Source: Actinomycetes bacterium
Lineage (GTDB): Bacteria; Actinomycetota; Actinomycetes; Actinomycetales; Microbacteriaceae
Length of the DNA stretch: 57,382 nucleotides
Direction of reading: 5' to 3'
NCBI GenBank assembly: GCA_030426515.1
Contig: JAUHYM010000002.1
Span: 1-57,382 of the forward strand
How positions within the stretch are numbered: the first letter of the stretch is position 1; every line of letters begins with the position of its first letter. Under the pieces are notes generated by a model that worked only from the letters and a program-made list of their open reading frames with translations, did no database searches and was not told where the DNA came from. Positions 1-57,382 of this stretch are shown one piece after another. The translations under genes were made by a program, and so were the position numbers.

Positions 1-664
1 CCGGCGCGTGGTGGCCGGTGTCGAGGCACACCATCGCCTTGTCGCCGAGCGCGGCGACCTGGGCGTACGAGGTGCCCCAGTCGGGAACGTCGGTGTGGTA
101 GAACGACGGCTCGAAGAACTTGTACTCCAGCACGAGGCGCTGGTCGTCGCCCAGGCGCGCGTAGATCTTCTGCAGCGAGTCCTGCAGGCGGTCCTGGCGT
201 GCGCGCATGTCCATCTGGCCGGGGTAGTTCGAGCCCTCGGCGAGCCAGATCTTCAGGTCGCGCGACCCCGTGGCATCCATGATGTCGATGCACTCGATGT
301 GGTGGTCGATCGCCTTCTGGCGGATGCGGTCGTCGTGGTGGGTGAGGGCGCCGAACTTGTAGTCCTCGTCCTGGAAGGTGTTGGAGTTGATCGTCCCGAG
401 CGCCACCCCGAGGTCTTCGGCATGACGGCGCAGGTCGGCGTAGTCGTCGACCTTGTCCCACGGGATGTGCAGGGCGACGCTCGGCGCCAGGGCGGTGTAC
501 TCGTTGACCTTGGCCGCGTCCGCGATCTTCTCGTAGGGGTCGCGCGGGGTGCCTTCGGTGGTCCAGACGCGGAAGCGGGTGCCGGAGTTGCCGAACGCCC
601 AGCTGGGCAGTTCGATGCCCTGGCCTTCGAGCTGGCTGAGGATCTCGGGGGACAGCTTCGTCAT
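1..664 (-). CDS. rhaI: L-rhamnose isomerase (N-terminal part; truncated at window edge)
   Basis: Minus-strand translation from ATG at 664: MTKLSPEILSQLEGQGIELPSWAFGNSGTRFRVWTTEGTPRDPYEKIADAAKVNEYTALAPSVALHIPWDKVDDYADLR..., typical of actinobacterial/rhizobial L-rhamnose isomerase; open to the window start; next to a rhamnose mutarotase. Confidence 0.85.
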   Translation of the reverse strand, partial: MTKLSPEILSQLEGQGIELPSWAFGNSGTRFRVWTTEGTPRDPYEKIADAAKVNEYTALAPSVALHIPWDKVDDYADLRRHAEDLGVALGTINSNTFQDEDYKFGALTHHDDRIRQKAIDHHIECIDIMDATGSRDLKIWLAEGSNYPGQMDMRARQDRLQDSLQKIYARLGDDQRLVLEYKFFEPSFYHTDVPDWGTSYAQVAALGDKAMVCLDTGHHAP

Positions 665-733
665 GATGCGGTGCCTTCTGTCGGTGGGTCGGTGGTGGAT
701 GTCGGATGTCGCGGGGTCCGGATGCCGCCGGTG

Positions 734-1108
734 TCAGGTCGCCGGCGTCGCGGGGGCGTTCGCTGCCGCGAGCTGGTCGTGCAGGTTGAAGACTTCGGTG
801 AGCGGGGTGGCGGCCTGGTCGGGACGGCCGTCGAGGCCGACGAAGAACCGGCCCATCTCGGCCTCCCAGCGGGCGGCGACCTCGGAGCCGGCGAGGTAGG
901 CCTGCGCGGCCTGGACGTCGTCTGTCTCGTAGTAGCCGATGAGCCGGCCGCCCTCGCCGAGGAACAGCGAGTAGTTGCGGCGGCCGCTGGCGGCGATCTC
1001 GGCGAGCATCTCGGGCCACACGGGGGTGTGGCGGGCGATGTACTCGTCGAGAAGCTCGGGCTTCACCTGCAGCTGGAAGCAGACGCGCTGGGGGGTGACG
1101 CTCGTCAT
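734..1108 (-). CDS. rhaM: L-rhamnose mutarotase
   Basis: 124 aa, VCFQLQVKPELLDEYIARHTPVWPEMLAEIAASGRRNYSLFL..., characteristic RhaM/RhaU family sequence. Confidence 0.9.
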   Translation of the reverse strand: MTSVTPQRVCFQLQVKPELLDEYIARHTPVWPEMLAEIAASGRRNYSLFLGEGGRLIGYYETDDVQAAQAYLAGSEVAARWEAEMGRFFVGLDGRPDQAATPLTEVFNLHDQLAAANAPATPAT

Positions 1109-1153
1109 CGAGTGGCTCCTCGGTGCGGTGGGGCGGGTGCCCCGCTCCGCGTA

Positions 1154-1167
1154 GTGAATCGTTTCAC
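1154..1167. promoter_or_regulatory. Candidate LacI-family operator upstream of the rhamnose genes
   Basis: Near-perfect palindrome GTGAATCGTTTCAC about 46 bp upstream of the mutarotase start; a LacI-family gene lies at 2359. Confidence 0.5.
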
Positions 1168-1210
1168 ATGCACTTTACCGTGGGGTGCGGCGGGCGTCAA
1201 CACGTCGATG

Positions 1211-1267
1211 TGCCTCATGTTCTTTGAGCGCGTGGGGGTGGTCGGTGCCTCAGGTTCTTTGAGCGCG
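1211..1267. repeat. 22-bp direct repeat, period 35 bp
   Basis: TGCCTCATGTTCTTTGAGCGCG (1211-1232) and TGCCTCAGGTTCTTTGAGCGCG (1246-1267), one mismatch. Confidence 0.8.
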
Positions 1268-1511
1268 AAGGCTGCTGCCTGGACCGAAGTACGTCTCGGC
1301 GCTCGTGCACGAGGTGCCCGCGCCGGACGGGTTCGCCGCGGCGTGGGACCGTGTGCTCACGCACCCGAGCAGGACGTCGGGGGACGCCCTGCTCGACGTG
1401 CTCGAAGCCTGGGTCGGTCATCTCCAGCCCGCCGACGACAGCCTTTCCCAGTTCATCCGCGACAACGAGCTGGCGTGGCTCCACGGGACGATTCCGCCGG
1501 AGTTCTGGTGA
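1263..1511 (+). pseudogene. Short C-terminal remnant of unidentified protein
   Basis: Open frame ...PGPKYVSALVHEVPAPDGFAAAWDRVLTHPSRTSGDALLDVLEAWVGHLQPADDSLSQFIRDNELAWLHGTIPPEFW* with protein-like composition, but a stop at 1260-1262 and no start region; starts right at the direct repeat. Confidence 0.4.
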
Positions 1512-1514
1512 TCG

Positions 1515-1755
1515 TCAGCCCTTCACCGCGCCGCTGGTCATGCCCGCCACTATCTGCCGGTTGAAGAAGATGTACGCGATCAGAGGCGGAATCGTGATGA
1601 TCAGGATGTTCATGAACAGCAGGTTCCACTGGCTGCCCGACTGCGACTGGAAGTTGTACAGCGTCAGCTGCGCGGTGGGTGTGCCGGGCAGGAAGTAGAG
1701 CGCGTTCACGAACGTGTTGAACACGGTGACCGACTGGACCACGATCAAGGTGACG
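1515..1755 (-). pseudogene. 3' remnant of carbohydrate ABC transporter permease (MalG type)
   Basis: C-terminal sequence ...SVTVFNTFVNALYFLPGTPTAQLTLYNFQSQSGSQWNLLFMNILIITIPPLIAYIFFNRQIVAGMTSGAVKG*, typical ABC sugar permease C-terminus; upstream half absent. Confidence 0.8.
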
Positions 1756-1767
1756 ACCACGCCGCGC

Positions 1768-2322
1768 TCGTCCTGGCTGTTCCAGGTCGGTCGCGGGGCG
1801 ACCACGGTGTGGGAGCGGTGGGATGCGATCAATCCCGACGGGTCGATCCATTCCGGCGTGATGGATGCCGCGCCCAGCGAGGAAGGCGGCGGTGTGGCGG
1901 GCAGCATGCTCTCCTTCAATCACTACGCCTACGGCGCGATGATCGACTGGGTCTACCGCACCGTCGCGGGACTGGCGCCCGACATCGACGATCCGGGATA
2001 CCGCACCGTCCGGGTCGCGCCGAGACCGGCGCGAGAGCTGGATGCCGCCCAGGCGACCATCGAGACGGGCCTCGGGTCGCTCTCGATCGACTGGCGTCTG
2101 GTCGACGGGGTTTTCGAGGCGACGCTGATCGTGCCCTTCGGGGCGCGCGCGGTTCTCGACCTGCCGACCACCCAAGGATCGGTCGTGACGGTCGACGAGG
2201 CGCCGGCGCCGGAGGAGCTCGGCCCTGGCACGCATCGCCTTCGTGTCACTGCGCCTGCGGTCGCGGGCGTCGCGGTCATGCAGAGCGCGTCGTCCCATAC
2301 ACTCAGCGATAATCCGAGGTGA
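1768..2322 (+). pseudogene. 3' remnant of alpha-L-rhamnosidase (GH78)
   Basis: SSWLFQVGRGATTVWERWDAINPDGS...MLSFNHYAYGAMIDWVYRTVAGLAPDIDDPGYRTVRVAPRP aligns by eye with the C-terminal part of the intact GH78 at 16532-19303 (PSWLYPVTMGATTIWERWDSMLPDG...FNHYALGAVADWMHRTVAGLAPDAPGYRRLRIAPRP); N-terminal two thirds missing. Confidence 0.85.
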
Positions 2323-2358
2323 CGGCGCGCCGTCCCTGAGCATCGAGAGGCAGGCCCC

Positions 2359-3381
2359 ATGGCAGTGAGCGTGCGCGACGTCGCGGTCGCGGCGTCGGTC
2401 TCGGTCGGCACGGTCTCGAACGTGCTCAACCGTCCCGAGAAGGTCGCCCCCGCCACGGTCGAGCGCGTGCAGGCGGCCATCGACGAGCTCGGGTTCGTGC
2501 GCAACGACGCCGCGCGCCAGCTGCGGGCCGGGCGCAGCCGGAGCATCGGACTTGTCGTGCTCGACGTCGGCAACCCGTTCTTCGCCGACATCGCCCGCGG
2601 CGCCGAGGCCCGCGCCGCCGAAGACGGCATGACCGTGCTGCTGGGCAATGCCGACGAGCAGGCCGGCCGGGAGGCGTCGTACCTCGACCTCTTCCGCGAA
2701 CAGCGGGTCAACGGCGTCCTGGTCACCCCCGTCGGTGAGGACCTTCACGTGCTGGAGCGGCTGCGCGACAGCGGCATCCCCGTCATCCTCGTCGACCGCG
2801 AGGCCCCGGACGGCGCGTTCGGCTGGGTGGCGATGGACGATGTCGAGGGTGGCCATCTGGCCGCGAGCCACCTGCTCGATCGGGGCCGTCGCCGGCTCGC
2901 TTTCGTCGGCGGGCCCCGCTCGATCCGCCAGGTGGGCGATCGGCTCGCGGGCGCCCAGCGTGCCGTCGACGAGCGTCCCGACGCGACGCTGGAGGTGCTC
3001 GACATGCCGGCGCTGTCGGTGCTGCAGGGGCGCGCGGCGGGCGAGCAGCTGATGGCGCGGCCGCCGGCAGAGCGACCGGATGCCGTCTTCGCCGCGAACG
3101 ACCTCCTCGCGGTCGGCGTGCTGCAGGCGCTCGCGCTGATCGGCGATGTGCGCGTGCCGGAGGACATCGCGCTCATCGGGTACGACGACATCGACTTCGC
3201 CGCGGCCGCCGTGGTGCCGCTGAGCTCCATCCGCCAGCCCGCGCGGCTCATCGGATCGTCGGCGGTCGACCTGCTGCTGCAGGACCTCGCCGACCCGGAC
3301 GGGTCGCACGAGCGCGCCATCCGGTTCCGCCCGGAGCTGGTGGTGCGGGAGTCGACGGTCAGTGAGAGACCTCACCCATGA
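2359..3381 (+). CDS. LacI family transcriptional regulator
   Basis: SVRDVAVAASVSVGTVSNVLNRPEKVAPATVERVQAAIDELGFVRN HTH plus periplasmic-binding-like domain. Confidence 0.92.
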   Translation: MAVSVRDVAVAASVSVGTVSNVLNRPEKVAPATVERVQAAIDELGFVRNDAARQLRAGRSRSIGLVVLDVGNPFFADIARGAEARAAEDGMTVLLGNADEQAGREASYLDLFREQRVNGVLVTPVGEDLHVLERLRDSGIPVILVDREAPDGAFGWVAMDDVEGGHLAASHLLDRGRRRLAFVGGPRSIRQVGDRLAGAQRAVDERPDATLEVLDMPALSVLQGRAAGEQLMARPPAERPDAVFAANDLLAVGVLQALALIGDVRVPEDIALIGYDDIDFAAAAVVPLSSIRQPARLIGSSAVDLLLQDLADPDGSHERAIRFRPELVVRESTVSERPHP

Positions 3382-3478
3382 GGGTGGTGTCATAGGTCGG
3401 CAGGATGGCGGCGTGTAGCCGGACGGCGTGGTCACTTCGTCGCCCGTGGTGCCACTCCTGAAACGCGGGCGCCGCGCC

Positions 3479-5203
3479 TTACCCTCGGGGCGTGCCGCGC
3501 ACCCAGGTGAACGGCTCGGCGGACGCCGTGACCGAGCCCTCCGGCGTGCGCACGGTCACGGTGCGCGGTGCCCGGTCGAGGTTTGCGACGAGCACGGTAG
3601 TGCTCGCGGCGTCGCGCGCGCCGATCGCCCACACGAGCCCGTCGGGGCTCGCGCCGGTCAGCAGCTCGCCGCGCAGGCGAGCAAGCGCCTCGACGGCGGC
3701 CGCGACGGGATACGGGGAGCCGGTCGTGTCGCGAATGCCGCGCGGGCCCCACTCCTCGAACAGGCTGAGCGTGGCGACCCCGGGCACGGCGAGGGCGGCG
3801 ACGGCGGCCACCGTCCATGCGGCGAGCTCGGGCGCGGACAGGCGCGCGTCGTCGTCGCCGGTGACGTGGGCGCCGTAGCCTTCCGCCAGGTCGCTCCGGG
3901 TGGGCGCGGGCTGAGCACCGGTCGCGACGTTGTTGTAGCGGGGCCGCAGAGCGACCGGGCCGATGTGCACCGGTGCGCCGTGCGCGTACCCGACCGTCTG
4001 CGCCGCGACCACACGCTGCATGGCGACCGACTCGACCAGCTGCGCGGTGCCGAGCGCGTGGAACAGCGGGGTCACCGTGGTGACGAGCCCGTCGAGGTCG
4101 CGAGGTAGGCGATCGAGCTCGCGGTTGAGCTCGGTGAAGTGCGAGCGCGACCCGCCGACGACGGGGGCGGCGACGCCGGCGTTCCTCAGGGCGGCGCGCA
4201 GCGCGGCGACCGTATCGGCGTCGCTCACGTGCGCCGAGGCTCCGGACGACGAGAAGGCCGCCACCCGCGCCAGCGGCACGTCGCGCAGGGCATCGGCGAC
4301 CTCGCGCAGGGCATCGTCGCCCGAGGGGTCCCGCACGATCCGCACATCGAGCGGAAGGTCGCCCCCGGCCGCGCGGGCGAGCGCGGCGCGCCAGGTGGGC
4401 GCCGCCAGGTCGAGCTCGACGAGAAGCTCGTCGCCGACCGACGCGATGAGCGCCGGCGCCGGGTCGGGGCCGGTGGCGGCCGACACCCCGATGCGGGGGA
4501 ACGGGCCGCCGGGTGCGAGGTCGATCACGTCGGACCCGTGTCTCGCTGAGGGCGGGCGCACCGGGTCGACCGTCACGCGCACCTGCTGTGCGACGTGCTC
4601 GCCCGCGCCGATGCGGTACGGGAAGGGCAGGGCGAGCGGTCGGCTGTACGTCTTGTACGAGGCGTCGGTCCAGTTGCGCTGGTCCTCCATCTCGAACACG
4701 TCACCCGAGAACGCGACGTCGACGGCGAGTCCGTCGTGCTCCCACGCGAGGCCGACGATGTCGACCGCGGGCTGGTGCGGGCTGATCGCCCGCGGGAATC
4801 GCGAGTCCTCCATAGTCCCGTCCGAGTGGCGGATCTGGAGCGCGTCGCCCGCGAGGTGGGGAGGATGCAGGACGACCAGCCCGGTCCGGTTCGTCCAGAA
4901 CTCCGCGCCGGCCCGCAGGTGCGCGGCCACGGTCAGCGACGCACCCTCGGCGGCCACCGAGACGACGCCCGCGAACGAGGAGCCGAGGCCCTCGGAGTGC
5001 ACGCGCAGCGTCAGCGTGTCCGCGCCTGCGGTGACCTCGTCGACGACGAGGTCGGCGGTATCCCAGTCGCGGTCCCGCACGACGGCGCGGATGCTGCGCA
5101 GCACCGGCCGGTCATCGAAGGCGATGTCGGCGACGTCGTCCTCGCGCAGGGCGAGAGACCAGCGTCCGCTGCGCCAGGTCCGCTCCGGGTCGCACCAGTC
5201 CAT
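3479..5203 (-). CDS. apnL: D-apionate lactonase-like protein
   Basis: 574 aa from ATG at 5203; N-terminal RPVLRSIRAVVRDRDWDTADLVVDEV resembles the remembered ApnL N-terminal pattern; TIM-barrel-like centre; overlaps the SDR stop (ATGA) in an operon with ApnO/OiaC-like genes. Confidence 0.65.
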   Translation of the reverse strand: MDWCDPERTWRSGRWSLALREDDVADIAFDDRPVLRSIRAVVRDRDWDTADLVVDEVTAGADTLTLRVHSEGLGSSFAGVVSVAAEGASLTVAAHLRAGAEFWTNRTGLVVLHPPHLAGDALQIRHSDGTMEDSRFPRAISPHQPAVDIVGLAWEHDGLAVDVAFSGDVFEMEDQRNWTDASYKTYSRPLALPFPYRIGAGEHVAQQVRVTVDPVRPPSARHGSDVIDLAPGGPFPRIGVSAATGPDPAPALIASVGDELLVELDLAAPTWRAALARAAGGDLPLDVRIVRDPSGDDALREVADALRDVPLARVAAFSSSGASAHVSDADTVAALRAALRNAGVAAPVVGGSRSHFTELNRELDRLPRDLDGLVTTVTPLFHALGTAQLVESVAMQRVVAAQTVGYAHGAPVHIGPVALRPRYNNVATGAQPAPTRSDLAEGYGAHVTGDDDARLSAPELAAWTVAAVAALAVPGVATLSLFEEWGPRGIRDTTGSPYPVAAAVEALARLRGELLTGASPDGLVWAIGARDAASTTVLVANLDRAPRTVTVRTPEGSVTASAEPFTWVRGTPRG

Positions 5204-5958
5204 CAGAGCGAGGTCATCCCGCCGTCGACCTGGAATGTCGCGCCGGTCGCGAAGGCGCCGTCGTCGCTCGCGAGGTAGACCATGATGCCGGCGACATCGT
5301 CGGGGGTGCCGGCGCGGCCGATCGGAATGCGGCCGACGATCGCGGCGCGCGACGCCGGGTCCTCGCTGATCGCGGCCACCAGCGGCGTCTCCGTGTACGC
5401 CGGCTGCACCGTGTTCACGCGGATGCCGCGATCGGCATATGCCGCCGCCACCGTGCGGCCCAGGCCGTGCATCCCCGCCTTCGACGCGCTGTAGGCGGTG
5501 AAGTCCTTCCCCTCGCCGTTCACGGCCGTGGGGCTGCCTGTGAGGATGATGGACCCGCCGCCGTGCGCCAGCATCGTGCGCACCGCGTGCTTGACGGTCA
5601 GGAACGTCCCGGTCAGGTTGATGTCGATCGTGCGCTGCCACACGTCCAGGTCGAGGTCGGCGATCTTGGCATCGTGGCCGAACAGCTGCACGCCGGCGTT
5701 CGCGACGACGACATCCGGTGCCCAGCCCGCCGCCACGACCTCGTCGAAGGCCGCGGTGACCGCGTCCTCGCTCGAGATGTCCATCGTCACCGCGCGGGCG
5801 CTCTCGCCGATCTCGGCGGCGGCGGCGGCCGCTCCGTCGCCGTTGCGGTCGGCGAGGATCACGCGGGCGCCCTCGCGGGCGAACCGCTGTGCGACCGCCA
5901 GTCCGATGCCCAGTGCGCCGCCGGTGATCAGCGCGGTCTTTCCGTCCAGTCGGGTCAT
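5203..5958 (-). CDS. SDR family oxidoreductase (candidate sugar dehydrogenase)
   Basis: TGGALGIG cofactor motif, NAG, YSASK active site; 251 aa. Confidence 0.9.
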   Translation of the reverse strand: MTRLDGKTALITGGALGIGLAVAQRFAREGARVILADRNGDGAAAAAAEIGESARAVTMDISSEDAVTAAFDEVVAAGWAPDVVVANAGVQLFGHDAKIADLDLDVWQRTIDINLTGTFLTVKHAVRTMLAHGGGSIILTGSPTAVNGEGKDFTAYSASKAGMHGLGRTVAAAYADRGIRVNTVQPAYTETPLVAAISEDPASRAAIVGRIPIGRAGTPDDVAGIMVYLASDDGAFATGATFQVDGGMTSL

Positions 5959-5974
5959 GGTCGCTCCTCCGTCG

Positions 5975-6838
5975 TCAGCGCTGGATCTCGTCGAGGTGCA
6001 GCATCCGTGCGAGGTTCTTGTCGAGCTCGTCGTCGCGGAAGACCTTCTTCCAGTCGTCCTTGATGATGCTCTCGCGACCGTAGTCCATCGCGATCAGGCA
6101 CGCATCGCTGAACGGGTTGTCGCCGTTGAGGCTGTTGGCCAGGGCGACCTGGGTGTGGCCGAGCAGGATGCTGCGCGCCGCGGCCTCCGGCACCCCCATC
6201 GTGTGCACGGCCTCCTCGAGCGACTCCTTCAGCAGGGCGCCGATCATGCACGCGATCGTCTCGACGAGCGTCGGCTCGAGCTGGGCGAGCTGCTTGATGG
6301 TGACCCAGTGCACGTCGATGACGGGCGCGTAGATCGCGCGCACGGTCGCCTCGACGATCGCCTGCTTGGCCGGGTCGTCGGACTCGATCGCGGCGATCGC
6401 GTCCTGCGGGGCTGCGATGCCGCCGAAGGTGTCGGCCCACTGCTCGGGCGTCTCGCGCTGCAGGAACACCGACGGGTGGCAGGGGTGGGCGACAGCCTGG
6501 ATGACATCGTCGCGCGTGGTGAGAAGGCCCGCGTAGGCGGCCGCGGGGTCGAGCGTCAGCACGATGGAGCCGGGCTTCATCTGCGGCACGAGGTCTGCGG
6601 TCACCGCCTGCAGAGCGAGGTCGGGGACGGCGAGGACGACGATGTCGGCGTCGGCGACGGCGGTCGCGGCGTCGGTCAGCTCGCGGCCGGCTTCCCGGGT
6701 GCGCTCCTGGCCGCCGGGCGAGTTCTCGACGTACGCGACCGTGTGGTCGGTCTTCACGAGGTTGTTGGACACCCGCATGCCCATCTTGCCGCCGGCGCCG
6801 ATGACGGCGATGGCGTAGGTGTCGGTGGCGGTGCTCAT
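5975..6838 (-). CDS. apnO: D-apionate oxidoisomerase-like protein (phosphogluconate dehydrogenase C-terminal-like family)
   Basis: 287 aa; N-terminal Rossmann VIGAGGKMGMRVSNNL, C-terminal PGDH_C-type region; adjacent to OiaC-like gene. Confidence 0.7.
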   Translation of the reverse strand: MSTATDTYAIAVIGAGGKMGMRVSNNLVKTDHTVAYVENSPGGQERTREAGRELTDAATAVADADIVVLAVPDLALQAVTADLVPQMKPGSIVLTLDPAAAYAGLLTTRDDVIQAVAHPCHPSVFLQRETPEQWADTFGGIAAPQDAIAAIESDDPAKQAIVEATVRAIYAPVIDVHWVTIKQLAQLEPTLVETIACMIGALLKESLEEAVHTMGVPEAAARSILLGHTQVALANSLNGDNPFSDACLIAMDYGRESIIKDDWKKVFRDDELDKNLARMLHLDEIQR

Positions 6839-7629
6839 GATGTGCTCCTCAGGTATTCCAGGGTCGCGCGGGTCCAGTCGCGCTCGATTCGGACGGTGGT
6901 CTGGGCATCCTGCTGCCAGGGCAGCCAGTGCTCGACGATCTCGTTCACGCCGCGTTCACGGGGCTTCACGGTCTCGAGCAGGAAGGGGTAGTCGTGCAGG
7001 CCGTCGCCCATGCGAGCGCCGCTGTACGTGAAGCCCACCCAGCCGGGCTGGCGGGCGAAGGCGAAGTCCTTGACGTGCACGTTCGCCACGTGCGGTGCCG
7101 TCGCGGCGATGCAGTCGCGCGGCGATTCGAGCCGGGCGACGACGTTCCCCGGGTCGAGGCAGATGCCCAGCCGGTCGCTGCCGACCTTCTCGACCAGTGC
7201 GACCAGATCGGCGGTGGCGAGCTGCTCGTAGGTCTCGAGCGCGAGCGTCACCCCGGCGGCCTCATATGCTGGCAGGGTCTCGGCGAGCCAGACCGCTGCC
7301 TCGTCGAGAGTGGGTCGCGTGTCGGGCCCGAACACCATGCTGCGGACGAGACCCGCGTCGAAGACCTCGGCGAGTTCGAGGAACCGAGCCAGGTGCGTCG
7401 GGGCGATGCCCTTCGTGCCCAGCTCGATCGTGAGGCCCAGGTCGGATGCCGCGCGGGCGGCGTCCTGAAGCTCGGTGTCGCTCATCAGCTCGAGCGGCGC
7501 GAAGTCGCAGATCTGGAACAGGTCCACCTCGAGCGCCCGCGTCGCCTCGAACGCTCCCGTGAGCGAGAGGGGCCGATCGACGCGGTCGGAGTGCTGCCAG
7601 AAGAACGCGTACGTGCCCAGGCCGATCAC
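6835..7629 (-). CDS. oiaC: Xylose-isomerase-like TIM barrel protein; candidate 3-oxo-isoapionate decarboxylase
   Basis: GTG start at 7629; MIGLGTYAFFWQHS...LFQICDFAPLE...ELGTKGI...LALETYEQLATADLVALVEKVGSDRLGICLDPGNVVARLE; AP endonuclease 2 fold; position between ApnO- and LerI-like genes. Confidence 0.7.
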   Translation of the reverse strand: MIGLGTYAFFWQHSDRVDRPLSLTGAFEATRALEVDLFQICDFAPLELMSDTELQDAARAASDLGLTIELGTKGIAPTHLARFLELAEVFDAGLVRSMVFGPDTRPTLDEAAVWLAETLPAYEAAGVTLALETYEQLATADLVALVEKVGSDRLGICLDPGNVVARLESPRDCIAATAPHVANVHVKDFAFARQPGWVGFTYSGARMGDGLHDYPFLLETVKPRERGVNEIVEHWLPWQQDAQTTVRIERDWTRATLEYLRSTS

Positions 7630-8390
7630 GTCGTCGCCTTCGCGTGTGCGGTGGCTTCGTCGAGGACGGCGATGAGGTTGTCGGGGTCGTGGGCGAAGCG
7701 GCCGAGGAAGAGTCCGTCGACGGCGTCGCCGAGGCGGGTGAGAAGGCCGGGGCCCGCGGACCCGCCGTAGATGACGGCGGATCCTTCCCGGGCGGGGTCG
7801 GCGTCGATCGCCTCCCGCAGGGCACGGGTGACGGTGGCGATGTGGTCGGTGGGGGCGGGTTGGGCGGCGCCGATGGCCCAGACCGGTTCGTACGCGACGA
7901 TCACGGGGCCGGCGGGGGCACCGTCGAGGTCGGTGCGCAGCTGCGCGATGGTCGCGGTCGCGGCGGCCGCGGCATCCTGGTGTTCGGTCTCGCCGATGCA
8001 CAGCACCGGGGTGAGCCCGCTGTTCAGGGCGGCGGCGGCTTTGGCTGCGGTGATCTGGTCGGTCTCGCCGAACAGGCGGCGGCGTTCGGCGTGGCCGATC
8101 TCGGCGAGGGTGACGCCGGTCTCGGCGAGTTCTTCGGCGGTGATCTCGCCGGTGAACGCGCCGGGCCCGTGCTCCGAGACGTCCTGCGCGCCGACGCGGA
8201 TCGGGGTGTCTTCGAAGGCGGTGAGGGCGGCGGGGATCTGCAGGTAGGTCGGGATCACGAAGAACGAGACCAGCCCGGAGCGGATGCCGGGGTGCTGCGC
8301 TGCCCGGTCTGCGACGGTGGTGAACCAGTCGCGCGCCTGGGCGTGGCCGAAGTAGGTCTTCAGGCTCACACCGACGGTGACAGGGGTCAT
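7626..8390 (-). CDS. lerI: Triose-phosphate isomerase family protein; candidate L-erythrulose-1-phosphate isomerase
   Basis: 254 aa with TIM motifs (VSLKTYFG, GAQDVS, IGHAERR, YEPVWAIG, YGGSAGP); GTGA/ATGA overlaps with neighbours; co-located with DhaKL and RpiB genes. Confidence 0.75.
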   Translation of the reverse strand: MTPVTVGVSLKTYFGHAQARDWFTTVADRAAQHPGIRSGLVSFFVIPTYLQIPAALTAFEDTPIRVGAQDVSEHGPGAFTGEITAEELAETGVTLAEIGHAERRRLFGETDQITAAKAAAALNSGLTPVLCIGETEHQDAAAAATATIAQLRTDLDGAPAGPVIVAYEPVWAIGAAQPAPTDHIATVTRALREAIDADPAREGSAVIYGGSAGPGLLTRLGDAVDGLFLGRFAHDPDNLIAVLDEATAHAKATT

Positions 8391-8869
8391 CAGCAGGCTC
8401 CGGTCTCCTCGTACTGCGAGATGACGGCGACCTTCTCGGCGGAGGCGCTGGTGGGGTCGAACCGGTAGGTGAGCCACTCGCGGACGAGGCGGCGGGCGAG
8501 TTCGATGCCGACGACCCGCTGCCCCATGGTGAGGATCTGCGCGTTGTTGGAGAGCACGCCGCGCTCGACCGAGAACGAGTCGTGGGCGGTGACGGCGCGG
8601 ATGCCGGGGACCTTGTTCGCGGCGATCGCGACACCGAGGCCGGTGCCGCAGATCAGCAGCGCCCGGTCGGCATCACCGGTCGCGACGCGCTCGGCGGCTT
8701 CGATCGCGACCTTGGAGTAGGGGGTGTGCCCGTCGGCGTCGACGCCCACGTCGATGACCTCCACGACCCCGGCGTTGTTCTGCAGGTCGTTCTTGAGGAT
8801 CTCCTTGTAGTCGAAGCCGGCGTCGTCGCAGCCGATGACGAGGCGCAGGGGAGCGGGGGTGGCGGTCAT
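8390..8869 (-). CDS. derI: RpiB/LacAB family isomerase; candidate D-erythrulose-4-phosphate isomerase
   Basis: 159 aa; [20 protein letters not shown]...[51 protein letters not shown]. Confidence 0.75.
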
Positions 8870-10605
8870 GTCAGTTCTCCTTGTCGGCGGGCGAGGGTCT
8901 CGCCCACGGCGGTCACGATGAGCGCGAGGGAGATCGCGCCGGGGTCGGGGGTGCCCACGCTGTGCTGCCCGTGGGAGCGGGCGCGGCCCATGCGGGGCAG
9001 CAGGTCCGCGGTCGCGGCGGCCGCGGTGGTCGCGGCAGCCGCGGCGGACCGCCACGCGTCGACGAGGGTGTCGCCGGCATCGACGGCGCGGGTCAGCTCG
9101 GTGGTGAACGGAACGAGCGCGTCGACGAGGGTCTTATCGCCCACCTCGGCCTTGCCGTAGTCGGTCACCCCTGTGCTGCCCGCGGCGACGCCCGCGGCGA
9201 CCGAGGTCGCATCGGGGGTGCCGGTGTCGCCGAGCTTGCCGGCGATCTCGGTGAGGATGACGCCCCACAGGGCGCCGCTGGTGCCGCCGGCCTTATCGGA
9301 CCACGCGTCCGCCGCCCGCTCGAGGGTGGTCTGCGCACCGGCTCCGGCCCGCTGCGCGGTGGTCGCGGCGGCGAGGGCCGCGTGCGAGCCGCGCTGCATC
9401 CCGATGCCGTGGTCGCCGTCGCCCGCGATGGCGTCGATCCGACCCAGCTCGTCGACGTGGGCGTCGACCGTGGCGACGATCGTCTCGACCGCGGCGAGCA
9501 CGGTCGCAGCGGCCGCACGCGAGGCGCCGTCGGCGTCGGGGATCGCCGCGGCGGCCTCCCTGGCGACATCCGTCGTGTCGGCGCGCTGCGCGGCCGCGAC
9601 GACCGAGCCGCGCCGATAGGCGGGGGTGTCGACCGGGGTCTCCCACAGATCCTCGAGCTCGGCATCCAGCCAAAACAGGGTGAGCGAGGTGCCGGCCATG
9701 TCGAAGCTGGTGCAGTATTCGCCCACGTGCGGGTCGACGATCACCGCACCGGCATCCTCCAGCAGCTGCGCGATGCGTCGGTAGACGACGAACATCTCCT
9801 CGTACTTCAACGACCCGAGCCCGTTGAGGATCGGGACCACCCGGGCACCCGCGACATCCACACCCTCGGGCACCTCGGCGAGCAGCTTCTCGACGAGCAG
9901 CTCGGCGAGCCCGTCGGCGGTGGGGATGTCGGTCTCATCGATCCCCGGTTCTCCGTGGATCCCGAGCCCGACCGCCATCCGCCCCTCGGGCACCGAGAAC
10001 AGCGGGCTCTCCGCGCCGGGAAGGGTGCAGCCGGTGAACGCGACCCCGAACGACCGGGTCCGCGCGTTCGCTCGCGCCGCAAGCGCCGTGACCCCGGTGA
10101 GGTCCTCGCCCCGCTCGGCGGCGGCCGCCGCGATCCGGAACACGGTCAGGTCACCGGCGATGCCGCGACGCTTGTGCGCCTCCGACGGGTCGGCGCTGAA
10201 GATGTCGTCGGTCACCGTCACGGTCTCGCACGGGATCCCGGCCTCGCGCAGCCGTTCCTGCGCGGCATCGAAGTTCAGCACGTCCCCGGCGTAGTTGCCG
10301 TACGAGAAGAACACCCCGCCCCCGGCATCCGCGGCCTTCGCCACGCTCGTGATCTGCTGGGTCGAGGGGGAGGCGAACAGGTTGCCCATCGCCGCCCCGT
10401 GGGCCAGGCCCTGACCGACCAGCCCGCCGAACGCCGGGTAGTGCCCCGACCCGCCGCCGATCACCACCGCGACCTGCCCCGCGGGCACGACCGTCGACCG
10501 CACCACCCCACCGGTCACCCGGCGCACATACCGGCCGTTCGCGGCGACGAACCCCTCGATCATCTCGTCCGCGAAATCCGCAGGCTCATTCCACAGGCGC
10601 GTCAT
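8866..10605 (-). CDS. lerK: Dihydroxyacetone kinase family (DhaK-DhaL fusion); candidate L-erythrulose 1-kinase
   Basis: [35 protein letters not shown] (DhaK) followed by [20 protein letters not shown]...[17 protein letters not shown] (DhaL). Confidence 0.85.
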
Positions 10606-10676
10606 CGCGTCTCCTTCGCGTCGGCAGGTCACAGGGCGGGGGCAGGGGGTGGGCCCTCCCGCCCCATTCTCACAAA

Positions 10677-10710
10677 CCGGTTGACCAATAGCAAGATCCG
10701 GTTGACCAAT
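10677..10710. promoter_or_regulatory. Two tandem copies of a candidate GntR/FadR operator
   Basis: CCGGTTGACCAAT at 10677-10689 and again at 10698-10710 (21 bp apart, about two helical turns) between divergent DhaKL and GntR genes; core GGTTGACC fits FadR-type T.GT..AC.A operators. Confidence 0.75.
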
Positions 10711-10748
10711 TGTTCCAATGCGGCGTGTCACCGCTGTAGGTTTGCTCC

Positions 10749-11483
10749 ATGCCCGCGTATCGCGACAACCCGGACGAGATCACCGCCGCCCTCGGGACCC
10801 TTCCCGCCGGCACGGCCGTGTCCGAGGTCGCGCGACGCCTGCTCGATCTGTTCACGAGCGGATCCATCGAACCGGGTACGCGTCTGCCTCCCGAGCGTCA
10901 GCTCGCAGCGACCCTCGGCGTCGGGCGCTCGGCGGTGCGTGAGGCGCTCGCCGCGCTCGAGATCCTCGGCATCGTCGATGTCCGCCCCGGGTCGGGCACC
11001 TACCTGCGCGGCACCGCCAGCGAGCTGCTGCCGCAGACCCTGCGGTGGGGGCTGCTGATCGGCCAGAAGAGCACCGACGAGCTGCTCGAGCTGCGGTCCG
11101 GGCTCGAGATCTACGTGGCGCGGCTGGCCGCCGGCCGGGCCGAGCCGAACAGGGTCGCACAGCTGAAGGCGAGCCTCGAGCGGATGCGCGCCGACCTCGG
11201 CGACCTGAAGGCCTTCGTGCGCGCCGACATGGAGTTCCACGACGTGCTCGCCTCGACCGCCGGGAACGACACGCTCGTGGACCTGCTCTCGGTGGTGCGC
11301 TCGCTGCTGCACGTCTACGCCGACCGGCGCGTCCACGACGAGGAGAAGGCGCGCGAGGCGCTCGCCGAGCACGAGGCGGTGTTCGCCGCGATCGAGGCGG
11401 CCGACCCGGATGCCGCGGCGAACGCGATGGCCGCGCACATGGCGACCGCCGCCGCCCGTGTCGCCGCCGAGGCCGCCGGCTGA
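10749..11483 (+). CDS. FadR/GntR family transcriptional regulator (FCD domain)
   Basis: SEVARRLLDLFTSGSIEPGTRLPPERQLAATLGVGRSAVREALAALEILGIVDVRPGSGTYL plus FCD-like C-terminus. Confidence 0.92.
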   Translation: MPAYRDNPDEITAALGTLPAGTAVSEVARRLLDLFTSGSIEPGTRLPPERQLAATLGVGRSAVREALAALEILGIVDVRPGSGTYLRGTASELLPQTLRWGLLIGQKSTDELLELRSGLEIYVARLAAGRAEPNRVAQLKASLERMRADLGDLKAFVRADMEFHDVLASTAGNDTLVDLLSVVRSLLHVYADRRVHDEEKAREALAEHEAVFAAIEAADPDAAANAMAAHMATAAARVAAEAAG

Positions 11484-11585
11484 CCCGCCGCCGAGGGCCC
11501 CGCGAGACTTCACGAATGGTGCGTTTTGGGCGCCGGAACCGCACATTCCTGCGGTCTCGGCGGGCGAGGAGATAGCGTGAGGCGG

Positions 11586-12845
11586 ATGGAGCAGAACTGG
11601 GCGGGGACCTACCGCTACACGGCGCCGCGCATGGTCGCGGCCTCCTCGGTCGACGACGTCCGTCGCCTCGTCGCCGAGCCCGGCCGGGTTCACGCGCTGG
11701 GGACGCGTCACTCGTTCACCGACATCCCCGACACGACCGGAACGCTCATCGACGTCACCGGGCTCCCGGCAGAATTCGCTCTCGATGAGGGCGACCAGAC
11801 GGTCACCGTCGCCGCCGGGACCCGCTATGGCGTGCTCGCCCTGTGGCTGCACGAGCGCGGGTGGGCGCTGCGCAACATGGGATCGCTGCCCCACATCAAC
11901 GCCGCCGGTGCGACCGCGACCGGCACCCACGGCTCGGGCGACGCGAACCCCGTGCTCTCGGCCTCGGTGTGCGGCCTGCGGTATGTCGGCGCCGACGCCG
12001 AGGTGCGCGAGGTGCGCCGCGGCGACCCGGACTTCGACGCGCTCGTGGTCGGGCTCGGCGCGTTCGGGATCATCGTCGCCGTCACCCTCGACGTCGTGCC
12101 GACCTTCGATGTGCGGCAGGACATCTACCGCGGGCTCACCTGGCCGAGGTTCCTCGACGACGTCGACGCGGTCACCGGTGCGGGGTACAGCGTGTCGGTC
12201 TTCACTCGGTGGTCGGGTGACGAGGTGGGCGATGTCTGGGTCAAGCGCGTCATCCCCGCCAGCGCCGGCGACGTCGAGGTGGCGCCGGTGATCCTCGATG
12301 CTCGGTGTGCGACCGACGCCGGCTCACGCTTCGATGACGTCATCGGCGAGAACCGCACCCCGGTCGGCGAGCCCGGTCCCTGGATGCTGCGGCTGCCGCA
12401 TTTTCGGCTGGACGCGACCCCGTCGATGGGGGAGGAGATCCAGACCGAGTACCTCGTCCCTCGCGCTCACGCGGCCGCAGCACTCGACGCGATCCGGCCG
12501 CTGGCCGCGGCGCTGGACCCGCACCTGGGCGTGACCGAACTGCGCACCGCCGCACGGGATGACCTCTGGTTGAGCCCGGCCTACGAGCGCGACGCGTTCA
12601 TCATCCACTTCACCTGGTACGACCATCCGCGGGAGGTCGGTGCGCTCATCCCTCAGATCGAGGCCGCGCTCGCCCCGTTCGACGCGCGCCCGCACTGGGG
12701 CAAGCAGCACGCGTTCGACCGGGCCGCGATCGAACGCGTCCACCCGCGTCTGGCCGATGCGCGCGCCGTGTTCGAGCGCCTCGACCCCGAGGGGCGGTTC
12801 GTCAACGACCACCTCGTCCGCGTCGGCGTGCGCGAGCCGCGCTGA
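11586..12845 (+). CDS. FAD-dependent alditol oxidase (xylitol/sorbitol oxidase family)
   Basis: MEQNWAGTYRYTAPRMVAASSVDDVRRLVAEPGRVHALGTRHSFTDIPDTTG...ATGTHGSGDANPVLS...FDARPHWGKQHAF, hallmarks of AldO/XyoA proteins. Confidence 0.88.
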   Translation: MEQNWAGTYRYTAPRMVAASSVDDVRRLVAEPGRVHALGTRHSFTDIPDTTGTLIDVTGLPAEFALDEGDQTVTVAAGTRYGVLALWLHERGWALRNMGSLPHINAAGATATGTHGSGDANPVLSASVCGLRYVGADAEVREVRRGDPDFDALVVGLGAFGIIVAVTLDVVPTFDVRQDIYRGLTWPRFLDDVDAVTGAGYSVSVFTRWSGDEVGDVWVKRVIPASAGDVEVAPVILDARCATDAGSRFDDVIGENRTPVGEPGPWMLRLPHFRLDATPSMGEEIQTEYLVPRAHAAAALDAIRPLAAALDPHLGVTELRTAARDDLWLSPAYERDAFIIHFTWYDHPREVGALIPQIEAALAPFDARPHWGKQHAFDRAAIERVHPRLADARAVFERLDPEGRFVNDHLVRVGVREPR

Positions 12846-12895
12846 CCGCCGACCCCCGCGAGCGGCCCGGGCGAAAGCCGAGTGACGTTCGCGAA

Positions 12896-12908
12896 ATTGG
12901 TCAACCGG
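12896..12908. promoter_or_regulatory. Third copy (inverted) of candidate GntR operator
   Basis: ATTGGTCAACCGG is the exact reverse complement of the 13-mer at 10677 and 10698; 55 bp upstream of the gene at 12964. Confidence 0.7.
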
Positions 12909-12963
12909 TGTTACGATTAGGGCTGAGTTCGGCGCGCCGGCGCCCGCACCCAGGAGGACGAGG

Positions 12964-14028
12964 ATGACCCGTATCCCTACGCCCGAGAACGCCGCCGCCG
13001 AGGCGGTCACCGCCTCGTGGAGCCTCGGTGAGACGCCGTGGCAGGTGATCCCGCCGGTCTCCCCGCCCCGGGCTCGCGTGATCATCGACAACGACTTCGC
13101 CGGCGACCCGGACGACCTGTACCAGCTCGTTCACCATCTGCTGTCGCCGAGCGTGGAGATCCCGCTCATCGTCGCGTCGCACCTTCGCGCGGACGACCCC
13201 TTCGACCCGAGCGGTCGCAGCGCCGAGAACGCGCAGGCGATCGTGCGCGACGTGTTCGGGCGGATGGGGCTCGCCTCCACCGACCGCATCGTCCGCGGAT
13301 CGAACGACGCCCTCGCGGGCGCGGCGACCCCGCAGCCGGCGCCGGCGGTCGACGCGATCATCGCGGAGGCGCTGCGTGACGACGACCGGCCACTGTTCTA
13401 TGTCGCCGGCGGTGGGCTCACCGATCTCGCGTCGGCGCTGCTGACCGAGCCGCGGATCGCGGAGCGGATGACGCTGATCTGGATCGGCGGCGCCGAGCAC
13501 GAGGGGCTCGCGGTGCCGCCGCCGAACGCGATGCCGATCGAGTACAACCTGCTGATCGACGTCACCGCCGGGCAGGTCGTGTTCGCCTCCGACATCCCGA
13601 TCTGGCAGATCCCGCGCGACGTATACCGGCAGTGCCTCGTCTCGGACGCCGAACTGCGGATGCGGGTCGCCGCGACGGGACCGCTGGGTCGGTACCTGTA
13701 CGACGAGCTCGCGATGGTGTTCGCCATGATCGGCACACACCTGGGGGGCGCGTCGGAGTCGTACGCGCTGGGGGACTCGCCGCTCGTGCTCCTGACCGCG
13801 CTGCAGTCGGTGTTCGAGCCGGACTCGTCGTCGAGCCGGCACGTCACCATGCCCACCCCCGCGATCACGGACGACGGCGGCTACCGCGCGGTAAAGGGTG
13901 CGCGCCCGATGCGCGTGTACACCTGGGTCGACACCCGGCTCATGTTCGAGGACATGTACCTCAAGCTCGCCGAGTTCGGCGAGTGGCAGGACGCCACGGG
14001 CGCGTTCGACGATCGGGCCGAGGGATGA
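12964..14028 (+). CDS. Inosine-uridine nucleoside hydrolase-fold protein
   Basis: Ca/ribose-binding signature ARVIIDNDFAGDPDDLYQLVHHL and downstream EYNLLIDVTAGQVVF (cf. EFN...DPEA motif). Confidence 0.8.
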   Translation: MTRIPTPENAAAEAVTASWSLGETPWQVIPPVSPPRARVIIDNDFAGDPDDLYQLVHHLLSPSVEIPLIVASHLRADDPFDPSGRSAENAQAIVRDVFGRMGLASTDRIVRGSNDALAGAATPQPAPAVDAIIAEALRDDDRPLFYVAGGGLTDLASALLTEPRIAERMTLIWIGGAEHEGLAVPPPNAMPIEYNLLIDVTAGQVVFASDIPIWQIPRDVYRQCLVSDAELRMRVAATGPLGRYLYDELAMVFAMIGTHLGGASESYALGDSPLVLLTALQSVFEPDSSSSRHVTMPTPAITDDGGYRAVKGARPMRVYTWVDTRLMFEDMYLKLAEFGEWQDATGAFDDRAEG

Positions 14029-15467
14029 GCGGGCGCACCGGGCGCCCCCGCACGATCGTCACCGCCGATCCCGAGCTCGACGATCTCAACTCCCTGCTGC
14101 GGTTCCTGCTGTACACGAACGAGGTCGAGGTCGAGGGCCTCGTCTACGCCAGCAGCCGGTTCCACTGGAAGGGCGACGGGCAGGGCACCGAGTTCTTCCT
14201 GCCCGAGCGCGAGTACGACACCCCGCAGACCTCCTGGCGGTGGGCGCCGGGTGAGCGGTTCATCCACGACGCGGTCGACGCCTACGCCGAGGTCTACGAC
14301 AACCTGGTCGTGCACGACCCGCGCTACCCGTCACCGGCCACACTGCGCGGGCTCATCCGCGAGGGGAACGTCGACTTCGAGGGCGATACCCGTGCCGAGA
14401 CGCCTGGATCCCGCCTCATCGCCGACGCGCTGCTCGCCGACAGCCCCGGCCCGCTGTTCCTGCAGCTGTGGGCGGGCCCCAGCACCGTGGCGCGCGCCCT
14501 CATGTCGATCGAGGAGCGCTACCGCGGCACCGAGGCCTGGGAGCGGGTGCGCGCCGAGGTGTCGGCGAAGGCGGTCATCACCAAGTTCGCATCGCAGGAC
14601 GCCACCTACGACGACTACATCCTGCCGGTCTGGCCGGACATCCGCGTGATCGAGGTCGCCACCCTCGCGTGGGGGTACATGGTGCGCAAGACGCTGCCCG
14701 AGGAGGATCTGCCGCTGCTGGGCGCCGACTGGATGCGCGAGAACATCACCAGCGCGGGACCGCTCGGCGCGCTCTACCGCGTGTGGGGCGATGGCATCCA
14801 GATGGCACCCGGCGACATGACCGACTACTTCGGTCTGTCGGGGCTCAGCGCCGACGAGCTGCGCGAGCAGGGGTACCGCGTGTGGATGGATCCACAGCCG
14901 GCGGGCGAGTGGATCTCGGAGGGCGACACCACCAACATGCTCAACCTGCTGGTGCCGGGCCTGCGTGGCCACGAGCACCCCGCGTTCGGCGGGTGGGGTG
15001 GGCGTGCTGCGCGCACCGACGTCGGCCCGGACACCTGGGCCATCGACGACGCCGCGTTCGGTCGCGGGGGCGACGAGGCATCCGTCACCCGCTGGTTCGC
15101 CGCGGCGCAGGCCGACTTCGCCGCACGACTGCAGTGGTCGGTGACCCCGGCGTATGCGGACGCGAACCACGCGCCTGTGATCACCGTCGCCGACGGCATC
15201 GACCGGACGGTCGCGCCCGGTGAGCGCGTGGCCCTGACCGCCACCGCGTCCGACCCGGACGGCGACGACGTCACCTGTCGCTGGTTCCTCTACCCCGAGG
15301 CGGGTTCGGCCCCGACGGCCACGCTCGAGGGTGACGGTGCCGAGGCGACCGTCGTCGTGCCGGCCGATGCGAGGGCGGGGGCGACGATCCACGCGATCGT
15401 CGAAGCGAAGGATGCTGCGCCGAGACCTCTGACGGCCTGGCAGCGGGTGATCCTCACCGTCCGCTGA
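14025..15467 (+). CDS. Nucleoside hydrolase-like DUF1593 (Sde182-type) protein with C-terminal Ig-like domain
   Basis: RPRTIVTADPELDDLNSLLRFLLYTNEVEVEGLVYASSRFHWKGDGQ...; C-terminal ASDPDGDDVTCRWFLYPEAGS beta-sandwich; ATGA overlap with upstream gene. Confidence 0.85.
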   Translation: MSGRTGRPRTIVTADPELDDLNSLLRFLLYTNEVEVEGLVYASSRFHWKGDGQGTEFFLPEREYDTPQTSWRWAPGERFIHDAVDAYAEVYDNLVVHDPRYPSPATLRGLIREGNVDFEGDTRAETPGSRLIADALLADSPGPLFLQLWAGPSTVARALMSIEERYRGTEAWERVRAEVSAKAVITKFASQDATYDDYILPVWPDIRVIEVATLAWGYMVRKTLPEEDLPLLGADWMRENITSAGPLGALYRVWGDGIQMAPGDMTDYFGLSGLSADELREQGYRVWMDPQPAGEWISEGDTTNMLNLLVPGLRGHEHPAFGGWGGRAARTDVGPDTWAIDDAAFGRGGDEASVTRWFAAAQADFAARLQWSVTPAYADANHAPVITVADGIDRTVAPGERVALTATASDPDGDDVTCRWFLYPEAGSAPTATLEGDGAEATVVVPADARAGATIHAIVEAKDAAPRPLTAWQRVILTVR

Positions 15468-15473
15468 GCACGC

Positions 15474-16508
15474 TCACTCCCTGGGCGCGGGGCGCCACGA
15501 GCGGATGCCCGTCTCAAGGATGCTCATCAGCTCGATGGTCTGCGCGTCGGCGACGACCTTCGGCGCGCCCTCGACGAGGGTCGCGTGGACGCCGTCGTAG
15601 AAGCGCGCGTAGTCGCCGGCCTCGGACACCACCTTCTCCTCGTGGTACCCGCCGTCGTCGTCCACGAAGGTGAGCGTGCCGTAGTGCTCGGGGCGGTCGA
15701 TGCCGAACCCGGGGCTGCCGGGCATGTACCAGAGCTTGAGGTGCTCCTCCTGCCGATCCTCGGTCTGCTTCACGAACGAGCCGTTCGTGCCGTAGACGGC
15801 GAATCGGGGGCGCTGGGTGAGCCGGAAGTAGCTCGACTTCACCGAGACCTTGAGCGCGTCGTAGAAGAGGTCCACGTCGAAGTAGTCGTTCATGCGGCCC
15901 GGGCCCAGGAGCTGTCGCACGTCGTAGACGATGTGCTCGGGGCTGCCGAACAGGCTCAGCACCTGATCGATGGTGTGCACGCCGTGCCCGTACAGGTACG
16001 ACCCGTCGAGGGGATGCTGCGGGTGCGCACCGAGCGGAACCTCGGGGCGGTAGTAGTCGTAGTGCATCTCGACCTCGAGCAGGTCGCCGAGCACGCCGCT
16101 GCGGATGACCTTCTGCACGGTGAGGAAGTCGGAGTCGAAGCGCCGGTTCTGGTAGGTCTGCAGGAACAGCCCACGGTCGGCGGCCAGGGCGAACAGCTCG
16201 CGCGCCTCGGCGGAGGTCGGTGCGAACGGCTTCTCGACCAGCACGTTCTTGCCGCGTTCGAGCGCCGTGCGCGCGAAGGCCACGTGCGTCTCGGGCGACG
16301 GTGTGGTCACCACGACCAGGTCGATGTCGTCGTCGGCCCAGATCGGCTCGGGATCCGACACGTACCGCACACCGGGGATCGCGTCCCAGACAGACGCGCT
16401 GCGGCTGTAGATCGTCGCGATGCGGAACGTGTCGGGCCGGGTGAGCACGAAGGGCGCGTGGTAGCGGTTGGTGCTCTTGCCGTTGCCGATGAAGGCGATG
16501 TTCAGCAT
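15474..16508 (-). CDS. Gfo/Idh/MocA family oxidoreductase
   Basis: MLNIAFIGNGKSTNRYHAPFVLTRPDTFRIATIYSR...VLVEKPFAPTSAEA; EKP motif. Confidence 0.92.
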   Translation of the reverse strand: MLNIAFIGNGKSTNRYHAPFVLTRPDTFRIATIYSRSASVWDAIPGVRYVSDPEPIWADDDIDLVVVTTPSPETHVAFARTALERGKNVLVEKPFAPTSAEARELFALAADRGLFLQTYQNRRFDSDFLTVQKVIRSGVLGDLLEVEMHYDYYRPEVPLGAHPQHPLDGSYLYGHGVHTIDQVLSLFGSPEHIVYDVRQLLGPGRMNDYFDVDLFYDALKVSVKSSYFRLTQRPRFAVYGTNGSFVKQTEDRQEEHLKLWYMPGSPGFGIDRPEHYGTLTFVDDDGGYHEEKVVSEAGDYARFYDGVHATLVEGAPKVVADAQTIELMSILETGIRSWRPAPRE

Positions 16509-16531
16509 GCCTCCATTCAACACCGCACCGG

Positions 16532-19303
16532 TCAGGCCGTCGCCTCCCGCACGGCGGCGTCGACCTGCGCGAGCAGGTCCGGTGGCGTGAACATCAGCGC
16601 GGTGGCCAGGGGGCGTCCGCGGCCCCAGGTCGTTCCTGCGCGCACCGCCTCGGCGCGCCCCGGGTCGGCGGCGGCCAGCGTGTCGATCAGCGCCCGGTAC
16701 GCGCGCGGATCGTCGATCACGTCGGCGAGCGACGCGTCGAGTCCCGGCAGCGCGAGCGGGGCAGCGGCGACGGGCGCCGGGATCCGCCACTCGTGGGGGC
16801 CCGAGCCCACGGTCACAGGCTCGTCGCCGAGGTCGACGACCGCCGTCGTGTTCGCCGGGACGACCGCCTGGACGACGATCTCGTCGCCGTCGCGCCGCCA
16901 CGACACCGTCGCCTCGCCGTACGGGGTGAGGTGGCGGGCGGATGCCGCGTCGAGCCCGGCGAGCGGCCGCGGTGCGATGCGCAGGCGGCGGTAGCCGGGG
17001 GCATCCGGGGCGAGACCCGCGACCGTGCGGTGCATCCAGTCGGCGACCGCGCCGAGTGCGTAGTGGTTGAACGACGTCATCTCGCCGGGGTTGATCGTGC
17101 CGTCGGGCAGCATCGAATCCCAGCGCTCCCAGATGGTCGTCGCCCCCATCGTCACGGGGTACAGCCACGAGGGATTCTCGGTCTGGGTGAGCAGCCGCTC
17201 CGCTTCGTGCAGGTACCCGGCGTCGGTCAGCGCGTCGGTGACCAGCGGGGTCCCGACGAACCCGGTGCCGATGCGGTAGCCGCCCTCGCGCACGAGGTCG
17301 GCGAGCCGTGCCGCGAGCCCGGCGCGCACCGTGTCGTCGCGCACGAGGTCGAACTCGAGAGCGAGGGCGTAGGCGGTGGGCGCGTCGCTCATCATGCGAC
17401 CGGCGGGGGTGACGTACTCGGCGACGAACGCCTCGCGGCTGCGCGCGGCCAGGGCGCCGTAGCGCTCCGCGTCGGCACTGTCGCCGAGCAGGGTCGCGGC
17501 GTCGGCGACCTGCTGCAGTGACCGGGCCAGGTAGGCCGTCGCGACGATGTCGCCGTCGACCTTCGCCGCGCCCGGGTTCTCGGGCGGCGCCGACGGGTCG
17601 AGCCAGTCGCCCAGCTGCATGCGGCCCGCCCACAAGCCGGTGTCGCCGGCGTCGGCGAGCACGGCGTCGACCCAGTCGCGCATGCTGCGGTACTGGTCGG
17701 CGACGACTCCGGCATCCCCGAACCGCTCGTGCAGAACGGTCGGGACGACCGTCGCGGCATCGCCCCAGGCCGCCGTCGGCCCGCCGCCGCCGAACGCGGG
17801 AAGCGCCGACGGGATGACCAGGGGAACCGTGCCGGCGGCGCGGTCCTGCTCGAGGGCGAGATCGCGCAGCCACGACGTGAGGAATCCGTCGCAGTCGTAC
17901 AGGAAGCTCGCGGTCGGCGCGAAGACCTGGATGTCGCCGGTCCAGCCCAGACGCTCATCGCGCTGCGGGCAGTCGGTGGGGATGGACACGAAGTTACCGC
18001 GCATGCCCCACACGACGTTCTCGTGCAGGCGATTCAGCATCGGGTCGGAGGTCTCGAACCAGCCGGTGCGCGGCATGTCGGTGTGCAGGACCACCGCCTC
18101 GATGTCGCCCGGGTCGATGTCTGCCCCCGTGACCTCGGCGTACCGGAAGCCGTAGAACGAGAACCGCGACTCGAGGAGGTCATCGCCGCCGGTGAGCTCG
18201 AAGGTCGCGGTCGCGGCGGCGTTGCGGAGCGGCCGCACGCCGAGTTCACCGTGCTCGAGCACCTCGGCATGGCGGACGACGACGCGCTGACCCGCGGTGC
18301 CCCGCACGCGCAGCCGCAGGCGCCCGACGATGTTCTGCCCGACATCGAGCACGGTGCCGCCGGACGGTGTCGCGATCGTTCCGGCGATGGGCAGCGTCTG
18401 GGTGCGGCGCACCGGCGGGGCGATGCGCGCCTCGGGCACCGGGACCGGCTCGAACCCGGGGTTCGCCGCGGGACCGACCCGCACCGGCTGCCAGTGCGAC
18501 GCGTGCCGTCGCAGATCCTGGTGCTCGCCGGCGTAGATCCCGCTGTCGACGACGGAGCCGTCGCCCGCGGCCTCCCAATCGGCGCCGGTCGCGCCGATGG
18601 TCTCGGTCGAGCCGTCGGAGTAGGTCACCCGCACCTGGGCGAGGAACGACGGCTGCGTGCCGTAGAGACGCTGCGCGAACCCGTGGAATCCGTACTTCTC
18701 GGTGTACCAGGCGCCCGCCACCGTGGCGGCCAGTTCGTTCTCGCCCTCCGTGAGGAGATCGGTGATGTCGGCGGTCTCGTGCACGAGGCGGTCGCGGTAG
18801 GCGGTCCAGCCGGGGGAGAGGACGTCGTCCGAGACGGGCTGCCCGTTCACGGTCGGCTCGGCGACGCCGAGGGCCGTCCAGAACAGGACGGCGGTGTCCA
18901 CGGCGCGGGTGAGGGTGAAGCGCGTGCGCGTCTCGAACGGCTGGGCGTCGCGGTCCGCGTCGGCAAGACCCACCGGGAGCGCCGCCCATTCGCCGTCGGC
19001 CAGGAAGCCGGCCGTCACGGTCAGCGGTGCGCTGTCGGCGGTGGCGCCGGAGGCTGCGGTGATGCGCGCGGTCACGCGGCGGGTCTCGCCCGCCGTCAGT
19101 GGCGCGAACGGCCAGGGGACGAGCACGCTGTCGGTCCCCTCCACGGTCGTGGTGGTGGTGCCGTCGCTCAGTTCGACGGATTCCTGCACCCAGTCGGGTT
19201 CCGCGCCCTCGATCCGCCAGGTGAGACGCGGCGTGGCCGAGGCCACCAGAGGGGTGTCGTCGCGCAGCTCGGCGCGCAGGACCGCGGTCGGGGCATCCGT
19301 CAT
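16532..19303 (-). CDS. Alpha-L-rhamnosidase (GH78)
   Basis: FVSIPTDCPQRDERLGWTGDIQVFAPTASFLYD...QLGDWLDPSAPPENPGAAK...GATTIWERWDSM...SFNHYALGAVADWMHRTVAGL; start ATG 19303 overlaps upstream stop. Confidence 0.93.
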   Translation of the reverse strand: MTDAPTAVLRAELRDDTPLVASATPRLTWRIEGAEPDWVQESVELSDGTTTTTVEGTDSVLVPWPFAPLTAGETRRVTARITAASGATADSAPLTVTAGFLADGEWAALPVGLADADRDAQPFETRTRFTLTRAVDTAVLFWTALGVAEPTVNGQPVSDDVLSPGWTAYRDRLVHETADITDLLTEGENELAATVAGAWYTEKYGFHGFAQRLYGTQPSFLAQVRVTYSDGSTETIGATGADWEAAGDGSVVDSGIYAGEHQDLRRHASHWQPVRVGPAANPGFEPVPVPEARIAPPVRRTQTLPIAGTIATPSGGTVLDVGQNIVGRLRLRVRGTAGQRVVVRHAEVLEHGELGVRPLRNAAATATFELTGGDDLLESRFSFYGFRYAEVTGADIDPGDIEAVVLHTDMPRTGWFETSDPMLNRLHENVVWGMRGNFVSIPTDCPQRDERLGWTGDIQVFAPTASFLYDCDGFLTSWLRDLALEQDRAAGTVPLVIPSALPAFGGGGPTAAWGDAATVVPTVLHERFGDAGVVADQYRSMRDWVDAVLADAGDTGLWAGRMQLGDWLDPSAPPENPGAAKVDGDIVATAYLARSLQQVADAATLLGDSADAERYGALAARSREAFVAEYVTPAGRMMSDAPTAYALALEFDLVRDDTVRAGLAARLADLVREGGYRIGTGFVGTPLVTDALTDAGYLHEAERLLTQTENPSWLYPVTMGATTIWERWDSMLPDGTINPGEMTSFNHYALGAVADWMHRTVAGLAPDAPGYRRLRIAPRPLAGLDAASARHLTPYGEATVSWRRDGDEIVVQAVVPANTTAVVDLGDEPVTVGSGPHEWRIPAPVAAAPLALPGLDASLADVIDDPRAYRALIDTLAAADPGRAEAVRAGTTWGRGRPLATALMFTPPDLLAQVDAAVREATA

Positions 19304-20808
19304 TCGTCGTCTCCTTCGGCGATCCACGTGCGCACCCGGACGGTGCCCTCGACAGCGTAGACGCCGACGACGCGACCCGTGAAGGATTCGGTGACCTCGG
19401 AGGAGAGGAACCGGCCGTCGAACGAGGCGATCTCGACGCGCTGCCCGTCGATCGTCGCCGCCAGGTGGAACACGTCGCTCGTGCCCACCATGCCGACCGC
19501 GCCCTCGGGCGGGCGCGAGGCCAGGTGCAGATCGAGGGTCGTCTGCGCGGTGGGGTGGGACCAGGTCTGCACGATGTCGCCGACGACCGCCCGGGCGACC
19601 ACGGCACCCGAGCCCGCCTCGAGCTCGACCCGGAAGCGCTCGTCGTAGCGCACGGCGAGACCGCCGATCCCGCCGGCGATGTCGATGCCGACCGTGACCT
19701 CGTTCGTCAGGTGCTCCTGACGGCGGCCGAGGAACACCGGCTGCGCGTCGGCGAGCGTGCTGCCGTCGGCGGTCAGCACGAGCGCGTCGCCGTCGCGGCT
19801 GGCGACCTCTTCGGGGAGGCGGCGGACGGCGATCCACTCGTCGTCGAGGAGGTCGGCGAAATCGACCTCCACCCGGGTGCCGCCGCGCGGGTTCAGCGTC
19901 ACCGGAGCGATCTGCGGCCAGCCCTCAGCCCACGTGACGGGCGACACGAACGTCTCGCGGCCGAGCGCCGAGAACGCTCGGGTGCCGCTGCGCGGACGCA
20001 CGCCGAGCAGGACGCACAGCCACCGGTCGTCGGGGCCGACCACGAGGTCGCCATGACCGGTGTTCTGGATCGGGCGCGGGGTCGAGCGCGCCGAGACCAG
20101 CGGGTTGCCCGGCGCTCCCTCGAACGGCCCCGCAGGGCTGTCGCCGCGGGCGATCGAGATCGCGTGGCCGCGCTCGGTGCCGCCCTCGGCGATCATCAGA
20201 TACCAGGCGCCGTCGATCTCATACAGGTGCGGGGCCTCGGGGAACATGAGCCCCGTGCCCGACCACAGCGACCGCGGCTCCTCGAGTGCCGTGTGGGTCG
20301 TCAGGTCGACGGTCACCTGCTGGATGCCCAGGTGCGTCGGCGCATTCGGGTTGAGGTCTCCCGACAGCTGCAGGCCCGAGAACGTGACGTAGCAGGTGCC
20401 GTCGGCATCCCACGCGATGTCCGGGTCGATTCCGAACACGCTCTCGTCTCCGTCCGCGACGGTGATGAGGTCTCCGTCGCTCCACGGCCCGGCCGCGTCC
20501 TCGGCGGTGAAGTGCAGCATCCCGCGGCCCATCGCGTCGGTGATGACGAGGTGGAACAGACCGTCGTGGTGGCGGATCGTCGGGGCCCACGCGCCGCCGC
20601 CGGTGGGCACCTCGGCAACGCCGAGCTGACCCGGCCGGGTGGCGACGTGGCCGATGAGCTCCCACGTTTCGAAGTCGGTCGAGCGGTGGATCGGGATGCC
20701 GGGCAGATACTCGAACGACGATGTCGCGAGGTACCAGGCATCGCCGACCCGCACGACGCTGGGATCGGGGTGGAAGCCGTTGAGCAGGGGGTTGTGCAGG
20801 GTCGTCAT
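19300..20808 (-). CDS. Glycoside hydrolase family 43 (beta-xylosidase/arabinofuranosidase-like)
   Basis: NPLLNGFHPDPSVVRVGDAWYLATSSFEYLPGIPIHRSTDFETWELIGH...WAPTIRHHDGLFHLV...GHGDLV. Confidence 0.92.
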   Translation of the reverse strand: MTTLHNPLLNGFHPDPSVVRVGDAWYLATSSFEYLPGIPIHRSTDFETWELIGHVATRPGQLGVAEVPTGGGAWAPTIRHHDGLFHLVITDAMGRGMLHFTAEDAAGPWSDGDLITVADGDESVFGIDPDIAWDADGTCYVTFSGLQLSGDLNPNAPTHLGIQQVTVDLTTHTALEEPRSLWSGTGLMFPEAPHLYEIDGAWYLMIAEGGTERGHAISIARGDSPAGPFEGAPGNPLVSARSTPRPIQNTGHGDLVVGPDDRWLCVLLGVRPRSGTRAFSALGRETFVSPVTWAEGWPQIAPVTLNPRGGTRVEVDFADLLDDEWIAVRRLPEEVASRDGDALVLTADGSTLADAQPVFLGRRQEHLTNEVTVGIDIAGGIGGLAVRYDERFRVELEAGSGAVVARAVVGDIVQTWSHPTAQTTLDLHLASRPPEGAVGMVGTSDVFHLAATIDGQRVEIASFDGRFLSSEVTESFTGRVVGVYAVEGTVRVRTWIAEGDDE

Positions 20809-20860
20809 CGCGGTCTCCGGTCGTCAGGGGTGAATCGGGATGCCGCCGTCGGGCGGCGCG

Positions 20861-21979
20861 TCAGCTCAGCAGCGGGGCCAGGTCGGTGGCCAGACGGAGA
20901 GCGCGCGGGTCGGCGCCCCCGGGCCAGGGGCCGCGGGCGATCGTCCACGCGAACGCGATGCCCGTGTCGGGGTCGACGCAGGCGAGGGCGCCCATCGCGC
21001 CGTCGTGGCCGAACGCGCGCGGACCGCCGAAGGCGAGACCCGGGGTCGGCTTCTGGAACACGATCGCGTGCGCCCGGTGCGGCTGACCGAGCACCTCGTC
21101 GTAGCCACGCACCTGCTGCTGGCCGATGGCGGCGACCGTGTCGGCGCGCAGGACGGGTGCGGCGTCGTCGATGCCGGTCACCATCACGGCGAACAGCTTC
21201 GCCAGACCCCGCGCCGTGCCGGTGCCCGATCCTGCGGGGTGCCCGAAGCGCCACGAGCGCTCGTCGTTGGCGAGGTCCACGGGCTCTCCCGGGGTGACGA
21301 ACACGAGCGGGCCCAGCAGTGAGCTGTGGATCGTGGACGTGTCGTCGGCGGGCGGGATCATCGGGAGCGTCGCCACGCGGCGCTCATCCTGGCCCTGCGG
21401 CAGCCCCAGGAAGAAGTCGATGTCGTGCGGCGCGCGGATCTCGTCTTCGTAGAACGCGTGGAGGGTGCGCCCGGTCGCGCGGAAGACGAGCTCGGATGCG
21501 AGGTTGCCGATCGTGACCGCGTGGTAGCCGAACGCGCTCCCCGGCTGCCAGAACGGCGTGGATGCGGCGAGCCGCTCCGCCGCGGCATGGTCATCCAGCA
21601 GCTCATCCCAGGTGAGCGACGGAGTCGCCTGGGGAAGACCTGCCTGGTGCGACAGCAGCTGGCGCACCGTCACCGCGCTCTTGCCCTTCGAGGCGAACTC
21701 GGGCCACAGATCGGCGACCGGTGCGTCCAGATCGAGACGCCCCTGTTCGATGAGCAGACCGACCGACAGGCCGATGGTGTTCTTGGTGACCGAGTAGGGG
21801 ACCGTGACCGAGTGCTCGCCGAGGTGGGGGCCACCCCACACGTCCAGGACGCGGCGCCCGTGGTGGAACGCCGCCGCCTGGAACGACAGGTCGGGGTCGG
21901 CCGCGAGGAAGCCGGCGAGCCGCTCACGGACCGGATCGAGCCGCTCGTCGACGAAGCCGTGCAGCACCGCGTCGGTCAC
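20861..21979 (-). CDS. Serine hydrolase (beta-lactamase class C / family VIII esterase)
   Basis: GTG start overlapping the GH3 stop; PYSVTKNTIGLSVGLLIEQGRLDLDAPVADLWPEF (SxxK), YHA, GHDGAMG motifs. Confidence 0.88.
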   Translation of the reverse strand: MTDAVLHGFVDERLDPVRERLAGFLAADPDLSFQAAAFHHGRRVLDVWGGPHLGEHSVTVPYSVTKNTIGLSVGLLIEQGRLDLDAPVADLWPEFASKGKSAVTVRQLLSHQAGLPQATPSLTWDELLDDHAAAERLAASTPFWQPGSAFGYHAVTIGNLASELVFRATGRTLHAFYEDEIRAPHDIDFFLGLPQGQDERRVATLPMIPPADDTSTIHSSLLGPLVFVTPGEPVDLANDERSWRFGHPAGSGTGTARGLAKLFAVMVTGIDDAAPVLRADTVAAIGQQQVRGYDEVLGQPHRAHAIVFQKPTPGLAFGGPRAFGHDGAMGALACVDPDTGIAFAWTIARGPWPGGADPRALRLATDLAPLLS

Positions 21980-24408
21980 GACCGCGGATCCCAGAGCAGC
22001 GAGAGAGGCAGGTCGGCGATCGACGATCCGACGCGCAGCGCGAACGCGCCCTCCTCGACATCCCAGCCGTCCCCCGCCCAGTGCGCGAAACGGCGCGACG
22101 GGAGAGGGATGCGCGTCGTCGCCGTCTCGCCCGCCTCGGCGCGGACGACCGCGTACCCCACCAGCCAGCGCACCGGGCGCTCGACGGTGGAGTCGGCGCG
22201 CTCCGCGTAGACCTGCACGACCTGCGAGCCGGCGCGCGCGCCGGTGTTTCGCAGGGTCACCTCGAGCTCGTCGCCGACGCTGGTCGCGTCGTTCCACGAC
22301 CAGGTCGTGTATCCGAGGCCGTGACCGAACGGGAACGCCGGCGCGATGCCGTCCTTCAGCCACGCGCGGTATCCGATGTGGATGCCTTCGGTGTAGGGCA
22401 GGGCGCCATCGCGCGGGGTGACCTGGGTCACCGGCACATCCGAGAGGGCAGCCGGCCAGGTCGTCGGCAGGCGTCCGCCCGGCTCGGCCGCGCCGGTCAG
22501 CACGTCGGCGATGGCGCTGCCGAACTCCTGCCCGCCGAAGTAGCCCTGCACGATCGCGGCCACGTCATCCGCCCAGGGCAGCACGACCGGGGATCCTGCA
22601 TTGACGACCACGACGGTCGGGGTCCCTGTCGCGGCGACCGCGCGCACCAGATCGTCCTGCCGCCCGGGCAGGTCGAGGTTCTCGCGGTCGTAGCCCTCGG
22701 ACTCGACCTTGGCGTTCGTCCCGACGACGACGATCGCGACGTCGGCGCCGGCTGCGGAGGTCGCAGCGCGCGCGATCAGCTCGTCGGGGTCGGTCTGCTC
22801 GGGGGCGATCCCGAGCGTCGCCGACAGGGCGCCCGACAGCGCGCTGTCGCTCTCGCCTGTCCGCAGCTCCACCCGCAGTCGGCGGGTGACGCCCGCCTCG
22901 ACCGCGACCGGCGCGGTCAGCGAGGGCGGGTTCAGGAACGCGGCGCCCAGGTCGCTGCCCTCGATGACGGGCGCATCGTCGAGCACGACCTCACCGTCGA
23001 CGGTGAGAGTGCCGGGGTTCGCTCCGGCGAACCCGAGAAGGATCTCGCCGGTCGTCTCGGCGGTGTAGTCGGTCTCGAGCACGATGCGGCGACTGGCCGC
23101 GATGGGCGCGTCGCCGCCGAACCAGACGAGGGCGGTGGAACGGCGGTCTTCGGCGAACAGCTCGCTGCCCGCCTCGTCGAAGAAGCTCACGCGGATGCCG
23201 GGCTCGCCGGTGACCGGGTTCGTGAGGCGCTGCAGAGGGATCTCGGCGACGCCCTCCTGCACAACCGCGCCGATCTCGTACGAGACCTCGGCGTGGGTCA
23301 GTGCGGCGCGCAGACCGTCGAGCGGGGTGACGACCTGCTCGGGCAGCACGGTGGCGCTGCCGCCGCCCTGGGTGCGGGCATCCCGAGCGTTGTGGCCGAT
23401 CACCGCCACCCGCGTCAGCGCGGGGGCGTCGAGGGGGAGAACGCCGGCGTTGGTGAGCAGGACGGTGCCGGCGACGCCCGCCTCGCGGGCGAATGCCCGG
23501 GCGTCGACGGGGGTGGTCGCAGCCTCGGCAGTGCCCTCGAGCGCGCCGACGCGTTCGGCGAGCAGCAGAAGGCGCAGCACCTTGCGGTCGATGTCGGCCT
23601 CGTCGACCTCTCCGTCGCGGACGGCGGTGACCAGGTCGGCGTAGGCGGGGGCGGGTCCCGGCATCGCGAGGTCCTGAGCGGCGGGGATCGCGTCGAGCGA
23701 GCGCACGGCGGTCCAGTCGCTGATGACCACGCCGTCGAAGCCCCACTCGCTGTTCAGCGGTGTCTCCAGGAGCGCGTTCTCGGTCATCGTGACCCCGCCG
23801 ACCGCGTTGTACGCGCTCATGATCGTCCACGCGCCGGCGTCCACGGCGCGCTCGAACGGAGCGAGGTAGAGCTCGCGCAGCGGCCGGTCCTCGACCTGCA
23901 CGTCGACGGTGAACCGGTCGGTCTCGCTGTCGTTTGCGACGTAGTGCTTGGGGCAGGCGCCGACCCCGTTGTCCTGCAGCCCGCGCACGTAGGCGGCGGC
24001 GAGCCCGCCGGTCAGCTCGGGGTCCTCGCTGAAGCACTCGAAGTGCCGGCCACCCAGCGGCGACCGGTGCAGGTTGATGGTGGGTCCCAGCACCACATCG
24101 ACGTTCTTGCGTCGGGCCTCGGACGCCGCGGCGGCACCGTAGCGGTACGCGAGGTCGTCGTCCCAGGACGCCGCCAGCGCCGACCCGGAGGGCAGGTTCA
24201 GCGACGGCTCGCGCTCATCCCACCGGGGCCCGCGGACCCCCGCGGGGCCGTCCGAGAGCGTCATCGCGCGCAATCCGATCTCGGGCAGCGGCACCGTCGT
24301 CCAGAAGTCCGCACCCTGGATGAGCGCCGCCTTCTGCTCGAGGCTGAGCCTGTCGAGCAGCGGACGCAGATGGTCGACGGATGTCGCCGCGGGATCGAGC
24401 GCGGTCAT
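21976..24408 (-). CDS. GH3 beta-glucosidase-type enzyme with PA14-like insertion
   Basis: MTLSDGPAGVRGPRWDE, KHYVANDSE, VVISDWTAV (nucleophile region), VRVSFFDEAGSELFAEDRRS PA14-like stretch, C-terminal Fn3-like domain. Confidence 0.92.
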   Translation of the reverse strand: MTALDPAATSVDHLRPLLDRLSLEQKAALIQGADFWTTVPLPEIGLRAMTLSDGPAGVRGPRWDEREPSLNLPSGSALAASWDDDLAYRYGAAAASEARRKNVDVVLGPTINLHRSPLGGRHFECFSEDPELTGGLAAAYVRGLQDNGVGACPKHYVANDSETDRFTVDVQVEDRPLRELYLAPFERAVDAGAWTIMSAYNAVGGVTMTENALLETPLNSEWGFDGVVISDWTAVRSLDAIPAAQDLAMPGPAPAYADLVTAVRDGEVDEADIDRKVLRLLLLAERVGALEGTAEAATTPVDARAFAREAGVAGTVLLTNAGVLPLDAPALTRVAVIGHNARDARTQGGGSATVLPEQVVTPLDGLRAALTHAEVSYEIGAVVQEGVAEIPLQRLTNPVTGEPGIRVSFFDEAGSELFAEDRRSTALVWFGGDAPIAASRRIVLETDYTAETTGEILLGFAGANPGTLTVDGEVVLDDAPVIEGSDLGAAFLNPPSLTAPVAVEAGVTRRLRVELRTGESDSALSGALSATLGIAPEQTDPDELIARAATSAAGADVAIVVVGTNAKVESEGYDRENLDLPGRQDDLVRAVAATGTPTVVVVNAGSPVVLPWADDVAAIVQGYFGGQEFGSAIADVLTGAAEPGGRLPTTWPAALSDVPVTQVTPRDGALPYTEGIHIGYRAWLKDGIAPAFPFGHGLGYTTWSWNDATSVGDELEVTLRNTGARAGSQVVQVYAERADSTVERPVRWLVGYAVVRAEAGETATTRIPLPSRRFAHWAGDGWDVEEGAFALRVGSSIADLPLSLLWDPRS

Positions 24409-25265
24409 GCGGCTGCTCCTGTCGTGTCGTCCTCCGCCATCCGCGCGAGCATGGCGGCGCGGGCTTTGCGGCGTTCTTCCTGCTTGTCGGGGTCGGGGAG
24501 GGGCGCGGCCATGAAGAGGCGCTGGGTGTAGGGGTGGTCGGGGTGGCTGGTGACGTGGTCGGCGTCGCCGGTCTCGACGATCTCGCCGCGGAACATGACG
24601 GCGACGCGGTGGCTGATGTGGCGGACGACGGCGAGGTCGTGGGTGATGAAGAGGTAGGCGACGCCGGTGCGCTCCTGGATCTCGATGAACAGGTCGAGCA
24701 CGCGGGCCTGGGTGGACAGGTCGAGGGCCGAGACGGGTTCGTCGCAGACGATGAGCTTCGGGTCCAGCGCCAAGGCGCGGGCGATCGCGATGCGCTGCCG
24801 CTGCCCGCCGGAGAACTCGCGGGGCAGGCGGGTGCGGGCCCCGGTGGGGAGTCCGACCCGGTCGAGCAGGTCGGCGACTCTGGCCTTGGCTTCTCTGGCG
24901 GGAGTGCCGCGCGCGGTGAGGGGTTCGGCGAGGATCTGCTCGATCGTCATCGACGGGTTCAGCGAGGAGTAGGGGTCCTGGAAGACCACCTGGATCTCGC
25001 TGGAGAGCGCGCGGCGGTCGGCGCGGCCGAGGTGGCCGATGTCGCGGCCGTCGTAAGTGACGGTGCCGTCGGTGACGGGTGCGAGGCCGAGCACGGCGCG
25101 GCCGAGGGTGGTCTTGCCGGATCCGGATTCGCCGACCAGCCCGACGGTCTCGCCGGGGCGGATGTCGAGCGAGACGCCCTTGAGGGCGCGGAACGGCTGG
25201 GCGCGGAATCCCTTGCCGGGGTATTCGACGACGAGGTCCTTCACGTCGAGCAGCGGGCCGGTCAT
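24405..25265 (-). CDS. Oligopeptide/oligosaccharide ABC transporter ATP-binding protein (OppF/DppF type)
   Basis: GESGSGKTTLGRAVLGL, SGGQRQRIAIARAL, VCDEPVSALDLSTQARVL. Confidence 0.93.
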   Translation of the reverse strand: MTGPLLDVKDLVVEYPGKGFRAQPFRALKGVSLDIRPGETVGLVGESGSGKTTLGRAVLGLAPVTDGTVTYDGRDIGHLGRADRRALSSEIQVVFQDPYSSLNPSMTIEQILAEPLTARGTPAREAKARVADLLDRVGLPTGARTRLPREFSGGQRQRIAIARALALDPKLIVCDEPVSALDLSTQARVLDLFIEIQERTGVAYLFITHDLAVVRHISHRVAVMFRGEIVETGDADHVTSHPDHPYTQRLFMAAPLPDPDKQEERRKARAAMLARMAEDDTTGAAA

Positions 25266-27130
25266 GACCGGTCTCCTTCCGGGGCGGTGTAGGCGGGTCG
25301 GGCGGGTCCTTCATCGAGGATCGCGTCGAGCAGCGACTGGGTGTACGGGTGCTCGGGGGTGCGGAGGATGGTGCGGACGGGTCCGGATTCCACGAACCGG
25401 CCTTCCTGCATGACGGTGACCCGGTCGCAGAGGTCGGCGACGACGCCGAAGTTGTGGGTGACCAGCAGCATCGCCATGTGGCGTTCTGCCTGCAGGTCGC
25501 GCAGCAGGTCGAGGACTTCGGCCTGCACGGTCACATCCAGCGCGGTGGTGGGCTCGTCGGCGATGATCAGGTCGGGGTCGGTCGAGACGGCCCCGGCGAT
25601 CAGGACGCGCTGCGCCATCCCTCCGGACACCTCGAACGGGTACGCGTCGAAGGTGCGTTTCGGGTTCGGGATGCCGACCCGGTCGAGCAGGGCGAGAGAG
25701 CGCTCGGTGGCGTCCTTCTTCGACATCCCGAGCCCGACACGCAGCGGTTCGACGAGCTGGTGGCCGATCGTGAACGACGGGTCGAGGTTCGACATCGGCT
25801 CCTGCGGGATGTACCCGATGCGGGTGCCGCGGATGCCGGCGTAGACCTTCTCGCTGCCGTCGGCGATCGCGGTGCCCTCGTAGTCGATGGTCCCGGCCGA
25901 GACGTGCCCGCCGCGGGGGAGGAGTCCGAGCACGCTGAACGCGGTCTGGGTCTTGCCCGAGCCGGACTCGCCGATCAGGCCGTGCACCTCGCCCTTTCGG
26001 ATGTCCATCGACACGCCGTGGACGACCTCGATGACCCCGCCGCCGGGCTGGTCGTACGCGACCTTCAGGTCCCGGATCGAAAGGACGACGGGCTGATCGG
26101 CGGGGGTGGGGTCGGGGTGGATGATCGTGTCGGCGACGACCGGGACGGGCCCCGAGTCCTCGATGTCGAGGGTGTCGGCGCCGCTGGTGGCCAGCGACGT
26201 GGTGACCGCGGCGATCGAGCCGGTCGCGCCGGTGACCGCGCGCCGGCGACGGCGGCGGACCGGGATGGTGCGCTCGAGCTCGTCACGCATCGCGTTGGCG
26301 AGAAGGGTGAGCGCGACACAGGTCAGCGCGATCGCGAGGGCGGGGGGCAGCATGAGCTGCGGGGCGCGGTAGATGTTCTGGAACGCGTCGTTGAGCATCT
26401 GACCCCAGGTGGGAACCGACAGGTCCCCCAGACCGAGGAACTCGAGCCCGGCCTGGATCGCGATGGTGATGCCCGCGACGATCGCGGACTGGATGATGAT
26501 CGGCGCACGCACCACCGACAGCACATGGCGGCCGATGATCCGCATGTCGCTCAGACCGGCGACGCGGGCGGCATCCACATACAGCTCGTTTCGCACCGCG
26601 TTGACCGAGGCGTACACGAGACGGAAGTAGGCGGGCGAGATCAGCACGCCGAACACGAGCATCGCGATCCACACGGACGGGCCGACCACGGCCTGCACCG
26701 CCAGCAGCACGATGATGCCCGGCAGCGACATCAGCAGTGCGGTCACCCACGACGACACCGTGTCGAACCAGCCGTGGAAGTAGCCCGCGATCAGGCCCGA
26801 GATCACGCCGATCACCACCGCGGTGACGAGGGCGAGAAGGGCTGCGGCGACACTGACCTGGGTGGCGGCGAGGAGGCGCGAGAGCACGTCGCGGCCGGCC
26901 GAGTCGTTGCCCAGGATGTGCTCGGCGCTGGGCGGAGCGAGCACGAGCGCGATCGAGGCCTCGTTGGCGTCGTAGGGTGCGATCCAGGGGCCGATGATCG
27001 CGATCAGCGCGACGAGGCCGATGAAGATGAGCGACGCGAGCGCCAGCGGACGGCGGACGAGGCGGCGCAGCAGGTGCGCGTGCGCGGGTCCGGTCGTCGG
27101 GACGGTCTGCGGGGTTTCGATGGCGGTCAT
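25262..27130 (-). CDS. Fused ABC transporter permease (DppC type) and ATP-binding protein (DppD type)
   Basis: One ORF from ATG 27130: N-terminal DppC-like membrane domain (GNDSAGRDVLSRLL...), C-terminal ATPase (GESGSGKTQTAFSVLGLL, SGGMAQRVLIAGAV, ADEPTTALDVTVQA). Confidence 0.92.
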   Translation of the reverse strand: MTAIETPQTVPTTGPAHAHLLRRLVRRPLALASLIFIGLVALIAIIGPWIAPYDANEASIALVLAPPSAEHILGNDSAGRDVLSRLLAATQVSVAAALLALVTAVVIGVISGLIAGYFHGWFDTVSSWVTALLMSLPGIIVLLAVQAVVGPSVWIAMLVFGVLISPAYFRLVYASVNAVRNELYVDAARVAGLSDMRIIGRHVLSVVRAPIIIQSAIVAGITIAIQAGLEFLGLGDLSVPTWGQMLNDAFQNIYRAPQLMLPPALAIALTCVALTLLANAMRDELERTIPVRRRRRRAVTGATGSIAAVTTSLATSGADTLDIEDSGPVPVVADTIIHPDPTPADQPVVLSIRDLKVAYDQPGGGVIEVVHGVSMDIRKGEVHGLIGESGSGKTQTAFSVLGLLPRGGHVSAGTIDYEGTAIADGSEKVYAGIRGTRIGYIPQEPMSNLDPSFTIGHQLVEPLRVGLGMSKKDATERSLALLDRVGIPNPKRTFDAYPFEVSGGMAQRVLIAGAVSTDPDLIIADEPTTALDVTVQAEVLDLLRDLQAERHMAMLLVTHNFGVVADLCDRVTVMQEGRFVESGPVRTILRTPEHPYTQSLLDAILDEGPARPAYTAPEGDRS

Positions 27131-28068
27131 GACAGTCGCACCTTCGGGTTGAGCGCAGCCTGCGCGAGATCGATGAGCAGGTTGACGATGACGACGATGA
27201 TCGCCGTGGCGACCACGATGCCCATCACCATGGGGATGTCGCCGGAGCTGGTGGCGCTGACGGTCAGCTGGCCGATGCCGGGGAGGGCGAAGACCTGCTC
27301 GACGATGACCGCGCCGCCCAGGAGCCCGACGAACTGCACGGCGAGGACCGCCAGTGCCGGGCCGCCGGCGTTGCGGAGCACGTGTTCGTAGACCACGCGG
27401 TTGATGCCCAGGCCACGGGCGCGCAGCGTGCGCACGTAGTCGCGCGACATGGCGTCGAGCACCGACCCGCGGATCTGCTGCGAGACGGCGGCGATCGCGC
27501 TGAGCGAGAGCGCGGTGATCGGGAGGGTGATCGAGGAGACCCAGCCGCCGAACGAGTCGGTGATCGGCACGTACCCGGTGGCGCGGAACCATCCGAGGTC
27601 GATCGCGAACCACAGCACGAGGTAGAGCGCGATGAGGAATCCGGGGATCGCGAAGCCCACGATCGCGATGAACTGCACCACACCGTCGACCCACCCGCCT
27701 CGGCGCGCGGCGAGGACACCGAGGATCACCGAGAGGATCGCCGCCACGATGGTCGTGCCGATGACGAGGGTGAGGGTCACCGAGAGTCGCCCGGTGATGC
27801 TCGCGGTGACCGGCTGGCTCGTGAACCACGAGACGCCGAAGTCGCCGGTCAGCGCCGAGGTCAGCCAGTTCCAGTACTGCACGACCAGCGGCTGGTCGAG
27901 GCCGAGTTCGGCCGCGCGTCGGGCGACGACCTCGTCGGTCGCGCTCTGGCCCATGATGCGGCGGGCGATGTCGCCACCACCGGCATACAGCAGCGTGAAC
28001 GCCACCACCGACACGGCGAGGACGAGGACGACGCCCGCGAGCAGTCGTCGAAGGATGAAGGTGAGCAT
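27127..28068 (-). CDS. ABC transporter permease (DppB/OppB type)
   Basis: MLTFILRRLLAGVVLVLAVSVVAFTLLYAGGGDIARRIMG...DYVRTLRARGLG EAA loop. Confidence 0.93.
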   Translation of the reverse strand: MLTFILRRLLAGVVLVLAVSVVAFTLLYAGGGDIARRIMGQSATDEVVARRAAELGLDQPLVVQYWNWLTSALTGDFGVSWFTSQPVTASITGRLSVTLTLVIGTTIVAAILSVILGVLAARRGGWVDGVVQFIAIVGFAIPGFLIALYLVLWFAIDLGWFRATGYVPITDSFGGWVSSITLPITALSLSAIAAVSQQIRGSVLDAMSRDYVRTLRARGLGINRVVYEHVLRNAGGPALAVLAVQFVGLLGGAVIVEQVFALPGIGQLTVSATSSGDIPMVMGIVVATAIIVVIVNLLIDLAQAALNPKVRLS

Positions 28069-28092
28069 GTCGCGTCCCTGTCAGATCAGCTC

Positions 28093-28118
28093 CGGCCCGC
28101 CCCCGAGAGGGCGGGCCG
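28093..28118 (-). terminator. Intra-operon stem-loop between substrate-binding protein and permease genes
   Basis: CGGCCCGCCC / GGGCGGGCCG perfect 10-bp stem with 6-nt loop. Confidence 0.6.
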
Positions 28119-28126
28119 AAGGGTGA

Positions 28127-29659
28127 TCAGTTGGCGGGGTAGATGTCGTAGATGGCCGGGTAGGTGTTGGTCGGCAGCATCTCGACGGTGGTGTTCGCGT
28201 CGGACGGGTAGTTGCCCTGGACGCGGTACATGGGGGCGAACCAGGCCTGCTCCACGATGTAGCGGTTCAGCTCGGCGGCGACCTCGGCCTGCGTGGCCTC
28301 GTCACCGGACTGGATCTCGGCGATGTACTCGCTCACCTGAGGGTCCTCATACCCGAAGGGGTTGAAGATGGCCGTCGGCGCGATCATGAACTGGATCAGC
28401 TGCCAGTCGGGGTTCTGCTCCAGCGGGATGTAGGCGGCCGGGAACTTCGGGGCCAGCAGGTCGGCGATGAAGTTCGAGCCCGGGTCGGTGTACTCGACGG
28501 TGATCCCGATGTCGGCCAGCTGCTGCTCGTGCAGGTTGTAGGTCGTCGAACCCAGCAGCGCGGAGTTGGGCAGCGAGAGCGTGAGCCCGTCGGCGTAGCC
28601 GGCCTCGGCGAGCAGCTCGCGCGCCTTCTCGGGGTCGTAGCCGTAGTAGTCATCGAGCGCGGGGTCGTACGCCGGCGACTTCTCGGGGAACATCTGGCCG
28701 GTGACCGTGCCGTAGCCGCTCTCGAGCGCCTGCAGCAGGCCCTCACGGTCGAATGCGTAGTTGATGGCCTGGCGCACGCGCACATCGCCGAGCGCCTCGT
28801 TCATCTCGCCGCCGCGGTCGAGCAGCAGGAGGCTGGCGACGTCCAGCTCGTTGGCGTTGATGGTCCAGCCGGCGCCCTCGATCTCGGCGAGGTCGTTGCT
28901 CGAGGCGACCTTGACGGCGTTCGCTTCGCCGGCGCGGATCGCGTTCAGCTGCGCGGTGTTGTCACCGAGCACGTTGATGACGAGTTCGTCGTAGTGCTGC
29001 ACGTCGGGGTTCCAGTAGTCGGGGTTCGCCGTGTAGTGGTACGACGTGCCCGGCACCGACGACGAGGCGTCGTAGACGTACGGGCCCGAGCCGACGGGGT
29101 TGGTGGCGAGGTCGCCGGCGGCGATCGCCTCGCTGGAGGCCACGAGTCCCGCGTCGCGGGTGAGGTAGTCGAGCATCGCCGGGTCCGGTGCCGAGAGCGT
29201 GAAGACGACGGTGGTGTCGTCGGGGGCCTCGAAGGACTCGACGGCGGCGAAGTAGCCGGCATCGGGCGAGGTGCCGTTCTTGAAGCGATCCATGTTCTCG
29301 ACGACCACGTCGGCGGTCAGCGCGCTGCCGTCCGAGAATGTCACGTCGTCGCGGATCGTGAGGGTGAGGACGGTGTTGTCCTCGTTGTACTCCCACGCGG
29401 TGGCCAGCCACGGCTCGATCGTGCCCTCGGGGGTCGCGACGAGAAGCGTGTCGTACATGGCCTGGTAGTAGGGCGAGCGGTTCCCCCACTCGGCGCCCGA
29501 CGGGTCGAGCGTCAGCGGCTCGATGATCGCGCCGAGGGTGAGCGTGCCGCCGCTCGCGTTACCGTCACCGTCACTGGTGTCGCTGCTGCCGCCGGAGCAG
29601 GCGGTGAGCGCCAGAGCCGCGATGGCGAGGGTGGCTGCTGTGGCCTTCCATCGGAACAT
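28127..29659 (-). CDS. ABC transporter substrate-binding lipoprotein (family 5)
   Basis: Lipobox LAIAALALTACSGG; SBP_bac_5-like TLTLGAIIEPLTLDPSGAEWGNRSPYYQAMYDTLL. Confidence 0.93.
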   Translation of the reverse strand: MFRWKATAATLAIAALALTACSGGSSDTSDGDGNASGGTLTLGAIIEPLTLDPSGAEWGNRSPYYQAMYDTLLVATPEGTIEPWLATAWEYNEDNTVLTLTIRDDVTFSDGSALTADVVVENMDRFKNGTSPDAGYFAAVESFEAPDDTTVVFTLSAPDPAMLDYLTRDAGLVASSEAIAAGDLATNPVGSGPYVYDASSSVPGTSYHYTANPDYWNPDVQHYDELVINVLGDNTAQLNAIRAGEANAVKVASSNDLAEIEGAGWTINANELDVASLLLLDRGGEMNEALGDVRVRQAINYAFDREGLLQALESGYGTVTGQMFPEKSPAYDPALDDYYGYDPEKARELLAEAGYADGLTLSLPNSALLGSTTYNLHEQQLADIGITVEYTDPGSNFIADLLAPKFPAAYIPLEQNPDWQLIQFMIAPTAIFNPFGYEDPQVSEYIAEIQSGDEATQAEVAAELNRYIVEQAWFAPMYRVQGNYPSDANTTVEMLPTNTYPAIYDIYPAN

Positions 29660-29739
29660 CCTTGGTCCCCTTCTGGGTGGTGGCGATTCCCCTGTGGATC
29701 GCCTCGTGAGAGCGACCGTAACAGCAATTCCAAGCGGAC

Positions 29740-29776
29740 GCTAGGTTTTTGCGCCAAAAAACTAGCGAACGCTAGA
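29740..29776. promoter_or_regulatory. Candidate TetR operator in the SBP/TetR divergent promoter
   Basis: CGCTAGGTTTTTGCGCCAAAAAACTAGCG (29740-29768) near-perfect palindrome nested with CTAGCGAACGCTAG (29763-29776). Confidence 0.65.
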
Positions 29777-29856
29777 AATTCGTTATAGAACAGTACGCGA
29801 GAGGGCTTCACCCCGGTCGCGCCGACGCGGTCGGGCGGTGAGGATACGGTGAGGGC

Positions 29857-30549
29857 ATGACCGAGGTGACGGCGCCGGCGCGGCGCAAACGTGGCTCGTA
29901 CGCGAAGTCCACGGCGACGCGGGCGGCCATTCTCGATGCGGCGCTCATCGTGTTCGCGGAGTCGGGGTACCGCAAGGGCTCGCTCCGCGAGATCGCCGAG
30001 CGAGTGGGGATGAGCGAGGCGGGCCTGCTGCATCACTTCCGCACCAAGAGCGAGCTGCTGCGCGCCGTGCTCGATCACCGCGACGACCACTCGCGCGAGA
30101 TGGTCGACTTCGACGTGCCGGACGGCGTAGAGGCGCTGCGCGGACTCGTGCGCCTCGCGCGCTACAACGCCTCGGTCCCCGGCGTCGTCGAGCTGTTCTG
30201 CACCCTCTCGGCCGAGGCGACCTCGCCCGACCACCCCGCTCACCGGTACTTCGTCGATCGGTATGAGTACGTGCGTGAGCAGACGACCGGGTCGATCCAG
30301 CGCATCGCCGACGAGGGCCGCCTGCGCCCCGGCTTCGACCCCGCCCGGGCCGCGGTCCTCACGATCGCGCTGATGGACGGCCTGCAGGTGCAGTGGCTGC
30401 TCGACCCGACGTCGACCGACATGGCAGAGGCGCTCGAGGATCTCTTCCGCAGCATGGTGATCGGCTACGACCTCACCGGGCTCGAGCAGGCCCTCGACAC
30501 CGCCGCCGACGATGAGATGAACGACGACACGGAAGACGCCGACGCATGA
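29857..30549 (+). CDS. TetR/AcrR family transcriptional regulator
   Basis: RGSYAKSTATRAAILDAALIVFAESGYRKGSLREIAERVGMSEAGLLHHFRTKSELL HTH. Confidence 0.93.
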   Translation: MTEVTAPARRKRGSYAKSTATRAAILDAALIVFAESGYRKGSLREIAERVGMSEAGLLHHFRTKSELLRAVLDHRDDHSREMVDFDVPDGVEALRGLVRLARYNASVPGVVELFCTLSAEATSPDHPAHRYFVDRYEYVREQTTGSIQRIADEGRLRPGFDPARAAVLTIALMDGLQVQWLLDPTSTDMAEALEDLFRSMVIGYDLTGLEQALDTAADDEMNDDTEDADA

Positions 30550-32966
30550 TCCGCACCCTGTTCACCGACGGATGGACCGTCGGGCCCAAGCTCGGCGCGT
30601 TCGAGGGGGCGGCGGCCGCCGCGCTCACCCGGCCGGTCGCACTCCCGCACGATGCCCTCCGGGATGCCGCGCGTGCGGCATCCGTCGATCAGGGTGTGCA
30701 TTCCGGCTACACCCCCGGCGGCGTGTTCGAGTACCGCAAGAGCTTCGACGTCCCGCACGCATGGCGCGACAAGACCGTGTTCCTGGAATTCGAGGGCGTC
30801 TATCGGGATGCCGTCGTCACCGTCAACGGCGACTTCGCCGCCCACCACGCCCACGGCTACACCCCGTTCGCCGTTCCCCTCGACGGGTTTCTCCTCTACG
30901 GTGCGTCGAACACCGTCACGGTCGAAGCCCGCGCTCACAAGGACAGTCGGTGGTACACCGGCGCGGGAATCTACCGCCCCGTGCATCTGCTCGTCGCCGA
31001 CCCCGTGCACTTCGCGCTCGACGGCGTCGGCGCCCGCACCCGGGATGTCGACGCCGACCGTGCCATCGCCGAGCTCTTCGCCGAGGTCGTCAACGACACC
31101 CGCCACACCCGCACCGCCCGTGTCGCGTGGCAGGTCGTGGACCCCGCCGGGACCGTGATCGCCGACGTGTCCGTGCCGCACACGCTCTCCCCCGGCGAGA
31201 CGGCCACCGCGCGCGCACGGGTCGCCGTGCCCGAGCCGCTGCGGTGGAGCGCCGAGCATCCCCATCTGTACGAGATCCGAGCGACGCTCACCGACGAGGC
31301 CGAGGGCACCCCGCTCGACGAGGCGCGCCAGACCCACGGCATCCGCACGCTGCAGGTCGACGTGCACCACGGCCTGCGCGTCAACGGGCAGCCCGTGAAC
31401 CTGCGCGGCGCGTGCATCCACCACGACAACGGCCTGCTCGGCGCGGCGTCTCCCGACGACGCCGACGACCGGCGGATCCGCCTCCTGAAGGAGGCGGGCT
31501 TCAACGCCATCCGCAGCGCGCACAATCCCGCCGGGCGCGGGCTGCTCGATGCCTGCGACCGGCACGGTGTCTACGTGATGGACGAGCTGACCGACGTGTG
31601 GACGCGCGCGAAGACGACGTTCGACCACTCCCTGAGATTCCCCGACACGTGGCGCGACGATGTGGCTGCGGTCGTCGCGAAGGACCGCGCGCACCCGAGC
31701 GTGATCATGTACTCCATCGGCAACGAGATCCTCGAGCTCGGGCGACCCATCGGGGCCGCATGGGGACGGCGCATCGCCGAGGAGTTCCGCGTCCTCGACG
31801 ACACGCGCATCATCACCAACGGCATCAACGGGATCATCGCGAACCTCGACGCGATCGCCGTCCCGGACGAGGGGGACGCGGCCGACCCGAACACGATGAT
31901 GGCCGAGATGGGCGAGCAGATGGCGGCCGCCAACGCCTCCGCGGCGATCGGGCGCTCGATCGAGGAGTCTGCCGCCGTGCTCGATGTCGTCGGGTTCAAC
32001 TACGCCGACTCCCGGTACGCGCTCGATGCCCGCGCGCACCCTCACCGGGTGCTGGTCGGGTCCGAGACCTTCCCCGATCGCATCGCCGCCCTGTGGCGGG
32101 ATGTCGAGGCCATGCCGCACGTCATCGGCGACTTCACCTGGACCGGCTGGGATTATCTCGGCGAGGCCGGCATCGGCCGCGTCGACTACACCGACGAGCC
32201 CGGATACACGCCCACAGGCACCGCCGGGCCCTTCCCGTACCGGCTCGCCGCCTGCGGCGACATCGACATCACCGGCCACCGACTGCCCGCGTCGTACTAC
32301 CGCGAGATCGCGTTCGGCCTCCGCGACGACCCGTACGTCGTGGTGCACCGGCCCGCGCACCACGGGCGTCCGACGCTGAAGACGCCCTGGTCGTGGGACG
32401 ACGCGGTCGCGTCGTGGTCGTGGGATGCCACCCCCGGTGCGCCCGTCACCGTCGACGTCTATGCCGCGGCCGACGAGGTCGAGCTGCTGCTCGACGGACG
32501 CTCACTCGGCGTCTCGGCCGTCGGTGACGAGCGCGACCTCATCGCCCGCTTCGAGACGGAGTACCGTCCGGGCGAGCTCACCGCGATCGCCCGCACGGGA
32601 GGCGCCGAGATCGGTCGCTGTGTGCTCACCACCGCGCACGGTGCGGTCGTCGTCGCGGCGACCGCCGAACAGGATGCCGTCGCGACAGGCGGTCTGGTCT
32701 ACGTCCCCATCCGCCTCGAGGACGCCGACGGCATCGTGCCCTGCGACCAGGACCGCACCGTGACGGTGTCGGTCACCGGCCCCGGCCAACTGGCCGGCCT
32801 CGGCACCGGCAGGGCCCGCACCGAGGAGACCTTCGACGCGACCTCGTTCACGACCTGGGACGGTCGCGCGCTCGCGATCATCCGGGCGACCGGGCTCGGC
32901 GAGATCACGATCACGGTGGATGCGGGCGAGTTGGGTTCCGCTGCGGTGACGGCAGTCGTGCGCTGA
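30546..32966 (+). CDS. Glycoside hydrolase family 2 (beta-galactosidase-like)
   Basis: YRKSFDVPHAWRDKTVFLEFEGVYRDAVVTVNG...LRGACIHHDNGLLGA...NAIRSAHNPAGRGLLDACDRHGVYVMDEL...YSIGNEILELG; ATGA overlap with TetR. Confidence 0.93.
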   Translation: MIRTLFTDGWTVGPKLGAFEGAAAAALTRPVALPHDALRDAARAASVDQGVHSGYTPGGVFEYRKSFDVPHAWRDKTVFLEFEGVYRDAVVTVNGDFAAHHAHGYTPFAVPLDGFLLYGASNTVTVEARAHKDSRWYTGAGIYRPVHLLVADPVHFALDGVGARTRDVDADRAIAELFAEVVNDTRHTRTARVAWQVVDPAGTVIADVSVPHTLSPGETATARARVAVPEPLRWSAEHPHLYEIRATLTDEAEGTPLDEARQTHGIRTLQVDVHHGLRVNGQPVNLRGACIHHDNGLLGAASPDDADDRRIRLLKEAGFNAIRSAHNPAGRGLLDACDRHGVYVMDELTDVWTRAKTTFDHSLRFPDTWRDDVAAVVAKDRAHPSVIMYSIGNEILELGRPIGAAWGRRIAEEFRVLDDTRIITNGINGIIANLDAIAVPDEGDAADPNTMMAEMGEQMAAANASAAIGRSIEESAAVLDVVGFNYADSRYALDARAHPHRVLVGSETFPDRIAALWRDVEAMPHVIGDFTWTGWDYLGEAGIGRVDYTDEPGYTPTGTAGPFPYRLAACGDIDITGHRLPASYYREIAFGLRDDPYVVVHRPAHHGRPTLKTPWSWDDAVASWSWDATPGAPVTVDVYAAADEVELLLDGRSLGVSAVGDERDLIARFETEYRPGELTAIARTGGAEIGRCVLTTAHGAVVVAATAEQDAVATGGLVYVPIRLEDADGIVPCDQDRTVTVSVTGPGQLAGLGTGRARTEETFDATSFTTWDGRALAIIRATGLGEITITVDAGELGSAAVTAVVR

Positions 32967-32987
32967 TCGAGTCGGGTCCCCTGCGCA

Positions 32988-33024
32988 AGACCCGCAGTCC
33001 GCACACCTGCGGCGGTGCGGGTCT
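32988..33024. terminator. Bidirectional hairpin between convergent GH2 and LuxR genes
   Basis: AGACCCGCA ... TGCGGGTCT perfect 9-bp outer stem with inner CCGCA/TGCGG pairing. Confidence 0.55.
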
Positions 33025-35578
33025 CAGTCGACGACCCCGCCGAACCTCCGACGCGCGTGCGCACCGGCGTCCACCCGGCTGCGGACGCCCAGCCGCTGCA
33101 GGATCGCGGAGACATGGTGGCCGACGGTCTTCTCCGACAGGTAGAGGCGCGCCGCGATGTCGGCGTCTGTCAGGCGCTCGCCGAGAAGACGCAGCACATC
33201 CACCTGGCGTGGTGTGAGACCGTCCTCGTCCGCCTGCGTCGCCGCCCGAGCGCCGCGCGGCACCCGGACACCGCGCTCGGCGGCGATACGTCGGAGTCGA
33301 TCGATCGTGGCCTGCGCCCCGAGATCTGAGAGGGCCTCGAGCGCCCGTCGAAGCATCGCCGGATCGTCGCTCAGCCCGTCGACCACCGCCGCCTCGAACG
33401 GGCACGTCAGCGACCGCCAGGCGTCGGCCGCGGCGGCATGTCGGCCGGCGAACTCGAGGGCGACGGGTTCGGGGAGCAACGCCGCATCGACCTCGACCCC
33501 TGGGAAGCCCGGCGTCTTGATCAGCCAGAAGAGCACCGGGCCCACCATCCACGGATCCCAGGACCCGGTCGCCAGGCACGACGCGAGATCGGCCACGACC
33601 GATCGCGGCACCTCGTCGCCGAGCCACCCGCGTTCAGCGTCGACCGCCCACGCCAGAGCGGCCGCGCTCGGTGTCTCGGCCGCGGCCGCGGCAAGCTCTG
33701 AGGAGGCACCGGAGCTGCCCGGATCATCTCGCCGCAGCAGGATCGACGCCCGCGTCGCGGCCGCGCACATCTTCATCCCCAGAGAACCGGGCATCGCGTC
33801 GAGAACATGGTCCGCCTCGCGCAGCGCCTCGTCCCAGCGTCCCTGGAACAGCCGCGTCATCGTCCGGTTGTCGCGCATGCCGTCCAGCCAGAAGTCGAGC
33901 TCCGCTGTCTCCGCCCATGCGCACCCTTCGTCGTACCAGCGGTCGGCCTCCTCGAGCCGACGCTCGATGGTCGCCTGGTAGTTGAGGTTGTTGTAGGCGC
34001 GCGCGGCCTCCGACCACGCGTGTGCGTCTCGCGCCGCCCGCAGGCCCCGGACGAGGCGGGGGATGACCTCGTGCGCGCGCGCCGGCTCCGCCGGCCAGAC
34101 CGATACCAGCACATGGGCGGCGATCTCTGTCGCGCCCGCGTCGTCGGCGGCGCGCACGGTGCGTTCACCCCATCTGCGCTGGTCGTCGCCCCTGCCCTGC
34201 ATCGTCGCGTTCCACCAGCGCGCGTATGACGCGTAGAGCTCATCGCCCGCCTCTGATGCCGACCGCGCGGCACGCTCAGCCATGCTGACGGCGCCCGTGA
34301 GGTCGCCGGCGTAGTAGGCGACGCGAGAGCACCACCAGGCGCGGCGGGGTGCGCGCGCATCGCCGTGGGGCGTGCGATCGAGGAGCTCTGTCGCGCACTG
34401 CAGAGCGAAGTCAGGTCGTGCCCGATGTACGCCTCCCGCGTCGCGTCCTCGAGCGCGCTGTCGATCTGCTCGGGGCGGAGGTGCTCTCGATACTCGAGCG
34501 CGTGGGCGAGGTGGCTCACGCTCTCGCGGTGAGAGCCGTCGGAGATCGCCATCTGCGCGGCGCGGAGCGAGAACGATGCTGCGCGGGCGCCGTCATGGGC
34601 GGCGAGGGCGTGGGCGGCGACCGCCCCGACCTCGGCGGTCGAGGAGGCGCTGTCGGCCAGCATCCCCACGAGTTCGGCGTGAATCGCGCGCGCACGCAGG
34701 GGCGTCACCGTCGAGGCGAGGGCGTCGCGCACGAGGTCGTGTCGGCATCGCACGCGGTGCCCGACCACCGCGAGCAGCCCGCGCGCGACGGCGAGGTCGA
34801 CATCCTGCGCCGCATCCGGCCCGAGCGCGGGAAGAAGGGTGAGCGGGATGCCCTCAGGCGCGAGCGCGACCGTCTCGAGGATCTGCCACGCGGATGCCGG
34901 CAGGGTGGCTGCGCGAGCCAGCACGGCGTCGTCGATAGCCGCGGAGGCATCTCCCTGGTGTGCGAGCAGCTCGGTGACGAAGAACGGGTTGCCACCCGAG
35001 TGCGCGTGGATCGCCGCCACGTCGAGCGGTGCGCCATCCGCGAGGGCGCGCACGCCCTCGACGCTGAGGGGCGGCAGGTCGATGTGGGTCGCCGGCGACA
35101 CGAATCCGAGCACGGCGTGCAGCGGGTGTGAGCGATCGACTTCGTCGGCACGGAACGCCAGGCACAGGAGCACAGGGATCTCGTCGATCCGCCGCGTCAG
35201 ATAGCGGATCAGGTCGAGGGTCGCCTCGTCTGCCCACTGCACATCGTCGAACACGAGGATGCTCGGTCCTGCGCGCAGCTCGTCGACGAGCGCCGAGACG
35301 ACCGCGCGGCGTCCGCCACCCTCGAGCGCCGCATGGACCGTCGCCGGCAGGGCATCGCGCATGTCCCACAACGGTGCGAACGACACCGGCGTTGCCAGAT
35401 CGTCGCAGCGCCCCGCCCGCCGCGCGACCTCGTCAGGACACCGGTCCAGGAATGTGCGCAGGAGCGCGCTCTTGCCTGCACCCGCTTCGGCGCCGATGAG
35501 CGCGACGGCGCCGTCCGGCAGGCCTCGTCTCAGCCCGTCGAGGATGTGCAGCTGCGCGTCGCGTTCGACCAGCGACAT
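33024..35578 (-). pseudogene. LuxR family regulator with AAA/ATPase domain, interrupted by a frameshift
   Basis: N-terminal frame MSLVERDAQLHILDGLRRGLPDGAVALIGAEAGAGKSALLRTFL... is coherent to about EAYIGHD, then continues in another frame as DFALQCATELLDRTPHGDARAPRRAWWCSRVAYYAGDLTGAVSMAERAARSASEAG...LTPRQVDVLRLLGERLTDADIAARLYLSEKTVGHHVSAIL. Frame switch near 34400-34430. Confidence 0.8.
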
Positions 35579-35604
35579 GCGCCCACCATAGCGGGCTCGT
35601 GTCG

Positions 35605-36276
35605 TCAGCCCGCGAGCGCGTCGAGCCAGTCCGCCCAGAACCCCTTCCACACCTCGCCCGCCGCGAGCGCGGGGAGCTTCTCGTGTGAGACGGTCAGCCG
35701 CACCCGGTCCCTCGCCGGGTCGAGGCTGAACAGGATCGAGCCGGCGGCATCCCCGCTCTCGGCATCCGTCACCGCGAACCGCAGGGCCTTCGCGGTCGGC
35801 TTCGACCGCAGTGTCGTGGCAAGGCCCGGCAGCAGGTCGGCGCGAGCGTCGTCGTCGAGCAGCGTCTCGCGGAACGCCTCGGCATCGAGATCGAGGGTGC
35901 GCGAGCGCGACACGGTGAAGGTGCCGTCGGGCATCTGCCCCGGCAGCCGCAGCCCCGTGATGCGCTCGTACCCGACGGTGACCGACTGGGCCCACCAGCC
36001 GTCGACACCCTGGTCTTCGCGGACCCAGGTCGCGATCGCGGGATGGCCGGCATCGCGCCCCGGACCGGCATCGATCGCGGTGACCCAGTCGTTCCAGCCG
36101 CGGCCGGTGGCGGCACGGATGCTGTCTTCAGACAGCTCCGGATCGGCGATCCAGCCCGCCGTGGCCGGGCGCGGCGTGGACGCGTCGAGCAGCGCGCGAC
36201 GCGCGGCGCCATAGCGTTCGCCGGTGCGGGCCATGCGCGCGCGGACGCGCTTCTTGAAGGACTCGTGCGTGGTCAT
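35605..36276 (-). CDS. Hypothetical protein, SRPBCC/AHSA1-like C-terminal region
   Basis: MTTHESFKKRVRARMARTGERYGAARRALL N-terminus; C-terminal LTVSHEKLPALAAGEVWKGFWADWLDAL. Confidence 0.65.
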   Translation of the reverse strand: MTTHESFKKRVRARMARTGERYGAARRALLDASTPRPATAGWIADPELSEDSIRAATGRGWNDWVTAIDAGPGRDAGHPAIATWVREDQGVDGWWAQSVTVGYERITGLRLPGQMPDGTFTVSRSRTLDLDAEAFRETLLDDDARADLLPGLATTLRSKPTAKALRFAVTDAESGDAAGSILFSLDPARDRVRLTVSHEKLPALAAGEVWKGFWADWLDALAG

Positions 36277-36482
36277 CGAAACTCCTGAGATCAGCGGCGA
36301 CGGCCGTCCGCTCGCGCCCGACGTGCCGTGCCGCGGCACAGGTGTTCGGATGTCGCGTCGAGCACTCGGGGTCCCCTTTGCCTTCGGACCGGAGCCCAGC
36401 CGACAGCGCGAGTGCCGGCGAGAAGGTCGGGCGGAACGCGCCGCCCGGTCCGATTGTACGCCGGGCCGCATAGACTCGCCGG

Positions 36483-37334
36483 GTGCCTGAGTTCATCGAC
36501 GCGCACGGCATCGCGATCGTGTACGACATCTACCGCCCCGAGGGGACGCCACGCGGTGTCGTCCAGCTGCTGCATGGGGTGGGGGAGCACGCTCAGCGCT
36601 ACGCGGTGACCTGCAAGGCGCTCGCCGCGGCCGGCTTCGTCGTGTACGCCGACGACCACCGTGGGCACGGGCGCACCGGGATGGCGCAGCACCGTGATGC
36701 CGCCCAGCTCGGCCGTCTCGGCCGCGGGGGACACAACGCGGCGGTCGATGCCGTCTGGCGCTTCACGCAGCTCATCCGCGACGAGAACCCGGACCTGCCG
36801 CTTGTGCTGCTGGGGCACTCCTGGGGGTCGTTTCTGTCGCAGATCCTCGTGAACCGGCATCCCGAGGCATACGATTATCTGGTGCTCAGCGGCTCGGGCC
36901 TGCGCTGGCCCGGCTCGATCAGCGCCGGCGACCTCAACGCACGGTGGAACGGCCCCGACGCGCTCGGCACCGAGTGGCTCTCGTCCGACCCGGCCGTCGC
37001 GCAGGGGTTCCTCGACGACCCGCTGTGCACGACCGAGCCGATGCAGAAGCTCTTCGGACCCATCGACACGCTCCGCGCCGCGCTCGGGAAGCCGCGCAGG
37101 AACCTCGGTCGCGACATCCCGACGCTGCTGCTCGTGGGCCGCGACGACGCCGTCGCGGGCCCGCGCGGTGTGCACCTGCTGGCGAAGGCGTACCGCGAAC
37201 GCTCGGGCTTCACCGACGTCACGACCCTCGTCTACCCGGATGCCCGCCACGAGGTGTTCAACGAGGTGATGCAGGAGACCGTGCGCGCGGACCTGCTCGC
37301 CTGGCTCGACGCGCGGGTCCCGTCCCGCGCCTGA
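36483..37334 (+). CDS. Alpha/beta hydrolase (monoacylglycerol-lipase-like)
   Basis: VQLLHGVGEHAQRY, YADDHRGHGRTG, LLGHSWGS, DARHEVFNE. Confidence 0.9.
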   Translation: MPEFIDAHGIAIVYDIYRPEGTPRGVVQLLHGVGEHAQRYAVTCKALAAAGFVVYADDHRGHGRTGMAQHRDAAQLGRLGRGGHNAAVDAVWRFTQLIRDENPDLPLVLLGHSWGSFLSQILVNRHPEAYDYLVLSGSGLRWPGSISAGDLNARWNGPDALGTEWLSSDPAVAQGFLDDPLCTTEPMQKLFGPIDTLRAALGKPRRNLGRDIPTLLLVGRDDAVAGPRGVHLLAKAYRERSGFTDVTTLVYPDARHEVFNEVMQETVRADLLAWLDARVPSRA

Positions 37335-37372
37335 GGGTCGTCCTCGCACCTTTCTGCGCCTTCCCCTTGACC

Positions 37373-37386
37373 TGGGAGCGCTCTCA
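37373..37386. promoter_or_regulatory. CebR/CelR-like operator (13/14 match)
   Basis: TGGGAGCGCTCTCA versus consensus TGGGAGCGCTCCCA. Confidence 0.8.
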
Positions 37387-37413
37387 CGCCACGCTGAGGA
37401 CATCCCCCACGCG

Positions 37414-37427
37414 TGGGAGCGCTCCCA
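37414..37427. promoter_or_regulatory. CebR/CelR-like operator (perfect palindrome)
   Basis: TGGGAGCGCTCCCA, identical to the described Streptomyces CebR / Thermobifida CelR box; 49 bp upstream of the GH6 start. Confidence 0.88.
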
Positions 37428-37475
37428 CGGGAGGTCCGGTGGAGCGTAACGGTCAACGACGACCCAGGAGGAACA

Positions 37476-39044
37476 ATGACGTCCACCCGCTCGAGATGGC
37501 ACACCCTCGCCGCTGCCGGCGTCGGCTGCCTCGTCGCCGGCACGGTGCTCGCTGCGCCCGCAGGCGCCGACGAACCCGATGGTCTGGTCGGTGCCGACCT
37601 GTACCTGAACCCCTACAGCACGACCCTCGAGGCAGGTCACGCACTCGACGGGCAAGCCCAGGCCGACGCCCAGCTGCTGGGCAGCATCCCTTCGGCAGAG
37701 TGGTTCACCGACGGCACGCCGGCAGAGGTCGAGGCCGAGGTGCGCGCCTACGTCGACGCGGCTGAGGCCGCCGGCCAGGTGCCGGTGCTCGTCGCCTACA
37801 ACCTGCCCTTCCGCGACTGCGCGCAGTACTCCTCGGGCGGCGCGTTCGACACCGGCGAGTACACGGCGTGGATCGACGGCGTCGCGGCGGGGATCGGCGA
37901 CCGACGAGCGGCGGTGATCCTCGAGCCAGACGGGCTCGGCATCATCCCCTGGTACACGAACATCGACGGCACACTCGAGTGGTGTCAGCCGGCCGAGCTC
38001 GACTCGGCGACAGCCGCCGACGACCGCTTCGTCCAGCTGAACTACGCCGTCGATGCGTTCGCCGCCCTGGACGCCACGTCGGCCTATCTCGATGCCACCC
38101 ACACCGGGTGGCTCAATGTCGGCGATGCCTCCGACCGGCTCCTGAAAGCCGGCGTCGATCGCGCGGCCGGCTTCTTCCTCAATGCCTCCAACTACCAGCT
38201 GACTCCGAACCTCGAGGCCTACGGCCGCTGGATCTCATCGTGCATCGCGATGGTGACCGAGGTCGGGGCGGGGTTCGGCGATTGCGGCAACCAGTACTGG
38301 AACGGCGGTCCTGCGACAGGCTGGCAGGGCACCGCCATGGACACGACCCGCGTCTGGTCGAACGGCGCCGCTGATCTGGCGGTGAACACCGCCGGGATCG
38401 ACTCGCGGTACGAGGCGGGTCTGGGCGGAACCGAGCCGTCGACCCGCTTCGTCATCGACACCAGTAGGAACGGACAGGGGCCGTGGGTCGCGCCGGAGGG
38501 CGTCTACTCCGACGCGGAGGACTGGTGCAACCCGCCCGATCGCGGACTCGGACTGCGGCCGTCGACCGACACCGGTGTGCCGCTGCTCGACGCCTACCTG
38601 TGGATCAAGGTGCCGGGCGAGTCGGATGGCAAGTGCTATCGCGGCACAGAGGGTCCGCTCGATCCCGAGCGCGGCATCGAGGACCCTGCCGCCGGTGCCT
38701 GGTTCGTCGAGCAGGCGCGCGAGCTGATCGCATATGCCGAGCCCGGCATCGATGCTCTCGCCTGCGAGGTGGTCTGGAAGACCAACGGCAAGGGCGCGGC
38801 CTTCTCGGCGGCGGTGCGCATCACCGGCGACGGCGATGACCTGTCGTTCGTCTTCGCCGACGACCAGACGGTGACCGGCGCCACCGGTGCCTCGTTCGCG
38901 CAGGACGGCGCAGCCGTCACCCTGACCGGGGCGCACGGCGCGCACGGATCCGGCAACGCGCCCGACGTGATCGTGAAGGCGAAAGGCGGCGCCACCGAGC
39001 CGTGGCTGACCTGGCTCGACGGCGAGGCCTGCGTCACGCGCTGA
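37476..39044 (+). CDS. Secreted GH6 cellulase (endoglucanase/cellobiohydrolase) with divergent CBM2-like C-terminus
   Basis: Signal peptide; VLVAYNLPFRDCAQYSSGGAF, VILEPDGLGIIP, YLDATHTGWLN, WCNPPDRGLGLRPS; C-terminal CEVVWKTNGKGAAFSAAVRIT...GEAC. Confidence 0.92.
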   Translation: MTSTRSRWHTLAAAGVGCLVAGTVLAAPAGADEPDGLVGADLYLNPYSTTLEAGHALDGQAQADAQLLGSIPSAEWFTDGTPAEVEAEVRAYVDAAEAAGQVPVLVAYNLPFRDCAQYSSGGAFDTGEYTAWIDGVAAGIGDRRAAVILEPDGLGIIPWYTNIDGTLEWCQPAELDSATAADDRFVQLNYAVDAFAALDATSAYLDATHTGWLNVGDASDRLLKAGVDRAAGFFLNASNYQLTPNLEAYGRWISSCIAMVTEVGAGFGDCGNQYWNGGPATGWQGTAMDTTRVWSNGAADLAVNTAGIDSRYEAGLGGTEPSTRFVIDTSRNGQGPWVAPEGVYSDAEDWCNPPDRGLGLRPSTDTGVPLLDAYLWIKVPGESDGKCYRGTEGPLDPERGIEDPAAGAWFVEQARELIAYAEPGIDALACEVVWKTNGKGAAFSAAVRITGDGDDLSFVFADDQTVTGATGASFAQDGAAVTLTGAHGAHGSGNAPDVIVKAKGGATEPWLTWLDGEACVTR

Positions 39045-39052
39045 GCCGTCCC

Positions 39053-39089
39053 CACGCCCGCCCCGAGATCCGCTGTCGGGGCGGGCGTG
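39053..39089 (+). terminator. Rho-independent-type hairpin after GH6
   Basis: CACGCCCGCCCCGA / TCGGGGCGGGCGTG 14-bp perfect stem followed by CTTCT. Confidence 0.75.
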
Positions 39090-39247
39090 CTTCTGCGCAG
39101 ACGCATGCCCGCGCCGCCGGCGGACAGGTCGCGACAACCACGAGGTCGGGGATCACCACGATGTCGGGCCGTTTCCGCCCCATCGCCCCGACGTCTCGTG
39201 TATCTCCGACGGGATGGCGGTACCCGCCGGCAACTAGGCTGAAGCCC

Positions 39248-40297
39248 ATGCATGGCGAGTACAAGGTTCCGGGCGGAAAGCTGGTCGTGGTCGACCTCGA
39301 GGAACGCGACGGTCGGATCGCCGACTTCCGGCTGGCGGGCGACTTCTTCCTCGAGCCGGACGATGCTCTCGACGTCATCAACGCCGCCGTGACCGGGATG
39401 CCGGTGACCGCCGACGCCGGCGCGATCGCGGATGCCGTGCGCGGTGCGCTTCCCGAGGGGGCGCAGCTGCTGGGCTTCACCCCGGAATCGGTCGGCACCG
39501 CTGTGCGGCGCGCGCTGGCGGTGGCCCCGGGCTGGCGGGACTTCTCGTGGGAGCTCGTCCACGAAGGGGCCGTCTCGCCGCGCATGAACCTCGCGCTCGA
39601 CGAGGTGCTCACCGCTCGGGTCGGCGCGGGGCTGCGCAACCCCACTCTGCGCATCTGGGAGTGGGACGAGTCGGCCGTCGTGATCGGGTCGTTCCAGTCG
39701 TACCGCAACGAGGTCGACCCCGAGAACGCCCTCAAGCACGGGTTCGACGTCGTCCGCCGCATCTCCGGCGGGGGAGCGATGCTCATGGCCGCAGGGCAGA
39801 TCATCACCTACTCCCTGTACGTGCCGGCGACGCTGGTGGCCGGGATGACCTTCGCCGACTCGTACGCCTACCTCGACGACTGGGTGCTGCAGGCGCTGCG
39901 GTCGCTGGGGATCGCCGCGGAGTACAAGCCGCTGAACGACATCGCGTCGCCCGAGGGCAAGATCGGCGGCGCGGCGCAGAAGCGACTGGCCAACGGAGGC
40001 GTCCTGCACCATGCGACGCTGAGCTACGACATGGACGGTCAGGTGATGACCGAGGTGCTGCGCATCGGCCGCGAGAAGCTCAGCGACAAGGGCACGGCGT
40101 CGGCGGCCAAGCGCGTAGACCCGCTGCGCAGTCAGACCGGCCTGCCCCGCGACCAGGTGATCGACCGCTTCAAAGAGACCTTCACCACGCTCTACGGCGC
40201 CGCGCCCGGATCCATCACGCCCGAGGAATATGCCCAGGCCGAGGCGCTCGTCGACACGAAGTTCTCTACCGACGCCTGGCTCCACCGGGTGCCGTGA
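39248..40297 (+). CDS. lplA: Lipoate--protein ligase A family with N-terminal LplB-like accessory domain
   Basis: KVPGGKLVVVDLEERDGRIADFRLAGDFFLEP N-terminal domain; RMNLALDEVL, VVIGSFQSYRNEVD, VVRRISGGGAML, KIGGAAQKR. Confidence 0.87.
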   Translation: MHGEYKVPGGKLVVVDLEERDGRIADFRLAGDFFLEPDDALDVINAAVTGMPVTADAGAIADAVRGALPEGAQLLGFTPESVGTAVRRALAVAPGWRDFSWELVHEGAVSPRMNLALDEVLTARVGAGLRNPTLRIWEWDESAVVIGSFQSYRNEVDPENALKHGFDVVRRISGGGAMLMAAGQIITYSLYVPATLVAGMTFADSYAYLDDWVLQALRSLGIAAEYKPLNDIASPEGKIGGAAQKRLANGGVLHHATLSYDMDGQVMTEVLRIGREKLSDKGTASAAKRVDPLRSQTGLPRDQVIDRFKETFTTLYGAAPGSITPEEYAQAEALVDTKFSTDAWLHRVP

Positions 40298-40333
40298 GGC
40301 GGCGCCGGCATAGGTGATGCGAACGAGGCCGAC

Positions 40334-41182
40334 GTGACAGAGAATGTGATCGCAGGGCCTCACGGCGCGAGCATCGTCTACGACACCTACGCGGCGCGCA
40401 TGAGGCCGCGAGCCATCGTTCAGCTTCTTCACGGCCGCGATGGGCACGCGGGGCTCTACCGTGACCTGTGCGAGACGCTGGCCGAGGCCGGCTACACCAC
40501 GTATGCGGCGGATCTCGCGGGGCATGGCCGCACCGGGTTGCGTGAGTTCGGAGGCGACCGCACGCGGCTGGGGATCGTCGGACCCGGAGGCGGGAACCGT
40601 GCGCGGGAGCAGATTCGCGCGCTCGCGAAGCTCATCGTCCGAGAGCATCCCGGACGCCCGATCGTGCTTCTCGGCGACTCGTGGGGCTCCCTCCTCGCGC
40701 AGCAGGTGGTGAACAAGAGTGCCGATACGTACTCCGCCCTCGTGCTCGCGGCCACGGCGTACCGCATGCCCGGGTGGATCAATGGCGATCTCAATCGCGA
40801 CTGGGCGGGGCCCGGCGCCACCGGTGGTGAGTTCCTGTCTCGGGACCCGGCCGTCTTCGAGCGCTTCACGTCGGACCCGCTCTCCGCGCACGAGGACCAC
40901 CCGTTCAGCCTCATCGAGGGGCTCCAGGTGCTCGGTCGACCGCGGCGCAGACTCGGGAAGAGCCTTCCCGTCCTCATGCTCGTCGGCGAGTGCGACAGCC
41001 TTGGCGGGCCGCGCAGCGTCCGTCGCCTCGCGTCGGCGTACCGTGAGCGCTCGCGGCTCGATGACGTGACCGTGCTCGAGTACGCGGACGCGCGACACGC
41101 CATCCTCAACGAGGTCAATCACGCCGAAGTCCGCGCGGATCTGATCTCGTGGCTGGATGCGAGGTTCGAGTCCGATGGCTGA
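40334..41182 (+). CDS. Alpha/beta hydrolase, paralogue of 36483-37334
   Basis: VQLLHGRDGHAGLYRDLCETLAEAGYTTYAADLAGHGRTG, LLGDSWGS, DARHAILNE. Confidence 0.88.
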   Translation: MTENVIAGPHGASIVYDTYAARMRPRAIVQLLHGRDGHAGLYRDLCETLAEAGYTTYAADLAGHGRTGLREFGGDRTRLGIVGPGGGNRAREQIRALAKLIVREHPGRPIVLLGDSWGSLLAQQVVNKSADTYSALVLAATAYRMPGWINGDLNRDWAGPGATGGEFLSRDPAVFERFTSDPLSAHEDHPFSLIEGLQVLGRPRRRLGKSLPVLMLVGECDSLGGPRSVRRLASAYRERSRLDDVTVLEYADARHAILNEVNHAEVRADLISWLDARFESDG

Positions 41183-42128
41183 GAGCGCCAGTTTCCCTGA
41201 TGCGCCCGACCCGGAACGCGGTCGCGGATCGGTCACCATCCACCACGGCGATAACCTCGCGGTTGCGCGCACTCTCCCCGGCGGCGCCTTCACCGTCGTC
41301 TACCTGGACCCGCCGTTCAACACCGGCCGCCGGCGCGAGCGTGCGGTCGAGACGGCACGCCCCGTCACGGCTCCCGAGGGGGCCGTCGCCGAGCTCGAGC
41401 TCGCCGACCTGCCGCAGGCCGATGTCTCGCCGGGTGTGGTCCGCCGAGGCTTCCACGGTCGGGAGTACGAGCGCCTGCGGGGAGACCTCCGGGCCTACGA
41501 CGACCGATTCGACGACTACTGGGGGTTCCTCGAGCCGCGTCTGCTCGAGGCCTGGCGGCTGCTCGCCGACGACGGCACGCTGTATCTGCATCTCGACTAC
41601 CGCGAGGCGCACTACGCGAAGGTGCTCCTGGACGCCCTCTTCGGCCGTGAGCGCTTTATGAACGAGCTGATCTGGGCGTACGACTACGGCGCGAAGACCC
41701 GCAAGCGCTGGCCCACCAAGCACGACACGATCCTGGTGTACGTGAAGAATCCGGAGGGCTACTGGTTCGACTCCGACGCCGTCGACCGCGAGCCCTACAT
41801 GGCGCCGGGCCTGGTCACCGCCGAGAAGGCGGCGCGCGGCAAGCTGCCCACCGATGTGTGGTGGCACACGATCGTGCCCACGACCGGGCGCGAGAAGACC
41901 GGCTACCCGACGCAGAAGCCCGAGGGGATTCTGCGCCGCATCGTGCAGGCATCCAGTCGTCCGGGTGATGTCGTCCTCGATCTGTTCGCCGGGTCGGGCA
42001 CGACCGGTGCTGTCGCCGCCGCGCTGGGGCGCGATGCCGTCCTCGTCGACGACAACCCCGAGGCGATCGCGGTGATGCGGGCGCGCATTCCGACGGCAGG
42101 GGTCACGGAAGCGCTCCCACCGCAATAG
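41175..42128 (+). CDS. Site-specific DNA methyltransferase (N6-adenine/N4-cytosine, beta-class order)
   Basis: VVYLDPPFNTGRRRE (motif IV) precedes DVVLDLFAGSGTTGAVAAALGRDAVLVD (motif I). Confidence 0.9.
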   Translation: MAESASFPDAPDPERGRGSVTIHHGDNLAVARTLPGGAFTVVYLDPPFNTGRRRERAVETARPVTAPEGAVAELELADLPQADVSPGVVRRGFHGREYERLRGDLRAYDDRFDDYWGFLEPRLLEAWRLLADDGTLYLHLDYREAHYAKVLLDALFGRERFMNELIWAYDYGAKTRKRWPTKHDTILVYVKNPEGYWFDSDAVDREPYMAPGLVTAEKAARGKLPTDVWWHTIVPTTGREKTGYPTQKPEGILRRIVQASSRPGDVVLDLFAGSGTTGAVAAALGRDAVLVDDNPEAIAVMRARIPTAGVTEALPPQ

Positions 42129-42138
42129 GCTGAGCGTC

Positions 42139-43122
42139 ATGCGATTCGGAACCTTCGTCCCTCAGGGCTGGCGTCACGATCTGGTCGGCATCGACCCCGC
42201 GGACCACTGGAAGGTGATCTCCCACGTGGCGGCCCGCGCCGACGAGGGCCCGTGGGAGTCGATCTGGGTCTACGACCACTTCCACACGGTGCCCGCCCCG
42301 AACGAGGACTGCCACGAGGCGTGGTCGCTCATGTCGGCGCTGGCCGTGGCGACCGACCGTGTGCGCCTCGGCCAGATGTGCACCTGCATGGGATACCGCA
42401 ACCCGGCGTACCTCGCCAAGGTCGCCTCGACCGTCGACATGGTCTCGGCAGGCCGCGTCGAGATGGGCATCGGCGGGGGCTGGTACGAGCACGAGTGGCG
42501 TGCGTACGGGTACGGATTCCCGGGCATCGGCGACCGCCTCGGGATGCTCGACGAGGGCGTCCAGATCATGAAGCAGGCGTGGGAGACCGGCACCGCCACG
42601 CTCGACGGGAAGTACTACCAGGTAGACGGCGCGATCGTGAAGCCCCAGCCGATCCAGGACGGTGGCATCCCGCTGTGGATCGCCGGCGGCGGCGAGAAGG
42701 TCACGCTGCGGATCGCCGCGCAGTTCGCGGACTACACCAACTGGGTCGGGTCGCCCGAGACGTTCAGCCGCAAGCGCGAGATCTTCGAGCAGCACTGCGC
42801 GGACCTCGGCCGCGACCCGGCGGAGGTGACCTACTCGGCGAACTTCGACACGGTCATCGGCGAGACCGACGGAGAGGTCGAAGAGCGCCTCGACCGCATG
42901 GAGGCCCGCGTGGCTGACGTCCTCGGCGCCAAGACCGAGGAGTACATGCGCCCGTACCGGACCCGACAGGCGCTCGTGGGAACGGTCGAGCAGGTCTCCG
43001 AGCGGCTCGATGCGATGCGCTCGCGGGGCATGGCCTATGCGATCCACTACTTCCCGGAGGCGGCACACGACCATTCGGGTGTGGACCTGTTCGAGCGCGA
43101 CGTCGTCCCCTCGATGTCGTGA
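42139..43122 (+). CDS. LLM class F420-dependent oxidoreductase
   Basis: MRFGTFVPQGWRHDL...SIWVYDHFHTVP...NPAYLAKVASTVDMVSAGRVEMGIGGGWYEHEWRAYGYGFP. Confidence 0.93.
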   Translation: MRFGTFVPQGWRHDLVGIDPADHWKVISHVAARADEGPWESIWVYDHFHTVPAPNEDCHEAWSLMSALAVATDRVRLGQMCTCMGYRNPAYLAKVASTVDMVSAGRVEMGIGGGWYEHEWRAYGYGFPGIGDRLGMLDEGVQIMKQAWETGTATLDGKYYQVDGAIVKPQPIQDGGIPLWIAGGGEKVTLRIAAQFADYTNWVGSPETFSRKREIFEQHCADLGRDPAEVTYSANFDTVIGETDGEVEERLDRMEARVADVLGAKTEEYMRPYRTRQALVGTVEQVSERLDAMRSRGMAYAIHYFPEAAHDHSGVDLFERDVVPSMS

Positions 43123-43147
43123 GCCGGATGCCGCGCCTCGTGGCGCC

Positions 43148-44653
43148 TCACACCAGCGCGTGCACCTCGGCGTAGCCGTTCGGCTCGACGTCGGGGCGTG
43201 AGGGGTCGCCGCCGAACACCCGCGTCGCGCCCGGTGCGTCCGACCAGGGCCGCCATCCCGCATCGTGGTCGCGCACGAACGCCGCCGCCGCGCCGTGGTA
43301 CGCGGCTGTAAGGCTGCGCGGCGGGTCGTCGCCGAGCACCGCGGTGACCCCCGGGGCTGCCAGAGCGTCGAACCAGAACGGAACGTCGTAACAGTGCCCC
43401 GACCAGCCGTCCGCGGGTGAGCGCCACGCGAAGCGGTACGTCCAGGTGGGCGCGCCAGCCCGGGCCGCGGCGTACCGTGGCACGGCCGAGCGGAAGACCA
43501 CGTCGGTGACGAGATGCCCGAGGATCGCGGCGGTGCCGCGCGGCCGTCGGTCGCGGTTCGCGGCGAGCCAGGCGTGACGCGCGTCCGGCGTCAGCGGCAG
43601 CTGCGCCAGCGCGAGGGCGGGCGGGATGGCGCGCAGCGGCGCGCGCCACCGGTCGAGGGTCATCGAGAACTCGTCGTCGGTCGCGCCGAGCACCAGCGGC
43701 TTGTCGGCGCCGACGCCCGCCCGGATGCCGTCGAGAGCGGTGTGCGGGACGAGGTCGCCGTCGACGACCGGTCCCCACGGCATCCCATCGGCGATGCGCG
43801 CCGCGAGCCGGGCGCGCAGGCCCGTCGCCGGGGTTCCGGTCGAGCGTCCCTGCAGCTGACGGATGCGCTTCTCCGACAGCGAGGCGAAGCCCTCGCGCGA
43901 GACGGGGACGCCCCCGGACGCGGCGATCTTGGCGGCGATCGTCCGGGCGCGTTCGCCCGTGACCGCGCCGAGCGCGCCCGAGAGCGACCAGGCGGCGTGG
44001 AAGAGGTGCTGGGCGGCGGGCAGGCTCAGGAGCGTGAGGACGGCGCCGCCCCCGGCGGACTGCCCGGCGATCGTGACCCGTCCGGGGTCGCCGCCGAAGG
44101 CGCGGATGTTCTCCTGCACCCATTCGAGGGCGGCGATCCAGTCGCGTACCGCACGGTTGCTCGGCGCGCCGGGAATGCAGCCGAAGCCGTCGAACCCGAG
44201 TCGGTACGCGACGGTGACGGTCACGACACCGTCGCGGGCGAACGCCGCGCCGTCGTACCAGGGCGAGGCGGGCGACCCGAGGGTGAACCCGCCGCCGTGG
44301 ATGTACACGAGGACGGGGAGCGATGCCTCTCGGTCGCCCGGCGCGGGGGTGAAGACGTTCAGGCTGAGCGTCTCGTCCCCCGGGATCGAGGGCTCGGGGA
44401 TGACCGTGGGCCCGGTGTCGCCGCGCTGGGGTGTCGGCCCATACGCGCGCGCGTCGCGGACGCCGTCCCACGGCTCGGGGCGAGCCGGCGCGCCGAAGCG
44501 GCGTTCGCCGACCGGCGGGGCGGCGAAGGGGATGCCGAGGAAGGCCGCGCATGCGCGCGACCCGCGCCAGGTGCCGCGCACCCTGCCCGTGCGCGTCGAC
44601 GCGATCGGGTCGTCGAGCGGCTCGCCGGCGGCGTCCGTGCGCTCGTCACTCAT
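43148..44653 (-). CDS. Type-B carboxylesterase family protein
   Basis: FLGIPFAAPPVGERRF, LSLNVFTP, VLVYIHGGGFTLGS, IAGQSAGGGAV. Confidence 0.92.
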   Translation of the reverse strand: MSDERTDAAGEPLDDPIASTRTGRVRGTWRGSRACAAFLGIPFAAPPVGERRFGAPARPEPWDGVRDARAYGPTPQRGDTGPTVIPEPSIPGDETLSLNVFTPAPGDREASLPVLVYIHGGGFTLGSPASPWYDGAAFARDGVVTVTVAYRLGFDGFGCIPGAPSNRAVRDWIAALEWVQENIRAFGGDPGRVTIAGQSAGGGAVLTLLSLPAAQHLFHAAWSLSGALGAVTGERARTIAAKIAASGGVPVSREGFASLSEKRIRQLQGRSTGTPATGLRARLAARIADGMPWGPVVDGDLVPHTALDGIRAGVGADKPLVLGATDDEFSMTLDRWRAPLRAIPPALALAQLPLTPDARHAWLAANRDRRPRGTAAILGHLVTDVVFRSAVPRYAAARAGAPTWTYRFAWRSPADGWSGHCYDVPFWFDALAAPGVTAVLGDDPPRSLTAAYHGAAAAFVRDHDAGWRPWSDAPGATRVFGGDPSRPDVEPNGYAEVHALV

Positions 44654-45278
44654 CGGCGGTGGACGCGCCCGTCGGCGCGAGGGCGTCGAGGAGCGCTGTC
44701 ACGGTGCCGGCCATGTCGACACTGGGGTCGTGCATCCACCGCACCTGCAGTCCGTCGGCGACGGACTGGATCACGAGGGCGAGGGTCGTCGCGTCGATCC
44801 TGTCCGTGATCGTCCCCTCCTCCTGCATGGCGCCGAGGGCGTCCGAAAGGCTCTCCTGCAGCTGCGCGTCTCGATCGCGGAAGTAGGCGTGCGCCGGGTG
44901 GGAGGGGTCGGCGGCATCCACGGCCAGCCGGGAGAAGAGCTGCACGAGCCCCGGGACCTCGCTGTTGTGTCGCAGGACGCTGACGAAGCCCGCGCGCACC
45001 AGGTCGGTCTCGGTCCCGTCGCTCGCCTCCATCGCCGCGACGGCTTCGGGTTCGAAGGCGACGCGATCCATCTCGTCGCGCTTGCGGAGGATCTCGGTGA
45101 ACAGCTCCTCCTTGCTCTCGAAGTAGTGCAGGAGGCCGGCCTGGCTGAGGCCGACCGCGTCGGCGAGTTCCCGGACGGATGCCCCGCGGTAGCCCTCGCG
45201 CGCAATCACCTCGAGGGCGCGCTGCAGGATCTCTTCCCTCTTGGCTACGCCCTTCGCGTAGGAACCTCGTCGTGCCAT
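44646..45278 (-). CDS. TetR/AcrR family transcriptional regulator
   Basis: MARRGSYAKGVAKREEILQRALEVIAREGYRGASVRELADAVGLSQAGLLHYFESKEELF. Confidence 0.92.
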   Translation of the reverse strand: MARRGSYAKGVAKREEILQRALEVIAREGYRGASVRELADAVGLSQAGLLHYFESKEELFTEILRKRDEMDRVAFEPEAVAAMEASDGTETDLVRAGFVSVLRHNSEVPGLVQLFSRLAVDAADPSHPAHAYFRDRDAQLQESLSDALGAMQEEGTITDRIDATTLALVIQSVADGLQVRWMHDPSVDMAGTVTALLDALAPTGASTADE

Positions 45279-45312
45279 GCCTCCCAGTAAACCGAAGAGC
45301 ACTTGATTTTTC

Positions 45313-45335
45313 AAAACCAAACGTTATAAGGTTTT
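45313..45335. promoter_or_regulatory. Candidate TetR operator in the TetR/GH3 divergent promoter
   Basis: AAAACC-AAACGTTATAA-GGTTTT inverted repeat in an AT-rich stretch. Confidence 0.5.
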
Positions 45336-45396
45336 CCCGTGCGGCACGATCCGCACACACTGACCCGGCGGAACGGCCCGCCCGAAAGGATCGAAG

Positions 45397-47712
45397 ATGA
45401 CCGACACCACGACCGCAGCGGCGCCGACCGCCGCATCCGTCGCCGACCTCACCCTCGAGGAGAAGGCTTCGCTGACCAGCGGTGCCAGCTTCTGGAACAC
45501 CACGGCCATCGAGCGGGCGGGCATTCCCTCGATCATGGTCACCGACGGCCCCCACGGACTGCGCAAGCAGGCCGAGAGCGCCGACCACCTGGGCCTCGGC
45601 GACAGCGTGCCCGCCACCTGCTTCCCGCCCGCCGTGGGTCTCGGCTCGTCGTGGGACGTCGACCTCGTGAACCGCGTCGGCGTCGCGCTCGGCGTCGAGA
45701 CCTCGATCGAGAACGTCGCGGTGCTGCTCGGGCCCGGCATCAACATCAAGCGCTCGCCGCTGTGCGGCCGCAACTTCGAGTACCTCTCCGAGGACCCCGT
45801 CGTCTCGGGCGTGCTCGGCGCCGCCATCGTCGAGGGCGTGCAGTCGCAGGGCGTGGGCACCTCGCTGAAGCACTTCGCGGCCAACAACCAGGAGAACGAC
45901 CGGATGCGGTCGAGCTCCGATGTCGACGCCCGTCCGCTGCGCGAGATCTACCTGCGCGGGTTCCAGCGCGTCGTGGAGGACGCGCAGCCGTGGACCGTCA
46001 TGTGCTCCTACAACCGCATCAACGGCGTGTACGCATCGGAGGACCCGTGGCTGCTCAGCCAGGTTCTGCGCGATGAGTGGGGCTTCGAGGGCCTCGTCGT
46101 CTCGGACTGGGGCGCCGTGAACGAGCGCGTCGCGGGCATCGCCGCCGGCCTCGATCTCGAGATGCCCTCCTCGAACGGCGTGACCGACGCGCAGATCGTC
46201 GCCGCCGTGCAGGACGGCTCGCTCGACGAGGGCGTCGTCGACGTGGCCGCCGGGCGCGTGCTCGACCTAGTCCGCAAGGCGACCGAGGGCGCAGGCGCCG
46301 CCGAGGGTCCGCTCGACGTCGACGCGCACCACGCCCTGGCCCGCGAGGCCGCCGGCCGTTCGATCGTGCTGCTGAAGAACGACGACGCGATCCTTCCGCT
46401 GCGTCGCGACGCGAAGCTCGCCGTGATCGGCGAGTTCGCCGCCAAGCCGCGCTACCAGGGTGCCGGCTCGTCGAAGATCAACCCGACGCGCCTCGACACC
46501 GCACTGGACGCGGTCCGCGAGGCCGCCGACGGCGATGTCGCCTACGCGCAGGGCTTCAGCCTTGCCGTCGACCCGTCGGCCGACGAGACCGCCGCGCTGC
46601 GCGACGAGGCCGTGGCCGCCGCCGCGGCCGCCGACGTGGCCGTCGTCTTCCTGGGCCTGCCCGACCGCCTCGAGTCCGAGGGCTACGACCGTGACGACAT
46701 CGACCTGCCCACCGAGCAGCTCGATCTGCTCGACGCCGTGGTCGCCGCGAACCCGCGCACCGTGGTCGTGCTCTCCAACGGCGGCGTCGTCGCGCTCCCC
46801 TTCGCCGAGCGCGTCCCCGCGATCCTCGAGGGCTGGCTGCTCGGTCAGGCCGGTGGCTCGGCGACCGCCGACGTCCTGTTCGGCGACGTCAACCCGTCGG
46901 GCAAGCTCACCGAGACCGTCCCCGTGCGCCTCGAGGACACCCCGGCGTACCTCGACTTCCCCGGTGACTTCTCGCACGTTCGCTACGGCGAGGGCCTGTT
47001 CGTCGGCTACCGCTGGTACGACGCCCGCCGCCTGCCCGTCGCGTTCCCCTTCGGTCACGGCCTGTCGTACACGACCTTCGCGTACGGGGATGCCGCGGTG
47101 CAGGTGACCGCCGACGGCGACCTGGCCGTGAGCGTTCCGGTCACGAACACCGGCGACCGCGCCGGCCGTGAGGTCGTGCAGGTCTACACGTCGCTGGCCG
47201 CGTCGATCGTGCAGCGCCCCGTCCGCGAGCTCAAGGCGTTCGCCTCCGTCGCGCTCGAGCCCGGCCAGACCGAGACGGTCACCCTCATCGTCCGCCGCAA
47301 GGACCTCGCGTACTGGGACATCCGCGTCGACCGCTGGGTGGTCGAGGGCGGCGAGTACACGGTGGATGTCGCTGCCTCGAGCCGCGACATCCGCGCGTCG
47401 GTCTCGGCGCCGGTCGAGGGCGACACCGTCGTCCTGCCGCTGTCACCGACCTCGTCGCTGGGTGAGGTGTTCGCCCACCCGGTGGCCGGCCCCGCGCTGC
47501 AGCAGGCGATGGCCGGAATGATGGCCGGCATGGAGGGCGCGTCGTCGGTGATGGCCGAGGGCGTCGACATGATGAAGATGATGGAGTCGTTCCCCATCGG
47601 GCGCCTCGGGATGCTGGCCGCGCTCGGCGGCGACGACGCCGACGGTGCGGGAGCCCCCGACCTCGGCGCGATCATCGCCGCGGCCAACGCCGAAGCGGGC
47701 GCCGCGGAGTAA
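45397..47712 (+). CDS. GH3 beta-glucosidase-type enzyme
   Basis: IMVTDGPHGLRKQ, NIKRSPLCGRNFEYLSEDP, KHFAANNQENDR, LVVSDWGAVN; Fn3-like domain; Met-rich C-terminal tail. Confidence 0.93.
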   Translation: MTDTTTAAAPTAASVADLTLEEKASLTSGASFWNTTAIERAGIPSIMVTDGPHGLRKQAESADHLGLGDSVPATCFPPAVGLGSSWDVDLVNRVGVALGVETSIENVAVLLGPGINIKRSPLCGRNFEYLSEDPVVSGVLGAAIVEGVQSQGVGTSLKHFAANNQENDRMRSSSDVDARPLREIYLRGFQRVVEDAQPWTVMCSYNRINGVYASEDPWLLSQVLRDEWGFEGLVVSDWGAVNERVAGIAAGLDLEMPSSNGVTDAQIVAAVQDGSLDEGVVDVAAGRVLDLVRKATEGAGAAEGPLDVDAHHALAREAAGRSIVLLKNDDAILPLRRDAKLAVIGEFAAKPRYQGAGSSKINPTRLDTALDAVREAADGDVAYAQGFSLAVDPSADETAALRDEAVAAAAAADVAVVFLGLPDRLESEGYDRDDIDLPTEQLDLLDAVVAANPRTVVVLSNGGVVALPFAERVPAILEGWLLGQAGGSATADVLFGDVNPSGKLTETVPVRLEDTPAYLDFPGDFSHVRYGEGLFVGYRWYDARRLPVAFPFGHGLSYTTFAYGDAAVQVTADGDLAVSVPVTNTGDRAGREVVQVYTSLAASIVQRPVRELKAFASVALEPGQTETVTLIVRRKDLAYWDIRVDRWVVEGGEYTVDVAASSRDIRASVSAPVEGDTVVLPLSPTSSLGEVFAHPVAGPALQQAMAGMMAGMEGASSVMAEGVDMMKMMESFPIGRLGMLAALGGDDADGAGAPDLGAIIAAANAEAGAAE

Positions 47713-47727
47713 TCCCGCCCACACGAG

Positions 47728-47764
47728 AGGCGGCCGCCGACACCCTCGGGTGCGGCGGCCGCCT
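47728..47764. terminator. Hairpin between convergent GH3 and galK
   Basis: AGGCGGCCGCCG ... CGGCGGCCGCCTT near-perfect stem. Confidence 0.7.
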
Positions 47765-47780
47765 TGTCGTCTGCCCGGTG

Positions 47781-48946
<1,166 letters not shown>

Positions 48947-48950
<4 letters not shown>

Positions 48951-50113
48951 AGCTGGACTCCTTCCACGGCATCGCGCAGGCGGGCGGCCGAGGTCTCGGG
49001 CGGGACGTCGCCGATCCAGGCGCCCATGGCCGCCTCGGACCCGGCGAGGAACTTGAGCTTGTCGGCCGCGCGGCGCGGCGAGGTGATCTCGAGGTGCATC
49101 CGCACGGTGTCGCGCCCGACGTGCACGGGGGCCTGATGCCAGGCGGCGATGTACGGGGTGGGGGTGTCGTAGAGCGCGTCGATGCCGCGCAGCAGACGCA
49201 GGTACATCGGGGCGAGCTCGTCGCGCTCGGCATCCGTCGTCTGCGCGAAGTCGGCCACGTGGCGATGCGGCAGCAGGTGCACCTCGAGAGGCCATCGCGC
49301 CGCGAACGGCACGAAGGCGGTCCAGTGCTCGCCGCGAAGGATGACGCGCTCGGCCTTCTGCTCGAAGTCGAGGATGTGCTGGAACAGCGCCGGCGCCGTG
49401 CGGTCGATGGCGTCGAGCAGACGCTGCGTGCGCGGCGTGACGTACGGGTACGAGTAGATCTGGCCGTGAGGGTGGGGGAGGGTCACGCCGATCGCCTCGC
49501 CGCGGTTCTCGAACGGGAAGACCTGCTCGATGCCGGGCAGCGCAGACAGCGCCGCGGTGCGATCGGCCCAGGCCTCGATCACCGTGCGTGCGCGGGTGGT
49601 CGACAGGCTGCCGAACGATCCCTCGTGCTCGGGGCTGAAGCACACGACCTCGCAGCGGCCGACGCTCGAGCGCGTGCGCCCGAGGCCGAGCGCGTCGAGA
49701 TCGTCGAGGCCGCGCGGAGGGTTCGACGCGGCGGGAGCATCCCCGTGCGCCTCGGCGAGGGCAGGGCCGAACGAGGGCGACTTGTTCTCGAAGACGACGA
49801 CGTCGTAGAGAGACGGGATCTCGCTGGGGTTCGTCTCGCTCTGCGGTGCCAGCGGGTCGAGGTTCGCCGGCGGCAGGAAGGCGCGGTTCTGTCGGGCGGC
49901 TGCCACCGAGATCCAGTCGCCGGTCAGCACGTCCTGCCGCATCGTGGCGGTCTCGGGGCGGGGGCCGAGGTCGCGGGCATCGACGGCCCGCTCCGGGCCG
50001 AGCGTCGTGTCGGGGTCGTCGAAGTAGATGAGCTCGCGCCCATCGGCCATGGTCGTGGCGCGGCGGGTGACGCCGGCGCCGATCACGGAGCTGTCGAGCT
50101 GTGCGATGTTCAC
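48947..50113 (-). CDS. galT: Galactose-1-phosphate uridylyltransferase
   Basis: DVLTGDWISVAAARQNRAFLPP, EVVCFSPEHEGSF, PHPHGQIYSYPYV, PLEVHLLPHRHV. Confidence 0.95.
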
Positions 50114-50120
50114 GTCAACA
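50107..50120. promoter_or_regulatory. Candidate GalR-like operator A
   Basis: TGTTCACGTCAACA, matches TGTTGACGTCAACA at 54084 with one mismatch; overlaps the galT start region. Confidence 0.7.
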
Positions 50121-50136
50121 TGGTAGATCCTGACCG

Positions 50137-50150
50137 TGGTAACGTCAACA
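50137..50150. promoter_or_regulatory. Candidate GalR-like operator B
   Basis: TGGTAACGTCAACA, centre exactly 30 bp from operator A, upstream of the LacI gene. Confidence 0.65.
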
Positions 50151-50195
50151 CACTCGGGCCGACCGCCCGGCATCCCGATCGCGAGAGGAGCGCCG

Positions 50196-51206
50196 ATGAG
50201 TGGCACACGGGGATCCGCCGCAGGTGCCCGTCGCGTCTCGATGGCCGACGTCGCGGCGCGCGCAGGCGTCTCCGGGCAGACCGTGTCGCGCGTGGCCAAC
50301 GGCGGTGCGCGCGTCGACCCCGGCACGCGCGCCCGCGTCGAGCAGGCCATGGCAGACCTCGGCTACCGTCCGCACCGGGCGGCACGCGCGCTGCGCACCG
50401 GGCGCTCCCAGACGATCGGCCTGGTCGTCTCCACCCTCTCGACCGTTGGGAACTTCCGGATGCTGCAGGCCGTGGCGGATGCTGCCGGCGCGCGCGGCTA
50501 CGCCCTCACGGTGGTGACCGCCTCCGGCCAGCAGGCGGTGGCAGACGCCTTTGCCCAGCTCATCGATCAGGGCGTCGACGGCGCCGTCGTCCTCAACGAG
50601 GCCACCCCGCTCGCCCGATCGGCGGCCGTCCCGAGCGGTCTGCGCCTGGTGGTGATCGACTCCGAGGCCGACCCGCGGCTGGGGGTCGTGCAGTCCGATC
50701 ACGTGCGCGGCGCGCGCGCCGCGGTCGACCACCTGCTCGAGCTCGGGCACCGTACGGTCCACCACCTCGCCGGGCCCGCGGCATCCTTCGCCGCGACGCA
50801 GCGCGAGCGTGGCTGGCGGGCGGCGCTCGAAGCGGCCGGCGCCCCCGTGCCCGACGTCGTCCGCGGCGACTGGACCGCGCCCTCGGGCCACGCCGCCGGC
50901 GCAGCCCTCGCCGCGGCGGGCGTCACCGCGGTCTTCGCCGCCAACGACCAGATGGCCCTCGGGCTGCTGCGGGCGTTGCCCGAGCGGGGCCGCCGTGTGC
51001 CCGACGATGTCAGCGTGGTGGGGTTCGACGACGTGGCGGATGCCGCCGAGTACCGGCCGCCGCTGACCACCGTCCGTCAGGACTTCGACGACCTGGGCGA
51101 GCGCGCCGTCGCGGCGCTCATCGCCGAGATCGACGGGGCGGCGCCGAAAGCCGAGGCCGTCCCCGCGATGCTCGTGGTGCGCGGCAGCACCGCGCCCCCG
51201 CGCTGA
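50196..51206 (+). CDS. LacI family transcriptional regulator (probable galactose regulator)
   Basis: VSMADVAARAGVSGQTVSRVANGGARVDPGTRARVEQAMADLGYRPHRAARALRTGRSQTIG; ATG at 50196 preceded by GAGAGGAG. Confidence 0.93.
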   Translation: MSGTRGSAAGARRVSMADVAARAGVSGQTVSRVANGGARVDPGTRARVEQAMADLGYRPHRAARALRTGRSQTIGLVVSTLSTVGNFRMLQAVADAAGARGYALTVVTASGQQAVADAFAQLIDQGVDGAVVLNEATPLARSAAVPSGLRLVVIDSEADPRLGVVQSDHVRGARAAVDHLLELGHRTVHHLAGPAASFAATQRERGWRAALEAAGAPVPDVVRGDWTAPSGHAAGAALAAAGVTAVFAANDQMALGLLRALPERGRRVPDDVSVVGFDDVADAAEYRPPLTTVRQDFDDLGERAVAALIAEIDGAAPKAEAVPAMLVVRGSTAPPR

Positions 51207-51249
51207 CGCCCGGCATCGCTGAGGGGTCGGTGATGAGCACAGGCCGAGG

Positions 51250-51310
51250 CGTGAGAACAGGCGGATATGGCGAGTTGTCGGCTGTCTTCGCGCCTGCGCC
51301 TGTTCTCACG
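51250..51310. repeat. Intergenic palindromic element A
   Basis: CGTGAGAACAGGCG (51250-51263) / CGCCTGTTCTCACG (51297-51310): perfect 14-bp inverted repeat; 53-bp core similar to 55204-55256. Confidence 0.75.
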
Positions 51311-51317
51311 ACGCCGG

Positions 51318-52295
51318 TCAGCGAGCGGCGCGGCGGGCCTCCCACCCGGTGCGGACCATCTCGTCGACCGTGTAGCGGTTCGCCCAGTCGAGGTCGCGGG
51401 CAGCGAGCTCGCCGGTCGCCACGATCCGGTCCGGGTCACCAGGGCGACGCGGTCCGATCTCGGGGGTGAAGTCGATGCCGGTGACCCGCGCCATCGCGTC
51501 CATGATCTGGCGCACCGACAGGCCGTTCTGCGAGCCGAGGTTGTACGCGGGCTCGATCGGCTCGCCCGCGGCGAGGCGCTGCGCGGCGACGACGTGGGCG
51601 GCGGCGATGTCGGCGACATGGACGTAGTCGCGCACGTTGGTGCCGTCTTCGGTGTCGTAGTCGTCGCCGAAGATCTTCGGCGTCTCGCCGGCGAGCAGGC
51701 GCTCGAACACGATCGGGAACAGGTTGTGCGGGCTGGTGTCGTAGACCGACGGATCTCCGGAGCCGACGACGTTGAAGTACCGCAGCGACGTGTGACGCAG
51801 GGGCGCCTCGCCCGAGGCGGTCGCGACGCCCTGGTCGCGGATCAGCCACTCGCCGATGAGCTTGGACTCGCCGTAGGGCGATGCCGGCCGCTTGGGCAGA
51901 TCCTCGGTCACCAGCGGCACGTCGGGTGTGCCGTAGACGGCCGCGCTCGACGAGAAGACGAGGTTCGCGACGCCGGTCGCGGCCATCGCCTCGAGCACCA
52001 CACGGGTGCCCTCGACGTTCTGCGCGTACGTGTGCAGGGGCCGCTGGACGGACACGCCCGCGTACTTGTACCCCGCGACGTGGATGACGCCCTCGACGTC
52101 GTGGTCGCGCAGTGTGCTGGTCAGCAGATCGAGGTCGAGGATCGAGCCGCGCACGAACGGGACGCCGTCGGGGACGAACCCGGCGTGGCCGCTCGAGAGG
52201 TCGTCGATCACGACGGGCTCGAGCCCCGCGTCGGCGAGGGCGCGGACGATGTGCGCGCCGATGTACCCGGCGCCTCCGGTGACGAGCCAGCTCAT
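51318..52295 (-). CDS. galE: UDP-glucose 4-epimerase
   Basis: MSWLVTGGAGYIGAHIVRALADAGLEPVVIDDLSSGH, YGESKLIGE, LRYFNVVGSG. Confidence 0.95.
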   Translation of the reverse strand: MSWLVTGGAGYIGAHIVRALADAGLEPVVIDDLSSGHAGFVPDGVPFVRGSILDLDLLTSTLRDHDVEGVIHVAGYKYAGVSVQRPLHTYAQNVEGTRVVLEAMAATGVANLVFSSSAAVYGTPDVPLVTEDLPKRPASPYGESKLIGEWLIRDQGVATASGEAPLRHTSLRYFNVVGSGDPSVYDTSPHNLFPIVFERLLAGETPKIFGDDYDTEDGTNVRDYVHVADIAAAHVVAAQRLAAGEPIEPAYNLGSQNGLSVRQIMDAMARVTGIDFTPEIGPRRPGDPDRIVATGELAARDLDWANRYTVDEMVRTGWEARRAAR

Positions 52296-52296
52296 G

Positions 52297-54036
52297 TCAT
52301 TCCTCTCTGTGACCGAGCCTGGGCTCGGCGATGAATCGGATCTGCGATGCGGTGAGCTGTTCGAGCTCGACCAGCACCAGGTCATTCTGCCCGCTCCGGA
52401 TGACCGGCGCGGGAATGTACATCGTGCGCTGCGGGCCCGTGCGCCAGTATCGTCCGGCGAAGAAGCCGTTCACGAACGCGAACCCGTGCCCGAGGTCGTC
52501 CGTGTCGAGGAACAGGTCGGTCGCGGCATCCCGCGTGAATGTGCCGGCGAACACGGTCGGGCCCGACAGCGGGATGCCGGTGGGTGCGGCGGCCTCCCGC
52601 GCGGTCGCGACCAGAGTTGCGAGGTCGATGGGCGTCGCCGCAAGACCGCCGAGGGGTGTGCCGTCGACGGTGACCGGCCCGATGAGCCCCTTCTCCTCGC
52701 CGAGCCGCCGGTCATAGTTCACTCGACCCTGGTCCTCGACGAGGATCGTCAACGCGCGCCCCGGCGGCAGGGTGAGCGCCCGCTCGTGGAGAGTGCGCGA
52801 GAGGATGCCGCACGGCATCCCGTCGACGAAGACGTATGCGCGATCACGCACCTCGCCCACATGCAGCTGCCCGCCCCGATCGTGCGGGAGGGGCGCGTCG
52901 TACTGCAGGAGTGGCCCCAGGTGTCCGAGCTCGTCGAACGTCGCGCACCCCGCGCCCGGCGCGGGGTGCGGCGGCGCGAGCACCGCGCCGACGGGACGCA
53001 CCTCGACCGTGATCTCGGGGGCAGGGGATGCTGCCGGCGGCACCTCGTCGGGCACCGGAGCGTAGCGCGAGATCACGGCGCGGAACGCCTCGTACTTCGC
53101 GGTCGGCCTGCCCGCCTCGTCCAGCGGTGCGTCGTAGTCGTACGAGGTCGCGATCGGCAGATAGCGGCCCTTGTCGTTCGCGCCGCCGGTCGCGCCGAAG
53201 TTCGTGCCGCCGTGGAACATGTAGATGCTCACCGACGCGCCCGCACTCAGCAGGGTGTCGAGCTCCGCGGCGCTCGCCGCGGCATCCGTGGTGTGGTGCG
53301 GCCCGCCCCACCAGTCGAACCAGCCGCACCAGAACTCGGAGCACATCAGCGGCCCGGTCGGCTGGTGCGCGCGCAGGGTGCGCAGGCGATCGGCGGCGCG
53401 CGACCCGAACGACCCGGTGCGGTGCAGCTCGTCGAGACTGCCGTCGCGCAGCATGTCGGGTTGGGGCTGATCGACCGTCGTCAGCGGCACGGTGATGCCG
53501 CAGGCGCGGGTCAGGTCGACGAGACGGCGCAGGTACGCCTTGTCGGCCCCGTACGCTCCGTACTCGTTCTCGATCTGCACGAGGATGACTCCGCCGCCGC
53601 GGTCGATCTGTCGCGGCGCGACGATCTCGTAGACCTTCTCGAGGTACGCGCTGACAGCAGCGAGGTACTGCGGCTCGCTCGAGCGCAGCCGAACCCCGGG
53701 CATCGACGTGAGCCAGACGGGCAGTCCGCCGTTGTGCCACTCGGCGCAGATGTACGGGCCGGGGCGGACGATCGCGTGCATGCCCTCGGCGGCGACGAGG
53801 TCGAGGAATCGGCCGAGATCCTGGGGTCCGGTCGCATCCCACTGGCCGCGCACGGGCTCGTGAGCGTTCCAGGCGACGTACGTCTCGATCGCGTTGAGGC
53901 CCATGAGGCGCGCCTTGCGGATGCGGTCTGCCCAGAGATCGGGATGCACCCGGAAGGGGTGGATGGCGCCGGCGAGGATCCGGTGAGGGGCGCCGTCGAG
54001 GAGGAAGTCGGTGTCGCCGATCTCGAATCGCGGCAT
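52297..54036 (-). CDS. Beta-galactosidase (GH35)
   Basis: DFLLDGAPHRILAGAIHPFRVHPDLWADRIRKARLMGLNAIETYVAWNAHEP, VRPGPYICAEWHNGGLPVWL, VQIENEYGAYG, MFHGGTNFGATGGAN. Confidence 0.95.
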   Translation of the reverse strand: MPRFEIGDTDFLLDGAPHRILAGAIHPFRVHPDLWADRIRKARLMGLNAIETYVAWNAHEPVRGQWDATGPQDLGRFLDLVAAEGMHAIVRPGPYICAEWHNGGLPVWLTSMPGVRLRSSEPQYLAAVSAYLEKVYEIVAPRQIDRGGGVILVQIENEYGAYGADKAYLRRLVDLTRACGITVPLTTVDQPQPDMLRDGSLDELHRTGSFGSRAADRLRTLRAHQPTGPLMCSEFWCGWFDWWGGPHHTTDAAASAAELDTLLSAGASVSIYMFHGGTNFGATGGANDKGRYLPIATSYDYDAPLDEAGRPTAKYEAFRAVISRYAPVPDEVPPAASPAPEITVEVRPVGAVLAPPHPAPGAGCATFDELGHLGPLLQYDAPLPHDRGGQLHVGEVRDRAYVFVDGMPCGILSRTLHERALTLPPGRALTILVEDQGRVNYDRRLGEEKGLIGPVTVDGTPLGGLAATPIDLATLVATAREAAAPTGIPLSGPTVFAGTFTRDAATDLFLDTDDLGHGFAFVNGFFAGRYWRTGPQRTMYIPAPVIRSGQNDLVLVELEQLTASQIRFIAEPRLGHREE

Positions 54037-54083
54037 GGCCGTCCCCTCCCGAGCGTGTCGCGCCGGTGCATGTCACCGATGCA

Positions 54084-54097
54084 TGTTGACGTCAACA
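54084..54097. promoter_or_regulatory. Candidate GalR-like operator C
   Basis: TGTTGACGTCAACA perfect 14-bp palindrome 47 bp upstream of the GH35 start. Confidence 0.75.
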
Positions 54098-54160
54098 CTC
54101 GTCGCACCCATCATAGCCAGGGTGTCCCGGATCGGAAGAGCGAGGCGGTGTGGGCGGAAC

Positions 54161-54202
54161 GCGCCGCGGGCCCGAGAGCCGAAGCCCCCGAGCCCGCGGC
54201 GC
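54161..54202. terminator. Hairpin downstream of the secreted-protein remnant
   Basis: GCGCCGCGGGC ... GCCCGCGGCGC perfect 11-bp stem. Confidence 0.6.
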
Positions 54203-54210
54203 GCTGTGGG

Positions 54211-54890
54211 TCAGCGGACCGTGACCTTCACCTCCTTCGAGGTGGACTCGCCCGCGGGGTTGGTGAAGACCGACACGTATCGGTACGTGCCCGGCTCCTG
54301 CGCCGCGATGTACGTCGACGCGGTCTGCGCGTTCGGCGTGGCAGCCACGAGGGTCTGCTCGTCGATCAGCTCGCCGTCCTCGTACAGCTCATAGTGCGTC
54401 CCATTGGTGCCCCACCACAGGTTGGACGTCAGCGTGTAGTTGCCGTCCTTGTCGTGGTTGTCGTGGCTGAGGACGACCTTGGCGGGGGCGGCATCCTTGA
54501 CCTTCACCTTGGTGGTGGTCGAGGTGACACCGGCCGCGTTGATCAGCTCGCCCGTGTAGACGTACGTGCCGTTCTGCTTGCCGGTGACGTCCACCGTCGC
54601 GATCTGCGCGTTCGGCGAGTCCGCCGTCAGCAGCTTCGTCGCGATCAGCTCGCCGTCCTCGTAGAGTCGGAACACCGACCCGTTGACCCCGTGCCAGAGG
54701 TTCATCGAGATGGTGAAGTCCCCATCGTGGATGCCGTCCCAGCCGCTGTCGGACGAGAGCACGCCGCGGGCGGGGGCTTCGGTGGCCCCCTCGTCCGCGT
54801 ACACGAGCACCTGCACGCTCTCGTGGGCGACCGCTCCGTCATGGTTGACGGCTGTCACCGAGAGGGTGTGGATGCCGGCGAGGCCCTCGC
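54211..54890 (-). pseudogene. C-terminal remnant of secreted protein with tandem Ig/Fn3-like domains
   Basis: Two related repeats: GWDGIHDGDFTISMNLWHGVNGSVFRLYEDGELIATKLLTADSPNAQIATVDVTG and DNHDKDGNYTLTSNLWWGTNGTHYELYEDGELIDEQTLVAATPNAQTASTYIAA; ORF lacks signal peptide and catalytic module and runs upstream into low-complexity sequence. Confidence 0.7.
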
Positions 54891-55056
54891 TACTGTGCCG
54901 GGAAAGCGTTTTCTGATTTGGTGCGCGCGCCTGCCGCAGAGGGTCCGTTCGCGGCGTCTGGGGAGTGCGCTCCACCGCTCACACCTCGTCGCCGGCGTGT
55001 ATACGGACCGCGCCGGCGGCGAGCCCCTCCCGGCCGCCGCCGTGGGCTTGTTGGGT

Positions 55057-55148
55057 GTCGCGCTGTGCCGCGTCGAGTCGGGTATCGCGCCGCGCCGCGT
55101 CGCGCGTCGAGTCGCGCTGCGCCGCGTCGAGTCCGTATCGCGCCGCGG
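55057..55148. repeat. Degenerate tandem repeat, period about 54 bp
   Basis: GTCGCGCTGTGCCGCGTCGAGTCGGGTATCGCGCCGCG (55057) and GTCGCGCTGCGCCGCGTCGAGTC-CGTATCGCGCCGCG (55111). Confidence 0.75.
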
Positions 55149-55203
55149 CGGAACCGGTATCGTGCCGTGCCGAGCCGCGTCGCCGAAACAGGCGATGACG
55201 CGT

Positions 55204-55256
55204 AGACAGGCGACTCTCCGCGATTGTCGCCTGTCTCCACGCCTGAGCCTGTTCTC
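55204..55256. repeat. Intergenic palindromic element B
   Basis: AGACAGGCGAC / GTCGCCTGTCT perfect 11-bp inverted repeat, then CGCCTGAGCCTGTTCTC shared with element A (38/53 identical, ungapped). Confidence 0.7.
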
Positions 55257-55355
55257 GCAACCACGACGACCACCGCCGGCCGCGATCGCAAAGGACACGA
55301 GCGGCGTTGTCCCGCGCGCTGCGGCAACCGTTTCCCCGGCCCCGTTGTACGCTGA

Positions 55356-55369
55356 TGGAAACGTTTTTA
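55356..55369. promoter_or_regulatory. Candidate LacI-family operator
   Basis: TGGAAACGTTTTTA imperfect palindrome upstream of the LacI gene at 55412. Confidence 0.45.
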
Positions 55370-55411
55370 CGTTCGGGTGCGATGAGCCGGGCGATCCAGG
55401 GTGGAGGCGCG

Positions 55412-56419
55412 ATGAAGCGGGTCGGGATCAAAGACGTCGCGGCACACGCCGGCGTCTCGATCAGCACGGTCTCCAACGCACTCAACAGGCCGGATGTCGT
55501 CAGCGACGAGCTCGTCGAACGGGTCCGTTCCGCCGTCGACGAGCTGGGCTACGTCCCTCTCCAAGCCGCGCAGCAGCTGCGGGCGGGGCGCAGCGGACTG
55601 CTCGGCATGACCGTGATCAACATCGCCAACCCGTTCTTCGGAGCGATGGTCGCGGGGGCTGAGGATGCTGCCGCCACCGGCGGCCTGCGCATCATGGTCG
55701 GCAACAGCGACGACGACGCCGAGCGCGAGCGCGAGCACCTCGACCTGTTCGAGCGCGTCCAGGTCGAGGGAGTGCTGATCTCACCGTTCGCCGACACGAC
55801 ACCGTCGCTCGAGAAGCTGCGGCGCCGCGGCATCCCGGTCGTGCTCGTCGATGCCGTCGACGACGCGGGCGTCCTCGATTCCGTCTCGTTCGACGACGTC
55901 GCCGGCGGGCGAATGGCGGCCGAGCACCTGATCTCGCTGGGGCGCCGCAACCTGGCGTTCCTGGGGGCGCGCGAGGAGGTTCGGCAGATCCGCGAGCGCC
56001 TCGCCGGCGCCGAGCAGGTCGTCGCCGAGCATGACGACGTCACGCTGTCGGTCACGTGGAGCGCCCGCACGACGGCCGAGCTCGGCCGCGAGCTCGGCGA
56101 GCAGATCGCGGTGCTGCCCGCTGATGAGCGCCCCGATGGGATTATCGCCACCAACGACCACCTCGGATGCGGCATCGTGCACGGACTCGTCCACAGCGGC
56201 GTGAAGGTGCCCGAGGAGATCGCGGTGATCGGCTACGACGACATCGAGTTCGCGCGCGTCGCCGCCGTGCCGCTCACGTCGGTGCGACAGCCCTCGCGTG
56301 AGATGGGCCGCGTCGCCGCCGAACTGCTGCTGGGGCTGGCCTCCGGCGAGGACAAGCCGTCGGGACGCTCCATCGTGTTCGAGCCCGAGCTCGCGGTCCG
56401 CGCCTCGACCGTCGGCTGA
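55412..56419 (+). CDS. LacI family transcriptional regulator
   Basis: RVGIKDVAAHAGVSISTVSNALNRPDVVSDELVERVRSAVDELGYVPLQAAQQLRAGRSGLLGM. Confidence 0.93.
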   Translation: MKRVGIKDVAAHAGVSISTVSNALNRPDVVSDELVERVRSAVDELGYVPLQAAQQLRAGRSGLLGMTVINIANPFFGAMVAGAEDAAATGGLRIMVGNSDDDAEREREHLDLFERVQVEGVLISPFADTTPSLEKLRRRGIPVVLVDAVDDAGVLDSVSFDDVAGGRMAAEHLISLGRRNLAFLGAREEVRQIRERLAGAEQVVAEHDDVTLSVTWSARTTAELGRELGEQIAVLPADERPDGIIATNDHLGCGIVHGLVHSGVKVPEEIAVIGYDDIEFARVAAVPLTSVRQPSREMGRVAAELLLGLASGEDKPSGRSIVFEPELAVRASTVG

Positions 56420-56617
56420 CGCCGAGCCGCGGGGTGGTACCCGCACCCCGCGCGGTCGCACCCGCACCCTGTCCGCCGCGGGCATCCCTCGCGCCGGGGG
56501 TGCCGTGTCCGCCGGCCGTGCTGCCCACATGCCGAGGATCCGCGTGCCGAATGAAAAGGTACGTCGCGGCACGGATTCTCGCCCGGCACATGGATTCTCG
56601 CGGGCGCTTGCGGGCGC

Positions 56618-56790
56618 GGACGCGGATGCCGGCGGGCACGGGGTTCACGGACGCGGATGCCGGCGGGCGCGGGGGCGCGGATACCGGTGGGAACGGGGTC
56701 GGCGGGCACTCGGCCGACCCCGACGCGGCCGGCGCACGCGGCCGACCCCGACGCGGCCGACCCCGACGCGGCCGGCGTACGCGGCCGGCC
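56618..56790. repeat. GC-rich minisatellite-like tandem repeats
   Basis: GGACGCGGATGCCGGCGGGC at 56618 and 56649 (period 31); CGGCCGACCCCGACG at 56711, 56739, 56754 interleaved with CGGCCGGCG(C/T)ACG at 56726 and 56769. Confidence 0.8.
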
Positions 56791-56806
56791 CCGGCGCCGC
56801 ATGGCG

Positions 56807-57382
56807 TCAGACGGTCAGGACGCCGTCCACGCGACGGGGGATGCCGAGCGGGTTGCTCTCGCGCAGCGCCTCGGGCAGCGCCCACTCCGGGGCGTCCTGG
56901 AAGGCCACCGGACGCTGGAAGCGGCGCGCGGCCGTGGCCCCGACGCTCGTGTGCTGCGAGGTGGTCGCGGGGTAGGGGCCGCCGTGGTGCTGCGACCACG
57001 TGACGGCGACACCGGTGGGCCAGCCGCCGAACAGCACGCGGCCGGCGCGCTCGGTCAGCGACGCGAGGACGGCGGAGGGCTGCTCGTCGGGCTCGGCGTG
57101 CAGCGTAGCGGTCAGCGACCCCTCGACCTCGGCGAGTGCGGTGAGCAGCTGCTGCTCGTCGTCGTACCGCACGAGCAGCGTCGCGGGGCCGAACATCTCC
57201 TGCCCGAGCGCCTCGGCGTGCGCGGCGAAGGTCGGGGCGTCCACGGCGAGCACGCGCGGCGCGGGCGCGAGCACGTCTTCCGACGTGCCGCCCGCGATCA
57301 GCTCGGCGCCGGCGGCGACGCCGTCGAAGGCATCCGCGAATCCTGCGGCGATGCCCGCGTTGAGCATGACGGGACCGGCCGT
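56807..57382 (-). CDS. Aldehyde dehydrogenase, alpha-ketoglutaric semialdehyde dehydrogenase-like (C-terminal part; truncated at window edge)
   Basis: EMFGPATLLVRYDDEQQLLTALAEVEGSLTATLHA...GRVLFGGWPTGVAVTWSQHHGGPYPATTSQHTSVGATAARRFQRPVAFQDAPEWALPEALRESNPLGIPRRVDG; open to window end. Confidence 0.88.
   Translation of the reverse strand, partial: TAGPVMLNAGIAAGFADAFDGVAAGAELIAGGTSEDVLAPAPRVLAVDAPTFAAHAEALGQEMFGPATLLVRYDDEQQLLTALAEVEGSLTATLHAEPDEQPSAVLASLTERAGRVLFGGWPTGVAVTWSQHHGGPYPATTSQHTSVGATAARRFQRPVAFQDAPEWALPEALRESNPLGIPRRVDGVLTV

Follow-up and report, generated by a model that had tools for sequence, protein, structure and literature searches.

Introduction

What do two proteins of the nucleoside hydrolase (NH) fold act on when their genes share an operator with an operon for the degradation of D-apiose? 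The question is raised by a 57,382-nucleotide stretch of DNA (positions 1 to 57,382 of contig JAUHYM010000002.1; hereafter, the window) from a member of Microbacteriaceae, the genome of which has been recovered to 2.52 Mb and is approximately 73% complete. Apiose occurs in RG-II, saponins, and flavonoid glycosides such as apiin, and GH140 is, to our knowledge, the principal family of known apiosidase sequences. The GH140 enzyme BT1012 is a β-apiosidase that releases D-apiose from β-apiofuranoside (PMC7939467), and a specific β-D-apiosidase has been named as a missing tool in a review of platycosides (PMC9952785). A first-pass annotation of the window had proposed that the two proteins, referred to as P1 and P2, act on O-apiofuranosides or another furanoside rather than on nucleosides, and the present analysis, which draws on genomic and structural evidence only, gives this proposal strong support for P1 and moderate support for P2. 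P1 is likely to be a cytosolic Ca2+-dependent β-D-apiofuranosidase built on the NH fold, although its catalysis, metal, and substrate are inferred, and P2 is put forward only tentatively as a companion furanosidase of the same fold, its activity also being inferred.

Genes, Families, and Structure of P1 and P2

The genes for P1 (354 aa; 12964..14028, forward strand) and P2 (480 aa; 14025..15467, forward strand) have the lengths and positions previously assigned to them and overlap by ATGA (14025..14028, forward strand), which joins the stop of P1 to the start of P2 in an arrangement indicative of translational coupling. P1 matches the Pfam family IU_nuc_hydro (PF01156; 62.2 bits, cut-off 34.2), and the recovered genome, approximately 73% complete, encodes no other PF01156 protein. 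The AlphaFold model of P1 is of high quality (pLDDT 93.4, pTM 0.93), and its best matches in the PDB are all nucleoside or riboside hydrolases (TMq 0.57–0.65, Foldseek probability 1.00), including E. coli RihA (1yoe, 3g5i) and Crithidia IU-NH (2mas) with TMq of about 0.6; membership of P1 in the NH fold is thus directly supported by the model and these listed matches. P2 matches both Sde182_NH-like (PF07632; 201.4 bits, cut-off 26.8) and Sde0182_C (PF21027; 58.8 bits, cut-off 27), and these matches establish it as an Sde182-like (DUF1593) protein with an NH-like domain and a C-terminal β-sandwich, as in Saccharophagus Sde_0182 (PF07632). The only solved relative of P2 is the Sde_0182 structure 2yhg, and the model of P2 (pLDDT 75) is too poor for a fold search. 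P2 differs from Sde_0182 in that the N-terminal carbohydrate-binding modules of the full-length protein are absent from its 480 residues in the Pfam scan, no signal peptide is seen, and it is translated with P1 under an apiose operator. Another PF07632 gene (G000:C3:19645-20508, L001) elsewhere in the genome matches the family more strongly than P2. Neither N-terminus resembles a signal peptide by inspection, made without a predictor, and both proteins are therefore probably cytosolic. Furthermore, the Pfam scan revealed no PF13204 (GH140) match for P1 or P2; BT1012 catalyzes the reaction proposed for P1 but belongs to an unrelated family.

The Apiose Operon and the Shared Operator

A complete oxidative apiose operon lies on the strand opposite to P1–P2. 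Except for ApnL, the enzyme names are presumptive and are taken from general knowledge of the apiose pathway. Briefly, the operon (all on the reverse strand) encodes an ApnL-like apionolactonase (3479..5203; NF049900, E=6e-63, 213 bits, below the equivalog cut-off of 750), an SDR oxidoreductase that is probably apiose 1-dehydrogenase (5203..5958; profile match and operon position), an ApnO-like apionate oxidoisomerase (5975..6838; assigned by operon position, with only weak matches to dehydrogenase families), an OiaC-like decarboxylase with an AP_endonuc_2 TIM barrel (6835..7629; PF01261), a LerI-like protein of the triose-phosphate-isomerase family (7626..8390; profile match), a DerI/RpiB-like isomerase (8390..8869; TIGR02133, above cut-off), and a LerK-like DAK-family kinase (8866..10605; NF011049, above cut-off). 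The naming of the pathway rests on this general knowledge together with the NCBIfam ApnL model and the literature (PMC13001218). Divergent from the operon is the gene of a FadR-type GntR/FCD regulator (10749..11483, forward strand; PF00392, PF07729), followed before P1 by a FAD-linked, ALO-type protein resembling sugar-lactone oxidases (11586..12845, forward strand; PF04030, PF01565). The latter gene keeps the same place in five related loci (L139–L143), and its product might oxidize apiose or apionolactone directly. Downstream of P1–P2, genes for a GH78 rhamnosidase, a GH43 protein, a serine hydrolase, a GH3 protein, and a Dpp/Opp-type ABC importer with its binding protein, all recurrent neighbors of P1, occupy 16532..29659 on the reverse strand, and a Gfo/Idh gene is also present downstream; the GH78, GH43, and GH3 neighbors are inferred to fit rhamnose-, xylose-, and glucose-bearing apiosides (e.g., saponins or flavonoid glycosides) or RG-II fragments. 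None of the annotated genes nearby was seen to belong to nucleobase metabolism, in line with the first-pass annotation.

The same annotation had described a shared operator, and this claim is borne out. The recovered genome as a whole contains three copies of the operator TTGGTCAACCGG, all at this locus and located by sequence search: one approximately 67–68 nt before P1 (12897..12908, forward strand), which is kept before P1 in relatives, and two in the GntR/DAK intergenic region (10677..10688 and 10698..10709, both on the reverse strand). A search of the 2.52-Mb genome for ATTGGTCAACCGG gives exactly three sites (10677, 10698, and 12896), with no further copy when one mismatch is allowed and no copy of its reversed sequence. 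The 12-mer also precedes P1 in ten homologous loci (L139–142, 144, 145, 148, and 151–153), and in the same or related species it precedes DAK/GntR, MFS, or SDR-ApnL genes; in M. suaedae (L147), the apiose operon ends with P1, and P2 has an operator copy of its own. Across 1.55 Mb of homologous loci, 23 exact copies were found, all intergenic, vs. 0 for the reversed control. A chance occurrence is ruled out by these counts, and the observed sharing of the operator with apiose genes, conserved in other Microbacterium species and in Brachybacterium, places P1–P2 in the apiose regulon. Binding of the operator by the GntR protein is inferred. The MFS transporter gene preceded by the operator in L139–L141 (about 4590) is a candidate apiose permease. 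Among the homologous loci, L144 (JASDDH010000025.1) is labeled Planococcus sp. APC 4015 and is nevertheless Microbacterium-like (P1 74% and ApnO 86% identity); the record is therefore probably mislabeled or contaminated.

Co-Occurrence of P1 and P2 With Apiose Pathways

The earlier proposal would have been refuted by a consistent absence of apiose genes from other genomes with homologues, and the opposite was observed. Of 299 related genomes of the family, 24 contain a close P1 homologue (≥51% identity and >300 bits), and all 24 carry an apiose pathway, vs. 43 of the 275 without P1 (p=6e-18); when collapsed by genus, the corresponding figures are 16/16 and 20/69 (p=9e-8). These p values are descriptive, as genomes are not phylogenetically independent and no correction beyond genus was made. 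ApnO, representing the oxidative pathway, is present in 21/24 genomes with P1 and in 40/275 others (p=1.7e-13), and in the three P1 genomes lacking ApnO, the gene for ApsI, of the isomerase/kinase/transketolase pathway, lies 4.4 kb from P1. ApsI was used as the marker of this non-oxidative pathway and was labeled by position and family, because NCBIfam has no equivalog model for ApsI, AplK, or AptAB and E. coli lacks ApsI; with such models lacking, the apiose genes of E. coli SE15 served as the reference. ApsI is present in only 8/300 genomes, five of which carry P1. P2 is rarer than P1 and was found in 12 genomes, 11 of them with P1 and 11 with ApnO. The link to ApnO is absent (2/8) in a distant IUNH clade (≤42% identity), which served as an internal control.

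The best-surviving alternative, although an unlikely one, is that P1 and P2 cleave some other plant furanoside (an L-arabinofuranoside, a ribofuranoside, or the aceric acid of RG-II) and travel with apiose genes because their hosts feed on plant polymers. P1 indeed often lies beside GH43, GH78, and GH3 genes, and rhamnose isomerase is enriched in the genomes with P1 (23/24). Association as a mere by-product of a plant-sugar lifestyle was examined by stratification: among genomes positive for rhamnose isomerase, ApnO is present in 20/23 with P1 vs. 34/136 without (p=2e-8), and the association thus persists. Another substrate is disfavored by the operator, which is confined to the apiose regulon. 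Furthermore, it is established chemistry that β-D-apiofuranose and β-ribosides both present a cis-2,3-diol on the side of the ring away from the aglycone, and that arabinofuranosides have no such diol for the Ca2+ of the NH site to chelate.

P1 Loci and Two Unrelated Pathways

The neighbors of P1 were surveyed in 80 named loci. In approximately 14 (Microbacterium, Okibacterium, Brachybacterium, Planctomonas, and Arthrobacter), oxidative apiose genes occur within 10 kb, as in the window, and about 14 others (Arachnia, Puerhibacterium, Demequina, Tessaracoccus, Actinomyces, Ruania, Bifidobacteriaceae, Diaminobutyricibacter, and Spirochaetaceae) contain an FGGY kinase, a split transketolase, an AP_endonuc_2 isomerase, and a SorC regulator. 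The kinase, transketolase halves, and regulator of the latter are 35–50% identical to the apiose cluster of E. coli SE15, and the gene row in Arachnia (L154) reads GH78-P1-P2-AptA-AptB-AplK-ApsI. The carriers of this second arrangement outside Microbacteriaceae include Actinomyces, Demequina, Arachnia, Bifidobacteriaceae, and Spirochaetes. E. coli strains with the SE15-type cluster grow on D-apiose (PMC13001218). The SE15 cluster contains no NH-fold glycosidase. We know of no described apiose cluster, whether of the ApnL/ApnO/OiaC or of the ApsI/AplK/AptAB kind, that includes one. The two pathways are intermingled across the P1 tree, and 46/61 P1-clade rows come from a genome with one or the other; in many genomes, P1 lies beside GH3, GH78, and ABC genes with the apiose genes elsewhere. 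For the remaining 15/61 rows (Bacteroidota, Cryobacterium, Arachnia beside GH1, and some Cellulomonas), neither pathway was found, which leaves some room for another furanoside, whereas the adjacency of P1 to two unrelated apiose pathways argues against it. Bacteroidota homologues of P1 (L191, L210, L211, and L214), for which no apiose genes were found, have signal-peptide-like starts and may represent a periplasmic form that acts on another substrate. In Brachybacterium (L148, L149, and L151), a second IUNH paralogue, 35% identical, follows P1 in the apiose-linked cluster.

The two pathways have in common only the need for free D-apiose, and the main argument for P1 as a glycosidase is that the supply of this sugar is the step common to both. 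The same point weighs against the rather improbable reading that P1 and P2 serve apiose metabolism without being glycosidases, e.g., as a mutarotase, lactonase, or sensor that binds apiose. In favor of this reading, XopQ and Sde_0182 are NH-like proteins that are inactive yet retain sugar binding (PMC8910321), and part of the P1 clade has Gly in place of the Asp equivalent to the Ca2+ ligand D15; however, the oxidative route already has the lactonase ApnL, the isomerase route has no lactone, and all 43 P1 homologues examined share the catalytic-site residues D42, D44, D48, D50, E193, and N195.

No match to GH140 (PF13204), the known apiosidase family, was found in the source genome, which is incomplete (approximately 73%). 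Among the 24 P1 genomes, a strong PF13204 match is present in only one and weak relatives in several; such relatives near P1 could be the apiosidase in some genomes and are not excluded there. Divergent PF13204 proteins with DUF5060/DUF5605 lie beside P1 in L171, L182, L186, L188, L190, L194, and L195 (Rathayibacter, Devosia, and others) and are possible further apioside enzymes.

Active Site

In nucleoside hydrolases, the Asp residues of a DxDxxxDD motif together with a late Asp coordinate a Ca2+ that in turn chelates O2′ and O3′ (PMC8910321). The attacking water approaches from the side opposite the β bond, the leaving group is activated by a His that precedes the late Asp, and the base is bound by a Val/Ile-His loop located between β3 and α3 (PMC8910321). 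P1 retains the Asp cluster, Thr, Glu-x-Asn, and C-terminal Asp (D42, D44, D48, D50, T153, E193, N195, and D271), and D271 is invariant in 43/43 homologues along with the six residues named above. The metal-binding signatures IDNDFAGDPDDLYQL and VTADPELDDLNSL reported for the pair are present, with a reservation concerning P1: its motif, DNDFAGDPDD, contains the fingerprint Asp residues, but the spacing is DxDxxxDxDD, two residues longer than the canonical DxDxxxDD, and 12/43 homologues have Gly in place of the last Asp (residue 51 of the alignment), which corresponds to the Ca2+ ligand D15. Because this Asp is replaced by Gly, metal binding must differ in those 12, where the site must be completed differently. 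P2 keeps DPELDD and the SEGD301 motif.

The first-pass annotation had called for a check on loss of the base-binding pocket, and loss of the base-contacting loop is observed in the P1 clade. The segment with the base-contacting Val/Ile-His loop (β3–α3) is absent in 43/43 P1-clade sequences, the N160-equivalent position is mostly Leu, and the His before the last Ca-ligand Asp is replaced by Gly in an invariant G270-D271 pair, as it is in P2, while most metal- and diol-binding residues are kept. D271 was placed in register by hand with the help of secondary structure, and the MAFFT alignment differs in this column. H73, which is nearly invariant and was aligned by hand with N39, is inferred to be a candidate acid.

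That P1 is an ordinary nucleoside hydrolase placed here by accident, as its PF01156 membership and NH fold alone might suggest, is very improbable and was rejected on these residue losses and on a genomic context of apiose rather than nucleobase genes, with co-regulation kept over several genera and the only characterized protein of the P2 family, Sde_0182, inactive on nucleosides (PMC8910321).

Proposed Function and Significance

For P1 as an apiofuranosidase, the following mechanism is envisaged. Plant apiosides would be imported, P1 would free D-apiose in the cytosol, and the adjacent GntR-controlled operon would oxidize it to central metabolites. Bound Ca2+ is expected to chelate the cis-2,3-diol of apiofuranose, as it does the O2′/O3′ diol of ribose, and to hold the water that would attack C1 on the face opposite the β aglycone; with neither the nucleobase loop nor the customary leaving-group His present, the pocket may take an O-linked aglycone. 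P2, presumably translated together with P1, would be the companion furanosidase and probably acts on another apiosyl linkage than P1, a division of labor that is itself inferred.

Searches of the open literature uncovered no apiosidase with the NH fold; subscription papers were outside their scope, and a prior description is thus possible. On balance, P1, and possibly P2, may represent new glycoside hydrolase families, i.e., apiose-specific O-furanosidases with the NH fold and a Ca2+ that chelates the diol, so that apiose release would serve both pathways and the orphan Sde182/DUF1593 family would gain a substrate. The finding predicts where apiosidases are located in many Actinobacteria and some Proteobacteria and Spirochaetes. 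If it is true, a fold known for the cleavage of N-ribosides can also cut O-furanosides, and a testable substrate would be available for the Sde182/DUF1593 family, the sole studied member of which retains Ca2+, shows no activity on nucleosides, and is believed to interact with furanoses (PMC8910321).
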